A DNA stretch of 64,000 bases from Hyphomicrobiales bacterium (GTDB taxonomy: Bacteria; Pseudomonadota; Alphaproteobacteria; Rhizobiales; NORP267), in assembly GCA_021775875.1 (NCBI GenBank), contig JAJFHA010000002.1, positions 1 to 64,000 on the forward strand. The letters run 5' to 3'. Under the pieces are notes generated by a model. That model ran no database searches. It was not told where the DNA came from and worked only from the letters and a program-made list of their open reading frames with translations. Shown here one piece after another: positions 1 to 64,000 of the stretch (the stretch's first letter is position 1; every line of letters begins with the position of its first letter). A program made the translations under genes and the position numbers.

Positions 1-1
1 G

Positions 2-121
2 CAGGATGTGTTCGATTACATTGAGATGTTCTACAATCCCAAACGCAAACACGCTAACAACGGGCTGCTGTCACCCGCCGACTTCGAATTGCAGCAAAAA
101 CTGAAACCGCAAGGTGTCTAG
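2..121 (+). CDS. IS3-family transposase (OrfB), C-terminal end, cut by window edge
   Basis: The last 39 residues of a transposase run from the window edge to a TAG at 119-121. The pattern YNPKRKHANNGLLSP followed by a short charged tail is the usual end of the rve/DDE domain of IS3-family OrfB proteins, where a conserved 'YN..R.H..LG..SP' motif closes the catalytic core. Only this end is inside the window, so it cannot be judged intact or broken. No terminal inverted repeat could be defined after the stop. Confidence 0.7.
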   Translation, partial: QDVFDYIEMFYNPKRKHANNGLLSPADFELQQKLKPQGV

Positions 122-157
122 AAAACGCGGGGCTATTCAAAATGAGGGACTGAGTGC

Positions 158-487
158 ATGAGCAAACACCCTACCGGACTGCCGTTGAAGGCCGAACAGG
201 ATTTCTTCAAAGATCCAGCAATTGATCGCCTGATGTCTATGGTCATGACCTTGGCGGCGGAACTTCATGTCACGCGCGACCGCTTGTTGATCATGGAAAT
301 GAAAATGGAAAACAACCAGCCCATTACGTCCGGTTCACTGGATGCGTTTCGACCGGACCCAATCCAGAAAGAACGTTTGGACGCCGCGAGACAGGCCCTT
401 AGCAATGAGCTAATGTTTTGTGCAACAGGTGTAGAAGCCTCGCTTGGTACGCCCGAAGAGGGCGTGGGGAAGTTCGACAAATCCTGA
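158..487 (+). CDS. hypothetical protein, 109 aa
   Basis: A small soluble protein that I do not recognise. There is no signal peptide or membrane segment. Residues 13-60 look helical (FFKDPAIDRLMSMVMTLAAELHVTRDRLLIME), and the rest is polar and probably loosely structured. A GAGGGA ribosome-binding site lies about 10 bases before the ATG. It ends 51 bases before the methyltransferase gene on the same strand and probably shares its transcript. A role as a small partner of that enzyme is a guess from position only. Confidence 0.6.
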   Translation: MSKHPTGLPLKAEQDFFKDPAIDRLMSMVMTLAAELHVTRDRLLIMEMKMENNQPITSGSLDAFRPDPIQKERLDAARQALSNELMFCATGVEASLGTPEEGVGKFDKS

Positions 488-538
488 GAATCGGCCCCGA
501 AATACCAACATTGTTAGCCCAGGATCCGGAAGAGTCCG

Positions 539-1633
539 ATGTTAGAAAACATACCCGCAAACCGAGAATTCGACGCCTACCAGGCCTTTGTGCTCGACTG
601 CAAAATTGCCTGGACACGTCAGATGTTCCCTTTGCTGCGGGACCGATTTGAGATCGTCGCGAAAGACGTCCAACCCAACACCGCCGCCGATGTCGCAGCA
701 CTGATGGAGGGTGACACCACAGCCCAGATGTTCGGTTGGTTCGAGCGGCATCTGCAACGCATGAAATATTCTGGTCTGCGTGGGCTGACGGTGCATTACA
801 ACCGTTATCGGGACGAAATCCGTCGCGCGCTGAATTCCGATCTGCCCGCACATCTGCTACAGCTTGATCCAGACTTTCAGCAACCTGAATATTATACTTC
901 TATCGATATTCATCAGCATCCCGGCGGCGTCTGGAGCGACGAAATTGCCGGATTTGTCTATGAACGGGGGGCACAATCAACCGCGCCCATGCTGAAGAAA
1001 TCCGAAAGTTTGTTCCACCGGATGAAGACGCAGGCGATGACCCGCGCGAGCCACGAGGTAAAAAAAGTAGTTGATCTCGGCTGCGGATGGGGCGGAAGCA
1101 CCCGACCCTATTACGAAGACCATCCTGAGGTCGACGTGATCGGGGTAGAGCTTTCTGAACCTTGCCTGCGTGTCGCGGCACTGCGTGCAGCAGAGTTGCA
1201 GGCGCAAAATGTGCGTTACCGGCAAGCCGACGCAACTGAAACCGGATTGAATGGCGGCGACACCGACATTGTTACGTCAACGATGTTGCTCCATGAGATG
1301 CCACCGTCTCATATCAAAGCCGTATTCCGGGAGGCTCACCGACTCTTGGCACCCGGTGGGCTGTCGATCCATCTGGACTTTCTCATGCGCGACGATCCGT
1401 TCAGGGTCTGGGTGCATAACGGACACTCTTCCCGAAACAATGAACCTTTCATGGTACCGCTCAACGGGATGGACCTTTTGGCGGCGCATAAGGAAGCCGG
1501 CTTTGACGCGGTTGAAATCGTCCCTTTCGAAGAGTTTGACGGCGCGTTGTCCCCTGACAACACCGCATGGCGTTTCCCATGGACGATGATCATCGCACGC
1601 AAGCCCGGCTCGTCAGGCAACCAGGACCTGTAG
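539..1633 (+). CDS. class I SAM-dependent methyltransferase, 364 aa
   Basis: Transfers a methyl group from S-adenosylmethionine to an unknown acceptor. The Rossmann motif I is clear (VVDLGCGWGGS, about residues 177-187). An acidic residue follows at the end of strand 2 (VIGVELSEP, about 200). After these come the RQADATET region, the IVTSTMLLHEM motif and the APGG post-motif (about 270), typical of the Methyltransf_11/25 group. The first 150 residues form a helical N-terminal extension without a recognised domain. GGAAGAG lies just upstream of the ATG. Together with the 109-aa gene upstream it sits between two IS3-family remnants, so it may be mobile cargo. The substrate is unknown. Confidence 0.75.
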   Translation: MLENIPANREFDAYQAFVLDCKIAWTRQMFPLLRDRFEIVAKDVQPNTAADVAALMEGDTTAQMFGWFERHLQRMKYSGLRGLTVHYNRYRDEIRRALNSDLPAHLLQLDPDFQQPEYYTSIDIHQHPGGVWSDEIAGFVYERGAQSTAPMLKKSESLFHRMKTQAMTRASHEVKKVVDLGCGWGGSTRPYYEDHPEVDVIGVELSEPCLRVAALRAAELQAQNVRYRQADATETGLNGGDTDIVTSTMLLHEMPPSHIKAVFREAHRLLAPGGLSIHLDFLMRDDPFRVWVHNGHSSRNNEPFMVPLNGMDLLAAHKEAGFDAVEIVPFEEFDGALSPDNTAWRFPWTMIIARKPGSSGNQDL

Positions 1634-1677
1634 AAACCCGATGGACTGATAATGGTGGCGCAGCATTCAATAGGGTG

Positions 1678-1994
1678 CTGTCACGATTGTTTCAGATAAC
1701 GGCACAGAGAATTCACCAGTATGGCTATCTTGCGCTGGGTTCAAAACACCGGCATCGAGTGGCATTATATCGCGCCGGGAAAGCCGACCCCAAAACGCAT
1801 TCACCGAAAGTTCCAAGGGCAAGCTGCGCGTCGGATGCATGAACGAAACGCTCTTTAGCTCGCTGGCTGAGGCTTGGAAAACGCTGGAAGCATGGCTGGA
1901 GGATTACAACAGACACAGAACACATTCAGCACTCGGAAACCTGACCCCGATGGAATATGCAGAAAAAATGATGATGGACAAACAGGCCGCGTAA
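1678..1994 (+). pseudogene. decayed IS3-family transposase (OrfB), C-terminal half
   Basis: Reading across frames recovers an IS3-type DDE core: VSDNGTE (second catalytic Asp), then WVQNTGIEWHYIAPGKP, a damaged stretch where the catalytic Glu should be (FQGKLR), and a clean end from 1839 to TAA at 1994 (MNETLFSSLAEAWKTLEAWL, then YNRHRTHSALGNLTP). At least three small insertions or deletions break the frame: near 1709, near 1790 and near 1813-1820. The N-terminal half is missing. The family differs from the fragment at 2-121, because its ending resembles the IS407-type branch. It cannot make a transposase. Confidence 0.75.
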
Positions 1995-2126
1995 GGCCAT
2001 CAATTCAAACCCAAGGTCTCTCCGCAAGCTGGAGGAAACTTGGGGCGCAGGTCAATTTGTGTATAGGTCTTGGCGAGGCCCAAGCGCCAGCAACGAGTGA
2101 AGATGCTAAAAATAGGTGGGATACCC

Positions 2127-2498
2127 ATGCATAGATCTCTGATTACGCCATTTCAATTGTTTTCAATCGCCGTCATGCTGGTTTTGCTGGCAATCGGCAT
2201 CTGCAATACCCAGGCCGAAGAAATTCACTCCTTCGAAATCACCCTCGTAAACGGAGATGTGAGCGGTGACGAGGATGTGATCCGCGTCTTGGAAGGTGAC
2301 CAGGTGGAAATTGCCTGGACATCCGACAAGGCTTTGGACATTCATTTGCACGGTTACGATGTCCAAATGATACTCGTGGCAGGGCAGAGAAAAATCATGT
2401 CGCTAACCGCTCATTTTACCGGTCGCTTCCCGATCGAAGTCCATGGCACGGGACTTGGCCATGGCAGCGTCGTCTATTTTGAAGTTCTTCCAAAATAG
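2127..2498 (+). CDS. secreted cupredoxin-like protein, 123 aa
   Basis: Starts at the ATG at 2127 behind AGGTGGG; longer in-frame starts would read into the upstream remnant. The first 30 residues are a signal sequence with a hydrophobic core (LFSIAVMLVLLAIGI) and a likely cut after NTQA. The mature part reads as a short beta-sandwich of cupredoxin type (VLEGDQVEIAWTSDKALDIHLHGYD, then GRFPIEVHG, GHGSVVYFEVLPK). It carries several His and one Met but no Cys, so it is not a classic type 1 copper site. A periplasmic metal-binding role fits the fold and the neighbouring membrane protein at 4077, but is inference. Confidence 0.6.
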   Translation: MHRSLITPFQLFSIAVMLVLLAIGICNTQAEEIHSFEITLVNGDVSGDEDVIRVLEGDQVEIAWTSDKALDIHLHGYDVQMILVAGQRKIMSLTAHFTGRFPIEVHGTGLGHGSVVYFEVLPK

Positions 2499-2561
2499 AC
2501 GACGGGCATGATTTTAGCACATTATAGCAACATCCCGGACGACCTACCGAGCAGCTTTCCC

Positions 2562-3740
2562 TCAATGGCCGGCCAGATGGTTCCATTCTGGCAACAGCAC
2601 GATAGAATTTGGGTTGAACCCCATATTCTTTAACGTATCGATTGAAGCAATCACTTCCTGATTCTGCAAATCGACAACCGAGATGGACCCATCGCGCATA
2701 TTAGGCAGGTTGATAAAAGAATTCTGCACAAACCCGTAACGCCAGTCTCTCGTAAATGCCACGTGGTGGGCACCTTCTGCAGTTGCCAACGTGTTTAATA
2801 ATTTCGGTTCTTCTGCATTTTCCGAAATATCAAAGGTATGCAAGTTTCCAGGGCTGGACGTTGTAACGTACATACGGTCTCCTGCTGGATTAAAATAGAT
2901 TTCCAACGGAACGCCGGTTTCTGTTGATGCAAAATCAAACACTTCAGTAGCGTCAAAACTACTGTTATCCGGATTCCAAGTTGCCATCCAGAGGCTGGCT
3001 CCAAACATGTTGGTGATATAAACCTGAGCCGGATCAGAATTCGGAACTCGTAGCAATTCAACTGGCGCGACACCAGAAGGGGATTCTGCCTCGGACACCT
3101 TGAATTGACCAAGCACCTTTAATGTACTGGCCTCGATAACGCTGATAACTTCGTCCGGCGTACTTAGGTCTCCCGAGATCGTGCTGGTTACAAGAATTCG
3201 ATCAATATCGCTTAGAACGACGAGACCATGAGGATAGGTGCCTGGTAGAGAAATTGTTGCGTTAATGGTATCGGTCGCGGTGTCACCGACAAATACATTG
3301 CCCGAATTCATACAGGTCAGATACCAAGTCGTATTGTCTTCGGAAAAGACAACATCTTCTCCCATTTCACATCCCGGAACGTCAATTTTCCTGAGCCGAT
3401 ACGGATATTGGTCCATTCGAAATACATAGATTTCACCTTTACCCAATGCCGTCACATAGGCTTTTTCCATATTCTTGTCATAAAATATATGATGGGCTAC
3501 GAGATCGTTCGGCAAAGGTATATCCATAAGAATGTTGCCGAAATTTGCCGATTCTGGGTCCACATCAATTATGGCAATACCTTCTGTGCGAACATCCGGC
3601 ACAGAAAGCTTTAAAGCTCTGAGGGACTCTACAGGTTTGCTTTCGTAATTCACCATTGCGAGAATTTCGCTTTGGGAAGGATAAGTTGCAAAAACAACAG
3701 CAAAAATTGTGCCCATCAACAGTGTAATAATTTTGCTCAT
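2562..3740 (-). CDS. secreted beta-propeller (YncE/lactonase-like) protein, 392 aa
   Basis: A signal sequence (IITLLMGTIFAVVFATYPSQS) is followed by a chain of about 45-residue units typical of YVTN/YncE-type seven-bladed propellers: 'IAIIDVDPES', 'KAYVTALGKGEIYVF', 'DRILVTSTISGDLS', 'DRMYVTTSSPGNLHTFDI', and 'GSISVVDLQNQEVIASID' near the C-terminus. Such proteins bind ligands or partner proteins in the periplasm, and no enzyme motif is visible. The gene lies convergent with the cupredoxin-like gene (63 bases between stops) and divergent from the membrane-protein gene. The function is unknown. Confidence 0.65.
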   Translation of the reverse strand: MSKIITLLMGTIFAVVFATYPSQSEILAMVNYESKPVESLRALKLSVPDVRTEGIAIIDVDPESANFGNILMDIPLPNDLVAHHIFYDKNMEKAYVTALGKGEIYVFRMDQYPYRLRKIDVPGCEMGEDVVFSEDNTTWYLTCMNSGNVFVGDTATDTINATISLPGTYPHGLVVLSDIDRILVTSTISGDLSTPDEVISVIEASTLKVLGQFKVSEAESPSGVAPVELLRVPNSDPAQVYITNMFGASLWMATWNPDNSSFDATEVFDFASTETGVPLEIYFNPAGDRMYVTTSSPGNLHTFDISENAEEPKLLNTLATAEGAHHVAFTRDWRYGFVQNSFINLPNMRDGSISVVDLQNQEVIASIDTLKNMGFNPNSIVLLPEWNHLAGH

Positions 3741-4076
3741 AACAGATTTCCCCCATTCAAATTTTGTTGGATTATTACCAATAATATTCAGCCCACAAAT
3801 TACTGTATCACAGCAAACTGCGACTCCGTAAATTTATTGTCTGAACTGGCGAAACTAAACCAACGCTCATCCCTTTCCTGAAATTTGCAATCGGAACATT
3901 TGTCTTCTTGATAGGGGAGAAGAAAATAGCGATCTGGAGCGAACCTCTCCAAAAAATTCAGTCCACCAGACTGCCCAATATGTGAATTATTACATTGGCA
4001 AATAAATCAGATAAGGTCACCGTGGGTCTGACGGCTGCCTGCGAATAACGGGTGGAGGTGGTGTTAATTTAGGAAA
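3741..4076. other. 336-base divergent intergenic region
   Basis: AT-rich spacer between the beta-propeller gene (minus) and the membrane-protein gene (plus), so it should hold both promoters. I see no coding potential, no strong -35/-10 pair and no clear operator. A purine-rich GGTGGAGGTGG at 4051-4061 and AGGAAA at 4071 precede the plus-strand start. Confidence 0.5.
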
Positions 4077-5537
4077 ATGATGATGGGCCAGATTCAACGC
4101 TGCTTCTTCCTCTTAGCTGCTGCTGCAACCAACTTTCTGACTTTTAGTATGCCTGCTTACGCGCATTCCTTTGGGGTAAGATACGACCTCCCTCTGCCAC
4201 TTTGGCTTTATATTACCGGTGCAGGCGCGGCTATCGCAATTTCCTTTGTAATTATGTCAATTTCCGTGAAACAGCCGGCAAGGCAGATAGATAAATTTGG
4301 CGTCAGTCTAGCTTCGATTCCAGTACTCAGAATCATGGGACACAGGACGTTTATTTGTTTCGTTCAGATAATTGCTGCATCTGTCTTCTTTCTGCTTCTG
4401 GCGACAAGTCTATTTGGCAGCACCGACCCGTTCAAAAATTTAGCTCCAACTTTTATCTGGGTGGTCTGGTGGGTCGGGATGGCGTTCATTTCCGGCCTCA
4501 TTGGTGACCTTTGGCGTCTGATTAACCCTTGGAATATCCTATTCTCCTGGGCCGAAGAGCTATTCAAGGTTCGTGGCAAAATTCGCGCCTATCCCGAATG
4601 GCTCTCCTATTGGCCCGCATTCTTGTTATTCTTGATTTTTGCCTGGCTGGAGCTGATATCCGATCAAGGTGAGAATCCGCGATCACTTGCGATGCTCATC
4701 ATGGTTTATTCAGCAATCACATGGGCTGGAATGGCCGTATTTGGACGAAAAACCTGGCTTCAGAGAGGCGAGATATTTAGCGTTACTTTTGGTCTTCTCG
4801 CGCGCATGGCGCCAATCGGGCTCAAAGAGGGCCAAGTATATATCCGGCCATATGCGGTTGGCCTGCTTGATAACAAGCCATTGCGCTTCTCAATGGTCTG
4901 CTTTGTGTTGCTGTTGCTGACCAGTGTTACCTTTGATGGCATATTGGAAACCCCTCTTTGGGCGAACATTCTCGATGCAATTGCCCAAAGCCAAGTTTTG
5001 CGCAGCACCCTGATTGCTTTACAAAATTCAGGCATTAATCTGGTAATTCTGATTAAGACCCTGGCTTTGATCTTTCTGCCGCTTGTGTTCGTCACCATGT
5101 ATACGTTTGTTTGCATCGGAATTTCCTGGGCAGGGAATTATAGTGGGCGCTTATCCGATATTCTCGGCTATTTTGCATTGTCACTTGTACCGATTGCGAT
5201 CGCATATCATCTGTCCCATTACATTTCGTACTTGATGATTGCCGGTCAAAACATAATTCCTCTAGCATCGGACCCGTTTGGAATTGGCTGGGATCTTTTT
5301 GGCACCGCTTCATACCGAATTAATCTCGGAATCGTGAACGCAAAGCTGGTATGGATAGTATCAGTAACTGCGATCGTGGTTGGCCATGCCATTGCGGTTT
5401 ATATTGCCCATACAATGGCATTACGCGTATTTTCTGATCGCATGAGCGCTTTTTACAGTCAGATACCTATGCTCGTATTGATGGTTTTTTATACTATGTT
5501 GAGCCTTTGGATATTGTCGCAACCGATTATCGCCTGA
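4077..5537 (+). CDS. polytopic membrane protein with N-terminal HSFG motif, 486 aa
   Basis: About ten or eleven membrane segments (for example around residues 44-62, 95-117, 126-146, 175-195, 200-220, 265-285, 318-350, 365-395, 430-450 and 462-482) follow a cleavable signal ending near MPAYA. The mature protein begins HSFGVRYDLPLPLWLY. From memory, proteins with this start are often annotated 'fenitrothion hydrolase', which I do not trust as a function here. Conserved-looking WWVGMAFISGLIGDLWRLINPWN and DPFGIGWDLFGTA loops suggest a transport or cofactor-handling role. Three tandem ATGs (4077, 4080, 4083) are possible starts; the third is best spaced from AGGA at 4071. A link to the cupredoxin-like protein nearby is inferred from position. 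Confidence 0.6.
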   Translation: MMMGQIQRCFFLLAAAATNFLTFSMPAYAHSFGVRYDLPLPLWLYITGAGAAIAISFVIMSISVKQPARQIDKFGVSLASIPVLRIMGHRTFICFVQIIAASVFFLLLATSLFGSTDPFKNLAPTFIWVVWWVGMAFISGLIGDLWRLINPWNILFSWAEELFKVRGKIRAYPEWLSYWPAFLLFLIFAWLELISDQGENPRSLAMLIMVYSAITWAGMAVFGRKTWLQRGEIFSVTFGLLARMAPIGLKEGQVYIRPYAVGLLDNKPLRFSMVCFVLLLLTSVTFDGILETPLWANILDAIAQSQVLRSTLIALQNSGINLVILIKTLALIFLPLVFVTMYTFVCIGISWAGNYSGRLSDILGYFALSLVPIAIAYHLSHYISYLMIAGQNIIPLASDPFGIGWDLFGTASYRINLGIVNAKLVWIVSVTAIVVGHAIAVYIAHTMALRVFSDRMSAFYSQIPMLVLMVFYTMLSLWILSQPIIA

Positions 5538-5603
5538 GCAAATTCAGAGGATGTGATGGCAAGCAAAGTTTTGGCTGCAGAAGCTGCAGAGGTAACCCGG
5601 TTT

Positions 5604-6100
5604 GTTTGAACCATTTCATTCGTCGTTCTCGTTGGCGAATGGGCAGTTAAGAGTTCTCCGGCCGATTGTTTTCCCAGCCGCCAAAATTATGGAGCCTGGA
5701 CAGGCTCAACTCCCTCAAAGCAGCACCGTAAGACGGTAGTTTATCGGTCACAATTGCGTCCGGAACCCAGTCCGCCTCAGATATTTTAGCTTACGTTGAT
5801 CGACACAAATTCCTCGTCCAAATGCCATCGATTGTCCGGGCACAAGCGTTTTCGTCTTAACTCTCTGGCATATGCCCAACCAAATTTCAGAGCCCGCGCC
5901 GAGCGGTTTTTTATGAAACCTCGACACCGTGTTCAGCCAGCAAATCCTCGACATCCAGGTAACTGAGCGGGAACCGGAAATATAGCCAAACAGAATACTG
6001 GATGATGAAAGGGGAAAACGGTGTCGAGCGTAGGAGACTTTTTGCATCCGGCGATATTACTGATCTGTCGGGGAACCGTCACCAAATTACCGTGAGAGTA
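5604..6100 (-). pseudogene. decayed IS6-family transposase, inverted copy A
   Basis: Read on the minus strand this matches the copy at 13478-14111 closely: SPDAKSLLRSTPFSPFIIQ, then SVWLYFRFPLSY and DVEDLLAEHGVEVS at the N-terminus, and VPDAIVTDKL, SLSRLHNFGGWENNR and RQRERRMKWFK at the C-terminus. It has in-frame stops (after GVEVS and after the first catalytic block), frameshifts and an internal deletion. It keeps the first catalytic region (RWHLDE), which copy B has lost. Homology stops abruptly at 5604, so the right part is truncated. The outer end (TTACCGTGAGAGTA at 6087-6100) is shared with copy B in inverted form. Confidence 0.8.
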
Positions 6101-6182
6101 TCCTGACAATGATTGCTGGCCTCTTGACGGGAAATGTATTCTTAGAATATCGTCCGACAAGCCGACAATCGGTCTAAAAAGC

Positions 6183-7001
6183 GTGGCGATAATGGAGGAA
6201 CGGGTGGAACCGCAGGTTACAGGTCAGTTCGACAAGCTGAATATACCGCGTGCCTATCAGGTCGTTTCTCAGGCTATAGAAGAAAATATTCTCAATGGCC
6301 GCTTCAAACCCGGCGACAAGCTTCCGTCAGAAACCGATCTTGCTGCACAATTCGGTGTCAACCGGTCGACCGTACGCGAAGGTCTGCGCCTTCTTGAACA
6401 AAACGGTCTTGTCGCCCGCGAGGCCGGCAAGCGGCTCCATGTAACGTTGCCACGCTACCAGGATTTGTCCTCGCGCATGACGCGAGCCATGATGATGCAT
6501 CAGGTCTCGTTTCAGGAACTCTGGGATGTTGCCATGGTGCTTGAGCCCGCTGCGGCGGCAGCTGCAGCCCTGGCGGCTGATCCGAGTGCAATCACTGCGC
6601 TGGAAGATAATTTGCGCGAAACCAAACGGGTGCTTGAGAGAGGCGAATCTATTCTCGCACTCGATTTGGAATTTCATAAAATGATTGCAGAATTTTCGAA
6701 CAACCGGGTTTTGGTGCTCGCGCGTGAACCTGTCGGCATGCTGCTTCTACCGGCATTTGGAACAGTTTTACCGAAATTGCCGAAAGCTGGCGAACGATTG
6801 ATGGAGGCTCACGGGGTCATTCTGGAGGCATTGCGAACGCGCGATCCAGATCGTGCCGCGACCTGGATGCGCAAACATATCGCTGACTTGAAACGGGGTT
6901 ACGAGATCGCAGGCATCGATATATACGGACCGATCAGTCACGAACCACCGACCGATACACGTATTCCGGCTGGAACCGATCGGATGGCCGAAGAAAACTG
7001 A
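6183..7001 (+). CDS. GntR-family (FadR subfamily) transcriptional regulator, 272 aa
   Basis: The N-terminal winged helix (residues 24-90) has the standard sequence: AIEENILNGRFKPGDKLPSE, then TDLAAQFGVNRSTVREGLRLLEQNGLV. Residues 105-235 form an all-helical FCD ligand-binding domain (LEPAAAAAAAL, DLEFHKMIAEFSNN and HGVILEAL, the usual Asp/His metal-binding positions). Such regulators sense small organic acids or amino acids. The gene lies 70 bases before livK on the same strand, so it most likely controls the transporter cluster. Start codon GTG at 6183, or ATG at 6192. It begins just outside IS6 copy A. Confidence 0.9.
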   Translation: MAIMEERVEPQVTGQFDKLNIPRAYQVVSQAIEENILNGRFKPGDKLPSETDLAAQFGVNRSTVREGLRLLEQNGLVAREAGKRLHVTLPRYQDLSSRMTRAMMMHQVSFQELWDVAMVLEPAAAAAAALAADPSAITALEDNLRETKRVLERGESILALDLEFHKMIAEFSNNRVLVLAREPVGMLLLPAFGTVLPKLPKAGERLMEAHGVILEALRTRDPDRAATWMRKHIADLKRGYEIAGIDIYGPISHEPPTDTRIPAGTDRMAEEN

Positions 7002-7071
7002 CCAGAACAAGACCTAAAAAGGCGGAGATCAACCGCTAAAAAGCAATCAAGTAGTAACGGAGGAAGATAAA

Positions 7072-8403
7072 ATGAGCTCAGAAAACTGGAAAAACACAGT
7101 CAAAAAGACCGCGACAAAATTTGCGGCTGCTGTGGCGATTACTGGCGCAATTGGCGTTGGTGCGGCGGCGGCACAGGAAACCTTCAAGGTTGGTATTGTC
7201 ACCTTCCTGTCCGGGGGTGCCGCTGAAAGTTTTGGTATTCCCGCGTGGAATGGCGGTGAATTATTGATCAATCTCCTGAACCAGGGCGGCGTTTTACCGC
7301 CTCCCTATGACCAACCTGGTTTTGGCGGAATGATGATTGAAGCCATTCCTGTCGACGAGTCTGGTGGCGCGACCAAGCAGGTGCAAGAATTTCGCAATCT
7401 CGTTCAGCGGGAAAATGTGGACGCAGTTCTTGGCTATGTTAGCTCTGGCGATTGCCTCGCCATCCCCCCTGTCGCGGATGAATTGAAGGCCTTTACGATC
7501 CTCTACGATTGCGGCACGCCGCGTGTTTTTGAGGAAGGTTCCTATGAATATGTTTTCCGTACGGCCGCCCATGCCGCAATGGACAATATTTCACTCGCCA
7601 GATACATGGAATCGCGCGGTATTGAAGCAAATACAATCGCTGGAATAAATCAGGATTATGCTTGGGGCCAGGATTCCTGGGCCGATTTCGTCGCGTCCAT
7701 GTCGGTTCTGGTACCTGATGCGGAAGTCGAAACGGCATTGTTTCCAAAAATCTTCGCTGGCCAATATGGCACCGAGATTTCGGCACTAATTCGGGTAAAC
7801 GCCGATGTCGTTCATTCGAGCTTGTGGGGTGGTGACTTGCAGGCTTTCGTTTTGCAGGCTGGCCCACGCGGATTATTTGAACGCAGCCAGGTCGCATTGG
7901 CGGCGGGCGACCATGTCATGCCGCAACTGGGCAATAAAATGCCTGATGGCGTGATTATTGGTGCACGCGGCATGAACGGACTTGCAGCGCGCGCGAATGC
8001 TTCACCGCTTACAAACCTGCTCTGGGAAGCCTACGAAGAAGAATACGGTGTTTTCCCGGTACAGGCTCCCTTCCGCATGTGGCAGGGTATCCTCGGCCTC
8101 AAGGTCGCTGTAGAAACAGCAATGGCAGCGAATGGTGGCAATAAGCCAACAGCCGAGGAACTGGCTGCGGCCATGACCGGCCAGGAATGGGAAGCTCCTT
8201 CCGGTTTGATTCAAATGGTTCTTGGCAATGGACACCAGGCGATCCAACCCAACGCTATCGGTACCACCAAATGGGATGATGCCACGGGTCAGATGACTCT
8301 GGTCGATATCGAGTATTACTCCGCGACCTGTGTAAACCCGCCTGCAGGGGTCAAGGCAATCGACTGGATCCATGATGGCTTCCCAGGGGCTGTATGCGAC
8401 TAG
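7072..8403 (+). CDS. livK: ABC transporter substrate-binding protein, branched-chain amino acid type (LivK-like), 443 aa
   Basis: Periplasmic binding protein of the Peripla_BP_6 family. A signal sequence with a long hydrophobic core (KFAAAVAITGAIGVGAAAA) is cut near AAAQ. The mature domain starts ETFKVGIVTFLSGGAAESFG, as in LivK/AmiC-type proteins. GGATKQVQEFRNLVQRENVDAVLGYVSSGDCLAI and YDCGTP are the hinge and ligand-pocket strands. At 443 residues it is longer than LivJ/LivK (about 350), like binding proteins for aromatic or other non-amino-acid ligands. GGAGG precedes the ATG. The following ligase gene suggests that the ligand is a carboxylic acid. Confidence 0.88.
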   Translation: MSSENWKNTVKKTATKFAAAVAITGAIGVGAAAAQETFKVGIVTFLSGGAAESFGIPAWNGGELLINLLNQGGVLPPPYDQPGFGGMMIEAIPVDESGGATKQVQEFRNLVQRENVDAVLGYVSSGDCLAIPPVADELKAFTILYDCGTPRVFEEGSYEYVFRTAAHAAMDNISLARYMESRGIEANTIAGINQDYAWGQDSWADFVASMSVLVPDAEVETALFPKIFAGQYGTEISALIRVNADVVHSSLWGGDLQAFVLQAGPRGLFERSQVALAAGDHVMPQLGNKMPDGVIIGARGMNGLAARANASPLTNLLWEAYEEEYGVFPVQAPFRMWQGILGLKVAVETAMAANGGNKPTAEELAAAMTGQEWEAPSGLIQMVLGNGHQAIQPNAIGTTKWDDATGQMTLVDIEYYSATCVNPPAGVKAIDWIHDGFPGAVCD

Positions 8404-8439
8404 GCTCTACGAAGTGAGAGTTTGCAAATAAAATAATCT

Positions 8440-8470
8440 AGCCGGTCACCGCGATCTAGGGTGACCGGCT
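8440..8470 (+). terminator. intercistronic hairpin between livK and livH
   Basis: A perfect 11-bp stem (AGCCGGTCACC at 8440-8450 with GGTGACCGGCT at 8460-8470, nine-base loop) is followed by CTTT. It lies 36 bases after the livK stop. A partial terminator or 3'-end stabiliser here would let the binding protein be made in excess of the permease. It also argues against translation starting at the GTG at 8461, which lies inside the stem. Confidence 0.65.
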
Positions 8471-8502
8471 CTTTACATCTCAACGAAGGCCTCGCAAAAT
8501 TC

Positions 8503-9405
8503 ATGGAACTCCTTGCTTATATTCTGGTTGACGGACTAATTTACGGGGCGTGGTTGTTCATCGTGTCCCTTGGATTGACACTGGTTTTCGGCATTTTGAA
8601 TATTCTCAACATGGCCCATGGCAGCCTGTACGCAATCGGCGCCTATGCTGCCGCTAGCGCAGTCGGTGCCTATTTCGCTCTCGGCGGAGAGGCGTTTCCT
8701 TTCGGCAGCTATGCGGCAATGGTGATAGGTGCAATATTCGTGGCGCTGATCCTCGGGCCATTGCTCGAATATGGCCTGCTTCGCCATTTCTACGGCCGCG
8801 ATCATGTTATTCTGGTACTCGTCACCTACGGTGTTTTTCTTATCCTCGAAGATGCCATGAAACTGATTTGGGGCGTAACGCCGCTCTTCGTATCAGAACC
8901 CTATTCGCTTCTCGGTAATGTTGAATTTGGGCCGCTATATTACGTGACCTATGATTTCCTTGTCATCGCTGTTGCGATACTGGTCGGCCTTGGAGTCTGG
9001 TTTGTTTTGAATCGCACAAAACGGGGCAAAGTCGTGCTCGCCGTCATTCACGACCGCGAAATGAGCAAGACGATGGGAGTCAATGTTGATCGTGTTTTCC
9101 TGATCTCATTCACGCTGGGTGTTTTTCTGGCCGCTTTGGGCGGTGCGTTGACCGCCCCAATGATTTCTGTGTCACCTAGCATTGGAGTAAACGTAATCAT
9201 CCTCGCTTTTGCCGTCGTTATTATTGGCGGGCTTGGGTCGATTGAAGGCGCAGCCATCGGCGCGCTTTTTGTCGGCATCGCACGCGCTGCTTCGGTTCAC
9301 CTGCTGCCCGAAGCAGAATTATTTGTCATCTATCTGGTCATGGCCATTGTTCTCGTCTTCAGACCGGAGGGCTTGTTCCAGAAAACTCAGGCGAGGAAGA
9401 TATGA
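8503..9405 (+). CDS. livH: branched-chain amino acid-type ABC permease LivH
   Basis: Inner-membrane permease of 300 residues with about eight membrane segments. The opening (YILVDGLIYGAWLFIVSLGL, then TLVFGILNILNMAHGSLYAIGAY) is the LivH signature, and GGLGSIEGAAIGALFVG near residue 245 is the EAA-like loop that contacts the ATPases. I start it at ATG 8503. The 14 extra in-frame residues from GTG 8461 lie in a hairpin and are polar. Its stop overlaps the livM start by four bases. Confidence 0.9.
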   Translation: MELLAYILVDGLIYGAWLFIVSLGLTLVFGILNILNMAHGSLYAIGAYAAASAVGAYFALGGEAFPFGSYAAMVIGAIFVALILGPLLEYGLLRHFYGRDHVILVLVTYGVFLILEDAMKLIWGVTPLFVSEPYSLLGNVEFGPLYYVTYDFLVIAVAILVGLGVWFVLNRTKRGKVVLAVIHDREMSKTMGVNVDRVFLISFTLGVFLAALGGALTAPMISVSPSIGVNVIILAFAVVIIGGLGSIEGAAIGALFVGIARAASVHLLPEAELFVIYLVMAIVLVFRPEGLFQKTQARKI

Positions 9406-10361
9406 CTGAATTTATTTTTCCTCGCTCAATACCTCTCGCCTGTGCTCTGGCGCTCGCTGTCCTCGTTGTGGTTGGGTTGATCTTGCCCGATTGGGCCATG
9501 TTCCTGGCGACCATGGCCTTCTCCAAAGGTATGGTCGCGCTAGGGGTTGTCTGCCTGATGCGCTCTGGCTTGGTCTCGTTTGGACAAGGGCTTTATTATT
9601 GCATTGGTGCCTACGCATCCGGTCTGATGGCCACCTGGATTGGCATATCGGACATTTTCCTGATGAGCCTGCTGGGCATTATAGCTTCCGGGATAGTGGC
9701 TGTCATTTTCGGCCCCTTGCTGGCGACCTATCGCGGCATCTTCTTTGCGATGCTGACCTTGTCCCTGTCGATGATCCTTTATGGCACTTTATCGAAAATG
9801 TCCGTGCTGGGCGGTACCGACGGCCTCAATGTCTCGGCCCCGACATTCCTTGGCTACCACCCGGAAGGCAGAGCCCTCGGGCTCTCTTTGTATATGTTCA
9901 CGTGCGCCGTCATTGTCGTCTATGGCGGATTAGTCAGAACCCTCTTCGATTCCGAACGTGGGCTCATTTCGCTGGCCATCCGCGACAACGAACTGCGCGT
10001 CGAATATCTCGGTACTTCGGTGCGCACCGAAATTGCCGTGACCTATATAGTTGCAGCAATCGCGGGTGGGATTGGCGGTGTTATTTCCGGAGCGGCAATC
10101 GGTCATGTCGATCCTGAATATGCCTATTGGACGACATCGGGCGAATTCGTTTTCGTTGCTATCCTGAGTGGTTATTTTTCGATCCCCGCCGTTTTCCTGG
10201 GCTCCGTCGTGCTTGAAATCGTGCGTTCTTTCTCCAACCTCTATTTCCCCAATACCTGGCAGATGTCGCTGGGCATATTTCTTCTCATTGTCATTCTTCT
10301 GTTTCCCAAGGGACTGGGATCGCTCCTGTCTCGGTCAAAAAAGCCGGAGAAAAAACAATGA
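9402..10361 (+). CDS. livM: branched-chain amino acid-type ABC permease LivM
   Basis: Second permease, 319 residues, about nine membrane segments. LVSFGQGLYYCIGAYASGL and the loop RGLISLAIRDNELRVEYLGT (about residues 186-205) are typical of LivM. ATGA overlaps join it to livH and livG. A diverged copy of its residues from about 180 to 231 lies on the minus strand at 63109-63296. Confidence 0.9.
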   Translation: MTEFIFPRSIPLACALALAVLVVVGLILPDWAMFLATMAFSKGMVALGVVCLMRSGLVSFGQGLYYCIGAYASGLMATWIGISDIFLMSLLGIIASGIVAVIFGPLLATYRGIFFAMLTLSLSMILYGTLSKMSVLGGTDGLNVSAPTFLGYHPEGRALGLSLYMFTCAVIVVYGGLVRTLFDSERGLISLAIRDNELRVEYLGTSVRTEIAVTYIVAAIAGGIGGVISGAAIGHVDPEYAYWTTSGEFVFVAILSGYFSIPAVFLGSVVLEIVRSFSNLYFPNTWQMSLGIFLLIVILLFPKGLGSLLSRSKKPEKKQ

Positions 10362-11110
10362 GCGCCACTATCCTCACCACCGAGAATTTGAATAAATCTT
10401 TCGGCGCGGTAACCGCTGCGCGCGAGGTTTCTGTCGCCGTGCCGGATGGAGCGGTATGGAGCATGATCGGTTCGAACGGCGCTGGCAAAACCACTTTCGT
10501 CAACATGGTGACCGGCTACATAAAGCCCGACACTGGCCGAATTTTGTTTAACGGCACCGACATTACCAAGATGTCACCCCGCCAGATCACACGCCTTGGC
10601 ATCAGGCGGTCGTTCCAGATTCCGCAATTGTGCGCCGAATTGACAATGTTGGAAAACATGCTCGTCTCGCTTTCGATCAATCGCAAGCACAAACCATCGT
10701 ACAAGCGTAGCGCCCGCAGGCCGAGCCAAGTTGACGAAGCCATGGATACCCTGAAACGATTTCGTATCGAAAACTATCACGACCGTCTGATGAGCGAATT
10801 ACCGGCTGGTGTGCGCAAACTGCTCGACATCGCCATGGCTATATCGGGAACGCCGCGGGTGATGCTTCTCGATGAACCGACAAGTGGCGTTGCGGCAGAA
10901 GAAAAATTTCCGCTGATGGACCTTGTCATGGAGGCACTGTCCAAATCCAACGTTACTGTGATGTTCGTGGAACACGACATGGATATCATCACGCGATATT
11001 CAGAACGCGTCTTGGCATTCTACGACGGTGAAATAATTGCCAATGACGCACCCGACCAAGTGCTTTCAGACAAAATTGTCCAGCAATATATAACGGGAAC
11101 CACGAAATGA
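10358..11110 (+). CDS. livG: ABC ATPase LivG
   Basis: ATP-binding subunit of 250 residues. Walker A is GSNGAGKTT (about residues 39-47). The Q-loop region is FQIPQLCAELTMLENML. The usual LSGG signature is replaced by ELPAGVRKLLDIAMAIS, and Walker B is VMLLDEPTSGVA with the H-loop in FVEHDMDII. LivG proteins normally carry 'LS.G..R.LEIA', so LPAG is a mild variant. It is coupled to livM and livF by ATGA overlaps. Confidence 0.9.
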   Translation: MSATILTTENLNKSFGAVTAAREVSVAVPDGAVWSMIGSNGAGKTTFVNMVTGYIKPDTGRILFNGTDITKMSPRQITRLGIRRSFQIPQLCAELTMLENMLVSLSINRKHKPSYKRSARRPSQVDEAMDTLKRFRIENYHDRLMSELPAGVRKLLDIAMAISGTPRVMLLDEPTSGVAAEEKFPLMDLVMEALSKSNVTVMFVEHDMDIITRYSERVLAFYDGEIIANDAPDQVLSDKIVQQYITGTTK

Positions 11111-11769
11111 TCCTGTCGATTGAAGACATCGAGGTGAGCATCCAGTCGACACCGATCCTGCACGACCTTTCCCTGAACATCGAAGAGGGCGAAATAGTCG
11201 GCCTTGTAGGGCGAAACGGAGCTGGCAAGACAACGACCATGCGGACCATAATGGGTTTAACAAAACCGACCTCTGGCAAGGTGAAAGTAAATGGCATCGA
11301 CATTACCCGCTTCGAGTCATATCAGCGTGCGGCACTCGGGCTTGGTTATATGCCCGAAGACCGGCGGCTGGTGCCCGAGCTTACAGTTGAAGAAAACATG
11401 CTTCTTCCCTGCTGGGCCAATAGCGAGCTGGTCCCGGCGGCGGGACTAAAATTCATCTATGATTTGATGCCGGAACTTTTTGCTATGCGTGAACGCAAGG
11501 CGATGTTGTTGTCTGGCGGTCAACAGAAAATGGTCGCGCTCGGCCGTGCCCTGATGGCGGGAACAAAGCTTCTTCTTCTCGATGAACCCTTTGAAGGTGT
11601 TGCCCCTGCGCTAGCGCAACGCATCACCGAAGTCATCGTGACACTCAAGGACGAAAAGCGATCCGCGCTAATCGCACAATCGGAACTCACCCATTCGGTT
11701 TCATTGCTCGACCGGGAATACACCATCGAGCGCGGCGAGATCATCAGCAACACCACGCCAGGCAATTGA
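11107..11769 (+). CDS. livF: ABC ATPase LivF
   Basis: Second ATP-binding subunit, 220 residues. It shows Walker A GRNGAGKTTTMRTIMG (about 35-50), GYMPEDRRLVPELTVEENM (Q-loop area, the LivF-type 'VPEDR'), signature LLSGGQQKMVALGRALM and Walker B LLLLDEPFEGVAP. The H-loop His is replaced: the equivalent stretch reads LIAQSELTHS, whereas most LivF proteins have 'lVEQn'. It pairs with LivG under LivHM and overlaps the ligase gene by four bases. Confidence 0.9.
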   Translation: MILSIEDIEVSIQSTPILHDLSLNIEEGEIVGLVGRNGAGKTTTMRTIMGLTKPTSGKVKVNGIDITRFESYQRAALGLGYMPEDRRLVPELTVEENMLLPCWANSELVPAAGLKFIYDLMPELFAMRERKAMLLSGGQQKMVALGRALMAGTKLLLLDEPFEGVAPALAQRITEVIVTLKDEKRSALIAQSELTHSVSLLDREYTIERGEIISNTTPGN

Positions 11770-13427
11770 AAGGCTCCAGAGAGTTTGCTGACCAAAGGGC
11801 GAAACAGGTGACGCCGCAAAAACATATAAACGACTCCGCGATTGTTGAGGAAATTCACTTTTCCGACCGTCGTATGCGCTGCTACAGGAACCGGCCACGC
11901 GGAACCGATCAATTGTTGCGCGAAGCTGTCGTCCGCAACGGAGATGGTGAAGCAATTATTGCCCAGGACGTCCGGCTGACTTACCGGGAATTCGACCAAA
12001 TGGTCGATAAAATAGCCTCAAACCTGCGGGTGTACGGGATTGATATTGGAGACCGCGTAGCAATTATCGTTAGCAACCGTATTGAGTTTATTGCCGTTCT
12101 GATGGCGACAATCCGCATCGGAGCGATCGCGGTCCCCATCAATGTTAGGGAACAAAAACCCGGAATTGCCTATATCATCAACCACAGCGGCGCAACGCTT
12201 CTGGTCTTCGATAATGCTGCCAGAGACCGCCTGCCGGAAGACAGCGACACCTCAGCTCTTGTTCACCGGTTTGCAATCGCGGGAAATCACGAGACCGCGC
12301 GGCCTTACCAAGACCTGCTGGCGCAACCCCGTTCGGTACCCGAAATCCACGAACCGGACGAGGAAGACACCGCGATCATCCTATACACGTCCGGCACGAC
12401 GGGGCGGCCAAAGGGGGTCATGCTCACCCATCTCAATATTTGTCATTCGGCCATGCATTACGAAAACTGCATGGCCCTGACCAGTAGGGACCGCTCGCTT
12501 TTAGCGGTGCCGGCGTCCCATGTGACCGGGTTGATCGCCAACCTTTTAACGATGATCCGGTGCGCAGGCTGCAGTCTCATTCTGCCTCAATTTTCTGCCG
12601 AAACATTTCTCGAACTTGCCGCAAATGAGCGTATGACTCACACCCTGATTGTGCCAGCCATGTACAATCTCTGCCTGTTGCGCGCCGATTTTGATGAATA
12701 CGATTTGTCCGCCTGGCGGATTGGTGGCTATGGCGGCGCACCGATGCCAGAAGCAACAATTGCCGCGCTCGCCGAAAAGCTCCCCGATCTTGTCCTGATG
12801 AACGCTTATGGCTCAACCGAAGTCACCTCACCGGCAACGATCATGCCCATGGGTGCAACAAGCGAACGCCCAGATAGTGTTGGAATAACCGTTCCCTGTG
12901 GCGATATCAGAGTGGTCAGCGCGGATGGCAAAGATGCCGCACCCGGTGATGCCGGTGAACTCTGGATTGCCGGTCCGATGGTCACGCCAGGCTATTGGCA
13001 GGATGCAGATATTACTGCCGCTTCAATGTCCAACGGTTACTGGAAGTCTGGTGATCTGGGGTCAATAGACAGGCAAGGATATGTGCAACTCCACGACCGG
13101 ATGAAAGACATGATCATCCGTGGTGGCTACAACATCTACAGCGCAGAACTGGAAAATGTTTTGAGCAAGCACCCAACCGTCATCGAATGCGCCGCCGTCG
13201 CTAGCCCGGACCCGATACTTGGCGAAAAAATCCATATTTTTGTCCATTCAAAAACGGACAAAACGTCTGCGGAGGACTTGCGCATTTTTTGCGCCGAGCG
13301 TCTTGCAGATTATAAAGTGCCGGACTTCATAACCTTTCAAGAGGATTTTTTGCCGCGCAACGCCAACGGCAAAATCATGAAGAACCTGCTGCGTGAGCAC
13401 GCGATGGCAGACAGTTCCAAAAAGTGA
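11766..13427 (+). CDS. AMP-forming acyl-CoA synthetase/ligase, 553 aa
   Basis: Activates a carboxylic acid to its CoA thioester through an acyl-adenylate. The core motifs are present: P-loop ILYTSGTTGRPKGVMLTH (about 205-222), A5 NAYGSTEVTSP (about 345), A7/A8 YWKSGDLGSID and IIRGGYNIYSAELE (about 420-450), and A10 PRNANGKIMKN with the catalytic Lys near 536. It is translationally coupled to livF, so the imported compound is probably an acid that is CoA-activated on entry. The group resembles long- or medium-chain and 4-coumarate-type ligases; the substrate cannot be read. No further catabolic gene follows, because IS6 copy B begins 50 bases later. Confidence 0.85.
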   Translation: MKGSREFADQRAKQVTPQKHINDSAIVEEIHFSDRRMRCYRNRPRGTDQLLREAVVRNGDGEAIIAQDVRLTYREFDQMVDKIASNLRVYGIDIGDRVAIIVSNRIEFIAVLMATIRIGAIAVPINVREQKPGIAYIINHSGATLLVFDNAARDRLPEDSDTSALVHRFAIAGNHETARPYQDLLAQPRSVPEIHEPDEEDTAIILYTSGTTGRPKGVMLTHLNICHSAMHYENCMALTSRDRSLLAVPASHVTGLIANLLTMIRCAGCSLILPQFSAETFLELAANERMTHTLIVPAMYNLCLLRADFDEYDLSAWRIGGYGGAPMPEATIAALAEKLPDLVLMNAYGSTEVTSPATIMPMGATSERPDSVGITVPCGDIRVVSADGKDAAPGDAGELWIAGPMVTPGYWQDADITAASMSNGYWKSGDLGSIDRQGYVQLHDRMKDMIIRGGYNIYSAELENVLSKHPTVIECAAVASPDPILGEKIHIFVHSKTDKTSAEDLRIFCAERLADYKVPDFITFQEDFLPRNANGKIMKNLLREHAMADSSKK

Positions 13428-13477
13428 ATACTGGATAGCGCATTATCATCTATCTGGTCTCTCGGTGCAGCTGAATG

Positions 13478-14111
13478 TACTGTCACGGTAACTTCGTAAC
13501 TGATGTTCGACAGATCAGTAATATCGCCGGATGCAAAAAGTCTCCTACGCTCGACACCGTTTTCCCCTTTCATCATCCAGTATTCTGTTTGGCTATATTT
13601 CCGGTTCCCGCTCAGTTACCGGGATGTCGAGGATTTACTGGCCGAACGCGGTGTCGAGGTTTCATACGAGACCGTTCGGCGTGGGCTCAAGCTGATGCCA
13701 AAATTGCTAAAGACCCAAGGCTACGTTCCAGACGCAATTGTGACCGATAAACTACCGTTTTACGGTTCTGCTTTGAGAGAGTTGAGCCTGTCCAGGCTGC
13801 ATGATTTTGGCGGCTCGGAAAACAATCGGGCGGAAATTTTCCACTTGCCCATTCGGCAACGAGAACGACGAATGAAATGGTTCAAATCCGCGAAGTCGGC
13901 TCAACGTTTTCTCTTCACTCATGCCGCCATCTACAACACCTTCAAGGTTCAACGGCACCTGATTTCCAGACAGACCATGCACCGATTTCGCGAGGAAGCG
14001 GTATGGCTGTTCGGAGGTCATCGTGACAGACCGCTTTCGCTCCTACCGTGCAGCCGTGAGAGAGATAGGCAACGAAGTCCGTCAGGTAACGGACCGCCGG
14101 TTGAACAATAG
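13478..14111 (+). pseudogene. IS6-family transposase with internal deletion, copy B
   Basis: An open frame from ATG 13503 (202 aa) reads as an IS6 transposase whose middle is missing. The N-terminal DNA-binding part ends at SYETVRRGLK and continues directly as LMPKLLKTQGYVPDAIVTDKL. About 80 residues with the first catalytic Asp (WHLDE) are gone. The second Asp (VTDKL) and the Glu region (ENNRAE) remain, and the last residues after AVWLFGG leave the family. The left end TACTGTCACGGTAA matches the outer end of copy A in inverted orientation. It should be inactive. Confidence 0.8.
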
Positions 14112-14329
14112 AGCTGAAAACTCTCATCAGCCGTTCAGGCGACGTGAGCGATAGCAAAATTCAGGACTGCTACGTCGCTTAAAAAATTTACCTCTATCTG
14201 ATCTTCATTTCTGTGTGATGAAGATGAACCAAAAATTCTTCCTTAAGCAAACAGCCTAATCAATTCTATCAGTGCTGACGGGAAACTGACGGTAGGCCGG
14301 AATATTCGACTGTTCATTGTTTGGATTAA

Positions 14330-14358
14330 TTGGAGATCACCGTAGAGGTGATCTCCAA
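14330..14358 (-). terminator. terminator of the copper operon
   Basis: A perfect 12-bp stem (TTGGAGATCACC and GGTGATCTCCAA, five-base loop) lies 12 bases past the stop of the cusF-like gene. On the minus strand it is followed by TTAATCC, a weak U-run. It is placed as expected for the end of the 20.8-14.4 kb operon. Confidence 0.7.
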
Positions 14359-14370
14359 CCAAAAGGCGAT

Positions 14371-14655
14371 CTAGTTCAGTTCAATAATTGTGAGTTTGCC
14401 GTTGCGACGTTCAACGACAAATTCGATCTCTTCGCCTTCACTCATATTTGTCAGCATGGCTTCCTCGGATACGCGGAAAATCATGGTCATGGCCGGCATA
14501 TCAAGGTTTTTCAATGGCCCGTGAGCGACCGTAACTTTGCCTGCTGCTGCATCGATGCTGCGAACAACGCCTTGGCTGTATTCCGTGGCCCAAGCGCTAA
14601 CAGCAAAGGTCAATGCGATCAGTAAAGACAATCCTGTCTTGATGATTTGTTTCAT
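14371..14655 (-). CDS. CusF-like periplasmic copper-binding protein, 94 aa
   Basis: A signal sequence (TGLSLLIALTFAVSAWA) precedes a small OB-fold domain (PF11604 type). The stretch GVVRSIDAAAGKVTVAHGPLKNLDMPAMTMIF carries the family's metal site: His, the MPAMTM Met pair and the nearby aromatic position. In CusF these bind Cu(I)/Ag(I) and pass it to the CusCBA pump. No CusA/CusB gene is present here, only an outer-membrane factor at 16664. Last gene of the copper operon, 26 bases after the cupredoxin gene. Confidence 0.88.
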   Translation of the reverse strand: MKQIIKTGLSLLIALTFAVSAWATEYSQGVVRSIDAAAGKVTVAHGPLKNLDMPAMTMIFRVSEEAMLTNMSEGEEIEFVVERRNGKLTIIELN

Positions 14656-14681
14656 TTCAATTTCCTAAAAATCAAATGTTT

Positions 14682-15248
14682 CTAATTGCTTGCAGCTTTG
14701 TCTGAAACCGTAAGGTCTCCGCGCATTCCTGCATCAAAGTGCCCGGGAATAAGGCAGGCGAATTCAAACCCTCCTGTGTTGGTAAAATTCCAGAGCACTT
14801 CACCTCTGTGGCCAGACTCAAGTCGGACCGAGTTTGGATCGTCGTGCTCCATTTCAGGAAATTTCTCCATCAAGGCCTTATGCTCCATGACGCCGGGATG
14901 GTCATCGAGGACAAATTCATGTTCCATTTCGCCCGCGTTTACGAGGACAAAGCGGATGGTTTCGCCTTTGTGCACTTCAATATTCGAAGGTTCAAATATC
15001 ATGTCGCCATCATCAGTTTCACTCATGATGATTTCAATTTCGCGATCGATTCCGGCGGCATTTCCAGGCTGGCCAATTGCCATCATGGCGTGATGATCAT
15101 CGCTATTGTTGTGACCATTCATCTGACTATCGTTGTGCCCTTGTTCCTCGCTATCATTGTGTCCATGTCCGCCGGAATGCGTGCCTGCAGCCATGGCCAT
15201 CCCTCCAAGCGCAATGACTCCGATGCCTGCAAAGATAAGTTTATTCAT
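14682..15248 (-). CDS. cupredoxin-family copper protein with His-rich N-terminus, 188 aa
   Basis: Signal sequence, then a His/Asn/Asp-rich linker (about residues 22-55: repeated GHNDS and GHNNSDDHH), probably a copper sponge. The cupredoxin domain follows (about 65-185). The likely type 1 ligands are His in EHEF (about 111), Cys and His in FACLIPGHFDAGM (about 165-175) and the closing Met. The family sits next to CopA-type multicopper oxidases in copper-resistance loci, where it binds or shuttles periplasmic copper. It lies 66 bases after the oxidase gene. Confidence 0.85.
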   Translation of the reverse strand: MNKLIFAGIGVIALGGMAMAAGTHSGGHGHNDSEEQGHNDSQMNGHNNSDDHHAMMAIGQPGNAAGIDREIEIIMSETDDGDMIFEPSNIEVHKGETIRFVLVNAGEMEHEFVLDDHPGVMEHKALMEKFPEMEHDDPNSVRLESGHRGEVLWNFTNTGGFEFACLIPGHFDAGMRGDLTVSDKAASN

Positions 15249-15314
15249 AATTTTTCTCCTTTGGTGATTAGGTAAGACAGTTGAAATTCTTCTGCTGATT
15301 TGGCCAAACCGGTT

Positions 15315-16649
15315 TTACTTTTGGGTGAGCCGGGTATTGGCATTCGTTGCCTGTTCCGGTTCCGGCAATTCGCCCTGCCATTCATAGGCCTCGGTGCCGG
15401 TCGGGTTTTCAAACCATCCCGGATCCGAATAATCATCGGATGCGATGCCTTCACGTACTTTGACGACCGAGAACATGCCGCCCATTTCCAGTGGGCCGTG
15501 CGGTCCCCAGCCCGTCATCATGGGAATGGTATTGTCGGGCAGGGGCATTTCCATCATCCCCATATCCGCCATGCCAGCGGTGCCCATAGGCATATAATCC
15601 GGCTGAAGGTTGCGGATCATGCCGGTCACTTCTGACTTGTTGACCCCAATGAAAGTTGGCACATCGTGGCCCATGGCATTCATAGTGTGGTGGGATTTAT
15701 GGCAGTGAATGGCCCAATCGCCTTCGTGAACGGCATCAAACTCGAAAGCCCGCATCGCTCCAACTGGAATATCGATCGTGACTTCCGGCCACCGGGCTTC
15801 TTTGGGCACCCAGCCACCATCGGTACATGTCACTTCAAAATCATAGCCGTGCATGTGGATCGGGTGATTTGTCATGGTGAGATTACCAAAACGGATTCTG
15901 GCCCGGTCGTTTTTGGAAATTACCAGCGGGTCAATGTCTGGAAAGATACGACTGTTCCAGCACCACATATTGAAATCATTCATGGTCATGATCTTGGGGA
16001 CATAAGACCCTGGATCGATATCGAATGCGTTGGCCATGAAAACAAAATCACGGTCCACCGGCATGAATGTCGGATCTTTCGGATGGACAATGAACATCCC
16101 CATCATGCCCATCGCCATCTGGACCATTTCGTCCGCGTGGGGGTGGTACATAAAGGTTCCGCTTTTGGTCAGATCGAATTCGTAGACATAGGTTTTGTCC
16201 GGCGGAATTCCCGGGTGGCTCAATCCACCAACTCCGTCCATACCGGACGGCAGGATGAGGCCATGCCAATGAACGGAGGTGTGTTCCGGTAGCTTGTTGG
16301 TAACAAAAATCCGGACCCGGTCGCCCTCGACAGCTTCGATCGTGGGGCCAATGGATTGGCCGTTATAGCCCCATAAATAGGCCGTCATACCATCAGCCAT
16401 CTCTCGCTCGACAGGCTCCGCAACAAGATGAAATTCTTTCACCCCGTTATTCATCCGGAAGGGCAGGGTCCAACCGTGTAGTGTTACCACTGGGCGATAG
16501 TCGGGGCCTGTGGTTGGATGAAGCGGCGGCTGGGTTGCTGCGGTTTCCATGATGGCAGCTTCGGGCAAGCCGGTATGGGACGTGCTGGCCCAGGCCGTGG
16601 TTGATACTAACGCGGCCCCGGCACCCAAAAATTGTCTCCTGTTAAACAT
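15315..16649 (-). CDS. multicopper oxidase (CopA/CumA type), 444 aa
   Basis: Periplasmic oxidase, probably Tat-exported (FNRRQFLGAGAALVSTTAWA). All four copper motifs are present: HTSVHWHG (about 122), FMYHPHADEM (about 165), NHPIHMHG (about 278) and HCHKSHHTMNAM (about 330), the last giving the type 1 Cys, two His and axial Met. Such enzymes oxidise Cu(I) to less toxic Cu(II). The Met-rich tail (MGTAGMADMGMMEMPLP) is typical of copper-resistance members. It lies 14 bases after the outer-membrane factor gene. It differs in type from the second oxidase at 18997. Confidence 0.9.
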   Translation of the reverse strand: MFNRRQFLGAGAALVSTTAWASTSHTGLPEAAIMETAATQPPLHPTTGPDYRPVVTLHGWTLPFRMNNGVKEFHLVAEPVEREMADGMTAYLWGYNGQSIGPTIEAVEGDRVRIFVTNKLPEHTSVHWHGLILPSGMDGVGGLSHPGIPPDKTYVYEFDLTKSGTFMYHPHADEMVQMAMGMMGMFIVHPKDPTFMPVDRDFVFMANAFDIDPGSYVPKIMTMNDFNMWCWNSRIFPDIDPLVISKNDRARIRFGNLTMTNHPIHMHGYDFEVTCTDGGWVPKEARWPEVTIDIPVGAMRAFEFDAVHEGDWAIHCHKSHHTMNAMGHDVPTFIGVNKSEVTGMIRNLQPDYMPMGTAGMADMGMMEMPLPDNTIPMMTGWGPHGPLEMGGMFSVVKVREGIASDDYSDPGWFENPTGTEAYEWQGELPEPEQATNANTRLTQK

Positions 16650-16663
16650 ATCGTTCTTCCTTC

Positions 16664-18136
16664 TTAATGTCCGCCACCGCCGGCATCGGCAAGTGAAATG
16701 GAAGCGCTTCCGCCACCCGTTGATGTTTCGCCACCACCAATGATCGCCGCCGACAGATTTGCGTCCGCCAGCCAGAATTCACGGTTTGCATCGACCGATT
16801 GTAAAATCGTGCCAAGCTTGGCTCGTGTATCGGCGAGCAATTCGAATGTGTTGGTGATCATCCCGTTGTAAGTCAGCAATGCTTCTTCAGATATTGTCGT
16901 TCGAAGAGGCAGAATGGCGTTGTTATAATGTCTGGCGATTTGATGAGTAGATCGGTAAGCGGTGTAGGCGGAGCGGGCTTCGGACCGAATATTGACAGCC
17001 TTCTCCGCAAGCAGATTGGCAGCTTGCATGTAGGCCAGCTCGGCGTTTCTTAACCGCGCCTCTCCGGTGTCGAAAATTGGAATTTCGAATTCGATCTCGA
17101 CTTGCGCAATTGTCGATTTCTCGATCCCGTCATCGCTAATCTCTCGCTCATGTTCGACGCCTGCAACGATTTCGAGATCGGTGAGAAGCCGGGTTGCCTG
17201 GGTAAACCCGTATGAATTGGCGAGCGCTTCCAGTTCGAGCTTCGCGATTTGCAAATCCACACGTTGCTGGAGGGCATCCGCTTCAACCTGGCGCCTTGTG
17301 GTCAAACCACCGGGGAGAGTGGGCAGATAATCGGGGACAAGATAGTCAACTTCCGACCCCCAAAGCCCCATCAACCGGGTCAATTGCTCTTTCGCCAATT
17401 GGGCGGCAAGGCGGGCCTGCGCCCGTTGTCCGGTCAACTCGGCGTAGAAAGCGTGCTCTCGTGCCTGGCCGGATTTTGGCATTGCGCCGGATTCCCCGAG
17501 ACGCTGCGCCAGTTCCGACGCTGCATTTGCAGCCAATTGGGCCTGGTTCAGGTAAATCACCCGCTCAAACGCGGCAACAGCATTAACCCACGCCTTGCGG
17601 GTTTCGCCTGCAATCCGCTGGGTTTCCAAAATTGCCTTCAATTGCGCCTGGCGAAACCGGTTGTCCGCAAGTTCAACCCGCGCGGGCCGGGTGATCATCG
17701 CCAGAATATTATTGGCGACCCATCCTTCGATGGAGCGATATGGCCCAGTACCCGGTGCTGATATGCCAAGAATTTCGACCGAGACTTTTGGGTTTTCAAG
17801 CAGATATTCCTGCCAGACCTGCGTTGCAGACATTCCGATTTCCGCATACGTCGCCTGCAAACCCCGGTTATTCAACAATGCAACCTGGACAGCTGTATCG
17901 GCATTGATCGTTCTTTGATGGACCAGCGAATGCACTTGCTCCCGCGTGTCTTCAGCTTGTTGCTGGCTCTGGATCCATACGGTCTGCTGACCTGATATTC
18001 GCGATGTTTCCTCAGATACATTCGCAAATCCTGCGTCCAACGCAGTGTATTGATCCAGCGCCGGTAATGCGGTGCATCCGGTAATCGATACCGGCGTCAG
18101 CGCTAATGCCAATTTGATGAATTTGGACATTCTCAT
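16664..18136 (-). CDS. TolC-family outer-membrane factor lipoprotein (CusC/CzcC-like), 490 aa
   Basis: Starts with a lipoprotein signal (LALALTPVSITGC, lipobox ITGC near residue 21). Two OEP repeats of long helices follow (for example AFERVIYLNQAQLAANAASEL, then RVDLQIAKLELEALANSYGF). This is the trimeric outer-membrane channel of tripartite pumps. The inner-membrane and adaptor parts are not encoded next to it, so it may work with a pump encoded elsewhere. The C-terminus is Gly/Ser-rich. It overlaps the small lipoprotein gene by four bases. Confidence 0.88.
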   Translation of the reverse strand: MRMSKFIKLALALTPVSITGCTALPALDQYTALDAGFANVSEETSRISGQQTVWIQSQQQAEDTREQVHSLVHQRTINADTAVQVALLNNRGLQATYAEIGMSATQVWQEYLLENPKVSVEILGISAPGTGPYRSIEGWVANNILAMITRPARVELADNRFRQAQLKAILETQRIAGETRKAWVNAVAAFERVIYLNQAQLAANAASELAQRLGESGAMPKSGQAREHAFYAELTGQRAQARLAAQLAKEQLTRLMGLWGSEVDYLVPDYLPTLPGGLTTRRQVEADALQQRVDLQIAKLELEALANSYGFTQATRLLTDLEIVAGVEHEREISDDGIEKSTIAQVEIEFEIPIFDTGEARLRNAELAYMQAANLLAEKAVNIRSEARSAYTAYRSTHQIARHYNNAILPLRTTISEEALLTYNGMITNTFELLADTRAKLGTILQSVDANREFWLADANLSAAIIGGGETSTGGGSASISLADAGGGGH

Positions 18137-18366
18137 TGATCGCCTCCCTTGTCGGGAGACTGCTCGTCATTCAACTGGCGCCAGGGGCGCGGGTCGACCA
18201 CGTTTCTATGATTATACCCTTCAAGGATATCGAGGTGGTGGGCGGATCGAATGCCAGCCTCGGGATCTGCGGGCGAGCTTAGCGGTAACACTGTCGCCGG
18301 GCCGGATGTGCTGCATCCGCTGACCAGCACCGACAAATATGCCGCTGCAAAAAATGATTTCTTCAT
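18133..18366 (-). CDS. small lipoprotein of the copper operon, 77 aa
   Basis: From ATG 18366 the protein opens KKSFFAAAYLSVLVSGC, a lipoprotein signal with lipobox VSGC. About 55 polar residues without a known fold follow, including HHLDILEGYNHRN. I do not recognise the family. The ATGA overlap with the outer-membrane factor gene supports a shared function in copper export. Nine extra residues upstream (from 18393) are unlikely, because they would bury the signal. Confidence 0.6.
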   Translation of the reverse strand: MKKSFFAAAYLSVLVSGCSTSGPATVLPLSSPADPEAGIRSAHHLDILEGYNHRNVVDPRPWRQLNDEQSPDKGGDQ

Positions 18367-18449
18367 GTACCTGACCTGAAAACTGACAAACACGGGGCGT
18401 CCCGGAGCAATGACTCCAAACGCAACTGTTACGTTCTAAAAGTGTGTTG

Positions 18450-18875
18450 TCAGATTCGGGGAGGACGGCCGGGGTTTACCAGTTCCCCCGGCAAAATGGC
18501 AGCAACAAGTTTATCTGCGTGCGTGCCCTGAGGGACATAGGAATTTTCCAAACCCTGGAGCGCAACAATTGCGCTGCCGCAAAAAGATGAACAGCATTGG
18601 TCATGCGAATGCGATGCATCGCCACTTGGTGTGGAAGAGCCTGTCGCTAACGGGTTGCAGTTCATAAATGACAATCGGCTATGATTGCCTTGTTCACCAT
18701 GGCCATTGGAAGCCTCGTCCAAATGCCCGGTATCGCTGTGAGCAATATCCGACTGGTTTGTGACGGGGATTGTTCCATGTGACATGGCTAAGGGCGCGAG
18801 CACCAGCGCTACAATGAGCACCAGCTTGGCAAAAGTTGCGGAAAGTCCCGCGCGTGTTGAAGCCATAACTTGCAT
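18450..18875 (-). CDS. secreted His/Cys-containing protein of the copper operon, 141 aa
   Basis: A hydrophobic N-terminal stretch (FAKLVLIVALVLAPLAMSHG) is followed by a His-rich part (SDIAHSDTGHLDEASNGHGEQ) and a cluster SHSHDQCCSSFCG near residues 95-107. Cys, paired Cys and His together suggest metal binding, as in uncharacterised membrane-linked proteins of copper loci. The family is not recognised. It follows the second oxidase after a 121-base gap that seems to contain its own promoter. Confidence 0.5.
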   Translation of the reverse strand: MQVMASTRAGLSATFAKLVLIVALVLAPLAMSHGTIPVTNQSDIAHSDTGHLDEASNGHGEQGNHSRLSFMNCNPLATGSSTPSGDASHSHDQCCSSFCGSAIVALQGLENSYVPQGTHADKLVAAILPGELVNPGRPPRI

Positions 18876-18882
18876 GAAACCG

Positions 18883-18912
18883 CGTATATTAGGTGTTGTT
18901 GATGGATGTCAA
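18883..18912 (-). promoter_or_regulatory. possible internal promoter of the copper operon
   Basis: On the minus strand TTGACA (18912-18907) and TATACG (18888-18883) are 18 bases apart. Transcription would begin near 18876, at the first ATG of the following gene (18875), giving a leaderless message or a start at the second ATG (18866). Found by eye, unproven. Confidence 0.35.
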
Positions 18913-18996
18913 CTGACGAATTTGTGAAACCTTAATAAGTAGGCCTGCCACCCTAAGTTTTGATAGTCGCTTGATTTTTCCCTGTTTCCTTGGGGT

Positions 18997-20400
18997 TTAG
19001 GTCACTTCAAACCATGTATTCATGCCAGCCGCAGCATGCTCCAGCATGTGGCAGTGCAAAAGCCATTTACCGGGATTGTCGGCAACAAAGGCGATTTTGG
19101 TTTTCTGATCAGGACCGATCAAAAATGTGTCGCGCCAGGGTTGCTCCTCATCAATTTCGCTGCCTGACCGCCCGGTAATCATGAAATGATGACCATGGAT
19201 ATGCATGGCATGGGCAAAGGCTGTGTTATTCATTGTTTCCATTGAAATGGTCTCACCTCGCCTTGCGACGAACAGGGGCTCATCGGCAAGGTTGGCAACA
19301 CCATTCATGCCCCAAAGCTGGCCGGTCCGCATGACATCGTCCCGCGTCAGCTCCTGGCCTTGATACATGATCCCGGCGACCCCGCGCATTGCACCACCGG
19401 TCATGTCCAGGGTAACGATTTTTGCGTTTTCCATGTCCGGCTGGGGAAGATTGTTGGGCTGGAGCTTTATTTCAACGCCCGCTGCTATTCCGTCTCCGGC
19501 AATTCTGAACCTGACAAAAGAGTGGCTCTGACCGCCCGAAATCTCTTCCATTTCAAAACCGGAACCGACTTCAGGGATTACCAGCAGATCAACGCGTTGC
19601 GCCGGGCCTATCAAGAGTGGCGCATAATCCAGTTTTTGAGGTTCGGCCAGGTCCTGCCCGTCATAGCCCAAAACTAAACCACCAAAACGCGCTGGATCAA
19701 TTTCGAGAATCCGGGCGTTCGATGCGTTGATCAGACGCAATCTGTAAGCTTCACCTGCCCTCAAGGACATTTCCGGCAGACTTAAGCCGTTGACGGTCAA
19801 CCAGTTGCCCAGACGTCCGGCATGGCTCCATTCCATAAGGGAGCCCAAAGAATCTGTATCCAGTACGCCTTCATCATTTAGCCGCCAATCATCAAGCACG
19901 AGCGTGAGGTCATGGTCCTTGTCAAATGCAGGAGCCTCATCTTCGACAATTAAAGGGCCATAGAGGCCACGTGCGACCTGGTTCCAGCTGCGGTTATGAG
20001 CGTGGTACCAGTATGTCCCGGCATCGGGAACCGTGAACTCATAGTCAAAAGTTTGGCCTGGTTCGACTGCGTCCTGGGTCAAACCGGCAACGCCATCCAT
20101 CGCATTCTCTATGCGGATACCGTGCCAGTGGATTGATGTTGGCTCCTCCAGATTGTTGATCAATCTGGCTCTGACACGAGCACCTTTCTTTACCCGGATT
20201 TCCGGCCCCGGCGCGGCTCCATTGTAGGTCCATAGTGACGAAGCAGGTGCATCCTCTTCGTACAATTTTTGATCAGTCGGTGCGGCTATGATTTCAAAAA
20301 AATCATCATTGGTACGCGCAATGCTGTACCTGTATGGCACGAGGCCCGCACAAGTTGCCCCAAGCGTAGCGGTAAGAAAGCGGCGTCTGTTCAGTTTCAT
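18997..20400 (-). CDS. multicopper oxidase (CueO/CopA-like, Tat-exported), 467 aa
   Basis: Twin-arginine signal (NRRRFLTATLGATCAGLVPY) and three cupredoxin domains. Copper motifs are SIHWHGIR (about 93), YWYHAHNRSWNQ (about 135), HAMHIHGHHF (about 395) and the final HCHMLEHAAAGMNTW (about 448). It probably acts as a periplasmic cuprous oxidase. It lies 11 bases after the cytochrome c gene, suggesting that electrons from Cu(I) oxidation might pass to the cytochrome; that link is inference. Confidence 0.9.
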   Translation of the reverse strand: MKLNRRRFLTATLGATCAGLVPYRYSIARTNDDFFEIIAAPTDQKLYEEDAPASSLWTYNGAAPGPEIRVKKGARVRARLINNLEEPTSIHWHGIRIENAMDGVAGLTQDAVEPGQTFDYEFTVPDAGTYWYHAHNRSWNQVARGLYGPLIVEDEAPAFDKDHDLTLVLDDWRLNDEGVLDTDSLGSLMEWSHAGRLGNWLTVNGLSLPEMSLRAGEAYRLRLINASNARILEIDPARFGGLVLGYDGQDLAEPQKLDYAPLLIGPAQRVDLLVIPEVGSGFEMEEISGGQSHSFVRFRIAGDGIAAGVEIKLQPNNLPQPDMENAKIVTLDMTGGAMRGVAGIMYQGQELTRDDVMRTGQLWGMNGVANLADEPLFVARRGETISMETMNNTAFAHAMHIHGHHFMITGRSGSEIDEEQPWRDTFLIGPDQKTKIAFVADNPGKWLLHCHMLEHAAAGMNTWFEVT

Positions 20401-20411
20401 GATTTTGTTCT

Positions 20412-20834
20412 TTAATTAATGCCGTTCGCACGCTGTATGGTACGAACATAGGCAACAATTTTGGTTATATCGTCCTGACTCACTTTGGGGACCGGGGGCA
20501 TGTTGCCAAATCGCCAGTGATGCGCACGAACACCATTTGTTGCTGCTCTAAAAAAAGCCGCGTCACCGTGATGGTTCGGCTCGTAAATAAGATGAACAAA
20601 AGGCGGCCCTGAGCCATCATTTCCCGCAGCGTTGACGCCATGGCACCTGGCACAGTTTGCGTTGAAAAGCGCTTCACCCTCAAGTGCCAAAGCATCAAGC
20701 GCCGGAACGGCGACCTGCACTAATGGTGTGCCAGAGGTAAGCTGGTTTTCTTGCTTGCCAGGAGAGAAAATAAACCAGCCAACAAGGCCAGCCAATATTA
20801 CCACACCAGCGACCACCAATGCTCTGTAGGTCAT
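20412..20834 (-). CDS. membrane-anchored class I cytochrome c, 140 aa
   Basis: One N-terminal membrane segment (ALVVAGVVILAGLVGWFIF) holds a periplasmic domain with one haem site CARCH (about residues 61-65). The likely Met ligand lies in FGNMPPVPKVSQDDITKIVAYVRTIQ near the C-terminus. Related small cytochromes are common at the head of copper-resistance operons. It is the first gene after the CueR-type promoter at 20895-20925. Confidence 0.88.
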   Translation of the reverse strand: MTYRALVVAGVVILAGLVGWFIFSPGKQENQLTSGTPLVQVAVPALDALALEGEALFNANCARCHGVNAAGNDGSGPPFVHLIYEPNHHGDAAFFRAATNGVRAHHWRFGNMPPVPKVSQDDITKIVAYVRTIQRANGIN

Positions 20835-20894
20835 CTATACGCCCCCATATCTAGTATCTCACGAAAGTGCCGATCAGACTATCTCATACCGGCA

Positions 20895-20925
20895 AGCATA
20901 AAGGTTCCACCGGATGGAAGGTCAA
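20895..20925 (-). promoter_or_regulatory. CueR/MerR-type copper-responsive promoter
   Basis: On the minus strand -35 TTGACC (20925-20920) and -10 TATGCT (20900-20895) are 19 bases apart, the stretched spacing that only MerR-family activators can use. The spacer holds an inverted repeat ACCTTCC-N7-GGAACCT, close to the CueR operator consensus ACCTTCC-N7-GGAAGGT. It stands 61 bases before the cytochrome c start, so it should drive the whole copper operon. No cueR gene lies in the window. Confidence 0.8.
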
Positions 20926-21815
20926 GCTGCATTGTCATTAGCGTACTATCGGTGGAAAATGATTTGAGCAGGTAGAGGGTATTTCATAACCTGCGGGGAA
21001 GAATTATCCATTCCGCTATTCTAAAATTTCAGCAGATATCCTTAGCTTCGGCGTCATGAAATATGTTCGTTTTCCACTGTCTCCGTTTCAAACTGTAGGT
21101 CTCTGTTTCTTCCGAAAAAATCCCTGTTCATGCCAACTAATTCCCTGTTAGCCTGAGTGGGGAGTTTCTAGTCTAAGTACCTGAAATTATGTAATTTTTA
21201 GAGTGGATATGCCTCTTACGGCATTAAAATTACGAAATTTCCCTGTACTTACACATAACAGGGAAATCAAGTCCGAGACGGGTTCGCTCTAGACTGCTTC
21301 CACCACCATTCAGTCTTCCAAGAAAGCAGGGCAGGTGCCGTGGTTCGGAAACCCTCCGACGTCTCGTGTGGTTAGCCAGGTACTGGGCTGTATCGTCTGG
21401 TGCTGCGACGGCAAATATGGCCTGTTTCCGGCGCAAATGGGCGTGCGTCTCAGTGGGCCCTTTTTGGGGATCAGACGTTTGGCGGAATGATAGTGGAGGA
21501 TTGTAGATTGGCTGGCGAATTTAACAAGACCGCGCTGTTTTGTACAGAAATAGGGCGGGCGGAAAGATGGCGAAGTCGCTGAACAGTCAGGTCGACAGGT
21601 TGGGTGCCTTCAACAATTTTCTCGTTGTTCGCCTGCCATAAATATGGATCTCAAGTTGGATGCGTCAAATTCAATAATCAAGCGGTTAGGATGAAGTTCA
21701 ATACTCTGGATGAATGAGGAGAGTGTCTGCCTTTGATCGACGAGGCCAGCATTGCGCAGGTCTGCCGCACAAGACGATTAACTGCTATGATCAAATCCTC
21801 GCGCTAGGCGGGGGC
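20926..21815. other. 890-base region without a convincing gene
   Basis: Only short, overlapping open frames with no family resemblance occur here. I found no tRNA. Notable are four copies of TCCCTGTT or its complement (21121, 21142, 21239, 21258), two of which form a hairpin described separately. The region looks like a degraded or non-coding boundary between the copper operon and the regulator at 21816. Confidence 0.5.
21237..21267. repeat. perfect 10-bp inverted repeat
   Basis: ATTTCCCTGT (21237-21246) and ACAGGGAAAT (21258-21267) pair exactly across an 11-base loop. There is no U-run on either side, so a terminator is unlikely. Two further TCCCTGTT copies lie about 100 bases upstream. Confidence 0.5.
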
Positions 21816-22703
21816 CTAGTTTTCGAGAACCTGGGTCTCGATATAATCTGCAGCCATATCCCCCTTCAGGCTCGTCTCCCACAATCGATTTGTCATTTGT
21901 GTATGGAGTGAGACCGCCTCCGGTGCGGAGCTTACCATCGCAACGCCCAGGCGAATATTTGCAAACGACCCCAGGCGAAATGGGCTGAGCGCCAGACTTG
22001 TGCGGTCGCCGATTTTGAACAACTGGAAACTTGCCCCGGGCATGGAATCGACCACAAGACCAATTTGCACGCCGATCGGACTTTGCCGGAGGAGCTTCAC
22101 AATATTTTCTGCTTCCAACCGGGCGATCCGCTTCCGCTCGTCGATATCCACGCCTACAGGATTATGGGAGCCTATAAACCCTACTCTCACAAATTGTTCC
22201 AGCTCGACAAGCGACACCAGGCTCAAGACCGATGGCTCTCTATAGCGGTAGGTGTCTTTCCGACTTTTCAGAATCGATAATAGTGTCTCGATGTTCTCGA
22301 TTGATTGATCCCGGTTCTGCGCATTCTCGGGAATACTCTCTTCCAGAACCGCGGCAAGATAATCATCAAACTTATCTGTTGTCAGAAGGTACGACACGGG
22401 TCCGAACAAGACCCGGATCTGCTCAACGTCTTCTTCAAGCTGGCGCATTCGCTCGAAAAAGCTGACGGCAGAGGAAATATACTCGACGCCGATGCCAAGT
22501 AAATTTGGCAATGTCACGCCGAGCCGGTCGGCAAGCAATGTCAATGTATCGACTTTTGGTGCGGCTCCCGCTTCGTAACGGTATAGAGCGGCGCGCGATA
22601 TGCCGATCTCGGATGCCAATTCTTCAGGCGTCAGATTGGACCCAAGCCTGAATGCCTTTAACCGGCGGCCAATTTCAATTGCCGAGATATTTGGATCACT
22701 CAT
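21816..22703 (-). CDS. XRE-family transcriptional regulator, 295 aa
   Basis: N-terminal helix-turn-helix (residues 9-66): IGRRLKAFRLGSNLTPEELA, then SEIGISRAALYRYEAGAAPK. The remaining 220 residues form a sensor domain that I do not recognise (FFERMRQLEEDVEQIRVLFG, RIARLEAENIVKLLR, FQLFKIGDRTSLALSPFRLG). The last part may bind a small ligand. It is transcribed divergently from dctP, with 169 bases between starts, and is the obvious candidate regulator of the TRAP-pyr operon and of itself. Confidence 0.85.
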   Translation of the reverse strand: MSDPNISAIEIGRRLKAFRLGSNLTPEELASEIGISRAALYRYEAGAAPKVDTLTLLADRLGVTLPNLLGIGVEYISSAVSFFERMRQLEEDVEQIRVLFGPVSYLLTTDKFDDYLAAVLEESIPENAQNRDQSIENIETLLSILKSRKDTYRYREPSVLSLVSLVELEQFVRVGFIGSHNPVGVDIDERKRIARLEAENIVKLLRQSPIGVQIGLVVDSMPGASFQLFKIGDRTSLALSPFRLGSFANIRLGVAMVSSAPEAVSLHTQMTNRLWETSLKGDMAADYIETQVLEN

Positions 22704-22761
22704 GAGCGATTTTTAGCCAAGAATTTCAAAAAAAACAACGAAAAAGAGATATAAGTTCATA

Positions 22762-22813
22762 AAGTCGCATTTTTGAGACCTTTATTGACTATGAGAAATC
22801 GCATGGATATGCT
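22762..22813 (+). promoter_or_regulatory. dctP promoter with two AARTCGCAT repeats
   Basis: TTGACT (22785-22790) and TATGCT (22808-22813) form a sigma-70-like promoter with 17-base spacing, 60 bases before the dctP start. Direct repeats AAGTCGCAT (22762-22770) and AAATCGCAT (22796-22804) flank the -35, the second inside the spacer. That is where a repressor such as the XRE protein would bind. The repeat assignment is inference. Confidence 0.5.
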
Positions 22814-22872
22814 GCAGGTCTTCAATTTGGGGTAGGGACCCTTTGGTAGCCATTGTTTCGTGGAGGAAAAAA

Positions 22873-23895
22873 ATGAAACAGTTCTCAAGAATTTTTAAAG
22901 CAACCTTGCTCGCAGGAGGAATGTCTCTCGTTGTGGCATCTGGTGCCTGGGCGGCGGATTTCGTGGCCAAGATTGGACATCTGGAATCACCAGCTCAAAG
23001 CCGCCATATCTTCCTTGAGAGGGTGGCGGAAATGGTGTCCGAGCGCACCGATGGTGCGGTGGAATTTCAGATATTTCCTCAGGCCCAACTGGGCAACCAG
23101 CGTGAAATGACCGAAGGCGTACAGCTCGGTGTGATCCAGGCAACGGTATCGCCAGCCGCATTCCTCGGCGGGTTTAATGCCACCGTCTCAATTCTTGATA
23201 TTCCTTTTCTCTATCCGGCCGATGGCGATATTGCCCAGGAGCTTCGCGAAAGCGTGTTTGGCGATGCTTTACTGGAGAGCTTTAGCGACAAAGGTGTTGT
23301 TGGTGTTGCGCTTTGGCCTAACGGGTTGAAGAATTTCACATCGAATGAGTCGCTTGCTGATCTCGCAAGCTTTCAGGATCAGAAATTCCGGGTCATGAAT
23401 TCCCAGATTTTAATCGAGCAGTTTGCCGCCGTTGGTGCGTCTGCTATCGCGCTGCCATTCGGTGAGCTTTATACCTCGCTCCAGACCGGCGTTGTTGATG
23501 GGCAGGAAAATCCGCTTGATACGATCCTGCGCATGAAGTTCCACGAGGTACAGAAATATCTGGTGCTCTCAAACCACGGCGCAATGGAAGACGTTGTTCT
23601 CTTTAACCCGGAATGGTGGCAGGGCCTGCCGGAAGAATACCGCACCGTTATCACAGCCGCATTCGATGAAGTTGTACCGGAGTTGCGTGTCCACAAAGCG
23701 GAAGCGGTGGCGAGCGCGCTCGGAGAAATTCGTGCCAGCGGCATTGATATCCGTGAATTGTCCGACGAAGAAAAAGTTCAGCTCAGGGATATGATGTATC
23801 CGCGTGCCCGTGCTGCATACGTTGAGCGTGCTGGCGATGCTGGTGAGGCGCTAATCGGCGTATACGAAAGCGCATATGAAGCGCTCGACAACTAG
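22873..23895 (+). CDS. dctP: TRAP transporter substrate-binding protein DctP
   Basis: Periplasmic binding protein of the DctP family, 340 residues from ATG 22873 behind GTGGAGG. The signal (FKATLLAGGMSLVVASGAWA) is cut before ADFVAKIGHL. ERVAEMVSERTDGAVEFQIFPQAQLGNQREMTEGVQLG is the family's opening block. KFRVMNSQILIEQFAAVGASAIALPFGELYTSLQTGVVDGQENPL carries the conserved Arg, which salt-bridges a carboxylate ligand. The ligand is therefore very probably a carboxylate. Genes downstream point to orotate, dihydroorotate or ureidosuccinate. Confidence 0.92.
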   Translation: MKQFSRIFKATLLAGGMSLVVASGAWAADFVAKIGHLESPAQSRHIFLERVAEMVSERTDGAVEFQIFPQAQLGNQREMTEGVQLGVIQATVSPAAFLGGFNATVSILDIPFLYPADGDIAQELRESVFGDALLESFSDKGVVGVALWPNGLKNFTSNESLADLASFQDQKFRVMNSQILIEQFAAVGASAIALPFGELYTSLQTGVVDGQENPLDTILRMKFHEVQKYLVLSNHGAMEDVVLFNPEWWQGLPEEYRTVITAAFDEVVPELRVHKAEAVASALGEIRASGIDIRELSDEEKVQLRDMMYPRARAAYVERAGDAGEALIGVYESAYEALDN

Positions 23896-23903
23896 AAAAT
23901 ACG

Positions 23904-23936
23904 GGGGCCGACATTAGATCGGCCCCTCCTTTCTTT
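23904..23936 (+). terminator. intercistronic hairpin between dctP and dctQ
   Basis: GGGGCCGA (23904-23911) pairs with TCGGCCCC (23919-23926) across a seven-base loop and is followed by TCCTTTCTTT. It resembles a leaky terminator and would raise the amount of binding protein over the membrane subunits, a common arrangement in TRAP operons. Confidence 0.7.
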
Positions 23937-23950
23937 ACGGAAGAACGACC

Positions 23951-24451
23951 ATGCAAATTCTGAACATCCTGAGATTGGTTGAACGGGTTTTCCTGGTAAC
24001 CATTTTTCTTACCATGGTCGTACTTTTCACGTTCAGCGTTGTCGTACGTGAGTTTGGCGGCACCCTTGCCAGCGATTTTGCCTGGATCGAAGAAGCTGTC
24101 CGGCTGATGAATATCTTTCTCGTATTTGGCGCATTGGGTCTGGCACTGGAGAAAGGCCGCCATGTGGGCGTCGATACCTTTCGCAACCGGATACCTGAAC
24201 AAACCAGGAAATGGTTGCTGAAATTCATCGATCTGGTTGGGTTTTGTTTTTCGATTTATCTTGTGACCCTTGGTTTTCGGATGCTCACTTTTGTGTTGGC
24301 GACGGGGCAGCGCAGCCCGACACTGGATATCCCCATGGGATGGCTTTATGCCGCGCCGCTCGTCGGGTTCGGCCTTCTTGGTCTGCGCTTTGCGCTCAGT
24401 TTTTTTGGCGTCATTGATCGTTTTACAACCGCTGGACAAGAGGTCGGCTGA
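23951..24451 (+). CDS. dctQ: TRAP transporter small permease DctQ
   Basis: Membrane protein of 166 residues with four segments (about 15-37, 50-70, 90-112, 130-152). FAWIEEAVRLMNIFLVFGALGLALEKGRHVGVD is the conserved DctQ block. Its last base overlaps the dctM start codon. It forms the small subunit of the sodium- or proton-driven importer. Confidence 0.9.
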   Translation: MQILNILRLVERVFLVTIFLTMVVLFTFSVVVREFGGTLASDFAWIEEAVRLMNIFLVFGALGLALEKGRHVGVDTFRNRIPEQTRKWLLKFIDLVGFCFSIYLVTLGFRMLTFVLATGQRSPTLDIPMGWLYAAPLVGFGLLGLRFALSFFGVIDRFTTAGQEVG

Positions 24452-25731
24452 TGCTGATTCTGATCACCTTGTTTTGCATAGCGCTGCTCGGTTTCGGGTT
24501 CGAAATGTTTCTCGTCCTCGGGGTCCCGACACTGGCTATCAAGGAAGTATATTACGGCCAGTTGCCGGATGTCGTCATCGTTCAGAAGCTGGTTGGGGGT
24601 ATTGACCATACGACACTCCTAGCCATTCCATTTTTCATTTTCGCAGCCGAACTGATGTCGAGCGGACAAATCGCAAAGCGACTGGTGAACCTTGTGAGGG
24701 CGCTGACCGGGCATTTGCGTGGTGGTATCGGACACACAACGATTGGCGGATCGATGGCTTTTGGTTCGGTTTCTGGATCGGCGCCTGCAACCGTTGCTGC
24801 TTTGGGACGGATGGTCTATCCAGAATTGCGTAAAACCGGGTTTTCGGAAAAATTCAGTCTTGGATTGATCGTATCAAGTGCCGAAACCGCATTGCTGATT
24901 CCGCCTTCTATCACGTTCATCGTATACGGCTGGATGACGGGCACATCGATTGCAAAGCTGTTCGTGGGTGGTCTGATGATAGGGCTGGTACTGGGGCTGG
25001 CATTCGCCGTTCTTGTGATGTGGCGGGCACGCGCCGACAATATTCTGGGAGCCCGCAAGACAAGTTGGGCGGAACGCGGACGATCCTTAAAAGAAGCTGG
25101 TTGGGCGCTTGGGTTGCCGGTCATTATTCTTGGCGGGATCTATTCTGGCGTGTTTACGCCGACAGAAGCCGCAGCGGTTTCAGTCGTCTATGCGATCCTT
25201 GTGGAAGCTTTCATCTATCGAAACCTGAACTTTGGGCGCTTGGTGGTAATTACCGAGCGCAGCGCCATTTCAACGGCTATTATTTTTGTGCTTCTGGCGT
25301 TCGGCGGGTTGCTGTCCTATTTCATCACCCTGGCTCAGGTTCCAACAGCCATCGGTGATTTCCTGGTGCATATCGATGCCGGTGTGATCGAATTCCTGAT
25401 CATCGTGAACATATGTTTCCTGATTGCGGGGATGTTTATCGATCCCAATTCCGCATTGTTGATTCTGGTGCCGCCGCTGTTTCCGGTCGCCACCGCGCTC
25501 GGCGTTGATCCGGTGCATTTTGGCATGATCGTAACGCTCAATATCTGCATCGGGATGATTACGCCGCCCTTTGGCCTGGACATTTTTGTCGCGTCTTCGA
25601 CCCTTGAGCGACCGGTTATTGAAATTGTCAAAGGCGTGTGGCCGTTTATCGTAGCCAATCTCGTGGTGCTTGCGATCGTTACATACGTGCCGGAAATTTC
25701 ACTGTTCTTGCCACGATTGATTTTCGGGTGA
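24451..25731 (+). CDS. dctM: TRAP transporter large permease DctM
   Basis: Membrane transporter subunit of 426 residues with about twelve segments. Family motifs include GSMAFGSVSGSAPATVAALG (about 92-111), LLIPPSITFIVYGWMTGTSIAKLFVGG, GVFTPTEAAAVSVVYA and ITPPFGLDIFV. The stop overlaps the pyrK start (ATGA at 25731), which ties transport directly to the flavoenzyme genes. Confidence 0.93.
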   Translation: MLILITLFCIALLGFGFEMFLVLGVPTLAIKEVYYGQLPDVVIVQKLVGGIDHTTLLAIPFFIFAAELMSSGQIAKRLVNLVRALTGHLRGGIGHTTIGGSMAFGSVSGSAPATVAALGRMVYPELRKTGFSEKFSLGLIVSSAETALLIPPSITFIVYGWMTGTSIAKLFVGGLMIGLVLGLAFAVLVMWRARADNILGARKTSWAERGRSLKEAGWALGLPVIILGGIYSGVFTPTEAAAVSVVYAILVEAFIYRNLNFGRLVVITERSAISTAIIFVLLAFGGLLSYFITLAQVPTAIGDFLVHIDAGVIEFLIIVNICFLIAGMFIDPNSALLILVPPLFPVATALGVDPVHFGMIVTLNICIGMITPPFGLDIFVASSTLERPVIEIVKGVWPFIVANLVVLAIVTYVPEISLFLPRLIFG

Positions 25732-26594
25732 TGGAACATTCTTTGACAAATGCTACGGCCCGAGTTCCGGCGAAATCCAGGTTGAAGCCGGATACTTTCC
25801 CCATCCATGACGTCACTTGCACGGTGAAATCCAATGAGCAGATCAATGGGGAATATTATCTGTTGATACTCAGTGCGCCTTCAGAAATTCTTGATTGCAG
25901 GCCGGGTCAGTTTTTCCACCTGCTATGCCCGTCAAAAGGTGGTGGAAATCCCTTTTTTCGCCGTCCCATGAGCATCTACGGTTACTTCCCCGCCAGCGGC
26001 GAGTTGCACTTTCTATACAAGGTGGTCGGCGAAGGAACGCGTGCCATGGCCCAATTGGAGACGGGTGAAGGTTTGAAAGTTCTAGGACCGCTGGGCACCG
26101 GATTTACGATTCAGGACGGTTGGCAGAATCTGCTCGTCGTCGCTCGCGGTGTCGGGCTAGCAACCCTGACACCTCTCGCCCAGGAGGCGCTGCAGAGAGG
26201 CCTGAACCTGACCGCTATATGTTCGGCCCGCTCGCCAGAAATGTTGATGTCGGTCGACCGTTTCCGCGAATTGGGGGCCAATGTTATACTGGTCACCGAT
26301 AGCGAAGGATCGTCCGGCGTCGAAAATCTGGAACGGATGATCGAGGCGCAGATCGCGCAATCTGGCATCGACGCTTTTTATACGTGCGGGTCAAACCGGC
26401 TGTTGAAATTGCTGCAACGCCTTGGCGCCCAACACGGTATTCCGGGCGAGATTGCCCTCGAACAGCAAATGGCATGCGGTATCGGCATGTGCCAGTGCTG
26501 TGTCAGATCGCTGCGCCGAGGCGGCAAGATTATCCATGAACGGGTTTGCAAAGAAGGTCCGGTGTTCGATTTGCAGGAGGCGATGGAATGGTAG
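25731..26594 (+). CDS. pyrK: dihydroorotate dehydrogenase electron-transfer subunit PyrK
   Basis: 287-residue protein of the ferredoxin-reductase fold. RPGQFFHLLCPSKGGGNPFFRRPMSIYGY (about 65-93) is the FAD-binding part and LLVVARGVGLATLTPLA the NAD-binding glycine loop. CGIGMCQCCV with a fourth Cys in RVCKEGPVF (about 250-280) forms the [2Fe-2S] site. In class 1B enzymes PyrK links NAD(H) to PyrD. I start it at ATG 25731. The 31 residues before it overlap dctM in another frame. The N-terminal tail of about 20 residues is longer than usual. It overlaps pyrD by seven bases. Confidence 0.88.
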   Translation: MEHSLTNATARVPAKSRLKPDTFPIHDVTCTVKSNEQINGEYYLLILSAPSEILDCRPGQFFHLLCPSKGGGNPFFRRPMSIYGYFPASGELHFLYKVVGEGTRAMAQLETGEGLKVLGPLGTGFTIQDGWQNLLVVARGVGLATLTPLAQEALQRGLNLTAICSARSPEMLMSVDRFRELGANVILVTDSEGSSGVENLERMIEAQIAQSGIDAFYTCGSNRLLKLLQRLGAQHGIPGEIALEQQMACGIGMCQCCVRSLRRGGKIIHERVCKEGPVFDLQEAMEW

Positions 26595-27532
26595 ATATTG
26601 CCGTTAAGCTCGGATCCGTTGAACTGAAAAACCCCATCATGCCGGCGTCTGGCACATTCTCCGAGGATTTGGCGGGGGTGTTCGATCTTGATCTGCTCGG
26701 TGCCCATGTCACCAAAACTGTCACGCCGGAAAAGCGCATCGGTAATCCAACGCCGCGTGTCTGCGAAGTCCAGGGATCGATGCTCAATTCAATCGGCATC
26801 CCATCCAAGGGCGCAAGCCATTTCGTTCGTGAAATCATCCCGGTTTACGAAATTTTTTCGCCCCCCCTGATCGTCTCCATATCTGCCAACACGATAGATG
26901 AGTTTGCGCGTATTTGTGAAAAAGTCAGCGTGCCTGGTGTGGCCGCCATTGAGGTCAATATTTCCTGCCCGAATATCGAGGAAGACGGCAAGGCGTTTGC
27001 CATGCGGCCATCAACAACGTTGCGCGTCATGAAGGGATTGCGTGAGGTAACAGATTTGCCGCTTTGGGCTAAGTTGACTCCGAACACGGGGGAGACGCCC
27101 GACGTGGCGCGGGCTGCAGAAAGTGGCGGGGCTGATGCACTGGTTGTCTCCAACACGCTCCTTTCCATGGCGATCGACGTGAAAACGCGAAGGCCGAAAC
27201 TGGGTAATCTTATGGGCGGACTTTCCGGCCCAGCATTGAAACCGATCGCGCTGCGCATGGCTTATCAATGTGCCAAAGCTGTCGACATCCCCGTTATCGG
27301 TTGTGGTGGCATCGCGACTGTCGAGGATGTTGTTGAATATCTGATTGCCGGTGCCAGCGCTGTTCAGGTGGGGACCGCAACATTCACCAATCCAATGGTA
27401 ATGCCTCACTTGATCGAAGAATTACGGGCCTGGCTATTTGCCGAAAAATTCCAAAGTGTAAACGACCTGATTGGCTCGGTGCGCGATGATGAGGCCGCTG
27501 ACAGTGTGGTGTTTATGGAGGCCGCGCCATGA
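26588..27532 (+). CDS. pyrD: dihydroorotate dehydrogenase, class 1B catalytic subunit PyrD
   Basis: FMN beta/alpha barrel of 314 residues. NPIMPASGTF near residue 17, the catalytic-Cys loop EVNISCPNI (about 125), WAKLTPNTG, NTLLSMAIDVKTRRPKLGN, GGLSGPALKPIALRM and VIGCGGIATVEDVVEYLIAGASAVQVGTA (phosphate site) match class 1B. Most alphaproteobacteria make UMP with a quinone-dependent class 2 PyrD. An NAD-linked class 1B pair behind a TRAP transporter therefore suggests a catabolic or reversible role, reducing orotate to dihydroorotate with NADH. It overlaps the next gene by four bases. Confidence 0.88.
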   Translation: MVDIAVKLGSVELKNPIMPASGTFSEDLAGVFDLDLLGAHVTKTVTPEKRIGNPTPRVCEVQGSMLNSIGIPSKGASHFVREIIPVYEIFSPPLIVSISANTIDEFARICEKVSVPGVAAIEVNISCPNIEEDGKAFAMRPSTTLRVMKGLREVTDLPLWAKLTPNTGETPDVARAAESGGADALVVSNTLLSMAIDVKTRRPKLGNLMGGLSGPALKPIALRMAYQCAKAVDIPVIGCGGIATVEDVVEYLIAGASAVQVGTATFTNPMVMPHLIEELRAWLFAEKFQSVNDLIGSVRDDEAADSVVFMEAAP

Positions 27533-28809
27533 AGGCGTTTGCCAATATCAAAGTAAAAAATTGGGAAGAAGAATTTGCTGTCCGGCTGTTCGAACAAGTT
27601 GCCCAACAGACGGCAGATGACCAGGGTGTCAGCCGCCCGGCTTACTCGTCGATTGAAACTGCGACACTTGAATATCTGGAAATGTGTGCCCGAGACGAGG
27701 GCTTGCATGTGAATTACGACAACGGCCAGAACGCGATATTTTGTTTGCAGGAAGATAAAGATGCGAAGGATTTCGTTCTGGTCGGCAGCCACGTCGACTC
27801 GGTGCCCCGGGGTGGAAATTTTGACGGGCTTGCTGGCATTGTCGCAGGACTAATCTGTTTGGTAAAATCGCAGCGCGAGGGCCGCAAGTTCGCCCGCCCG
27901 GTCAAGGTAATTGCGATGCGCGGTGAGGAAAGCGCCTGGTTCGGTCCCTGTTATATAGCCTCCAAAGCGCTGCTGGGGGTTCTCGCGGAAAATGAACAAT
28001 CAGCCACCCATAAAGGCGACGGTCGCCCGCTGATCGAACATATGTCTGATATCGGTGTCGACGTTGCTGCGGTTCGCAATGCAATCCCATTGATGGATAG
28101 TAAACATGTGCTCGCGTATCTGGAGCTGCATATCGAGCAAGGCCCGATGCTGGTGGAGAAAAAGCAGCCGGCGGCGGTGGTATCCGGTATCCGTGGTAAT
28201 ATCCGCCACAAACGCATCACTTGCATTGGTGAGGCTGGTCATTCTGGAGCTGTCCCGCGCGCCTACCGTCATGACCCGGTTCTCGCGATGGCAGACTTGC
28301 TCAACCGGCTGGATGAAAGCTGGCTGACAATTTTGCAAAAGGGTGACGATCTGGTCCTGACGTGCGGAATGTTGGCAACCGACACAGCGACCCACGCCCT
28401 TTCACGTATCCCGGATAGCGTGGGTTTCAGCATGGATATCCGCAGCCAGGATATTACCGCGTTGGACGAGATGCGGGAATTATTGCAGGACGAGGCCCGA
28501 CATATTGAAAATGATCGTGGCGTCAAATTTCAGTTTGATGAAGAGATTTTCACCGCCCCTGCAATGTGCGACGCGGGGATGGTGGAGGACTTGACCCAAG
28601 CGCAGAAAAGGCTCGGTCAAAATGCTTTCGTCATGCCGTCCGGGGGTGGGCATGATGCAGCGGTATTTGCCAATGCCGGGGTGCCGACTGGCATGATATT
28701 CGTGCGTAATCGCGGTGGGTCACACAATCCAGGCGAGCAAATGGAAATTTCTGATTTCTTGCAGGCAACAGAGATTATTTTCGAGTATTTGACGTCCCCC
28801 CAGAAATGA
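27529..28809 (+). CDS. M20-family N-carbamoyl amidohydrolase (Zn-dependent amidase), 426 aa
   Basis: Belongs to the hydantoinase/carbamoylase branch of M20 peptidases, which includes beta-ureidopropionase, N-carbamoyl-L-amino acid hydrolase and allantoate amidohydrolase. Metal ligands are visible: His88 and Asp99 in GSHVDSVPRGGNFDGLAG, Glu133/134 in RGEESAWFG, His201 in ELHIEQGP and the late His in RGGSHNPGEQ. The dimerisation lid has GEAGHSGAVP. In this operon the natural candidate substrate is N-carbamoyl-L-aspartate (ureidosuccinate), the product of dihydroorotate ring opening. Other carbamoyl or ureido acids remain possible. Confidence 0.85.
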   Translation: MKAFANIKVKNWEEEFAVRLFEQVAQQTADDQGVSRPAYSSIETATLEYLEMCARDEGLHVNYDNGQNAIFCLQEDKDAKDFVLVGSHVDSVPRGGNFDGLAGIVAGLICLVKSQREGRKFARPVKVIAMRGEESAWFGPCYIASKALLGVLAENEQSATHKGDGRPLIEHMSDIGVDVAAVRNAIPLMDSKHVLAYLELHIEQGPMLVEKKQPAAVVSGIRGNIRHKRITCIGEAGHSGAVPRAYRHDPVLAMADLLNRLDESWLTILQKGDDLVLTCGMLATDTATHALSRIPDSVGFSMDIRSQDITALDEMRELLQDEARHIENDRGVKFQFDEEIFTAPAMCDAGMVEDLTQAQKRLGQNAFVMPSGGGHDAAVFANAGVPTGMIFVRNRGGSHNPGEQMEISDFLQATEIIFEYLTSPQK

Positions 28810-28906
28810 ATAGCGGAATAAAAAATGAATGTTGAAGACATAATTTAGGACTGCCCATTGGGGAAATTTGTTGATACCAATCAACAAATAAACAGGAGGA
28901 ATTACC

Positions 28907-29605
28907 ATGTTTAATATAGGTTTCCCTGATCGTGATTTGATCCCCGAAACGGTAGCAAAAATGCTGCTGGAAATTGATGCCATTCATTTCCGTTCTGACA
29001 AACCATTCACGTTCACATCCGGCCTTGCCAGCCCGGTCTATATTGATTGCCGCAAGCTCATCTCGTACCCGCGGATCCGCTCAACAATCATGGATTTCGG
29101 TGCTTCAGTTATCGTCCAGGATATCGGCTTCGAGCAATTCGACGCGATCGCCGGCGGCGAGACGGCGGGCATTCCGTTCGCCGCCTGGCTGGCCGACCGG
29201 CTTGCGCTGCCGATGCAATATGTTCGCAAAAAACCGAAAGGCTTTGGCCGCGATGCCCAGATCGAGGGTGCCTTGAAGGAAGGCTCGCGGGTCCTTCTTG
29301 TGGAAGACTTGACTACCGACGGCGGCAGCAAGATCGGCTTTGCCAAGGCCGTAAAGAAGGCCGGTGCCGATGTCACAGATACATTTGCGGTCTTTTACTA
29401 CGATATTTTCCCGGACACTCCGAAGCGGCTGGAGGCAGCCGGAATGCGGCTGCATTATCTGGCGACATGGTGGGATGTCCTGGCAGTATGCAAGAAAACC
29501 AATCGTTTTGACGCAAACACCCTCAACGAGGTCGAGAGTTTTCTCAACGACCCATTAACATGGTCCAGTAAAAACGGCGGCATCTCGGAATTGCCGTCAC
29601 AGTAG
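28907..29605 (+). CDS. pyrE: orotate phosphoribosyltransferase PyrE
   Basis: Joins orotate to PRPP to give OMP. At 232 residues it is of usual length. [22 protein letters not shown] (about 31-52) is the orotate-binding N-terminus. [16 protein letters not shown] holds the flexible catalytic loop, and [21 protein letters not shown] (about 127-147) is the PRPP motif. AGGAGG precedes the ATG. It follows the amidohydrolase after 97 bases without a terminator. Its presence shows that orotate is at least one node of the pathway and would allow direct salvage into UMP. Confidence 0.9.
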
Positions 29606-29620
29606 GAATTGGAGAAACAA

Positions 29621-29941
29621 ATGTTTAGCGACTTTCACGATTTATTGGAGAAGAACGGTGGCTCGGTCCGGGCTTATGAAATTTGTGCTAGAACCGCCAG
29701 AAACAGAGCTGTTGACGAGCCTGAAAATTCTACAGCCTTGTTCCTTATAGCAATGGCTGCGCAGAGATTTGTCGATTCTTTTGACGACCAACCGATATCC
29801 GTTAACGAGGTCGCAAAGGAGGGCGAAAAAATTGGCGGCTATATCACGAATTTAAGTGACGCCTATAACCAGCCTGACCCGGAACTCAAGATTGCAGCAT
29901 TAAATGTCGTCGCATCATCATTGTCGCAGAAGCGAGTCTAG
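29621..29941 (+). CDS. hypothetical protein at the end of the pyr operon, 106 aa
   Basis: A soluble, mostly helical protein (FSDFHDLLEKNGGSVRAYEI, NEVAKEGEKIGGYITNLSDAY) of no recognised family. The ATG at 29621 has GGAG nine bases upstream, 15 bases after the pyrE stop, so it belongs to the operon. No signal or membrane segment is seen. A regulatory or structural role with the neighbouring enzymes is only a guess. Confidence 0.55.
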   Translation: MFSDFHDLLEKNGGSVRAYEICARTARNRAVDEPENSTALFLIAMAAQRFVDSFDDQPISVNEVAKEGEKIGGYITNLSDAYNQPDPELKIAALNVVASSLSQKRV

Positions 29942-29963
29942 GTCGAGTTGAAATTTATCCAGC

Positions 29964-30104
29964 TCATTTTATTGCAGCCACGAGATTTTGAAAGTCCGCA
30001 TAGTTTCTGATGAGCTCGTCATAACGCGTGGCAATATGGCGGAAGTATTTGATTTTACCGAAGAACCGCTCGATCAAGTTTCGTTCCTGATATAGATTTT
30101 GTCC
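29964..30104 (-). pseudogene. IS5-family transposase fragment (C-terminus)
   Basis: The minus strand encodes GQNLYQERNLIERFFGKIKY, then FRHIATRYDELIRNYADF and a stop. This is the well-known C-terminal 'Y..R..IE..F.k.K.fRriATRYdKl..n' end of IS5/IS427-group transposases, including the last catalytic Glu. The rest of the gene is absent, since upstream sequence leaves the family at about 30104. It separates the pyr operon from ubiV. Confidence 0.75.
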
Positions 30105-30227
30105 TGATGTCGCCATTGAGCCGTCGTCCTGCGTCATGGACTGACAGGTATTGCTCCACACCTAACTGCCGCAACTGGAACTGTCACGCTTTAGTGCCGC
30201 TCCGGGCTACCTTGGTTCGCCATCACA

Positions 30228-31136
30228 TCATACCTCACCAACCCATTGATGCCCTGGTCGTCCATTCCAAAAACCGTTGGAGAATGGAGCGGGAATATCC
30301 AGCGCAGTTAATTTCTCACTGGATTCCTCTGCTGAAACAGTATCATCAAGAGCTTCCCGGAAGATATTCGCCACCGCCACCATATCCTGCGTATGCGGGA
30401 CCAAGCGGAAATGCGTGACACCCATCTCTTTCATATCATCCATATCATCCAATAAATTCAGGTAGCTGTGAGAGAGTGTCTGGATCCCGTTGACGGTTAG
30501 AAATTCTTCCCCGTCCAACGTGTTCAAAGGCATTCCGTCCATATCTTCCTCGCACACAAACTGGCAATTGTCTTTGATCCTGCCGTGAGCGCGGGCGTGG
30601 TAACAACGAGCCGACAGCGCCAGTGAGACGCGACCAAATACCTGTACTTCGGTCGTCGCGCCCAGTTCTTTGGCGTGGGCAGCAAGGATGGCTATGGAAT
30701 CGCGTGGTAGTTCTGCCGGTAGGGTGAAATGCGTCGCACCTTTCGCCACCAGATAGGCCATGGTGTCTTCATTGTAGACATTCATCAGAGAGCCAACACG
30801 GTATGATTTGTCATCCAGATGCCAAAGTGCCGAGCTATCGTTGATTTCCAGCTCAAAATCTTCAAGATCGCAAAATCCGGCAATCATGTTGCGTTCCCGT
30901 TTCAACATGACTTCCGCGAGGGTAGAAAAAACCACCGTCTTTCCACCGCGCACAAGGCGTTCAGCTACTTCGTCATAGTGATTTTCAAAGAACGGGGTGC
31001 GTTTTGAGCAAATGATTTCACCCAGGTAAACAACATCTACAGGTGCTTCGTCAGCAATGCGGGCGTAGAATTCCAGCTTTCGCTCGGCATTCCAGTGGAA
31101 CAGGATCGGCGCTATTGTTAGGTTGGGTTTCATCAT
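30228..31136 (-). CDS. ubiV: UbiV, oxygen-independent ubiquinone hydroxylation protein (U32 family)
   Basis: 302 residues from ATG 31136 (or 305 from 31145). U32-peptidase-like barrel with a predicted [4Fe-4S] site. A Cys in GEIICSKRTPFF and the CX12CX3C set in RCYHARAHGRIKDNCQFVCEED agree with the four ligands known in UbiV. UbiV works with UbiU in anaerobic hydroxylation of the ubiquinone ring using prephenate. Start and stop overlap the ubiU stop as TAATG, so the pair is translationally coupled. Confidence 0.9.
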   Translation of the reverse strand: MMKPNLTIAPILFHWNAERKLEFYARIADEAPVDVVYLGEIICSKRTPFFENHYDEVAERLVRGGKTVVFSTLAEVMLKRERNMIAGFCDLEDFELEINDSSALWHLDDKSYRVGSLMNVYNEDTMAYLVAKGATHFTLPAELPRDSIAILAAHAKELGATTEVQVFGRVSLALSARCYHARAHGRIKDNCQFVCEEDMDGMPLNTLDGEEFLTVNGIQTLSHSYLNLLDDMDDMKEMGVTHFRLVPHTQDMVAVANIFREALDDTVSAEESSEKLTALDIPAPFSNGFWNGRPGHQWVGEV

Positions 31137-32134
31137 TACCGCCATGCTTTGCTTTTGAATGCGCCTTGCGTTTCCTTTTGCCCCTCGGTTAAGGCTAACA
31201 GATCGGAAATCTCAGGGTTGTGTCCGGCCATGATATTGTCCACGGCCTTGCGATAGGCTGTCACCACAGATTTTACATAGGCTCGCGAGCGCTGCCGTCC
31301 CTCAATCTTCAGAGCAGTGACACCTGCAGCCATTAAGTCCGGTAGAAGCGTGGACAGGTTCAGACTGATGGGTTCCTCAAAGGCATAATAGGCTCCGTCA
31401 TGCGCAGGCGTCAGATACCGGCCCTTGCAAATTGTCGGATACCCTGCATTTTCATCGCACGAAAAACAGTCAATGGTAAATTCACCAAGTTTAGTCGTGA
31501 GGTTTCCAGAATCGTCTTTGATATACTGAATCTGCGCCGCGGGTGAGCAAACACCGTCCATGTTGGTTGACAAGCCGGTTATATAATTTGTTAAGCTACA
31601 TCTCCCCTCAACCATCAAACCATGGTTGCCAAAAATGAAGGTCTCGATTTCACAAGGGATTTCGTCGGCCATGGTTTTGATCTCTGGAACGGTCAGAATT
31701 CTCGGCAGCACCACCCGTTTTATGTTGAATTCCCGACAATAGAATTTGATTGCCTCAGGCGTGGAAGCAGCGGCCTGTACTGACAGATGCAGTCTGATAT
31801 CGGGATAGTTTTTGGCTATATAATCGGCTACGCCAATGTCAGCGACGATAAAAGCATCGACACCCAGTTTCGCGCCGGTGTCTACCGCTTCTTTCCACAG
31901 ATCAACTTTCCCGGCGGGTGGAAATGTGTTCACCGCCAGCAGAACCTTGGTTCCCCCGTTATGGGCATGCCTGACCGATTTTTCCAATTCCGGAACGGTA
32001 AAATTCAGCCCTGGAAAATTGCGGGCGTTGGTCGCATTTTGAAAACCGCAATAAACAGCGTCAGCACCAGCTTCGACTGCAGTACGCATCGCTGACGGGG
32101 TTCCGGCGGGGCATACCAATTCCGGTCTGTTCAT
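31136..32134 (-). CDS. ubiU: UbiU, oxygen-independent ubiquinone hydroxylation protein (U32 family)
   Basis: 332 residues opening with ELVCPAGTPSAMRTAVEAGADAVYCGF, the U32 signature. Likely Fe-S ligands are Cys in VEGRCSLTNY, GVCSPAAQ, DCFSCDENAG and TICKGRY. The region ALKIEGRQRSRAYVKSVVTAYRKAVD closes the family domain. It forms a heterodimer with UbiV. It is preceded by ubiT with 11 bases between. The ubiT-ubiU-ubiV order is that of many facultatively anaerobic proteobacteria. Confidence 0.92.
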   Translation of the reverse strand: MNRPELVCPAGTPSAMRTAVEAGADAVYCGFQNATNARNFPGLNFTVPELEKSVRHAHNGGTKVLLAVNTFPPAGKVDLWKEAVDTGAKLGVDAFIVADIGVADYIAKNYPDIRLHLSVQAAASTPEAIKFYCREFNIKRVVLPRILTVPEIKTMADEIPCEIETFIFGNHGLMVEGRCSLTNYITGLSTNMDGVCSPAAQIQYIKDDSGNLTTKLGEFTIDCFSCDENAGYPTICKGRYLTPAHDGAYYAFEEPISLNLSTLLPDLMAAGVTALKIEGRQRSRAYVKSVVTAYRKAVDNIMAGHNPEISDLLALTEGQKETQGAFKSKAWR

Positions 32135-32145
32135 CTGTGCCTCCC

Positions 32146-32670
32146 TTATTCTGATTTATTGCGTTGTTTGGCGCGACGAAGAATTCCAAGTGCTGCGCGT
32201 CCGGGTGGGCCAAACATATCGGATATATTTTCAGCGATACTGCCGTCGATATCATCCAGAGCGTTGCGTAGACACACGACAGCCTCGGTATTGCCGGTGA
32301 TGGTCAAGTCGCGGGCGAAAAACAGAGCGTCTCCATCCAGGTCGCCGTCAACCAGCATCAGCAGATCAAGAAAACTACCGGAGACCTTCGCATCATGCGG
32401 CGGGATATCGTTGCGTTGGCGCGCATCCAGCAACAAATCATCAGGATCGGGGCGCAGAACCAATACGAATGGCAAGTTCACGGGGTCAATGACGAAATGC
32501 GCGTTATAGTGAGGGCCCAGTCTCCCGAACATATCAGGATTATCGGTTGCAACCCGGTTTACGATGCGCCGAAGCACCGGTTGGATCGCGAATAACGGCG
32601 GAGGCGGCATCCAGCTTGGAAACCTCCTCGAAGAACCGGGAATGTCTGATGCTGGATTAATGTGGGTCAT
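32146..32670 (-). CDS. ubiT: UbiT, SCP2-domain accessory factor for anaerobic ubiquinone synthesis
   Basis: 174 residues with an SCP2 sterol-carrier-like domain (about 45-150: FVIDPVNLPFVLVLRPDP, SGSFLDLLMLVDGDLDGDALFFARDLTITGNTEAVVCLRNALD). UbiT binds isoprenoid quinone intermediates and is needed for the anaerobic pathway. The start is uncertain. ATG 32670 has no ribosome-binding site, while ATG 32610 has GAGGAGG 12 bases upstream and would give 154 residues. The residues between them (SSRRFPSW) resemble family N-termini, so the longer form is kept. Confidence 0.85.
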   Translation of the reverse strand: MTHINPASDIPGSSRRFPSWMPPPPLFAIQPVLRRIVNRVATDNPDMFGRLGPHYNAHFVIDPVNLPFVLVLRPDPDDLLLDARQRNDIPPHDAKVSGSFLDLLMLVDGDLDGDALFFARDLTITGNTEAVVCLRNALDDIDGSIAENISDMFGPPGRAALGILRRAKQRNKSE

Positions 32671-32705
32671 GAAGAGCGGAATAGCATCATTTAAGCTTTT
32701 CCGAT

Positions 32706-32719
32706 TTGATACTCATCAA
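32706..32719 (-). promoter_or_regulatory. FNR-type operator upstream of ubiTUV
   Basis: TTGATACTCATCAA is a perfect FNR/FnrL box (TTGAT-N4-ATCAA). Its centre is about 42 bases from the first ubiT ATG. A -10-like TGCTAT (32686-32681) lies in the class II position downstream. This predicts activation of ubiTUV when oxygen is scarce. Confidence 0.75.
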
Positions 32720-33040
32720 TAATGCGGAAAATACTATGGTTTAAATTTTACCTGGATGTAGCCGTAGAATGAAGGCAATTAATGAATCCTGACTCTAGCT
32801 GCAAGCGCAACGTGTCCATTGACGACAATGTTTTAAATCATGCCAATAAGGCATATCTGATAGCTTTGACATAGATTTGGATGATAGGGTGGGTTCCACT
32901 ATCGTTGGCAGTGCGTAAACCCTGAAATGAAGTTCTTAAGCAGGGCGGAAGCCAGAAAATTTGGGAAAGATGGCAGCAACCTGGTCATCTTGTGGCTAAC
33001 CGACGCCAGATCGGTGGCCAATTGAGGAAGGAAAACAATC
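32720..33040. other. 321-base intergenic region with a dispersed repeat
   Basis: No coding potential seen. It must hold the promoter of the ABC operon at 33041. It contains AGGCAATTAATGAATCCTGACTCTAGCT at 32773-32800, of which 25 of 28 bases recur at 60220-60247. AGGAAGG stands 12 bases before the next ATG. Confidence 0.5.
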
Positions 33041-34234
33041 ATGAAAACTCAATTTGAATTCAACCGCCGCGTAATGCTTCAGGCGATGGGCACAATCGCG
33101 GCAACGGCTGCTGCGAGCGGCATTCCATTCAGTAGCGCTTTTGCCGAAGGGCCCTTGAATATCTGGACGATCGGCGTTGCAAAAGTTGGAGCGGCGCCGG
33201 GAACCGGCGGGGCTGACTGGGGTGATATGGAGAGCCAAGCAGGCATCAAAATCGCTTATACTGCGAAAAGCGGTAGCGCCGACCAAGCCATACTGAAGAT
33301 GGTCGTTGGCGATGGCAACCAACTTTACGATGCCATCACTGATAATGGTGGCGGCATGGAAGATGCGCTTGCTTCGCAAGGTGCGATAGCGAAGATCGAC
33401 ACCTCCAAGATCGACAATTGGGGCAACCTGCTCGACCATTACCAAAGCGGTGGCATTGGTGAAGGCACGATCCGCCACGATGGTGACGTCTATGGGGTTC
33501 CTTATATTTCAAATGCAGATTCACTGGCCTATAACGGAAGTGAAATTGGTGGGACCCTGGATAGCTGGGAAGCGCTGTTTGACTCCCAGTTCAGGGGACG
33601 GGCAGCAATGCAGAATGATTTCGGGCCCACCTTCACCAACACCGGGATTTACCTGAAAGAGAGCGGCAAGCAGGACATCGAAAACCCATCAGACATGACG
33701 GAAGCTGAAGTTGCTGGTGTTGCTCAGTTCCTGATTGATTTGAAGAAACAGGGCCATTTTCGCACATTCTGGGATGGCTTCCAGAACGGTGTCGACATCC
33801 TTGCCAGCGAAGAAGTGCTGGTGTCTTCATGTTGGGAGCCTGTCCAGATCGTGGCCGCCAGAAAGAGCGGCAAGGATATCCGCTATGGCACGATGAAAGA
33901 GGGTCACCAGACTTGGAACAATATCTGGATGTTGACCAATGGCGGTGTGGAACGCGGCAGGGCAGATGATTTCTACAAGCTTATGAATACCTATCTGTCA
34001 CCGTGGTTTGGCGCACGTACCCTTCTGACATTTGGCTTTGCGCCGCAAATGAACGGCGTTCTTGAGTATATCGAGGGCGCTTCAGAATTTGAAGCGGCAG
34101 CCAAGGAAACGGTCGCGCAACGGCTCGCGAATAAGAATGCGCGTTACGCGGTTAGCGGAAATTCGTGGCAAAATGTATTCCCGACAAATATCCGTGCGTA
34201 TCAGGATTGGTGGGCGAAAGTGCAAGCTGCCTGA
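33041..34234 (+). CDS. ABC transporter substrate-binding protein, polyamine/PotD type, 397 aa
   Basis: Periplasmic binding protein of the SBP_bac type. It has an N-terminal export signal (FNRRVMLQAMGTIAATAAASGIPF; the RR suggests Tat, though it is not a full SRRxFLK). Blocks ILKMVVGDGNQLYDAITDNGG, DGDVYGVPYISNADSLAYN, SWEALFDSQFRGRAAMQNDF and NGGVERGRADDFYKLMNTYLSPWFGARTLL are those of PotD/PotF-like proteins. True polyamine binders use a cluster of acidic residues that I cannot confirm, so the ligand is open. First gene of a four-gene transporter operon. Confidence 0.85.
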   Translation: MKTQFEFNRRVMLQAMGTIAATAAASGIPFSSAFAEGPLNIWTIGVAKVGAAPGTGGADWGDMESQAGIKIAYTAKSGSADQAILKMVVGDGNQLYDAITDNGGGMEDALASQGAIAKIDTSKIDNWGNLLDHYQSGGIGEGTIRHDGDVYGVPYISNADSLAYNGSEIGGTLDSWEALFDSQFRGRAAMQNDFGPTFTNTGIYLKESGKQDIENPSDMTEAEVAGVAQFLIDLKKQGHFRTFWDGFQNGVDILASEEVLVSSCWEPVQIVAARKSGKDIRYGTMKEGHQTWNNIWMLTNGGVERGRADDFYKLMNTYLSPWFGARTLLTFGFAPQMNGVLEYIEGASEFEAAAKETVAQRLANKNARYAVSGNSWQNVFPTNIRAYQDWWAKVQAA

Positions 34235-34262
34235 TCATCAGTCACAACGCAGTGAAATTCAG

Positions 34263-35192
34263 ATGATCCGCACGAACAAGACACAAGTAGGGGGAGGCCG
34301 GACAATTCTGGCTTCCCCGACTTTTTTCGGCCGCCTATTTGGCGATAACGGTTTGCAAAAATACCTGTTTTATCTGCCTGCGATTTTTATGGTCGTGTTC
34401 TTCCTGATCCCGACGCTATTGACAATCGTATGGAGTTTTTTTGAACGCACATTGTTCTGGATGGAACCCGGTTTCACCTTTTTCTCGTACATAAATTTTT
34501 TTACATCCGCCCGGTTCGATAATTTTCTGTCGTCGATGTTTCATTCCGGTATTTCTGTGATCATCTGTTTTATTCTTGGGTTTCCGATTGCTGTGTTTGT
34601 ACGCAGGCACGTCCCCCAGGTCGCTCAGCACAGGGTAATTTTGCTCTTCATTTTGCCGTTTATGGTGTCTGAGATCATTCGTACTTTCATGCTGCGCCCA
34701 GTGCTTGGGAGAAACGGTCTGGTGAACACCTTTCTTCAAAAACTGGGCATCATTTCAGAACCGATTACCTCAATCTTGTTCACTCCGCTCGGTGTGATTA
34801 TCGGCGAAGTCATGTCGTTTTTGCCATTTATCGTTTTCGCGGGATTCCTGGCGATGGAAGCCGTGCCAAAATACATATTTGAAGTTTGCCAGGATCTTGG
34901 TGCGAGCCGATGGCGTGTTTTTGTCGATATTATAGTGCCGCTGGCGGCACCGGGTATTTTTGCAGGCGGCGTCTTCATTTTCGTAAATGGGCTTGGTGTT
35001 GCCCTTATCCCCAATATTCTCGGCGGACCGGGAGCAGTGAATGCCGGTCTGATTGCGACACAAGCTATTTCCGCGCTTGATTTTCCGCTCGCAATGGCGG
35101 TGAGCGCGATCATGATGATCACTCTGCTGGGGCTGCTGTTTGTTGGTCACAGACTGTTCAACCTGACCCGCATTCTAGAACCGATTGCATGA
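34263..35192 (+). CDS. ABC transporter permease, PotB type, 309 aa
   Basis: Inner-membrane permease with six segments. The start at ATG 34263 avoids a long overlap with the binding-protein gene. FYLPAIFMVVFFLIPTLLTIVWSF is the first segment. EVCQDLGASRWRVFVDIIVPLAAPGIFAGG (about 205-234) is the EAA loop that docks to the ATPase. It shares the PotB layout and lies directly before the second permease. Confidence 0.85.
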   Translation: MIRTNKTQVGGGRTILASPTFFGRLFGDNGLQKYLFYLPAIFMVVFFLIPTLLTIVWSFFERTLFWMEPGFTFFSYINFFTSARFDNFLSSMFHSGISVIICFILGFPIAVFVRRHVPQVAQHRVILLFILPFMVSEIIRTFMLRPVLGRNGLVNTFLQKLGIISEPITSILFTPLGVIIGEVMSFLPFIVFAGFLAMEAVPKYIFEVCQDLGASRWRVFVDIIVPLAAPGIFAGGVFIFVNGLGVALIPNILGGPGAVNAGLIATQAISALDFPLAMAVSAIMMITLLGLLFVGHRLFNLTRILEPIA

Positions 35193-35199
35193 GGCGCTC

Positions 35200-36090
35200 A
35201 TGACGGATGAATTTTCCAGCGTCTGGTCCTATCGGCTGAAGTGGCTTTACCTGTTACTGCTGGTCGCGACCCTCATGGTTCCGGTCTTTTACAACCTCTA
35301 TATTTCCTTCAACAAGTTCGGGTTCGGTGCCTATAATTACGAATTTACGTTGCAATGGTACTCGGTCGTATTCCAAGATCAGCTGCTTTTGAGTGCTTTT
35401 GGCTGGACTATGCTTTTGGCGCTGTGCACGGTTATGACCGCTGTACCGCTTGGATTGGTTGCTGCTAAATTCTTCAAAACCACGCGTTTCAAGGTGTGGT
35501 TTGTCGCGCTCCTCCTGCTGCCACTTTTCGTTCCCGCAGATATCGTTGCGGCGTCATTACTGGTCTTTTTCAAAAATCTGAGTTTCTCACTTAGCTGGCT
35601 TGCGGATATGACGGGCCTGAGCTGGTTAGGTGGGTGGTTTGATCTGGGCTTCATGACGGCGCTGATCGGCTTGATCATCTACACCATCCCCTACATATTT
35701 ATTGTGATCCTGATCACAATGGGTCGGTATCATCCGCAACAAACGGAAGCTGCACGCAGTTGCGGGGCAACCGCGTGGCAAGCCTTTCGTGACGTGGAAT
35801 TCCCACAAATTCGCGCCGGGATTTTTTCTGCCGCTGCGTTCACAATCATTTTGACATTCAACGAATATACCCGGACCAGTATGCTGAAGGGCGGGTTTGA
35901 TACCTTCACAAGTGTCCTGATTTCCCAAATGCTGAACACCGGAATGTCCGAACAATCATATGCCATGGGCGGCATCGTAAGCCTTGTAGCCATCCTTACA
36001 ATCGGTGGCATTATCGCTTTCACAATGTTGAGAGTACAGAGCCTGGAGCGTACCCAGCGGTTGAAAGTCAACGCGGACATGTCAGGCTAA
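35200..36090 (+). CDS. ABC transporter permease, PotC type, 296 aa
   Basis: Second permease, six membrane segments. QTEAARSCGATAWQAFRDVEFPQIRAGIFSAAAFTIILTFNEYTRT (about 180-226) is the EAA loop and the following PotC-like segment. I start it at ATG 35200, seven bases after the upstream stop; a TTG at 35185 is possible. Pairs with the PotB-type permease. Confidence 0.85.
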   Translation: MTDEFSSVWSYRLKWLYLLLLVATLMVPVFYNLYISFNKFGFGAYNYEFTLQWYSVVFQDQLLLSAFGWTMLLALCTVMTAVPLGLVAAKFFKTTRFKVWFVALLLLPLFVPADIVAASLLVFFKNLSFSLSWLADMTGLSWLGGWFDLGFMTALIGLIIYTIPYIFIVILITMGRYHPQQTEAARSCGATAWQAFRDVEFPQIRAGIFSAAAFTIILTFNEYTRTSMLKGGFDTFTSVLISQMLNTGMSEQSYAMGGIVSLVAILTIGGIIAFTMLRVQSLERTQRLKVNADMSG

Positions 36091-36109
36091 ACTGAATTGA
36101 GAGACCAAG

Positions 36110-37210
36110 TTGAAGAATACGACTGATATAGCTGTTGAAAGTATAGGGCTTTCGAAAAACTATGGCACTGTAACCGCGCTCAAATCAGTTGATCTGAAGA
36201 TCGCGAGCGGCCAATATTATGTATTGCTCGGCCCCAGCGGCGGCGGCAAAACTACGCTATTGCGGCTGATTGGCGGGTTTCTTCGCCCGACAAACGGACA
36301 GATCTATTTGCACGGTCACGATGTCAGTAACGTGCCACCCAATTTGCGCCCAACATCTATGGTGTTTCAGAGTTACGCACTTTTTCCTCATATGACCGTT
36401 GCTGGAAATGTTGGTTACGGGCTGAAACTGAAGAAACTGCCTTCAGCTGAAATAGCCGAAAAAGTTGTGGCGATGCTTTCCCTTGTCGGCCTGTCAGGTT
36501 TTGAAGACCGGTTGCCGCATGAATTGTCCGGTGGTCAGCAACAGAGAGTGCAACTTGCCCGGGCTTTGGTGTTGGAGAGCGACGTTATTCTTCTGGACGA
36601 ACCTCTGGCGGCACTTGATGCCAAGTTGCGCAAGGATATGTGCTTCGAACTTAAACAAATCCAGGAACAAGTCGGAATCACGTTCGTTCATGTGACGCAC
36701 AACCAGGAAGAGGCCATGACAATCGCTGACAGGATAGCCATCATCGCGGATGGCGAGCTGATAGAAGAGGGAACACCTCAGGATATCTATAGGGAACCTG
36801 TAAAGCGTTTCACAGCTGGCTTCATTGGCGAGAACAATATCGTTGATGGCAAGGTCACGGCGGTCAAGGGTACACAGGCTAAGGTTGACGTCGGATCAAC
36901 GACCATAGCTGCCAACAGCCGCAGCAAAAATTTGTCGGTTGGCGACCAGGTTGCGGTATCAATCCGCTCCGAGCTTTGTCGCATCCTTGGTGAGAATGAG
37001 AAAAACGTGCGCAACGTGCAGAAAATTCCCGCGACCTACGTAGAGGAGTTTTTCCTTGGTCTCACGGTTTCCCACCTTGTAAGGCTGAAAACCGGCGCAG
37101 ATATGATCGTGCGGGAAAGCAGCGACAGGGCCGGAACAAGTGAGTTCTCTGAAGGGGACGATATCTATTTGGCCTGGGAACTTGGCGATGCCAGATTGCA
37201 TACATCCTAA
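36110..37210 (+). CDS. ABC transporter ATPase, PotA type, 366 aa
   Basis: ATP-binding subunit starting at TTG 36110. Walker A GPSGGGKTTLLRLIGGF (about 38-54), Q-loop MVFQSYALFPHMTV, signature LSGGQQQRVQLARAL and Walker B VILLDEPLAALDAKLR with H-loop HVTHNQEEAM are all intact. The C-terminal 100 residues form the TOBE regulatory domain (FIGENNIVDGKV, VSIRSELCRIL). The operon ends here and converges on the MmgE/PrpD gene, 47 bases away. Confidence 0.9.
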   Translation: MKNTTDIAVESIGLSKNYGTVTALKSVDLKIASGQYYVLLGPSGGGKTTLLRLIGGFLRPTNGQIYLHGHDVSNVPPNLRPTSMVFQSYALFPHMTVAGNVGYGLKLKKLPSAEIAEKVVAMLSLVGLSGFEDRLPHELSGGQQQRVQLARALVLESDVILLDEPLAALDAKLRKDMCFELKQIQEQVGITFVHVTHNQEEAMTIADRIAIIADGELIEEGTPQDIYREPVKRFTAGFIGENNIVDGKVTAVKGTQAKVDVGSTTIAANSRSKNLSVGDQVAVSIRSELCRILGENEKNVRNVQKIPATYVEEFFLGLTVSHLVRLKTGADMIVRESSDRAGTSEFSEGDDIYLAWELGDARLHTS

Positions 37211-37257
37211 AGATCGAGCTTGCAGAAAATTGCTTCTGTTGCCATTGAACCTGTTGT

Positions 37258-38691
37258 TCAGGCCACCATTTGCCTGCGGCCAGCCTTACCGCGCCAGTCC
37301 AGCAGGTTGAAAATTTCCGAAACGTCGTCTTGGTCTTCCAGTGACCAAACGAAATCAAATACCTCCTGGATCTTTGCATCTGACATGAGGCCGTCGGCGC
37401 AGTCCCTGAATTTGCCTTCGAGCTCTTTGTCACTTAGCGGGTTGTGTGGTCCGCCTCGGTAATTCTCATCGGCCCATTGGGTCAGATGCCGGCCGTCCTT
37501 GGTCCATATCTCGACACGTGAACGAATCCGGTCATGTCCCATGGCGTCAATGTCAGAATCGAATTCCGTTCCGATCTTGCGCTGCATGGCCTGCACATCA
37601 TCCCGCTGCACGAATTCATCCGTAAATTCTGCTTTGCCAGCTTTGCCAGCAATAATCATCGAGCCAAGCAAAAATGCCATACAGAACTTGCCTTCAAGTT
37701 CGGTGTTGGCAATTTCAAACCGGATCGGATGTAAAATGTTGTTTGCCGCAAATAATGTAACTTTCTCAATGTCGTCGGGCTTGAGATTGTGATCCTGCAT
37801 CACTTTCAATACCGCATCCATGCTCGGATGGGTAAGGACACCACAGGGATAAGGCTTGATGCTGACGCCCGGACTAACGATCGTGAACGGATCCCCAAAC
37901 CGGTCAATTACAAATTCGGGTTCGCCGCCACGACCTGCGACAGCCAAATAACCCCATTGGCCATCAAGCGCGGTTTCATTTGCAGTAAAGCCTTCACGCA
38001 CCATCAATGCCGCGACCACACCATTCTCCGATGAGCGTCCCACGTGAAATGGTTTGCCCATCGTTCCAAAATTCGCCCTGATGCCAGCTGCCATTGATGC
38101 TGCGAGCCCGATGCACATGGCGACATCGCCCAGTTCGAGTTCCAGCAATTTTGAAGCCGCGACCGCTGACCCAAAAGTCCCCAATGTACCACTTGAATGA
38201 AAGCCCAGATTGTAATGGTCTGGGTTAATTGCCTCAGCGATCTTGCACTCAACCTCAAAACCCGCATTGAACGCGGTCAGAAAGGTTTTGCCGTCTACAC
38301 CACCCAGCATGTCGGAAATCGCCAGACCTGCCGAAAGTGGTGGCATCGTGGGATGAGTCAGGAGACCATAAGGTCGGCCCGGACCTTCTGCCAACTGGGT
38401 ATCGTCCCAGTCCATGGCGTGACCGGCAAGGCCATTCCAGAATGCCGAGAGATGGGCTGGAACCTTCAGGCTGGCATCACCAATAACCCGGGCATCGGCC
38501 GTACCGCCCGTCCGCCGGATGTATCTTTCGGCAACATCAATGGCTTCCTGCTCGCTACCGGCAAGCTGGACGGCGAGACCATCAAGAATACACCGTCGTG
38601 CGATCCTGATGGCATCATCAGGAATGGCATCGTAGGTCAGGCTGGTCGCAAATTTCGCTGCGTTCCCGGTCAGTGTTTTTAGTTCGCTCAC
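37258..38691 (-). CDS. MmgE/PrpD-family protein, 477 aa
   Basis: Family of 2-methylcitrate dehydratase (PrpD), cis-aconitate decarboxylase and iminodisuccinate epimerase. The N-terminal helical domain has AIRIARRCILDGLAVQLAGS, SAFWNGLAGHAMDWDD and LTHPTMPPLSAGLA; the C-terminal part has VSIKPYPCGVLTHPSMDAVL. The GTG at 38691 is preceded by AAGGAGA, and the in-frame extension before it overlaps the next gene's end. The substrate is unknown; a carboxylic acid with a labile alpha or beta position is typical. Last gene of the seven-gene minus-strand operon. Confidence 0.85.
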   Translation of the reverse strand: MSELKTLTGNAAKFATSLTYDAIPDDAIRIARRCILDGLAVQLAGSEQEAIDVAERYIRRTGGTADARVIGDASLKVPAHLSAFWNGLAGHAMDWDDTQLAEGPGRPYGLLTHPTMPPLSAGLAISDMLGGVDGKTFLTAFNAGFEVECKIAEAINPDHYNLGFHSSGTLGTFGSAVAASKLLELELGDVAMCIGLAASMAAGIRANFGTMGKPFHVGRSSENGVVAALMVREGFTANETALDGQWGYLAVAGRGGEPEFVIDRFGDPFTIVSPGVSIKPYPCGVLTHPSMDAVLKVMQDHNLKPDDIEKVTLFAANNILHPIRFEIANTELEGKFCMAFLLGSMIIAGKAGKAEFTDEFVQRDDVQAMQRKIGTEFDSDIDAMGHDRIRSRVEIWTKDGRHLTQWADENYRGGPHNPLSDKELEGKFRDCADGLMSDAKIQEVFDFVWSLEDQDDVSEIFNLLDWRGKAGRRQMVA

Positions 38692-38711
38692 GTAATTCTC
38701 CTTGAATTTTG

Positions 38712-39380
38712 CTATTCGGCTGCGCGGCCTTGATCGGATACGTTGCCCCAGATATCGGAAATTTCTGTGCATGTGCTGACGACGCCAAAGCGCGCGTTCA
38801 CGGTCTTTAAAGTTGCCTCATGAAGCGACATGTCCCAGGACGCCACTGCATCTTCGGGTACACAGACATAGTAAGAATATTCGAATGCGTCGCGCACAGC
38901 ACTTTCAACGCAAACGTTGGTGGACACGCCAGTCACTATCACTGAACGGATTTCATGAGCACGCAAGAGCATGTCGAGGTCTGTGCCCTTGAAGGCGCTG
39001 TAGCGATGCTTGAAAATTTTTAATTCGCCGTCAGTTGGATTCAGTTCGTCGATGAATTCAGCGCCTTCGCTGTCCTCGATTGCGATTTTGTCTGACGCAT
39101 AGGTCGACCGCCTGCGCTGGGTCAGCCAGGGTCCGGAATCGCTCATGTGATCAGGCAGGGTCCAGAACCCGATATGGCAGACAAGAACCCCTGCGCGATT
39201 GGCTGCCGCGCGCAAATTTACAATTTGAGGGATAATCGACTGGGCGGCTTTAAGAGGCCGGCCAGCCTTGCTGGTGGCAAAGCCGTCAATGCAGAAATCC
39301 TTTTGCATGTCGATAATGAACAGGGCCGTATGAGCCGGGTCGATACGTTCTTCCAGCGATTGCAGGATGGGTGGTTCCAT
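38712..39380 (-). CDS. isochorismatase-family cysteine amidohydrolase, 222 aa
   Basis: The catalytic triad can be read: Asp in ALFIIDMQKDF (about residue 24), Lys in FKHRYSAFKGTDLD (about 119) and Cys in VTGVSTNVCVESAVRDAFEY (about 154). GVSTNVCVESAVRDAF is close to N-carbamoylsarcosine amidase, RutB (ureidoacrylate amidohydrolase), biuret hydrolase and the maleamate amidohydrolase NicF, all of which release ammonia from small amides. Next to a PuuE-like ring-opening enzyme, a half-amide or ureido acid is the likely substrate. AGGAG precedes the ATG. Three bases separate it from the deacetylase gene. Confidence 0.85.
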   Translation of the reverse strand: MEPPILQSLEERIDPAHTALFIIDMQKDFCIDGFATSKAGRPLKAAQSIIPQIVNLRAAANRAGVLVCHIGFWTLPDHMSDSGPWLTQRRRSTYASDKIAIEDSEGAEFIDELNPTDGELKIFKHRYSAFKGTDLDMLLRAHEIRSVIVTGVSTNVCVESAVRDAFEYSYYVCVPEDAVASWDMSLHEATLKTVNARFGVVSTCTEISDIWGNVSDQGRAAE

Positions 39381-39383
39381 GAT

Positions 39384-40259
39384 TCAGGCTCCTTCACTGT
39401 CCGCGGCAAGAAACCAGTCCAAAATCTGGCTACCGTTCATAAAGACCACATTATCATGGGCCATTAGATCGTCGAGCATGCGTTTCAGATATCCGATACG
39501 GTGCGGCACCCCGATAAGATGCGGGTGCAGCCCAATAGCCAATATCCGGGGCTGGTGTTCAAGTTCAGGCTGGAACGCCTCAAGCGTATCTGCCAGTCGC
39601 CGATACATTTCTGGCGAGGCATGCTTTTCGATTGCATAGATAATGCTGTCATTGATTTCCATATTGTAAGGCATCGCGACGAGGGGCCCGTGTTCGGTCT
39701 TCATCCAGACCGGCAAATCGTCGAGGACCCAGTCACAAACATATTCAATTCCAAGGTTTTTGAGGATATCGGGAGTGTCGACGGTCTCCTTCAGACCGGG
39801 GCTGAGCCAGCCGCGCATTGATATTCCCGTGAACGCCTCGATTTTTTCTTTGGCCATGGCGATTAACCCGGCTTCGTCGGTTTCGCCCTGGATTGAACGC
39901 TGGTGGATACCGTGTCCGATAAATTCCCAACCCGCATTCAACATGGCTTCGGCGCATTGTGGATAAGCATCGATGACCCCCGCATTGATACTCGTGCTTG
40001 CTGGCAACCCCCTTGATGCTAACATTTCCAAAATGCGCGGCATGCCGCATCGCATGCCGTATTCCGCCCACGAATAATTGGGGATATCCGGCACCTGTTC
40101 CAGTCCGTGCGGCGCTGTGATGATCTTGCGCGGCATTGCGTTCTCAAACTCCCAATGCTCGACATTCACGACCAGATGGACAATCAGGCTTTTGCCATCA
40201 GGGGGGGCAAGCGACGAGCGCTCATTCGACATCTGGTAGGGAATGCGGGGATTGGTCAT
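39384..40259 (-). CDS. polysaccharide-deacetylase-like cyclic amidohydrolase (PuuE/imidase type), 291 aa
   Basis: NodB-like barrel of the branch that contains metal-independent allantoinase PuuE and cyclic-imide hydrolase rather than sugar deacetylases. Typical stretches are IVHLVVNVEHWEFE (about 26-39), NYSWAEYGMRCGMPRILEML, STSINAGVIDAYPQCAEAM, EFIGHGIHQRSI and RGWLSPGLKETVDTPDIL. ILAIGLHPHLIGVPHRI (about 240) is the second His motif. It would open a cyclic amide, imide or ureide. It is linked by short gaps to the amidase and SDR genes. Confidence 0.82.
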   Translation of the reverse strand: MTNPRIPYQMSNERSSLAPPDGKSLIVHLVVNVEHWEFENAMPRKIITAPHGLEQVPDIPNYSWAEYGMRCGMPRILEMLASRGLPASTSINAGVIDAYPQCAEAMLNAGWEFIGHGIHQRSIQGETDEAGLIAMAKEKIEAFTGISMRGWLSPGLKETVDTPDILKNLGIEYVCDWVLDDLPVWMKTEHGPLVAMPYNMEINDSIIYAIEKHASPEMYRRLADTLEAFQPELEHQPRILAIGLHPHLIGVPHRIGYLKRMLDDLMAHDNVVFMNGSQILDWFLAADSEGA

Positions 40260-40280
40260 TTTGTGTTGCTCTCTGGTTCC

Positions 40281-41072
40281 TTAAGGTAGTGCTTTCGTCC
40301 AGCCGCCATCAGCAGTGATCGACGTACCTGTCATATTGGCGGCAGCGTCAGAAGCGAGAAACGTGACGATGCGAGCAATCTCGTCTGGCGAAGCTAATCG
40401 GTTCATCGGAATTTCTTTCATGAAACCACTCTCGACGTCTTTTACCGACTGATTTGTCGAACTCGCCAAATTTTCCATCAAGGTATTCCAGCGTTCGGTT
40501 CGCGTAGGCCCGGGATTGACAGCGTTCACCACAACACCGTCTTGGGCCACTTCGTCTGCGAGGCCCTTGGTGACAGCAAGGAGTGCGGCATTGGCCGCAG
40601 CGCCTGGCAACATGCGGGGATTGGGTTGTTGTCCCGTATTGCCCACGATTGTGACGATGCGACCGTATTCGTGTGTTCGCATTTGTGGAATGACGGCGCG
40701 GATCATGCGTATCGTCGCCATGAATTTGAGCTCCATGCTGTCCTGCCAGACCTGGTCCGGGATATCCCAAAATACCCCACCCTGGGAAGCGCCTGCGCAA
40801 TTCACCAAAATATCGATGCGGCCAAACCGCTCTAAGGCGGATGCAACAATAATATCAGCGCTGGCAGGGTCGGTCAGATCGGCAGCGAGAAACGCAGCTT
40901 CGACGCTGTGTCGTCCAACGATATTGGCCGCCGTTTTTTCAAGATCGGCACTATTGCGTGCGGTGAGGAATAAATTGGCCCCTTCAGCAGCGAGCCTTTC
41001 GGCGCTTGCCGCACCCAAACCTTTGTTGCCGCCGGTTATAAGAGCAATTTTGCCTTCGAGTCCTAGATCCAT
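40281..41072 (-). CDS. SDR-family protein lacking the catalytic Tyr and Lys, 263 aa
   Basis: Classical SDR fold: nucleotide loop TGGNKGLGAASAERLAAEGA (about 14-33), ADLTDPAS, NCAGAS and the C-terminal GTSITADGGW. The active-site segment that should read YxxxK aligns as GAAAN within LPGAAANAALLAVTKGLADEV (about 156-176), so Tyr and Lys are replaced, and the upstream Ser position reads VGNTG. It may bind NAD(P) without normal dehydrogenase chemistry, or belong to an atypical SDR branch with its own mechanism. Fourth gene of the operon. Confidence 0.8.
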   Translation of the reverse strand: MDLGLEGKIALITGGNKGLGAASAERLAAEGANLFLTARNSADLEKTAANIVGRHSVEAAFLAADLTDPASADIIVASALERFGRIDILVNCAGASQGGVFWDIPDQVWQDSMELKFMATIRMIRAVIPQMRTHEYGRIVTIVGNTGQQPNPRMLPGAAANAALLAVTKGLADEVAQDGVVVNAVNPGPTRTERWNTLMENLASSTNQSVKDVESGFMKEIPMNRLASPDEIARIVTFLASDAAANMTGTSITADGGWTKALP

Positions 41073-41085
41073 TTTCGCCTACCCA

Positions 41086-41937
41086 TCAATCCACAAACAC
41101 TATTTCGGCTTCCATTGCTGTACCGCCATGGTTGTTGGCAGCCACAAGCCGGCAACTATTTTCGTCGGCATTCATGCCGCCGGCAATGGTAAACGGCGCT
41201 GTATCAAATAACGGGCTGATGGCCCGGAAACTGAATTGAGCAATCGCCCGGTTACCCGTTTCTCGCCGTGCCAGTTCGCACAAAAGCGTTGCAATCAGCG
41301 GCCCGTGGACCACGAGACCCGGATATCCCTCAACCTTGGTCACATAGGGATGATCGTAATGAATCCGGTGGCCGTTAAAAGTCAGCGCCGAATACCGGAA
41401 CAACATGACCGGGTCCGGCGTCACCGTTTCCCGCCAGCTCAAGCCACCAAGCTCAGCCTTTGGTGGCGGGCGTGGCGCCGTTTTTGGTTCGTCCCGATAA
41501 ACAATGGTGTTTTCTTCTTCAATCGCTAGCCCGCGTTGCGACGAAATTCGGAGTTGGACACGGACAAAAACCAAGGGCCCACTTTGCCCTTCTTTCCGGG
41601 TTATTTCTATAATTTCGCCTTCGCGGGTAATGGTGTCACCAACCCGTATCGGTTCATGCTGGATTGTTTTTGCGCCAGCAAACATGCGCCGGGGTAGCGG
41701 AATAGGTGGCAGGAAACCGCCACGTTTTGGGTGGCCGTCAGGACCAATTTGAGATTGCGGCGCTTTAGGCATGAAGAACATCCAGTGCCAGGTCAATGGC
41801 AGCGGGTCTCCAATATCTGGTGCGGGCTCTTCCCGGTCCAGCATTGCTGCCATGCCGCGCACGTGTCCAAGTGTAACCTGGTCATCCGCTGTTTCGGAGT
41901 TGCCAAGCCAGTCTTCGAATTGATCGGAACCACTCAT
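41086..41937 (-). CDS. MaoC-type acyl-CoA hydratase (mesaconyl-C4-CoA hydratase/HTD2-like), 283 aa
   Basis: Double hot-dog protein. The N-terminal half is the FAS1-like dehydratase domain (GDPLPLTWHWMFFMPKAPQS, LPRRMFAGAKTIQHEPIRVGDTITREGEI). The C-terminal half carries the MaoC motif: LFRYSALTFNGHRIHYDHPYV, then GYPGLVVHGPLIATLL, with the Asp/His-like catalytic area. Related enzymes hydrate mesaconyl-CoA or other enoyl-CoAs. ATGA overlap with the CoA-transferase gene supports a shared CoA-ester step. Confidence 0.85.
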   Translation of the reverse strand: MSGSDQFEDWLGNSETADDQVTLGHVRGMAAMLDREEPAPDIGDPLPLTWHWMFFMPKAPQSQIGPDGHPKRGGFLPPIPLPRRMFAGAKTIQHEPIRVGDTITREGEIIEITRKEGQSGPLVFVRVQLRISSQRGLAIEEENTIVYRDEPKTAPRPPPKAELGGLSWRETVTPDPVMLFRYSALTFNGHRIHYDHPYVTKVEGYPGLVVHGPLIATLLCELARRETGNRAIAQFSFRAISPLFDTAPFTIAGGMNADENSCRLVAANNHGGTAMEAEIVFVD

Positions 41938-43094
41938 CCGTTATGCCGTTTTTGGGTTCGCGGAGCCGAATCCACAGCGAATTCTTCACGCAACATATTT
42001 GAATGCTCGCCAATAGCCGGCACCGGTCTGAATGCAGGTTGATCATCTGAAAATCGGATCGGGTTGGCAGTGACATTCACCGGGCCACCGGGTGTATCAA
42101 TCACCTCACGCCGAAGCTGGGGATGGTTCAATAAATCCGCCACGCCGTTCAAATTGCCAAATGCGATACGGGCGTCTTCAAGTCTGGCAACGATCGCTTC
42201 CCGGTCGAGCGAGCAAAATACATCGCCTATGATCCCGTTCAATTCATCACGATGCGCTACACGGGCCGAATTGGTTTTGAACCGCTGGTCGCCTCCCAAC
42301 GACTCATCTCCCAATACGGTCTTACAAAAACGTACCCATTCCCGTTCATTTTGAATGGCAATAACAACTTGATGCTTGTCGCGGGTCACATAAGCCCCAT
42401 AAGGCGCAATGGAGGGGTGATTTATACCCACCCGCTCCGGCGCTTTGCCGGTATGTTCGACAAACATTTGCGGGACTGTCATCCAGTCCGCCATGCAGTC
42501 GAAGAGCGAGATATTGATGCCCTTGCCACGACCGGTCCGGTTGCGTTCATGCAACACCTCAAGGATAGCGACAAGCGTATACATACCGGCGGCGATATCC
42601 ACAATCGAAATGCCGACCCGCCCCGGGCTATCGGGCGTGCCGGTGATCGAGGTTAATCCGGACTCGCACTGGATCAGCAGATCGTAGGCTTTCATTAGTG
42701 CGTAGGGGCCTTCTTCGCCATAACCGCTTATGTCGCAGGTGATCAGGCGCGGATACCGTTCACGCAGTTCCGCCGATCCAAATCCTGCGCGGTTGGCCGC
42801 GCCGGGCGCCAGGTTTTGCATTACAACGTCTGCTCTGGAAATCATCGTTTCCAGAAGGGCTGCGTCGTCTGCATCCTTGATATCAAGCTCGATTGATTCC
42901 TTGCCCCGGTTTAGCCAAACGAAATGGCTCGACTGGCCATGTACGATATCGTCATAACCGCGGGCAAAGTCGCCGCCCGGCCGCTCAACCTTGATGACTC
43001 TTGCGCCGGCATCAGCAAGCCTTGATGCGGCGAAAGGCGCCGCGACCGCCTGATCCAGAGATACAACCAGAATGCCATCGAGCGGGCCGGCCAT
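41934..43094 (-). CDS. family III CoA-transferase (CaiB/BaiF), 386 aa
   Basis: Moves CoA between carboxylic acids through an aspartyl-CoA. GILVVSLDQAVAAPFAASRLADAGARVIKVERPGGDFARGYD is the family start. FVWLNRGKESIELDIKD follows, then LIQCESGLTSITGTPDSPGRVGISIVDIAAGMY, which holds the region after the catalytic Asp. The usual catalytic 'YDLLIQ' motif is present as KAYDLLIQCE (about 135-145). It overlaps both neighbours. Succinyl-CoA is a common donor, but donor and acceptor cannot be read here. Confidence 0.88.
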   Translation of the reverse strand: MAGPLDGILVVSLDQAVAAPFAASRLADAGARVIKVERPGGDFARGYDDIVHGQSSHFVWLNRGKESIELDIKDADDAALLETMISRADVVMQNLAPGAANRAGFGSAELRERYPRLITCDISGYGEEGPYALMKAYDLLIQCESGLTSITGTPDSPGRVGISIVDIAAGMYTLVAILEVLHERNRTGRGKGINISLFDCMADWMTVPQMFVEHTGKAPERVGINHPSIAPYGAYVTRDKHQVVIAIQNEREWVRFCKTVLGDESLGGDQRFKTNSARVAHRDELNGIIGDVFCSLDREAIVARLEDARIAFGNLNGVADLLNHPQLRREVIDTPGGPVNVTANPIRFSDDQPAFRPVPAIGEHSNMLREEFAVDSAPRTQKRHNG

Positions 43095-44287
43095 CAGTAT
43101 GACCTCGGCAAATCGAGTACATGTTCAGCGATATAGGCAAGGATCATGTTCGTTGAGATCGGGGCGATTTGATAAAGCCGGGTTTCGCGCCATTTGCGCT
43201 CAACATCATATTCCTCGGCAAACCCGAACCCACCATGAGCCTGAAGACAAGCTTCGGCCGCCTCCCAAGAAGCATCGGCCGCGAGCATCTTTGCCAAGTT
43301 GGCTTCTTTACCGATGGATTCACCCAATTCATATTTCCGCGCAGCCTCCGCCACCATCAGCGCGGCGGCTTCGGTGGAGGCATAGGATCTGGCGATGGGG
43401 AACTGGACCCCCTGATTTTGGCCAATGGGACGGCCAAAAACCTGACGCTCCTTCACATAATTGGTGGCCTTTTCAATGAACCAGTGCGCATCCCCAATAC
43501 ATTCGGACGCGATAAGTACACGCTCGGCATTCATCCCGTCCAGAATATAACGAAATCCCTTGCCTTCTTCCCCGATCAGGTTCTCGGCGGGCACACGAAG
43601 ATTATCAAAAAACACTTCGGTGCTGCTGTGGTTGATCATCGCCCGGATCGGTTTGATTGTCAGGCCGTTACCGAGCGCTTCGCGCATATCAATTAAAATG
43701 GTGGAAAGGCCATCAGTTCGTTTTTCGACATTATCTTTCGGCGTTGTCCGCGCCAGTAAGAGCATTAGATCGGAATGCTCCGCGCGGGATGTCCAAACTT
43801 TTTGCCCGTTGATCACATAGTCATCCCCGTCACGAACAGCTGTTGTGCGCAGGCTGAGTGTGTCTGTGCCGCTTGTGGGCTCGGTTACCCCGAAAGCCTG
43901 GAGGCGCAATTCTCCGGACGCGATCATGGGCAGCCATTTCTCTTTTTGCGATGGAGAGCCATGGCGCAAAATCGTGCCCATTATATACATCTGAGCGTGG
44001 CAGGCAGCGGAGTTGCCGCCGCTTTTATGGATTTCTTCAAGAATTGCCGAAGCCGCGCGGATGCCAAGGCCGCTGCCACCAAATTCTTCCGGGATGAGGA
44101 CAGCGAGATACCCGGCCTTGGTCAGCGCGTCGACGAATTCCGTTGGATAGGTTTTGGTGCGGTCCTTCTCACGCCAATAGTCTCCGGGAAATGAAGCGCA
44201 TAGAGCCTGCACTGCATTCCGGATGTGCTCAATATCCGCTACAGACACATTTTGCGCGTCTGAGCGGTCTTCGGTAAACGTCGCCAT
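43094..44287 (-). CDS. acyl-CoA dehydrogenase, 397 aa
   Basis: FAD enzyme that makes an alpha-beta double bond in an acyl-CoA. From ATG 44287 (GGAGAG just upstream) the three domains are seen: N-terminal helices, LRLQAFGVTEPTSGTDTLSLRTTAVRDGDDYVINGQKVWTS (about 130-170), NHSSTEVFFDNLRVPAENLIGEEGKGF, and C-terminal AEACLQAHGGFGFAEEYDVERKWRETRLYQIAPIST. The catalytic Glu position, usually in 'GG.GY..E', is GGFGFAEEYDVE. First gene of the minus-strand operon and divergent from the LysR gene. Confidence 0.9.
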   Translation of the reverse strand: MATFTEDRSDAQNVSVADIEHIRNAVQALCASFPGDYWREKDRTKTYPTEFVDALTKAGYLAVLIPEEFGGSGLGIRAASAILEEIHKSGGNSAACHAQMYIMGTILRHGSPSQKEKWLPMIASGELRLQAFGVTEPTSGTDTLSLRTTAVRDGDDYVINGQKVWTSRAEHSDLMLLLARTTPKDNVEKRTDGLSTILIDMREALGNGLTIKPIRAMINHSSTEVFFDNLRVPAENLIGEEGKGFRYILDGMNAERVLIASECIGDAHWFIEKATNYVKERQVFGRPIGQNQGVQFPIARSYASTEAAALMVAEAARKYELGESIGKEANLAKMLAADASWEAAEACLQAHGGFGFAEEYDVERKWRETRLYQIAPISTNMILAYIAEHVLDLPRSY

Positions 44288-44395
44288 TGTCTCTCCAAAA
44301 TGGCTGGAATTGTATAGTTTCGTTGACGCTACGAGCGATCTTTGATCAATGATAAAAGTTGGATTAGTAACAACTAGAGCGATATTTGTGCTATC

Positions 44396-44405
44396 AGATA
44401 TATCT
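44396..44405. promoter_or_regulatory. candidate LysR site between divergent genes
   Basis: AGATATATCT is a perfect 10-base palindrome in the 148-base space between the acyl-CoA dehydrogenase (minus) and LysR (plus) starts, 31 bases before the latter. LysR proteins bind AT-rich partial palindromes in such spaces. Short and unproven. Confidence 0.3.
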
Positions 44406-44435
44406 AGATGGCATGAGCAATTTTGGTGGATGGTA

Positions 44436-45389
44436 ATGGAGCTCCGGCAACTCAAATATTTCGTGAATGTGTCCGAGCTCGGCAGTTTCACGCGCGCAGC
44501 GGCCTTCCTATCGGTCGCGCAATCTGCGCTCAGCCGACAGATTCACAATCTTGAAATGGAATTAGATACGCGCCTTTTGTACCGAACCGGGCGCGGGGTA
44601 GCGGTAACGGAATCAGGACAGCGGTTACTTGACCATGCGAAGACCATACTCGATCAAGTGGACCGTCTTGTTAACGACGTCGCTCATGATCAGGACCAGC
44701 CAAGTGGAACCGTGACCCTTGGCATCCCGCCCACAATTACCCTCGTTTTAGTGACGCCCCTGATCCGCAATCTGCGCGCCAATCATCCAGGCATTACACT
44801 CCAGGTTGTTGAGGGTTTCAGCGGGTTCGTGAATGAATGGCTGGCCTCCGGAAAACTTGATATCGCTATATTGTACGACGCACCGCGCATGCGCCATTTG
44901 CAGACGGAAAAACTGCTCACCGAAGCACTATACTTGATCGGCGACGGTAATACCCGAAGCCAGAAGCAATCAATTCCTTTTAGCGAGGTCGCTAAATTAC
45001 CGTTGATATTGCCAAGCCGCCCGCACGGCCTGCGTCTTCTGATTGACAATTATGCTGCTCGGGAGGGCAAGACACTCACGATTGACTGCGAATTGGACTC
45101 ACTGACAGCAATCAAGGAACTCGTTGAGGAAGGTGCCGGTTGGACGATTCTGTCCTATGCATCCGTTCACCGGGAAGTTGAAAGCAAGCGATTGAGTGCG
45201 CGGCGCATCCTAAAACCAAAGATCAGCCGCGATCTGGTGCTTGCGACGTCTACTCAGCGCCCGATGTCGCGAGCCGTGAGTATTTTGATTGCCCAAATCC
45301 ATGAAGAAGTGGATCACCTCATTGAATCCGGCAAATGGCAGGGTGCCAGACGACAGACCCGAAAACACTCTGACAAAGGCCTCAAATGA
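44436..45389 (+). CDS. LysR-family transcriptional regulator, 317 aa
   Basis: From ATG 44436: ELRQLKYFVNVSELGSFTRA, then AAFLSVAQSALSRQIHNLEMELDTRLLYRTGRGVAVTESG is the LysR winged helix (residues 1-65). The effector domain follows (GTVTLGIPPTITLVLVTPLIRNLRANHPGITLQVVEG). It resembles the CbbR/CynR/NAC-type branch. It lies divergent from the seven-gene catabolic operon and overlaps the second MmgE/PrpD gene by four bases, so it probably controls both sides. Confidence 0.9.
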   Translation: MELRQLKYFVNVSELGSFTRAAAFLSVAQSALSRQIHNLEMELDTRLLYRTGRGVAVTESGQRLLDHAKTILDQVDRLVNDVAHDQDQPSGTVTLGIPPTITLVLVTPLIRNLRANHPGITLQVVEGFSGFVNEWLASGKLDIAILYDAPRMRHLQTEKLLTEALYLIGDGNTRSQKQSIPFSEVAKLPLILPSRPHGLRLLIDNYAAREGKTLTIDCELDSLTAIKELVEEGAGWTILSYASVHREVESKRLSARRILKPKISRDLVLATSTQRPMSRAVSILIAQIHEEVDHLIESGKWQGARRQTRKHSDKGLK

Positions 45390-46756
45390 GTCTAACCCAA
45401 GATCTTGTTGAAATCCTGAGCCGTCCGATCAGCGCTCAAGACCGGGCTCGGGCGGTTTGTCACATTATAGACTGGCTCGGTGTAGCCTCGATCGGTGCGA
45501 CCGCTCCTGCTGGGCGGTCTCTATCGGAATATGGTCGTCGCCAGACAGCAGGTTCGAGCCATGTGTTTGGGGTTGGGCGGAGAAGCGCTGAAACAGCCGC
45601 TTTTGTGAATGCCGGACTTGGCAACATTTTTGAAATGGATGATCTCCATCGTACGTCGATCGTTCACGCCGGCGATGTTGTTGTCCCAGCGGCTCTCTCA
45701 GTAGCTGAACGGGAAGGTTCGACCGGTACTGCACTCCTTGATGCCATTATCAGAGGATATGAAGCTGCTATTCGTATCGGCATAGGCGCTGGCCGAGGGC
45801 ATTACCAACTCTGGTATAACACCGCCACTTGCGGGGTTTTCGGATCGGCTGCAGCTGTTGCCAGTCTGCTCGGGCTCAACCGGGATATCACAGTGCATGC
45901 GTTGGGGCAGGCTGGCGCTATGTCATCAGGGACCTGGCAATGCCGCATTGAGCCAACGGATACCAAGCAGGTGCTCACCGCCAGGGCAGCGCAATCTGGA
46001 TTGATTGCTGCAGATCTGGCGGCGACTGGTCTAAAGGGCCCACAGCAAATTCTTGAGGGGAGCCACGGGTTGTTTGCCGCTGCTGCGCCAGGTGCCGATG
46101 GCAGGCAGGTGGTTGCAGACACGACAGCACCCTGGAAAATCCACGATGTGAGTTTCAAACCATGGTCGGCTTGCCGTCATACTCACCCGATGATTGAAGC
46201 CGCGTTGGCTCTGCGCGATGAAATAGCAGTTGAGGAAATCGATGTTATTGAAATTCAATCCTACGCCGAAGCGCTGGATTTTTGCGACAATTCTGTCCCG
46301 GCAACTCCCCATGAAGCGCGCTTTAGTCTGCAATATTGTGCGGCGACGGCTATCTTGAACGGGCCGCCGCGTATGGAGGATTTTTCACCGTCTGCGATTA
46401 CTTCACCAGAAACATTACTGCTTGCTTCCAAAGTCAGTTTGGCCGAGGACGTAGAATTCACCCAAAATTTTCCGCGATGTTACGGAGCCAGCATGAAGGT
46501 ATGCTCCAAAAATGGAGGCACCAGGACAAAAACCGTTGCGACAGCGCTAGGTGATCCCGAAAACCCCATGAGTAAGGAAGACCTAGTATCGAAATCCCGG
46601 CGATTGATCGCTATGGCTGGCTACGATTTGGAGGCGGCTGACACCTCCATTGCGGCCTGTCATGCCCTGTTGGATGACGGCTCGCCAGGTAACATTCTGT
46701 CCGCATTGATCGGGTCAGATAATAGTCAATCCAGCAAGGTGGAGAGAAAAAAATGA
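45386..46756 (+). CDS. second MmgE/PrpD-family protein, 456 aa
   Basis: Same family as the gene at 37258 but clearly diverged: RAVCHIIDWLGVASIGATAPAG, NAGLGNIFEMDDLHRTSIVHAGDVVVPAALSVAER (usual 'DD.H....HPG..v.PAALA'), GIGAGRGHYQLWYNTATCGVFGSAAAVASLLGL and VSFKPWSACRHTHPMIEAAL. Two paralogues in one locus suggest two related steps or two isomers. It is coupled to LysR upstream and cupin downstream. Confidence 0.85.
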   Translation: MSLTQDLVEILSRPISAQDRARAVCHIIDWLGVASIGATAPAGRSLSEYGRRQTAGSSHVFGVGRRSAETAAFVNAGLGNIFEMDDLHRTSIVHAGDVVVPAALSVAEREGSTGTALLDAIIRGYEAAIRIGIGAGRGHYQLWYNTATCGVFGSAAAVASLLGLNRDITVHALGQAGAMSSGTWQCRIEPTDTKQVLTARAAQSGLIAADLAATGLKGPQQILEGSHGLFAAAAPGADGRQVVADTTAPWKIHDVSFKPWSACRHTHPMIEAALALRDEIAVEEIDVIEIQSYAEALDFCDNSVPATPHEARFSLQYCAATAILNGPPRMEDFSPSAITSPETLLLASKVSLAEDVEFTQNFPRCYGASMKVCSKNGGTRTKTVATALGDPENPMSKEDLVSKSRRLIAMAGYDLEAADTSIAACHALLDDGSPGNILSALIGSDNSQSSKVERKK

Positions 46757-47112
46757 CCATGCCGAAACCAGCAATCGATTTTCATGAAATCGATATTGAG
46801 GAGGGTTGGGAACCGGCTCCCGGCGCAGCGCCGGGCGTTGAACAAAAAATGCTGTCCGGTGAACTGGATGAAACTGCGCAGATTGGTGTTCGCACCCGCT
46901 TGATAAGGTTTCTGCCGGGTGCAGAAGTCGCCGACCAGTTTGTACATGATTATTGGGAAGAGGTTTATTTTATCGAGGGCACGTTAGATGTTGGAGGAAA
47001 ACTCTATAACCCACCTGCATATGCTTGCCGCCCTCCTGGAACGCCTCACGGGCCATTCAAATCAGAGACGGGATGCCTGTTTTTTGAAGTCCAGTATTAT
47101 TTGAACGGGTAG
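46753..47112 (+). CDS. cupin-domain protein, 119 aa
   Basis: Single small cupin. FLPGAEVADQFVHDYWEEVYFIEGTLDVGGKLYNPPAYACRPPGTPHGPFKSETG contains the two cupin motifs with His/Glu metal ligands (His in VHDYWEEV, His in GTPHGP). This is the ChrR/anti-sigma-like or dioxygenase-like cupin type; the function is open. ATGA overlap with the MmgE/PrpD gene. Likely last gene of the LysR transcript. Confidence 0.75.
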   Translation: MTMPKPAIDFHEIDIEEGWEPAPGAAPGVEQKMLSGELDETAQIGVRTRLIRFLPGAEVADQFVHDYWEEVYFIEGTLDVGGKLYNPPAYACRPPGTPHGPFKSETGCLFFEVQYYLNG

Positions 47113-47370
47113 CGGGACTAAATGACACTGCCTAGCCCACCGTCAAATTGCCTCGTGTGAAACGTCGACAAAACGCTCAGCCCGAAATTCTTCGACATCT
47201 TAGGCCAGATTCATCTCTGTTGAAGCGATGAAAGACAGCGCTCTTTCATGGGTGAAAATGCTGGCGGCCGGTTAATCAATCGGTCGGGTTCAAGCAGCAG
47301 ACTAAAAATCTGGTCTGCTCTCTCTTTTTGGAAAATAGAATTTCGCAGGTAAATAATAAGACCAGGACGG

Positions 47371-48087
47371 TTAATGGGCCAGCAACGCCGATAGTCTGGA
47401 AGCTGCTTCACGCAGCGGAGGGATCAACAATTCAGCGTTAAAGCGTGTGTCGGGCCCGACTAGCGACAGGGAGGCGAGGCAATCGCCTGTGGGGCCAAAC
47501 ACCGGGACCGCCACAACTGCAATGCCTTGTAGCGTTGTCCCGCCACCCGCGATCGAGATTTGACTGGATTTTACCGTCTTCAAAATTTTGTCAGATGCGG
47601 TTTTTATTCCCTTTTTGGCAAGCCGGTGGCGTAAATCGTCCGGACCAAATGCCGTCCAGATTTGTCCTGACGCACTTTCAGAGAACGACATTTCAGCCCC
47701 TAATCTCAAGTCTGCGCGCAGCACTCCGCGAGATTCAACACGCTGGGCTATAACAACCTTGTCGTTTTCCAGAACCACAAGCGAACTGGTTTCTCCGGTT
47801 GCGACTGTCAGATTTTCGAGAATCGGTAGTGCGCGGTCCCCGAACCCGGCTTGTTCCAATGCCGCATTTGCAATCCGGCAGGCACGCATCGACAACCTGT
47901 AAGTACCGTCCGGCAACCGGTCTACCCATCCAGCGGTCGTAAGCGTCAAAAGCCGCTGATAGCTGGTTGCCCGTGTCTCTCCCATTTTCCGGGCAAGCTG
48001 GGAAAGGCGAATGGGGCCAGGTAAGTCTGCCAGGGTGTCCAGTACATCGAAACACTTCAGTGCGGTGGATAAAGGGCGAGCGCTCAT
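47371..48087 (-). CDS. IclR-family transcriptional regulator, 238 aa
   Basis: N-terminal winged helix: STALKCFDVLDTLADLPGPI, then RLSQLARKMGETRATSYQRLLTLTTAGWVDRLPDGTYRLS (about 6-65). The GAF-like effector domain has FSESASGQIWTAFGPDD, GGGTTLQGIAVVAVPVFGPTGDCLASLSLVGP. IclR proteins control aromatic and other acid catabolism. It is divergent from the CoA-transferase gene at 48214, heading the long catabolic cluster. The 258 bases before its end (47113-47370) hold no gene that I can support. Confidence 0.9.
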   Translation of the reverse strand: MSARPLSTALKCFDVLDTLADLPGPIRLSQLARKMGETRATSYQRLLTLTTAGWVDRLPDGTYRLSMRACRIANAALEQAGFGDRALPILENLTVATGETSSLVVLENDKVVIAQRVESRGVLRADLRLGAEMSFSESASGQIWTAFGPDDLRHRLAKKGIKTASDKILKTVKSSQISIAGGGTTLQGIAVVAVPVFGPTGDCLASLSLVGPDTRFNAELLIPPLREAASRLSALLAH

Positions 48088-48104
48088 AGATTTATTTTCT
48101 CAAT

Positions 48105-48158
48105 TTGTATTCTATATAAATACATTTACTTTAAATAGAATACAAGATCAAATTGATC
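48105..48158. promoter_or_regulatory. inverted repeats in the IclR/CoA-transferase divergent promoter
   Basis: TTGTATTCTAT (48105-48115) and ATAGAATACAA (48135-48145) are perfect 11-bp inverted repeats with 19 bases between. GATCAAATTGATC (48146-48158) is a further palindrome directly after. The position between divergent genes and the symmetry suggest binding by the IclR dimer or tetramer. Confidence 0.55.
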
Positions 48159-48213
48159 AAAATCAGAAAACGGGCGTTAAGGAGCATGTTCAGGTGACTT
48201 TGAGAGGCAAAAT

Positions 48214-49461
48214 TTGATGACATCTGGACAATCAATACCGATGGATAGCCTGCCGACATTACGGCCGGGGAGTGGCTTTGATCATCTGCGGGATATCATA
48301 GTCGTTGATCTGACTACGTCGGTGGCTGGTCCGTACGCCACCATGCTGTTGGCTGATTTCGGCGCAACCGTCATCAAGATAGAACGACCCGGTGGTGGCG
48401 ACGATGCGCGACACTGGGGCCCACCCTTCCTCGATGGGCAATCGCTTTGGTTCACGGCGATCAACCGCAATAAACAAAGCCTGACACTTGATATTACGAT
48501 GCCTGAGGGCCGTGCGGTCCTGGAAGATCTGGTGAAAGGTGCTGACGTGGTTGTCACCAACCAACCACCGCGTGTGCAAAAGAAACTGCGGACGGATTTC
48601 GACAGCCTCATAGCCCATAATCCAGGTCTCATTTATGCGTCTATCACCGGATTTGGATTGAGCGGCGCGCGCGCCGATTGGACCTGCTATGATCTGATTG
48701 CGGAAGGATATTCCGGGGTGATGCACATTACCGGCGCTGCTGGCGCTGCGCCGCAGAAGATTGGTGCGCCGGCGGCAGATATGCTTGCCGGACAAGATGC
48801 TGCAATGGCGGTAATGGCGGCACTTATCAAACGCTATCGTGATCCTGGACCTCAATTGCTGGACATTTCGCTGGTCGAAGCCATGACCCGTTTTCTAAGC
48901 TGTCGGATTACGCCTTATCTGGGTTCCGGCGATGAGCCACGCCGTAGCGGCGGCACCGATAGCGTCATTGCCATATATCAGGCGTTTGATACTTCCGATG
49001 ACCCAATCACACTGGGGCTCGGCACCGATGGCATCTGGCAACGTTTTTGGCAGGCGATTGGTGACCCGGATTATGCCAGCAATCCCGCCTATCGCTCGAA
49101 CGCAAATCGCCGCGAACACCGTGATCAAATTGTTGCTCATATTCAGGAAACCCTGAAGCAGCGCACAAGCGGGGAATGGCTGGAGATTTTTTCCACCGCC
49201 CGTGTTCCGGCAGGTCCCATTAACAGCGTTGCCGACGTAACGGCGGATACAGCCTTGCAGGACCGTGGTCTGTTTTTTGCTCTTGAAGATGGCGACCGCC
49301 GCGTTCCTCAGGTCGGTCTTGGCATTCAATTCAACGGGGAGACTATGCAGCCGAATGCGTTGCCGCCTGAATTGGGGGCGCAGACAGAAGAAATTCTGGG
49401 CGGTATATTGAATTATTCCCCGGCGCGGATTGCCGGATTACGTTCTGCAAAGGCCATTTGA
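48214..49461 (+). CDS. family III CoA-transferase (CaiB/BaiF), 415 aa
   Basis: DIIVVDLTTSVAGPYATMLLADFGATVIKIERPGGGDDARHWGPP opens the family domain; FTAINRNKQSLTLDI and GFGLSGARADWTCYDLIAEGYSGVMHITG (catalytic Asp in CYDLIAEG, about residue 160) follow. It probably gives the first substrate its CoA, or recycles CoA from a product. It is distinct from the copy at 41934. ATG at 48214 or 48217. It overlaps the next open frame, whose best start is 49479. Confidence 0.88.
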   Translation: MMTSGQSIPMDSLPTLRPGSGFDHLRDIIVVDLTTSVAGPYATMLLADFGATVIKIERPGGGDDARHWGPPFLDGQSLWFTAINRNKQSLTLDITMPEGRAVLEDLVKGADVVVTNQPPRVQKKLRTDFDSLIAHNPGLIYASITGFGLSGARADWTCYDLIAEGYSGVMHITGAAGAAPQKIGAPAADMLAGQDAAMAVMAALIKRYRDPGPQLLDISLVEAMTRFLSCRITPYLGSGDEPRRSGGTDSVIAIYQAFDTSDDPITLGLGTDGIWQRFWQAIGDPDYASNPAYRSNANRREHRDQIVAHIQETLKQRTSGEWLEIFSTARVPAGPINSVADVTADTALQDRGLFFALEDGDRRVPQVGLGIQFNGETMQPNALPPELGAQTEEILGGILNYSPARIAGLRSAKAI

Positions 49462-49478
49462 TAGAGGAACCTAGCCCT

Positions 49479-50258
49479 ATGACGTTTAAGACAATTCTCT
49501 ACGAAGAAGCAGGACCGATCGGCACAATTACGCTCAATCGGCCTGATGATGGCAATATGTTTACGCATGAAATGTGCCACGAAATCCGCGACTGCATCAA
49601 CGATATCCGTCGCGAAACCCGAACCCGGGTAATCGTAATTACCGGTGCCGGAGACAAATTCTTTTGTATAGGTGGCAAAAAGGACGGCATGGAGGACACC
49701 AAGCTTTATGCTGGCGTGCTGCCAACACTGGAAATGTATGAGGCAATCGACCGTCTGCAGAAACCCGTCATCGCCAGCGTCAACGGCTTTGCGGTCGGCG
49801 GCGGCAATGTTTTACAGATTGTCTGCGATCTCACAATCGCCAAGGAAAGCGCGGTCTTCAGGCAGGTTGGTCCGATGATGGGGTCATTCGATGCCGGATA
49901 CGGCACCTGGTATCTGGAAGACATTGTTGGCAAAAAGAAGGCCAAGGAGATCTGGTATTGCAACCCGAAAATCAAAGCCGCCGAGGCGCTTGAAATGGGG
50001 TTGGTGAACCGCGTCGTACCGGACGATCAACTGCGCGAAAAGACAACGGAGTTTGCGCTGGAAGTGGCCGAGCGAGGCTCTTTTGCACTGGCCTCGATCA
50101 AGGGTGCTTTCAACGCGCGGCATGGCGGGGTTGGTGGTCTGGCGCGGGTGGCTCATGACCTTTTGCTGCCTCAATATCTTGGTTCCGATGAAGCAAAAGA
50201 ATTGAACGCCGCGTTTTCCGAGCGCCGGACGCCGGACGCTGACAAGTTTGGTCACTGA
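49479..50258 (+). CDS. crotonase-family enzyme of the BadI/MenB branch, 259 aa
   Basis: From ATG 49479 (AGAGGA upstream). The stretch VNGFAVGGGNVLQIVCDLTIAKESAVFRQVGPMMGSFDAGYGTWYLEDIVGKKKAKEIWY (about 98-157) closely follows BadI (2-ketocyclohexanecarboxyl-CoA hydrolase) and MenB, which share GGGNVL, QVGP.MGSFD.GYG and KKAKEIWY, rather than ordinary enoyl-CoA hydratases. BadI opens a six-membered beta-keto ring by C-C hydrolysis. The call suggests that this cluster cleaves a ring, pending the catalytic-residue check. Confidence 0.8.
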   Translation: MTFKTILYEEAGPIGTITLNRPDDGNMFTHEMCHEIRDCINDIRRETRTRVIVITGAGDKFFCIGGKKDGMEDTKLYAGVLPTLEMYEAIDRLQKPVIASVNGFAVGGGNVLQIVCDLTIAKESAVFRQVGPMMGSFDAGYGTWYLEDIVGKKKAKEIWYCNPKIKAAEALEMGLVNRVVPDDQLREKTTEFALEVAERGSFALASIKGAFNARHGGVGGLARVAHDLLLPQYLGSDEAKELNAAFSERRTPDADKFGH

Positions 50259-50267
50259 GACAGCGCC

Positions 50268-51905
50268 ATGAAACCATTTCTGACATTGCATCATCCGGCC
50301 AAGGCCAGAGCCTATTATGAGAAAGGCTTGTGGGTCGATCAGACTTTCTACGATCTTCTGGTCAAAAATGCCGCCAGGATGCCGGATGCGCCCGCATTGC
50401 AAGATGGGCAGCGAACGCTCACCTGGGCAGAAATATTGCAATGGACTGACAATGTAGCCACCGCTTTTTCAACCCGTGGCCTGTCGGCGGGCGACAGGGT
50501 TTCGATCTGGATGTCAAACCGGGTCGAGGCGATTATCACTTTTCTTGCCTGCTCTCGCGCCGGGCTTGCCTGCAACCCTTCGCTCCATCACACCTATACG
50601 TGCGAAGAAATCATCGCGCTGCTGACACGCCTGGATGTGAGCGCTCTGGTGACCGAAACAGGGTGGGGTACCAATCGTGGTTCATCAGATTTTGCCGCTA
50701 TGCTGGATGGTCTGCCATCTCTCAAGGCAACATATGAAATGGAGAATTTTCCTAAACTGGGAATTCCGGCGGGCAATCTAAATAATGCGCCTGTACCAAG
50801 GGGCGATCCCGATGCGGTCAATTATCTTGCCTTCACATCAGGAACGACAGGTGCACCGAAATGCGTGATGCATTCGGCCAATACTCTGCTCGCAAACGCC
50901 AGAGACATGGTGCGTGACTGGAGCCTTGGCCCCAATGCCCGGATGTTGTCGCTTAGTCCATTATCCCATCACATTGCCTGGGTCGGGGTGGCGGAGTGGC
51001 TGTTGGCCGGGTGCCAATTCATCACCCAGGATGCGCCAAAAGGCATGTCGCAACTGGACTGGATACTTGAGACCAGGGCTACTTACGTGATGGGTGTGCC
51101 GACCCACGCGATGGATGTTCTGGCGGAGCAGGAGCGTCTTGGCCTCAAGAGCCTGGGCGAGGTTGAGATGTTTTACATGGCCGGCAGCCCGATCCCGCCT
51201 GTGGTGGCGGAGGCTTTGGTAAAACTTGGTATCAAACCCCAAAACGTCTACGGGATGACCGAAAATTCATCGCACCAATACACCCATCCCGATGATGACA
51301 TGGACATTTGGACCAAGACGACTGGCCGGGGCGGAGCGGCCTATGAAATTGTGATTCTGGATCCTGAAAACCCTGATATTATTCTTGATATCGGTGAGAC
51401 GGGGGAAATTGCCGGGCGAGGCGCTGCCCTGATGTTGGGCTATTATGGCAATCAGGAGACAACCCAGGCCAGTTTCAATCGGGATGGGTGGTTCAGGTCC
51501 GGTGACCTCGGATCTCTGGACAAGGACGGAAACCTGAAAGTGGTTGGGCGTCTCAAAGATCTGATTATTCGTGGCGGGCATAACATTTACCCCGCCCGGA
51601 TTGAAGCACTGGCGCAGCGCCATGATGGCATCGAGAAAGCGGCAGCGTTCCCGGTCGCCGATGATAGGTTGGGGGAGCGGGTGTGTCTTGGTATCATCGG
51701 GACGCCTGATGCAGAAGAGGTGCTGGAGCATCTCGCGGCCAAAGGCCTTTCCAAATATGACATGCCGGAATTTTTCCTGAACCTGGACGCATTTCCACTC
51801 ACGCCAAGTGGCAAGATTTTAAAACGTGAACTGGCCGAAATGGTGAAACGGGGTGAACTCGAACCAAAGCCGGTACGCTATGTTGCAAAAAAGGAGATTG
51901 CCTGA
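50268..51905 (+). CDS. AMP-forming acyl-CoA synthetase, 545 aa
   Basis: Complete ANL-family ligase: FTSGTTGAPKCVMHS (P-loop, about 187-201), YGMTENSSHQYTHPDDD (A5, about 328), WFRSGDLGSLDKDG, IIRGGHNIYPARIE and TPSGKILKREL with the catalytic Lys near 522. It resembles cyclohexanecarboxylate- or 2-hydroxy-aromatic-type ligases (AliA/DHBA-like) in its ENSSHQYT stretch, from memory. It activates the entering acid for the beta-oxidation-like genes that follow. It ends one base into the next ATG. Confidence 0.87.
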   Translation: MKPFLTLHHPAKARAYYEKGLWVDQTFYDLLVKNAARMPDAPALQDGQRTLTWAEILQWTDNVATAFSTRGLSAGDRVSIWMSNRVEAIITFLACSRAGLACNPSLHHTYTCEEIIALLTRLDVSALVTETGWGTNRGSSDFAAMLDGLPSLKATYEMENFPKLGIPAGNLNNAPVPRGDPDAVNYLAFTSGTTGAPKCVMHSANTLLANARDMVRDWSLGPNARMLSLSPLSHHIAWVGVAEWLLAGCQFITQDAPKGMSQLDWILETRATYVMGVPTHAMDVLAEQERLGLKSLGEVEMFYMAGSPIPPVVAEALVKLGIKPQNVYGMTENSSHQYTHPDDDMDIWTKTTGRGGAAYEIVILDPENPDIILDIGETGEIAGRGAALMLGYYGNQETTQASFNRDGWFRSGDLGSLDKDGNLKVVGRLKDLIIRGGHNIYPARIEALAQRHDGIEKAAAFPVADDRLGERVCLGIIGTPDAEEVLEHLAAKGLSKYDMPEFFLNLDAFPLTPSGKILKRELAEMVKRGELEPKPVRYVAKKEIA

Positions 51906-52672
51906 TGGCTGTTGAACTTGGTTACAGGGAAGAGGCCGCAATTCTGGTCCTCAACCGGCCTGAGGCACTCAACGCGCTTTCGTTCGCCATTGTCGCCGAA
52001 ATCGACAATGCTCTTGAAGAGGTGGCGCGCTCTGATGCTCGCGTGCTGCTGATCACCGGGACTGGCGACAAGGCATTTTGCGCCGGGGCCGATATCAAGG
52101 AATTACGTAACCGTGACCTCATGGCGCAAAAGCGTGGCGCGGAATCCGGGCAGGCGACAATATCCAAAATTGAAACACTACCGATACCCTCGATTGCGCT
52201 TATCAATGGCTATGCTTTTGGCGGTGGACTTGAAATTGCACTGGCATGCACGTTCAGGCTCGCAGCAAAGCAAGCCAGGATGGGCCTGCCGGAAATCAAA
52301 CTTGGCCTGATCCCGGGTTATGGCGGGACCCAGCGCCTGCCACGCTTGATCGGCGAAGCCCGCGCTCTGGAAATGATCATGACTGGGCGCACAATTGATG
52401 CCGAAGAAGCTTTGCATATCGGTCTTGTAAATCAGATTATGGAAGGCGACCCGCTCGAAGCAGGTCTTGCCTTCGCTAAAGGCTTCACCCGATACAGTCT
52501 TCCCGTGTTGGGGCTTGCCCGTCAGGCCGTCATGCGTGCGGCCGATATGCCGATCCATGAGGGTTTGAAAACCGAAGCCGACCTCTCGACCCTGGCGTTC
52601 CGTACTGGTGACGCCGAAGAGGGCATGGCCGCGTTTGAAGAAAAACGTAAACCGGAGTTCCGTGATGCCTGA
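51905..52672 (+). CDS. enoyl-CoA hydratase, 255 aa
   Basis: Standard crotonase: LNRPEALNALSFAIV, GDKAFCAGADIKELRN (oxyanion hole), GYAFGGGLEIALACTFRLAAKQARMGLPEIKLGLIPGYGGTQRLPRLIG (about 98-146). The two catalytic Glu positions (around 108 and 128 in LEIALAC and LPEIKLG) are present. It hydrates an enoyl-CoA in the pathway. It overlaps the SDR gene by eight bases. Confidence 0.88.
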   Translation: MAVELGYREEAAILVLNRPEALNALSFAIVAEIDNALEEVARSDARVLLITGTGDKAFCAGADIKELRNRDLMAQKRGAESGQATISKIETLPIPSIALINGYAFGGGLEIALACTFRLAAKQARMGLPEIKLGLIPGYGGTQRLPRLIGEARALEMIMTGRTIDAEEALHIGLVNQIMEGDPLEAGLAFAKGFTRYSLPVLGLARQAVMRAADMPIHEGLKTEADLSTLAFRTGDAEEGMAAFEEKRKPEFRDA

Positions 52673-53372
52673 TGGCCAGATCATAGTGACCGGCGCGAGC
52701 CGTGGTATCGGTGCTGCAATTGTGAGCGAACTCACGGCGCGCGATTACAAAGTGGTTGGGCTTTCGCGCTCCGGCGACGTGCCAAGCGGGCAGGGCATTG
52801 CCTGCGACATGACGAATGAAACCGCGGTGTGCGAGACCTTGGCAAAAATTGCCAGCAAGGGAGCAATTGCCGGTCTGATCAACAATGCCGGCCTGCATCT
52901 TTCTTCGCCAAGCGCCGGGCTTGATACCGACGAATATGAAAAAGTGATGGGGCTAAACGCTACCTCCGTGATGGTGGCGGCCCGCGAAGTCTACCCATTT
53001 CTCCGGGACAATGGTGGAGGCTTAATTGTCAATATCGGGTCCTTTTTTGACAAGCTGGGGGTTGCCGAAAATCTTGCTTATTGCGCATCAAAGGCCGCTG
53101 TCGGCGCCATGACCCGATGCCTGGCCGTAGAATGGGCTGGTGACGACATCCGGGTGCTGAATATTGCCCCGGGCTATATCGAAACGGACCTAAACCGCGA
53201 TTACCTTGCAAAGCCTCAAATCAATGCCTGGATGAAGAAAAATATTCCGACCGGTGGCCCCGGTGCGCCGGAGCAGGTGGCTCGCCTGATCGGAGCGGTC
53301 ATGAGCGAAGACCTGTCTTTTTTGACCGGCGAGACGATTTACCTCGATGGCGGCCAGGGGATGAACCTCTGA
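52665..53372 (+). CDS. SDR-family dehydrogenase, 235 aa
   Basis: Full SDR catalytic set: TGASRGIGAAIVSELTARD (about 9-27), INNAGLH, Ser in NIGSFFDKLG and YCASKAAVGAMTRCLAVEW (Tyr/Lys, about 141-145), then YLDGGQGMNL at the end. It probably oxidises or reduces a hydroxy/keto-acyl intermediate. ATG 52665 has GGAG upstream within the preceding gene. It ends with a TGATG overlap with the next gene. Confidence 0.88.
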   Translation: MPDGQIIVTGASRGIGAAIVSELTARDYKVVGLSRSGDVPSGQGIACDMTNETAVCETLAKIASKGAIAGLINNAGLHLSSPSAGLDTDEYEKVMGLNATSVMVAAREVYPFLRDNGGGLIVNIGSFFDKLGVAENLAYCASKAAVGAMTRCLAVEWAGDDIRVLNIAPGYIETDLNRDYLAKPQINAWMKKNIPTGGPGAPEQVARLIGAVMSEDLSFLTGETIYLDGGQGMNL

Positions 53373-54538
53373 TGAAAATTTTTGAAGAATTGGCGCGGCG
53401 GCGAAACTGGGCAGAAGACGAGCGCATGATGCTCGATCAGGTACAGCGGATGGCGGACGAAGTTTTAGCGCCCAATGCAGCGCGCTACGACAAATCCGGC
53501 GCATTTCCATGGGAAAATGTGGAGGCCATAAACGCATTGGGCCTCAACGCTATCTTCGTGCCGGAAATCTTTGGTGGCGCGCCGACCTCGTATGCGCTCT
53601 ATCTTGAATGCGTAAAAATTATCTCAGAAGCCTGTGCCTCGACAGGTATCATCTACGCCACGACTTTTCACGGTATGAAGCCGTTGATTGATGAGGGCAG
53701 CGACGAACAGAAACAGCGCCTGTTGCCACGTATCGCAGCGGGCGGCCTCGGGTCACTTGCCATCACCGAGAGCGCCGCTGGCTCCGATGCAACCCGTATG
53801 AAAATGAGTTTCACCCCTGACGGTTATGACATCATTGTCGATGGCTCCAAGATATTTATTACCAATGGCGATGTCGCCGACCTTCTGTTGCTGTTCGGCA
53901 AATGGTCGGAAATCGACGAAGCAAAATCTGCAATTTCCGTGCTTGTCTTTGAGAAAGATACACCCGGTTTTTCCGTTGTCAGCAAAGAAGACAAGATGGG
54001 CCACCGCGCCTCATCCACCGTTACTCTGTCATTCGATGGGTGCCGGGTGCCGCGTGCCAATCTGATTGGCGAACCGGGTGATGGTTTGAAAATTCTGCTG
54101 TCTTCACTCAACAAGTCCCGGCCCAGCATCGCTGCCCACGCCACCGGCATCGCCCGCGCCGCGTTTAAAGACATGATCGCCTATACCAATGAGCGGGTGC
54201 AGTCGGATCATCGCATCATCGATTTTCAGGGCAACCAGTTCATGATTGCCGATCTTGCCAGCGAACTCGCGCTTGTTGAAAACTGGATCGATTATGTCGC
54301 AGGTCAGGTTGATGGCGGCTCAAACGATTTCGGTCTTGAAGCTTCAATCGCCAAGATGCGCGCGTCCGATCTTGCAATGCGCATGACGACCGAAGCCGTC
54401 CAGATGCACGGCGGATACGGCTATTGCACCGATTATCGCGTCGAGCGGCTCATGCGTGATGCAAAAATCACACAAATCTGGGAAGGTACCAATCAGGTGC
54501 ATCGCCAGTTCATTGGCAGGAGTTTTCGAAGCAAATGA
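53372..54538 (+). CDS. acyl-CoA dehydrogenase, 388 aa
   Basis: Three-domain FAD enzyme: LGSLAITESAAGSDATRMKMSF (about 126-147), DGSKIFITNGDVADLLLLFGKW, MGHRASSTVTLSFDGCRVPRANLIGEPGDGL and the C-terminal VQMHGGYGYCTDYRVERLMRDAKITQIWEGTNQVHRQFIGR with the family's catalytic-Glu region. The IWEGT.Q ending is typical of short- or medium-chain and cyclic acyl-CoA dehydrogenases. It overlaps the next gene by four bases. Confidence 0.9.
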   Translation: MKIFEELARRRNWAEDERMMLDQVQRMADEVLAPNAARYDKSGAFPWENVEAINALGLNAIFVPEIFGGAPTSYALYLECVKIISEACASTGIIYATTFHGMKPLIDEGSDEQKQRLLPRIAAGGLGSLAITESAAGSDATRMKMSFTPDGYDIIVDGSKIFITNGDVADLLLLFGKWSEIDEAKSAISVLVFEKDTPGFSVVSKEDKMGHRASSTVTLSFDGCRVPRANLIGEPGDGLKILLSSLNKSRPSIAAHATGIARAAFKDMIAYTNERVQSDHRIIDFQGNQFMIADLASELALVENWIDYVAGQVDGGSNDFGLEASIAKMRASDLAMRMTTEAVQMHGGYGYCTDYRVERLMRDAKITQIWEGTNQVHRQFIGRSFRSK

Positions 54539-55413
54539 CTGAAATCAGAAAAGTCGGCATTTGTGGTGCCGGAGGCACAATGGGGGCGGGGATTGCGATT
54601 GTCGCCGCGCGTGCTGGTTTTGAGGTCGTGTCCTACGACCAAAGAGGCGAGGCACTTGCCCGGGCGGTCAAACAAACAGACGGGTTTTTTGCCAAATCTG
54701 TTGAGCGCGGTAAAATGACGGATGGGAACCGCGAAGCGGTATTGACTCGGATGTCTTCAACGACAGACCTTGAAGCGCTGGCAGATTGCGACCTTGTTAT
54801 CGAGGCTATTTTTGAGAACCTTGAAGTGAAGCAGGAATTGTTTGGCAATCTCAATAATATCTGTCCCGAGCATACGATTTTTGCATCCAACACTTCGACC
54901 CTCTCAATCACGCAGATTGCATCCGGATGCGGGCGCGAAGACAAGGTTGTGGGCATGCATTTCTGCTTGCCTGCACAATTGATGAAATTGATCGAAATGT
55001 CGCCGGGGCTGAACACGTCCGAGGAAGTTTTCAATCTGGCGTGGAACTGGACCGAGGCAACCGGACAAATCCCGGTCAAAACCCAGGACAAGCCGGGCTT
55101 CATTCTCAACGCACTTTTGGTGCCGTTCAACAATGACGTCATTCGCGCCGTTGAGGCGGGTGTTGCTGAACCAGCCGATATCGACAAGGCGATCAAGGTG
55201 GGTCTTGGCTACAAGATGGGGCCTTTGGAATTGATCGACCTGATCGGCCTGGATACGCAAATCCGCCTCTGTGAATCATTTTATCCAGTGACACATGATC
55301 CACGAGCCTCCGCGCCGCCGCTGCTGCGCCGCAAGGTGGCTGCAGGTCATCTGGGTCGAAAATCCGGCCGTGGTTTTTTCACCTACGACGGCAACACCAT
55401 GTTTGGAGCCTGA
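54535..55413 (+). CDS. 3-hydroxyacyl-CoA dehydrogenase, N-terminal/first C-domain unit, 292 aa
   Basis: NAD loop VGICGAGGTMGAGIAIVAARAG (about 5-26), DLVIEAIFENLEVKQELF and SNTSTLSITQIAS. The catalytic His lies in VGMHFCLPAQLMKLIEMSPG (about 140). The C-domain contains KDKPGF-like DKPGFILNALLVPFNNDVIRAVEAGVA and GYKMGPLELIDLIGLD. Length matches a complete monodomain enzyme (about 285), but a separate C-domain gene follows at once, as if a PaaC-type protein of about 500 residues had been split. Confidence 0.88.
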   Translation: MTEIRKVGICGAGGTMGAGIAIVAARAGFEVVSYDQRGEALARAVKQTDGFFAKSVERGKMTDGNREAVLTRMSSTTDLEALADCDLVIEAIFENLEVKQELFGNLNNICPEHTIFASNTSTLSITQIASGCGREDKVVGMHFCLPAQLMKLIEMSPGLNTSEEVFNLAWNWTEATGQIPVKTQDKPGFILNALLVPFNNDVIRAVEAGVAEPADIDKAIKVGLGYKMGPLELIDLIGLDTQIRLCESFYPVTHDPRASAPPLLRRKVAAGHLGRKSGRGFFTYDGNTMFGA

Positions 55414-55417
55414 AATC

Positions 55418-56047
55418 ATGCATTACACGATCGATCTTTCCGGCGAAAGCCGCTCCTTTCCAACGGGCGATCCTTTCCTGAAATCAGCTTCAAGCAATGC
55501 AGATATCGCCATTTATCTTGGCGCACTCTTTAAGCCTGATGATACTAAAGCCGCGATCCTGATCGAGCTTGGAACAGAATGCCTGGGTGTTCACACCGGC
55601 GAAAATGCCGGTGAAGAAGGCTCCAATGTGCTGGGCTTTAGCCGTTACCGGAATGGCGACGATGCACCGTCCAGCCTGATCGAACTTGTGCGGCAACCGG
55701 CAACGCTTGCGTCGGCAATCGAGGCGGCCCAAACGATGTTTGAATCAGCCGGTTTTGAAGTTGCTTTATGTAGTGATCAGGCCGGGCGTATTATCGACCG
55801 GTTGATGCGGCCAAAATACAATGACGCGCTGCGGTTCCTCGATGAGGGGCTCGCGACCGCCAAGGACATGGACCTGACCTGCCGAATGGGGCTCGGATAT
55901 CCCGATGGGCCGATTGAGCGGGTGGAACGCGGCGGTCTTGGGCATCATTATGATGTCACCAAATCTTTGTTCGAGATTTACGGGACGTCCGCCTATACGC
56001 CGCCCCGGCGGGCGGTTGTAGCTAAACAGAGGGCAAATCTCAAATGA
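55418..56047 (+). CDS. 3-hydroxyacyl-CoA dehydrogenase C-terminal-domain protein, 209 aa
   Basis: The last 85 residues are a 3HCDH C-terminal domain: GRIIDRLMRPKYNDALRFLD, then EGLATAKDMDLTCRMGLGYPDGPIERVERGG. The first 110 residues (YTIDLSGESRSFPTGDPFLK, ADIAIYLGALF, ESAGFEVALCSDQAGRI) correspond to the linker region between the two C-domains of long hydroxyacyl-CoA dehydrogenases, with no NAD-binding loop. It lies five bases after the catalytic gene and probably forms one enzyme with it. ATG 55418 is chosen, since longer frames overlap the upstream gene. Confidence 0.75.
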   Translation: MHYTIDLSGESRSFPTGDPFLKSASSNADIAIYLGALFKPDDTKAAILIELGTECLGVHTGENAGEEGSNVLGFSRYRNGDDAPSSLIELVRQPATLASAIEAAQTMFESAGFEVALCSDQAGRIIDRLMRPKYNDALRFLDEGLATAKDMDLTCRMGLGYPDGPIERVERGGLGHHYDVTKSLFEIYGTSAYTPPRRAVVAKQRANLK

Positions 56048-56115
56048 GTATGCTTCTTTGGAAACCGTTGCGGACGCGCCTGTTCTTGCTGCACAATGAG
56101 AATTACCTGCGATGA
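56044..56115 (+). CDS. possible 23-aa coupled micro-ORF
   Basis: An ATG overlapping the upstream stop (ATGA at 56044) opens a 23-residue frame (MSMLLWKPLRTRLFLLHNEN and three more). Its TGA overlaps the next gene's start (GATGAAAG at 56111). It has no family. Its exact fit between two genes suggests translational coupling or a coupling leader, but chance is quite possible. Confidence 0.3.
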   Translation: MSMLLWKPLRTRLFLLHNENYLR

Positions 56116-57104
56116 AAGCTGTTTATGTGCGCGAATTTGCGCCTTTTGATCAGGCGGAAATTGTTGATATTCCAAACCCGGAACCGGGGCCGGGTGAAGT
56201 CCTCATCGCCGTGAAGGCGGCGGAAGCCAATTTCCCGGATATTTTGGTGATGGAAGGCAAATACCAGATTACGCCACCATTGCCGTTCTCACCGGGTAAG
56301 GCAGCAGCCGGGATCGTTGAATCTACAGGCGGCAAGGTTATGTCGCTTAAACCCGGTGACAGGGTGGCCGTGCAGGTAGAACACGGGGCCTATGCTGAAA
56401 AGCTCATCACCAGCCCTGCCACCTGTTATCCGATGCCAGACGGGATGCCGTTTGAGGATGCCGCCGCGCTTGGTCTCGTCTATCAGACTTCGCATTTTGC
56501 TCTTGCAGGGCGGGCATCCATTAAACCCGGCGATAATGTTCTGGTCCTTGGTGCGTCAGGGGGTATTGGCGTTTCGAGCGTGCAATTGGCGAAGGCGCTT
56601 GGCGCCGGTGTCGTCATTGGCGGTGTTCTTGGAGCCGAAAACGCTACCATCGCCAAGGCAACTGGCGCGGATCACACCATCGATCTTGGCATGGAAAATC
56701 TGCGTGACGGTCTGCGTGACCAAGTCCGTGAGATGACCGGCGGTCGTGGTGCTGACATCGTGATTGACCCTGTTGGAGGTGCGGCCAATGCTGCCGCGCT
56801 CAGGGCCATGGCCTGGAGCGGGCGAATGGTGATCATCGGATTTGCCTCAGGCGATATCCCGATGATCAAGTCTAACTATCTTCTGGTAAAAAACATTGCT
56901 GTCAGTGGGCTGCAATGGTCAGATTATCGCGAGCGCGACCCGGCCTGGGTGGGGCGTGTGCAAAATGAGATTTTTGAATTCTATTCGGACGGCAAGTTGA
57001 AGCCGTATATATCCAAAATATACCCTCTTGAGGATTATGCTAAAGCGCTGATGCGTCTGAAGACAGGCCAGGCGCAGGGTAAGATTATTCTCAAAATGGG
57101 CTGA
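56112..57104 (+). CDS. zinc-independent MDR/quinone-oxidoreductase-family enzyme, 330 aa
   Basis: Medium-chain reductase of the QOR type: PNPEPGPGEVLIAVKAAEANFPDILVMEG (about 19-48), FSPGKAAAGIVES, VLVLGASGGIGVSSVQLAKALGAGVVIGGV (NADPH loop, about 140-169), MTGGRGADIVIDPVGG and VKNIAVSGLQWSDY. No structural-zinc Cys set is present. Such enzymes reduce quinones or alpha,beta-enones or enoyl thioesters. Last of the tightly coupled run from 48214. Confidence 0.88.
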   Translation: MKAVYVREFAPFDQAEIVDIPNPEPGPGEVLIAVKAAEANFPDILVMEGKYQITPPLPFSPGKAAAGIVESTGGKVMSLKPGDRVAVQVEHGAYAEKLITSPATCYPMPDGMPFEDAAALGLVYQTSHFALAGRASIKPGDNVLVLGASGGIGVSSVQLAKALGAGVVIGGVLGAENATIAKATGADHTIDLGMENLRDGLRDQVREMTGGRGADIVIDPVGGAANAAALRAMAWSGRMVIIGFASGDIPMIKSNYLLVKNIAVSGLQWSDYRERDPAWVGRVQNEIFEFYSDGKLKPYISKIYPLEDYAKALMRLKTGQAQGKIILKMG

Positions 57105-57426
57105 CGGGATTTAGATAGGGCTATTGAGGGCGTCGTCATCTATGGATATCTTTCTGATTGTAGGTGCTTTTTGACGTGATATGCGGGTTGGGTTTGCAGT
57201 CTTAAATCCGGCCTCTCATTACAGCATAAGGTTTGCTGCGGGCTTTGATGGAACCCCTGGATCGATACCCATCACGTTATCGAAACTCTCGATCGGATAA
57301 TGCTCTGAACTTGAAAAGATGAGTGACCTAGGCCAATATCTCGTTACAGAACAAGCACATCTGGCGATGTCGAATAAACGAACGGTTTCGGGCAAATATT
57401 TTGCTGTTAATGGAAAGAACGTACGG
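57105..57426. other. 322-base intergenic region
   Basis: No coding potential or clear hairpin was seen. An in-frame extension of the next gene back to 57319 exists, but its residues look unlike protein of this family. GGAAAGAACG before 57427 gives the better start. A promoter for the flavoprotein/Fe-S pair may lie here. Confidence 0.4.
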
Positions 57427-59394
57427 ATGGCGGTTAAAACTGAATGGCGCGATTATGATGTGATTGTGGTTGGCTCCGGCGGGGCGGGAAGTCAGGCTGC
57501 CCATGCGGCGGCCGAAGAGGGCGCCCGGGTGCTGGTTGTCTCCAAGGACCCCATCGGTTGCTCTGATACCAAGATATCGGAAGGGATAGCGACGGTACGC
57601 GAATCCGGTGCCGAGGGCGACACTGAAGACGCATTGTCGGAAAATTTGCGTGTTGCCGGTGGCGATCTTCCTGTTGAAGCCATTACCAACGCTTTTGCTG
57701 AAGATAGTAAGCAGGCCTATGACCGTTATCGGATGCTGGGCCTGCGCCCCTCGATTGATACAAAACGCGATACGCCGCAAGCGCTGCCCCTTCCAATGGG
57801 TGGCCACAACAAGCGCCGATCGGTGGGGCACAAAAATTCAGGCGTTGCGTTCAGCCATGCCAACTGGAATGCGGTGGTGCAGTCCGACCAGATTGAATAT
57901 CTGGAAGACGCCTGGTTTCTCGAACTGGTGACAGAGGATGTCGCCGATGCCGAAGGCGCGCCGCAAAAGCGGATTGTCGGTGGGCTATTGTATGACGCGG
58001 CGCGCGGGCTTCTGGTTGCAGTGCGTGCGCCATCTGTTGTCATTGCGGCGGGTGGTCTTTCGACTCTGTATTTTCCAAAGACGGATACCATGCGCGGTAA
58101 TACCGGAGATTCTTATGCAGTGGCAGCACGCGCGGGCGCCGATCTTGTGGACATGGAACAGGTGCAGTTCCTGCCGTTCTGTCTGGCTTCGCCGCCCGCC
58201 TATGAGGGGCTTTTATGCGGTGAGCCGATGACCGCGAGTTTCCTTGGCGTTTTGCGCGACAAGGCCGGAAAGGTGATCCTCGACGGGGTCTATCTGCGTA
58301 CGCGTGCTGAATGTTCGGCGGCCATCATGCGGGCCGTTGAAGCTGGCCGTGGCAGCCCCAACGGTGGCGCCTATCTCGATATGACTGCCAACAAGCAGAA
58401 GCCGCTTTCGGGGCCTTATTTCATGCGCTTTCTGCAAGGCAGTCTACCATCGGCGTACCGCAATGCGCGTCAGGCGCTAGGTAAAGTCGCGGCGAAATGT
58501 GAGGAGCCCTGGGAGGTGCGCCCCAGTGCGCATTACATGATGGGTGGCATCCGGGTTGATGAAAATGGCAGGTCCGTTGGTGGTGCCGGCGCTGGCGAGG
58601 TGGCTAACGGCATTACCGGGCTTTATGCCGCTGGCCAGGCGATGGGCGGCGTTTTTGGTGCCAACCGACTCGGGTCAACCTCACTCACGGAAGGCGCCGT
58701 CTTTGGCGCGCGCGCCGGCAAGGCAGCAGCAAAGGGAGCGGCGGAGACAACCACAAAAATCGATGACGCGGCCTTTGCGCCCCTGATCAAACAGACCGCG
58801 AAATGCTTTGGCCAAAAAGGCACTATTGCGGCGGCCGCGCTGAAGCGTGAATTACAGCACGATGCCTGGGATTATATCGGACCTGTACGGACTGCCGAGC
58901 GGATAGAAAAGATTGATGCGAAGATCAAGGAATGGTCGGGAAAACTCGATCAGGTCGCAATCCCTGCTTATGGCACGTGGAACCAGGCCTTCATTGAATT
59001 TGCAGAATTGCGCAACATGCTGGAGACGGCGAAACTGGTTACCGTTGCCGCGCGTGAGCGTGACGGCAGTCTTGGCGGGCATGTACGCCTTGATTGTGGT
59101 GAAATTTCCGCTTTTTCACAGCCCTATTCGACAATTGTCAATCAGGACGAGAGCGGCGTGCCGCAGGTATTCCGGGTGGAGCGGCCGCGCACTCCGATTA
59201 AACGCCTGATTGCCTACAAGGCCCAGGAAAACTGGCGCAAGGTGCAGATCAAGATGCTGCGCATGTTGCCTTCGGCGATGCAGGACAAACAGCTTGAGAA
59301 ACGCTATCAGGCAATTATGGGTGTCGGCGGACCGGCGCCTGAGATTATGCCCGGTGGTGTTGATGGGGCGATTGCGGAGGCAACAAAAGCGTGA
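57427..59394 (+). CDS. fumarate-reductase/succinate-dehydrogenase-like flavoprotein, 655 aa
   Basis: FAD protein of the FrdA/SdhA/aspartate-oxidase family. The dinucleotide loop is VIVVGSGGAGSQAAHAAAEEGARVLVVSK (about 13-41). DTKISEGIATV follows, then GHNKRRSVGHKNSG (flavin-attachment area), LYFPKTDTMRGNTGDSYAVAARAGADLVDMEQVQF, RPSAHYMMGGIRVDENG (about 370) and GANRLGSTSLTEGAVFG. The C-terminal helical domain (ELRNMLETAKLVTVAARERDGSLGGHVRLDC) is present. Substrate-site residues resemble the family without clearly fitting fumarate. It overlaps the Fe-S gene by four bases, so the two form one complex. Confidence 0.87.
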   Translation: MAVKTEWRDYDVIVVGSGGAGSQAAHAAAEEGARVLVVSKDPIGCSDTKISEGIATVRESGAEGDTEDALSENLRVAGGDLPVEAITNAFAEDSKQAYDRYRMLGLRPSIDTKRDTPQALPLPMGGHNKRRSVGHKNSGVAFSHANWNAVVQSDQIEYLEDAWFLELVTEDVADAEGAPQKRIVGGLLYDAARGLLVAVRAPSVVIAAGGLSTLYFPKTDTMRGNTGDSYAVAARAGADLVDMEQVQFLPFCLASPPAYEGLLCGEPMTASFLGVLRDKAGKVILDGVYLRTRAECSAAIMRAVEAGRGSPNGGAYLDMTANKQKPLSGPYFMRFLQGSLPSAYRNARQALGKVAAKCEEPWEVRPSAHYMMGGIRVDENGRSVGGAGAGEVANGITGLYAAGQAMGGVFGANRLGSTSLTEGAVFGARAGKAAAKGAAETTTKIDDAAFAPLIKQTAKCFGQKGTIAAAALKRELQHDAWDYIGPVRTAERIEKIDAKIKEWSGKLDQVAIPAYGTWNQAFIEFAELRNMLETAKLVTVAARERDGSLGGHVRLDCGEISAFSQPYSTIVNQDESGVPQVFRVERPRTPIKRLIAYKAQENWRKVQIKMLRMLPSAMQDKQLEKRYQAIMGVGGPAPEIMPGGVDGAIAEATKA

Positions 59395-60116
59395 AGGTAG
59401 ATATCGTTACCCGCCGCGATGGTGAAGAGGCCGTCGTTGCCTTTGAATATGAAAAACGCGAACTACGGGAAAAGCCGATGGCACTTGATGTGCTGTTGCA
59501 GGCGCAGGCAACTTCCATGCCTGATCTCGCCTTTCGCTATGGCTGCCGGGCTCGCAATTGCGGCGTCTGCACTATCGACATCAATGGCAAGCCGCGCATC
59601 GCCTGCCGATCACGGGTGCGCGAAGGCGACCGGCTTGCCCCGATGGCGACATTGCCGGTACTTGCTGATCTCGTGGTGCGTCGGGATGGGATTGCGCGCC
59701 AGATGCACGGGCGGCTGGCAAACGGTGCGCAAGGCAATGATCTGAATGTCGATGCGCCCGATGTTTATCACGATCTTACAGCTTGCATTGAATGCTATGC
59801 CTGTCTCGACGGGTGTCCTATGCATGCGCGTAATTTTGCCGGTGGCCTGCCGGGTAGCATGCCGGATGGCGAAGCGCAGCCTGATCCGGCACAGGGCTAT
59901 AAGTGGGGTAATCCGTTTTCGCTTCTCAAATTACAGCGTATCCGCGTCGACCCACTGACAACCGAAGCCGGGCAAAATGCTGCCCTGGCCAACGCCATCG
60001 AGCTTGGCCTCGATGCCTGCGTTGATTGCGCTGGCTGCAAATGCGGTGTTGGCATCGACCTAATGGGCCAGGTCGTTGGTCAACTGCTCGAAGCAGCTAG
60101 CGGGAAACTGGAATAG
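59391..60116 (+). CDS. fumarate-reductase-like iron-sulfur subunit, 241 aa
   Basis: N-terminal plant-type [2Fe-2S] domain: FRYGCRARNCGVCTIDINGKPRIAC (about 47-71). The C-terminal ferredoxin domain has CIECYACLDGCPMHARNF (about 130) and a second set CVDCAGCKCG (about 208), spaced differently from SdhB. No membrane-anchor genes follow, so electrons may leave to a soluble carrier instead of quinone. Start GTG 59391, overlapping the flavoprotein stop. Confidence 0.87.
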   Translation: MKVDIVTRRDGEEAVVAFEYEKRELREKPMALDVLLQAQATSMPDLAFRYGCRARNCGVCTIDINGKPRIACRSRVREGDRLAPMATLPVLADLVVRRDGIARQMHGRLANGAQGNDLNVDAPDVYHDLTACIECYACLDGCPMHARNFAGGLPGSMPDGEAQPDPAQGYKWGNPFSLLKLQRIRVDPLTTEAGQNAALANAIELGLDACVDCAGCKCGVGIDLMGQVVGQLLEAASGKLE

Positions 60117-60219
60117 AATTCAGGATGGTGCATTGTCAGAGTTTTGAACTCGTTCCTCTGACCGGACGCTGATCCTTGGATTGGATCAGGACCTGCAGCA
60201 CGTTTCTCTCTGATTTCAG

Positions 60220-60247
60220 AGGCAATTAATGAGTCCTGACCCTGGCT
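60220..60247. repeat. copy of a 28-base dispersed repeat
   Basis: AGGCAATTAATGAGTCCTGACCCTGGCT matches 32773-32800 at 25 of 28 positions. Both copies are intergenic. Just before it, CTGATCC/GGATCAG (60169-60189) can form a short hairpin between the convergent genes. Confidence 0.45.
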
Positions 60248-60264
60248 TAGCCTGGAACAGTCGA

Positions 60265-60897
60265 TCATTTCCGACGTACCAAGCCCATTGGCATTTCGGA
60301 AATCCGCTTCATCTCGGGCGTCTCAAAAAGATTCGGATTTTCCAGATAATTCAGCATCATATCCGTCGCATCGCCACCCCAGAAAACTTCGCCTTCGACC
60401 ACGAATGTAGGCACCCCGAACACGCCGTCCGCAATTGCACGTTCGGTGTTGCTGCGCAGGACATCTTTGACAACTGGATCGGACATGGCTGCCTCAGGAT
60501 CAGAAATACCCAAAGCCTGTGCCGTCGCCTCAATACCTTCGGGTGCGTCTGGTTGAAGACCTTTCCCATAAATCACGTCGAAAACCGCGCGGACATGTTC
60601 GATCCGGCTACCGGCGGCCACGCACAAGCGAAGTGAGGAAAAGGGGTTGTAGGGATGACGCTGGGGCATTGTAAAAGGGATGCCCAACTGATCGGCATTC
60701 CATTGAAAAAACCGATAGACAAAGCGTCTCTTGGGCGGAATTTCCGCCGGTCCGAGCTGCCCCCAGTGTTTCAGCAGCGCTCCGAAAACCACGGGAATCG
60801 GCGTGATTTCCAGGTTACTCGGCAACTCGTCAAACTGCGCCAGTTGCAGGTAGGCAAAAGGCGAGATGAAATCGAAATACCATGTGACTTTGGTCAT
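60265..60897 (-). CDS. DsbA-fold 2-hydroxychromene-2-carboxylate isomerase-like protein, 210 aa
   Basis: Kappa-class GST/HCCA-isomerase family. WYFDFISPFAYLQLAQFDEL (about 6-25) has Ser in place of the DsbA Cys (catalytic Ser in ISPFAYL). HPYNPFSSLRL follows, and the cis-Pro loop is GVFGVPTFVVEGEVFWGGDATDMM (about 163-186). NahD-type members isomerise chromene carboxylates in naphthalene degradation using glutathione. A GST gene lies divergently 80 bases away, which fits glutathione-linked chemistry. The substrate is uncertain. Confidence 0.87.
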   Translation of the reverse strand: MTKVTWYFDFISPFAYLQLAQFDELPSNLEITPIPVVFGALLKHWGQLGPAEIPPKRRFVYRFFQWNADQLGIPFTMPQRHPYNPFSSLRLCVAAGSRIEHVRAVFDVIYGKGLQPDAPEGIEATAQALGISDPEAAMSDPVVKDVLRSNTERAIADGVFGVPTFVVEGEVFWGGDATDMMLNYLENPNLFETPEMKRISEMPMGLVRRK

Positions 60898-60977
60898 GAC
60901 CGGGGGGTCCCTGAGTTGACTGATGCATGTATATTAACGAGCCTTGCTCGCAAAAGCCTATATCCGAAGACAAAAAA

Positions 60978-61655
60978 ATGGAGTCAACCAGCATGATCGA
61001 CCTCTACACGTCCCCCACGCCAAACGGTTGGAAAGCCGCGATGATGCTTGAAGAAGTGGGGCTGGAGTATGTCGTCAAATACATTGATCTGGCTGCCGGG
61101 GATCAACACAAGCCCGCGTTTCTGGCGATGAACCCTAACGGGCGGATCCCGATTATTGTAGATCACGATGAGAACGGTCTGACCATATTTGATTCAAACG
61201 CCATCCTTTTCTATTTGGCAGAAAAAATGGGAAAATTTTTGCCCGCATCCGGTCCGGAGCGTCATGATGTGATGCAATGGCTGATGTTTCAGGCGAGTGG
61301 CATTGGGCCAATGCAGGGACAGGCCGTAACTTTTGAGCGTTACTTTCCCGAGGACGTGCCCGCCGCCCGAACCCGCTATCACAATGAAACCCACAGGCTC
61401 TATGAAGTTTTGAACACCCGGTTGGCGGATCGGGAGTGGCTGGCTGGTGATTTTTCGATCGCTGACATTTCAAACTGGTCCTGGATCCGCAGCCACCGCT
61501 GGGCCCGCGTTCCGACCGAGGGTTTGACGCATCTTGAACGCTGGATGGATCAGCTGCGCGCGCGACCTGCCTGCGAGCGGGGTCTCAATATCCCGCCCTC
61601 GTCGGGGCGTGCGGATGCGGCCAAAGCGCTCGGAAGTGCGATGACGACAACATGA
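60978..61655 (+). CDS. glutathione S-transferase, Nu class (YfcG-like), 225 aa
   Basis: DLYTSPTPNGWKAAMMLEEVGLEYVVKYIDL is the N-terminal thioredoxin-like domain with the Nu-class TPNGWK motif. FLAMNPNGRIPIIVDHD and TIFDSNAILFYLAEKMG hold the cis-Pro and gamma-glutamyl sites. The all-helical C-domain ends with SIADISNWSWIRSH. YfcG-like enzymes reduce disulfides with glutathione. The start is ATG 60978 or 60993; neither has a strong ribosome-binding site. Confidence 0.87.
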   Translation: MESTSMIDLYTSPTPNGWKAAMMLEEVGLEYVVKYIDLAAGDQHKPAFLAMNPNGRIPIIVDHDENGLTIFDSNAILFYLAEKMGKFLPASGPERHDVMQWLMFQASGIGPMQGQAVTFERYFPEDVPAARTRYHNETHRLYEVLNTRLADREWLAGDFSIADISNWSWIRSHRWARVPTEGLTHLERWMDQLRARPACERGLNIPPSSGRADAAKALGSAMTTT

Positions 61656-61660
61656 CAGAG

Positions 61661-61699
61661 AAACTCCAATGACAGACATTACCGGAATGGAGAGTTTTT
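61661..61699 (+). terminator. possible terminator after the GST gene
   Basis: AAACTCCA can pair with TGGAGAGTTT (one two-base bulge), followed directly by more T. It stands a few bases after the GST stop. The stem is imperfect and the loop long (about 20 bases), so the call is weak. Confidence 0.35.
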
Positions 61700-61863
61700 G
61701 CCATAAACGGAAATTGAGGCCTCTGGACTTTGCAAGCTGATCTGATAGGTTTTTTCGCTGAGAGTCCCAACATTCCAGGAAATCAGAACACCGTCACATC
61801 GGCCCGTATGAGCCGGTTCGGCCATCCTTTTGAAACAAAATCCGTAACAATTATTGAGGTGCT

Positions 61864-62940
61864 ATGTCTAAATTATTTGATCCGTTGAATTTCACCCGTG
61901 GCCCGGCGCAAAAAAACCGGTTCATGCTTGCGCCGTTGACGAACACCCAAAGTTACAAGGACGGCACATTGTCCGACGACGAGTATAATTGGCTCACCAT
62001 GCGGGCAAAAGGTGGCTTCGGAGCAGTTATGACATGTGCGTCGCATGTACAGGCCGCCGGGCAAGGTTTCCCGGGGCAGTTGGGTATATTTTCCGACGAT
62101 CATCTGCCGGGCTTGACCAGACTGGCCGCCGACATCAGGCAGGAAGGCAGTTTGGCCATCGCTCAGTTGCACCATGCTGGAATGCGCTCGCCACAGAAAT
62201 TGATCGGCGTAGCGCCGCTATGTCCGTCGGCGGACGAAAAAACCGGAGCCCGGGAAATGACCACCGGCGAAGTAGAAGATTTGATCGCCGATTTTGTCGC
62301 TGCTGCCAAACGGGCGGAACAAGCCGGTTTCGATGGCGTCGAGGTGCACGGGGCGCATGGATACATTCTGTGCCAGTTTCTCAGTCCGGACATAAACCGG
62401 CGTGACGATAAATATGGCGGCTCGTTGAATAATAGAGCGCGGGCGATCTACGAGGTCGTTGCCGGTATACGTGAGAATTGCCGCGATGACTTTAATGTTT
62501 CCGTCCGGCTATCGCCTGAGCGCTTCGGTATGCGCCTGAGCGAAGTCACTGCAGTTGCGCAAAAACTGATGAGCGACGGAGCGATTGATTTTCTTGATAT
62601 GTCGTTATGGGATGTACGCAAGGAACCCGAAGAAGACGCGCACAAGGGACGCAACTTGATGAGCTACTTTACCGAGCTTGATCGGGGCAAAGTTCGTCTT
62701 GGTGTGGCTGGCAAAATCTATGATGCCGAAACTGCCAATTGGTGCCTTGATGAAGGGTGTGATTTCGTTCTCCTTGGCCGGGGAGCCATTTTGCACCACG
62801 ATTTTCCTGATCTGGTGCGCGATGATTCTACATTCAGGGCGGTCCAGCTACCTGTGACGGCGGAATATTTACGCGGCCAGGGCTTGGGCGACAATTTCCT
62901 GGAATATATGTCAAGCTGGGAAGGCTTCGTAGCGGGCTGA
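61864..62940 (+). CDS. Old Yellow Enzyme-family NADH:flavin oxidoreductase, 358 aa
   Basis: FMN barrel: NRFMLAPLTNTQSYKDGTLS (about 18-37), IAQLHHAGMRSPQ (about 100-112), then GVEVHGAHGYILCQFLSPDI, NRRDDKYGGSLNNRARAIYEVVAGIR and VSVRLSPERFG. The last is typical of the NemA/2-enoate branch. DFVLLGRGAILHHDF gives the phosphate site. It reduces activated C=C bonds. It follows the GST gene after 208 bases and may be transcribed separately. Confidence 0.88.
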   Translation: MSKLFDPLNFTRGPAQKNRFMLAPLTNTQSYKDGTLSDDEYNWLTMRAKGGFGAVMTCASHVQAAGQGFPGQLGIFSDDHLPGLTRLAADIRQEGSLAIAQLHHAGMRSPQKLIGVAPLCPSADEKTGAREMTTGEVEDLIADFVAAAKRAEQAGFDGVEVHGAHGYILCQFLSPDINRRDDKYGGSLNNRARAIYEVVAGIRENCRDDFNVSVRLSPERFGMRLSEVTAVAQKLMSDGAIDFLDMSLWDVRKEPEEDAHKGRNLMSYFTELDRGKVRLGVAGKIYDAETANWCLDEGCDFVLLGRGAILHHDFPDLVRDDSTFRAVQLPVTAEYLRGQGLGDNFLEYMSSWEGFVAG

Positions 62941-63108
62941 AGCCAAGGGGAGCACAGGGACCCGGTATGTTGACTGTGGATCAGAAGCAGGCATTTTGCG
63001 TGTCGAATTTTCTCTGTGAATGATGGTAAACCGGCTGAGCAAGCTTTGGTAACTTCCGGCCTGAACCGAACATTTGAAGTTTTTTGAACTTATCAGTCCA
63101 CTTTCCAC

Positions 63109-63296
63109 AGGCTCGACGTGACCGATCGCTGCTCCGGAAATAACACCGCCAATCCCGCCCGCGATTGCTGCAACTATATAGGTTACAGCAATTTCAGTGC
63201 GCACCGAGGTGCCGGGATATTCGACACGCAGCTCGTTGTTGCGGATGGCCAGCGAGATGAGTCCGCGTTCAGAAGCGAAAAGGGTTCTGACCAAGC
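63109..63296 (-). pseudogene. livM gene fragment
   Basis: The minus strand encodes LVRTLFASERGLISLAIRNN, then ELRVEYPGTSVRTEIAVTYI and VAAIAGGIGGVISGAAIGHVEP. This matches LivM of 9402-10361 (about residues 180-231) with only a handful of residue changes. DNA identity is also high but not complete, so it is an old copy or derives from a related livM. Homology starts and stops abruptly, with no start codon context and no further liv sequence on either side. Confidence 0.85.
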
Positions 63297-63507
63297 TGCC
63301 ATTGAACCAAAAATGGCCGCGTAATTCTAATAGCGGACCCCATTAAAAATGGGGGATTATCCTGGCACGCGCCAAAATAAACTTGCGGAACTGAATTCCC
63401 GTCTCATACCATACAAAGAAGCGATCCGAATGGAAAATTCGGCTCCAGGATGACAGCGATGGTCTGATTTTCCCGACCGATCCACCATATGCAAAGGATA
63501 TGAACGA

Positions 63508-63798
63508 ATGAGTACTTATATAATATTTGAGCAGGAAGAATGGGATTCTTCCTGGCGCGAGGCCTATGGAGCACCGACCGGTGCGTTGCTGAAAAAATAT
63601 GGTGGCAAGGTGCTTGCCGCTAGCCGTGAGGGTGAACGCATTGAGGGCGAGGGCAAGGCGCCGACGGTAACTGTTCTGATTGAATTTCCTGACCATGAAG
63701 CCGCAAAAGCATGGCATTCGGACCCCGAATATCAACCCTTGATCGAATTACGTAATACCGGGTCGAAAGCCGAAGCCCTGCTGTTTAACGGGGTGTAG
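63508..63798 (+). CDS. DUF1330-type small protein, 96 aa
   Basis: Dimeric alpha-beta-barrel (ferredoxin-like) domain. YIIFEQEEWDSSWREAYGAP, then GGKVLAASREGERIEGEG, VTVLIEFPDHEAAKAWHSDPEYQPLIELR fits the DUF1330 pattern ('i.FPs.e.A.aWy.spEYq.l...R'). AAGGA precedes the ATG. The function of the family is poorly known. No clear operon partner on the same strand. Confidence 0.75.
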   Translation: MSTYIIFEQEEWDSSWREAYGAPTGALLKKYGGKVLAASREGERIEGEGKAPTVTVLIEFPDHEAAKAWHSDPEYQPLIELRNTGSKAEALLFNGV

Positions 63799-63836
63799 GA
63801 CTTTCTCATTCATTCGACAATGTCGCCAGCGTAGTC

Positions 63837-64000
63837 CTAGCTCGAAGCGTTTACAGTTTCTTTTGCAATCATGTCGTCGATGAGACGGCGGGCACGCATT
63901 GAGCCTTCGTCAATATTCAAGTTGTGCAGCGGGCGGTTTTTGTCTTCATCCAGCATGATTTGCTGGGCTTCAACGACAACCAGATCCTCTAGGAAAATGT
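63837..64000 (-). CDS. Rieske-type aromatic ring-hydroxylating oxygenase, C-terminal end (cut by window edge)
   Basis: The minus strand reads IFLEDLVVVEAQQIMLDEDK, then NRPLHNLNIDEGSMRARRLIDDMIAKE and a TAG at 63839-63837. The 'EDl.v.EaQQ' and 'D.g...aRRLi..mi' pattern closes VanA-like and related single-component Rieske oxygenases, which demethylate or hydroxylate aromatic acids. The Rieske and iron sites lie outside the window, so completeness is unknown. It supports aromatic catabolism in this neighbourhood. Confidence 0.7.
   Translation of the reverse strand, partial: IFLEDLVVVEAQQIMLDEDKNRPLHNLNIDEGSMRARRLIDDMIAKETVNASS

Follow-up and report, generated by a model that had tools for sequence, protein, structure and literature searches.

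A seven-gene operon of a Hyphomicrobiales bacterium forms the centre of what is predicted to be a larger regulon. It lies in the 64,000-nucleotide stretch analyzed here, called the window (assembly GCA_021775875.1, contig JAJFHA010000002.1, positions 1-64,000, forward strand; genome of 3.13 Mb). Our leading reading, to which we give a little less than an even chance, is a catabolic regulon under LysR control whose substrate would be a small cyclic imide bearing a side chain, most simply one of the 2-alkyl-succinimide type. The enzymes are of known kinds, and no description of their combination was found: a literature search of titles and abstract beginnings, covering the combination, the candidate substrates and the SDR, returned no account of this gene set, while papers on itaconate and methylsuccinate did come up. 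The original prediction had called the operon unlike any pathway that it could name; this holds for the combination as a whole, but the CoA half is of the itaconate/methylsuccinate kind (48-64% identity). If right, the imide reading would show one place in the environment from which branched succinates can come; their origin is described as unclear until recently (PMC12290011). It would also connect a ring-hydrolase family about which little is known with a catabolic module and a candidate operator that are both defined.

Operon structure and predicted regulon

The operon had been proposed between positions 37,258 and 44,287, and it was borne out. All seven genes lie on the minus strand in the claimed order, and their products scored above the Pfam cut-offs for acyl-CoA dehydrogenase (ACAD), CoA-transferase III, FAS1-type MaoC dehydratase, SDR, the polysaccharide-deacetylase fold (PuuE-like), isochorismatase and MmgE/PrpD, respectively. 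The junctions are tight, with overlaps of 1 and 4 bp followed by gaps of 13, 21 and 3 bp. For MmgE/PrpD gene 1, a GTG at 38,691 with AAGGAG upstream is a more likely start than the previously given 38,772, and with this start the overlap with the amidase gene vanishes. The ACAD start at 44,287 was retained in preference to the open reading frame limit at 44,491.

The unit itself, however, had been drawn too small. On the plus strand, divergently from the operon, a LysR-type regulator is encoded at about 44,436-45,389 (start chosen at MELRQLKYF; the open reading frame opens at 44,349). Its gene overlaps by 4 bp a second MmgE/PrpD gene (45,386-46,756, plus strand; assigned by open reading frame, family match and tree), which in turn overlaps by 4 bp the gene of a small ChrR-like cupin (46,753-47,112, plus strand; orthologue of 64-67% in L057 and L089). 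Convergent with the operon, an ABC importer occupies positions 33,041-37,210 of the plus strand. It is composed of an SBP_bac_6 substrate-binding protein with weak likeness to polyamine-binding proteins (33,041-34,234), permease 1 (34,263-35,192; start placed after the binding-protein gene, in a frame that opens at 34,062), permease 2 (35,185-36,090) and an ATPase with a TOBE domain (36,110-37,210). An orthologue of the binding protein (66-68%) lies beside PuuE-like genes in four other loci (L011, L057, L086, L089).

The same operator-like composite element, GCTAYCAGATAT-N8-GGCATRA, stands in front of both the operon and the importer. The importer site came to light in a scan with a 12-base core derived from four LysR/ACAD gaps. 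Across the 3.13 Mb genome, the composite element has exactly two sites without mismatch: one in the divergent ACAD/LysR gap (44,390-44,416, plus strand), the other in front of the importer (32,838-32,864, minus strand), where it reads GCTATCAGATAT-N8-GGCATGA. The next best five matches had 3 mismatches each, and the reversed control gave none. Furthermore, the LysR/ACAD gap of three other genomes (L010, L011, L120) holds this element. We infer that LysR binds it at both promoters, and the operon and importer genes are apparently switched together.

The CoA-ester enzymes and the MmgE/PrpD protein

Judged by sequence, the CoA half of the operon is of a known kind, the itaconate/methylsuccinate type, with homologues of Ich, Mcd and Ict found together. 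These are an itaconyl-CoA hydratase-like MaoC/FAS1-type hydratase (41,086-41,937, minus strand), a methylsuccinyl-CoA dehydrogenase (Mcd)-like ACAD (43,094-44,287, minus strand) and an Ict-like family III CoA-transferase (41,934-43,094, minus strand), all assigned by Pfam match and similarity and, for the ACAD, also by a tree. A Variovorax cluster, which further encodes MmgE/PrpD, LysR, ETF and a CoA ester lyase, has counterparts of the ACAD, MaoC protein and CoA-transferase at 64%, 53% and 48% identity, respectively. For such an ACAD and MmgE/PrpD protein of C. necator and P. aeruginosa, PMC12290011 reports that methylsuccinyl-C4-CoA dehydrogenase and methylsuccinate isomerase were demonstrated.

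In these organisms (P. aeruginosa PA0878-0883; C. necator; ich, mcd, mmgE/msi, ict, ccl), MaoC, ACAD, family III CoA-transferase and MmgE/PrpD occur together, as they do here. In contrast, the window has no ccl, its MmgE/PrpD protein is of another subfamily and its ACAD of a sister clade, and it adds the SDR, the PuuE-like enzyme, the amidase and the ABC importer. In a tree whose rows were mostly picked from PuuE-bearing genomes, with two ACAD rows omitted, the window ACAD falls outside the clade holding the Variovorax enzyme, three of whose five rows likewise stem from genomes that carry PuuE. The MaoC tree had poor resolution. No citramalyl-CoA lyase is encoded in the operon, nor is there a good candidate among the five HpcH/HpaI proteins of the genome, whose best matches to reference lyases reach up to 34% identity and of which the four scanned scored 122-177 against the RipC cut-off of 375. 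In another genome (L012), an SDR-PuuE pair lies about 7 kb from a CoA-transferase and a RipC/Ccl-like lyase, both on the opposite strand, the lyase being below cut-off (229 of 375).

MmgE/PrpD protein 1 (37,258-38,691, minus strand) is IDS-epimerase-like and is predicted to be a substituted-succinate epimerase. The seven residues that have been named for IDS epimerase (H85, D88, H99, Y145, H150, K198 and K266) are all present, and the remaining nine rows of its ten-row PuuE-linked clade keep them too; one row was omitted from this tree and long branches were flagged. The protein is 29% identical to the Msi homologue and belongs to another clade, with the catalytic residues retained. Assignment as 2-methylcitrate dehydratase or cis-aconitate decarboxylase was rejected, since both the residues and the scores speak for an epimerase-type protein.

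The predicted ring-directed enzymes

The PuuE-like protein (39,384-40,259, minus strand) is a putative ring-opening hydrolase of the polysaccharide deacetylase fold, assigned by Pfam match and structure model. The model (pLDDT 83) had 1z7a, 3cl6 PuuE and 3s6o as top PDB matches, at TM of about 0.75-0.81, and its predicted fold is like that of the solved PuuE-type enzymes. PuuE allantoinase of the ureide pathway shares fold and sequence family with it, but the PuuE equivalog TIGR03212 was missed by far (104.1 against a cut-off of 424.6 bits) and the neighbouring genes are non-uricolytic. At the presumed metal site, the position of the second His of HpPgdA is taken by Gln120 when spacing is compared (a residue shared by all 31 close relatives), and by His119, not Gln120, in the alignment (invariant in 15 rows).

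The putative isochorismatase-fold amide hydrolase (38,712-39,380, minus strand) has the D24, K124 and C157 motifs. RutB and biuret hydrolase, which both act on ureides, are its best-scoring models, under their equivalog cut-offs (106.8 of 377.95 and 101.8 of 370 bits), and are among its closest solved relatives. At one locus (L014), an M20 gene of the N-carbamoylase type lies ahead of PuuE-amidase, with an aminotransferase nearby. These observations count against the imide reading and favour a ureide ring, as does the allantoinase activity of PuuE itself. In that case the PuuE-like enzyme would open a ring of the hydantoin or dihydropyrimidine type, giving a ureido acid whose ureido group the isochorismatase-fold enzyme would cleave; deamination would be encoded elsewhere, and the CoA enzymes would take the remainder. 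We regard this as unlikely: an amino acid would be left, whereas the operon and its coupled neighbours encode no aminotransferase or deaminase, a diacid would directly suit the CoA-transferase and the Mcd-type ACAD, and the PuuE score is far from its cut-off.

For the ring half of the imide reading, a fungal cyclic imidase and amidase pair serves as the working analogue (PMC9304392). In the A. nidulans nicotinate segment HxnW-HxnM-HxnN, as proposed here, an SDR, a PuuE-related cyclic imidase and an amidase work one after another. HxnM is, however, reported as structurally nearest HpPgdA, whereas the window enzyme is nearest PuuE types, and the part of that report used here mentions no CoA steps (PMC9304392). 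With HxnM/HxnN as precedent for the opening of a piperidine-2,6-dione, a glutarimide- or pyridine-derived dione might likewise be opened here to a glutarate-type acid and then converted to the CoA ester. The best NCBIfam score of the CoA-transferase, for succinate-glutarate CoA-transferase, would agree with such a six-membered imide, at a value below cut-off (249.6 of 750). We consider it quite improbable: the MaoC protein and ACAD are like C5 branched succinate enzymes, the ACAD stays under the glutaryl-CoA dehydrogenase cut-off (210.7 of 470), and the substrates of characterized MmgE/PrpD enzymes have a C4 dicarboxylate frame in common (PMC12290011).

The SDR-fold protein (40,281-41,072, minus strand) is probably not an ordinary, classical dehydrogenase, because the Asn-Ser-Tyr-Lys tetrad is replaced by Lys116-Gly144-Gly157-Asn161. 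A beta-hydroxyacyl-CoA dehydrogenase acting after MaoC was rejected as first choice, since the alcohol in a citramalyl-type product is tertiary and since the tetrad is missing. An imide-forming dehydrogenase like HxnW, attractive from gene order, was set aside because the Asn/Ser/Tyr/Lys residues reported for HxnW are lacking (PMC9304392). Nor is the Lys-Gly-Gly-Asn signature a mark of PuuE loci only: Lys, Gly and Asn were found in 30 of 30 SDR loci from the 385-genome sample, and 29 of 36 SDR places compared are away from any listed PuuE hit. Linkage to PuuE is confined to a subclade scoring above 375 bits (7 of 7), a partly circular result in that all seven are inside the model's own alignment. 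The altered tetrad also suggests that a broad subfamily of SDRs, NCBIfam PRK06125 and its kin, may not be made up of ordinary dehydrogenases.

Predicted pathway and recurrence in other genomes

In the imide reading, with the substrates of all steps inferred, the ring compound would be imported by the ABC importer and opened hydrolytically by the PuuE-like enzyme to a half-amide, from which the isochorismatase-fold enzyme would release ammonia, leaving a substituted succinate. The MmgE/PrpD protein would interconvert the C2 epimers of this acid, the family III CoA-transferase would form the CoA ester, the ACAD would yield the alpha,beta-unsaturated ester, and the MaoC protein would hydrate it to a citramalyl-CoA-like product. 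The final C-C cleavage may be encoded elsewhere, or be different. The SDR, probably not a classical dehydrogenase, is provisionally assigned to the ring side. The cyclic imide hydrolase/half-amidase route of Blastobacter and P. putida proceeds likewise from imide to half-amide to dicarboxylate; unlike the operon here, it is not known to include a CoA-ester module. The fungal amidase HxnN is not known to be of the isochorismatase fold.

Homology and linkage support the ring opener, the amide hydrolase and the CoA-ester processing of a C4-C5-type dicarboxylate, encoded in one operon, that had been predicted earlier. The ACAD points to a saturated, substituted succinate in place of the unsaturated diacid proposed with them. 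It is possible, if doubtful, that carbon of alkylated cyclic imides (methylsuccinimide, citraconimide, tetrapyrrole-derived imides) enters the methylsuccinate-type CoA module in this way, with the Lys-Gly-Gly-Asn SDR performing a non-classical ring step. A citrazinate/aconitamide route was also considered and rejected, as the papers listed by the literature search included none on such a gene cluster.

The order LysR/ACAD-CoA-transferase-MaoC-SDR-PuuE recurs identically in a second genome (G332, L120), where the contig stops inside PuuE. In 23 of 36 other PuuE-like loci, at least one of six more genes of the operon lies within 12 kb of the PuuE-like gene; the other 13 have none. At this distance the amidase was found 11 times, ACAD 11, MmgE/PrpD 1 9, CoA-transferase 7, SDR 6, LysR 6, the importer 4 and MaoC 3, at set identity thresholds; some of these loci are short contigs, so that absences may be missing sequence. 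Dropped from the count were L009 (the MAG of L007), L118 (the region of L086) and the duplicate contigs L072, L073, L075 and L078. The same-order recurrence and the partners at 23 of 36 loci indicate an association beyond chance. Where the amidase is absent, other C-N hydrolases occur in the PuuE run: L023 (Pfam Amidase) and L024 have annotated amidase genes, with PuuE not directly adjacent. In L080 an M24 protein lies between SDR and PuuE, and a similar gene, judged by eye, is present in L082.

Several findings count against the imide reading: the weakly polyamine-type binding protein does not suggest an imide, a good citramalyl-CoA lyase is missing, 13 PuuE loci have no scored partner, MmgE/PrpD 1 is only 29% identical to Msi, the ACAD lies outside the Variovorax clade, and ACADs of this kind are common beyond PuuE genomes (124 of 385 sampled genomes, hence not PuuE-specific).

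That ACAD-type genes are much commoner than PuuE would also suit an operon that serves two purposes from a single promoter: a pair that scavenges nitrogen from amides or imides, and a branched-dicarboxylate pathway that runs independently with its own carbon flow. In one genome (G227) the halves are indeed apart, SDR-PuuE-amidase-MmgE in L074 and ACAD-CoA-transferase-MaoC in L100. We give this arrangement little probability, since ACAD lies within 12 kb of PuuE in the 11 loci counted above and is enriched in PuuE-bearing genomes (16 of 18 against 107 of 366 others; one-sided Fisher p 4.9e-7, kinship and genome size uncorrected, PuuE hits below 48% identity classed as negative).

Operon layout and the CoA half

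The gene order of the original prediction was borne out by the ORF listing and Pfam scans. Seven minus-strand genes at 37258-44287 encode, from the promoter, an acyl-CoA dehydrogenase (ACAD), a CoA-transferase III, a MaoC protein, an SDR-fold protein (SDR), a PuuE-like protein, an isochorismatase-fold amidase and an MmgE/PrpD protein (MmgE/PrpD 1), the start of which is better set at GTG 38691, with AAGGAG upstream. On the divergent side, the genes for LysR, a second MmgE/PrpD protein and a cupin follow one another with 4 bp overlaps, and a four-gene ABC importer (33041-37210, plus strand) is convergent to the operon. The genes at 47371-60116 are probably independent of the operon finding: one for IclR and an extended set of their own for CoA catabolism, made up of CoA-transferase III, two enoyl-CoA hydratases, an AMP-ligase, an SDR, an ACAD, 3HCDH proteins, an alcohol dehydrogenase and FAD/Fe-S proteins.

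The CoA module is of an already known kind. Among solved structures, itaconyl-CoA hydratase (8khg, 228 bits) comes closest to MaoC. A Variovorax plasmid locus (L064), annotated with a MaoC-ACAD-CoA transferase-MmgE/PrpD-LysR run, ETF genes and a CoA ester lyase, was named from this gene content an itaconate/methylsuccinate-type locus; it shares 64.5%, 53.1% and 48.4% identity with the window's ACAD, MaoC and CoA-transferase, respectively. In C. necator and P. aeruginosa, an ACAD and an MmgE/PrpD protein of this type have been demonstrated to act as methylsuccinyl-C4-CoA dehydrogenase and methylsuccinate isomerase (PMC12290011), and the P. putida genetics are described in PMC9875883. In an ACAD tree of 29 rows, picked largely from PuuE-bearing genomes, the window protein belonged to a nine-row clade (99/96) in which every row came from such a genome, and the L064 protein to a separate five-row clade (100/100), where L020, L113 and L118 are also from PuuE-bearing genomes. 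The window ACAD thus plausibly works like methylsuccinyl-CoA dehydrogenase, without necessarily being that enzyme. For a citramalyl-CoA lyase, the genome yielded no good candidate.

The top solved match of MmgE/PrpD 1 was IDS epimerase (187 bits), with cis-aconitate decarboxylase behind (143 bits). Section 14 of PMC12290011 names seven IDS epimerase residues, the second base Tyr145 among them; all ten members of a PuuE-linked clade (94/90), MmgE/PrpD 1 among them, keep the full seven, Tyr145 included. Identity of MmgE/PrpD 1 to the methylsuccinate isomerase (Msi) homologue is just 29%. MmgE/PrpD 2, which carries H85N and H150Y, falls on the Msi side of a tree with long branches, together with proteins of three PuuE loci (L019, L022, L057).

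Ring half and the SDR

The ring opener and the amidase have folds that are already known. The PuuE-like protein scored 104 bits, under the PuuE equivalog cut-off of 424.6, and its structural model (pLDDT 83) gave 1z7a, 3cl6 PuuE and 3s6o as top matches. The amidase is of the isochorismatase fold and carries the D, K and C motifs, the residues to which functional roles are assigned in amidases of this fold. Among solved proteins it matched best two entries that bear the name cysteine hydrolase, followed by biuret hydrolase and RutB, and it stands below both the RutB and the biuret hydrolase cut-offs. This kinship to ureide enzymes speaks against the proposed imide ring, the rival substrate being a cyclic ureide, as does a carbamoylase-type gene in locus L014. 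For cyclic imides, sections 11 and 12 of PMC9304392 present fungal HxnM/HxnN as a cyclic imidase/amidase pair, and HxnM is related to the PuuE-like fold via HpPgdA and PuuE.

The SDR (40281-41072) lacks the classical tetrad: the equivalents of Asn, Ser, Tyr and Lys are Lys116, Gly144, Gly157 and Asn161. The nucleotide-binding glycines and the NAG motif are kept. Lys, Gly (at the Ser position) and Asn did not vary among the 13 aligned relatives, nor among all 30 SDR loci taken from the 385-genome sample (L125-L154), where Gly, Ala or Ser takes the place of Tyr. Against the 261-bit cut-off of PRK06125, the window SDR reached 223.5 bits; four of seven scanned relatives were above (357-379) and three below (221-232). 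On this invariance and these scores, the window SDR belongs to a broad non-classical subfamily. The SDR model matched at 1e-55 in 129 of the 385 sampled genomes, the Lys-Gly-Gly-Asn signature being checked in the 30 loci. A window-like subclade was seen beside PuuE only (7/7 above 375 bits versus 0/29 in the next band), the seven also being rows of the model's own alignment.

Recurrence and a predicted regulon

Partners were sought within 12 kb, at gene-specific identity thresholds of 38-55%, in 36 non-window loci whose PuuE-like protein reached 48% identity or more. The amidase was found in 11, ACAD in 11, MmgE/PrpD 1 in 9, CoA-transferase in 7, SDR in 6, LysR in 6, the importer binding protein in 4, MaoC in 3, the second MmgE/PrpD in 3 and the cupin in 2. 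At least one of six operon partners was present in 23 of the 36 loci and none in 13, some loci being short contigs. G332 (L120) has LysR/ACAD-CoA transferase-MaoC-SDR-PuuE, the window's order until the contig ends. ACAD-CoA transferase-SDR-PuuE-MmgE is found in G178, G308 and G405, and G482 has ACAD-CoA transferase-PuuE-MmgE without SDR at that place; in G227 the two halves lie on different contigs (L074, L100). Other C-N hydrolases occupy PuuE runs missing this amidase: on Azospirillum and Variovorax plasmids annotated amidases stand in the PuuE run, not adjacent to PuuE. As a further such case, an M24 creatinase/prolidase-like gene lies between SDR and PuuE in L080 (12520-13782, by HMM, with two opposite-strand ORFs also between), and an M24-like gene was read by eye at the same place in L082 (about 8100-9409).

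Among 385 class members, own genome left out, ACAD was present in 16 of 18 genomes whose PuuE-like protein has 48% identity or more and in 107 of 366 others, a difference with a one-sided Fisher p of 4.9e-7 before any correction for relatedness or genome size. Across a broader sample of the phylum, the PuuE-like protein matched at 1e-60 in just 9 of 398 genomes, own genome counted. No description of the joint gene set was found among the titles and abstract openings listed from a library with few subscription journals.

Alignment of the four ACAD/LysR gaps of the window, L120, L010 and L011 gave a common GCTAYCAGATAT. When 1.68 Mb of collected sequence was scanned, this 12-base core matched five sites, the four gaps and 32853 before the window's importer, all extendable to GCTAYCAGATAT-N8-GGCATRA. 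In the whole genome (3,125,735 bases) this composite element, fitted to its own sites and independent only in the importer site found with the core, occurred without mismatch at exactly two sites, 32838-32864 and 44390-44416. With three mismatches five more genomic sites appeared, and none with the reversed control; window shuffles gave 0.03 expected sites at up to three mismatches, two sites being reached in 0 of 100. We infer that LysR binds the element, operon and importer forming one predicted regulon.

Neighbouring and related clusters

A GMC oxidoreductase gene adjoins ACAD in L083 (5376-6983, by HMM) and L085 (14200-15819, by eye). In L009, a FAD monooxygenase and an arylmalonate decarboxylase/EutA-family protein (5941-8052) lie downstream of ACAD-CoA transferase-PuuE-amidase.

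The window's own genome holds a second cluster (contig C12, about 318.5-324.2 kb; L059 7502-13171), in which two PuuE-like proteins in tandem, about 29% identical to the window's, accompany an isochorismatase-fold protein. Its neighbours are a methylisocitrate-lyase-like protein, under its cut-off, and LeuC/LeuD (DmdB-family) hydro-lyase subunits, beyond which an apparent TRAP transporter was read by eye. The cluster resembles a dimethylmaleate hydratase/lyase tail and so may mark another imide pathway. In Aminobacter sp. SR38 pSR3 (L092, 1-14541), annotated genes for an LLM oxidoreductase, aldehyde dehydrogenase, RidA, alpha/beta hydrolase and flavin reductase, with no PuuE annotated in this stretch, adjoin MmgE/PrpD-ACAD-CoA transferase-MaoC-CoA ester lyase-ETF, apparently an upstream part for an N-heterocycle, attached to the CoA module also seen in the operon.
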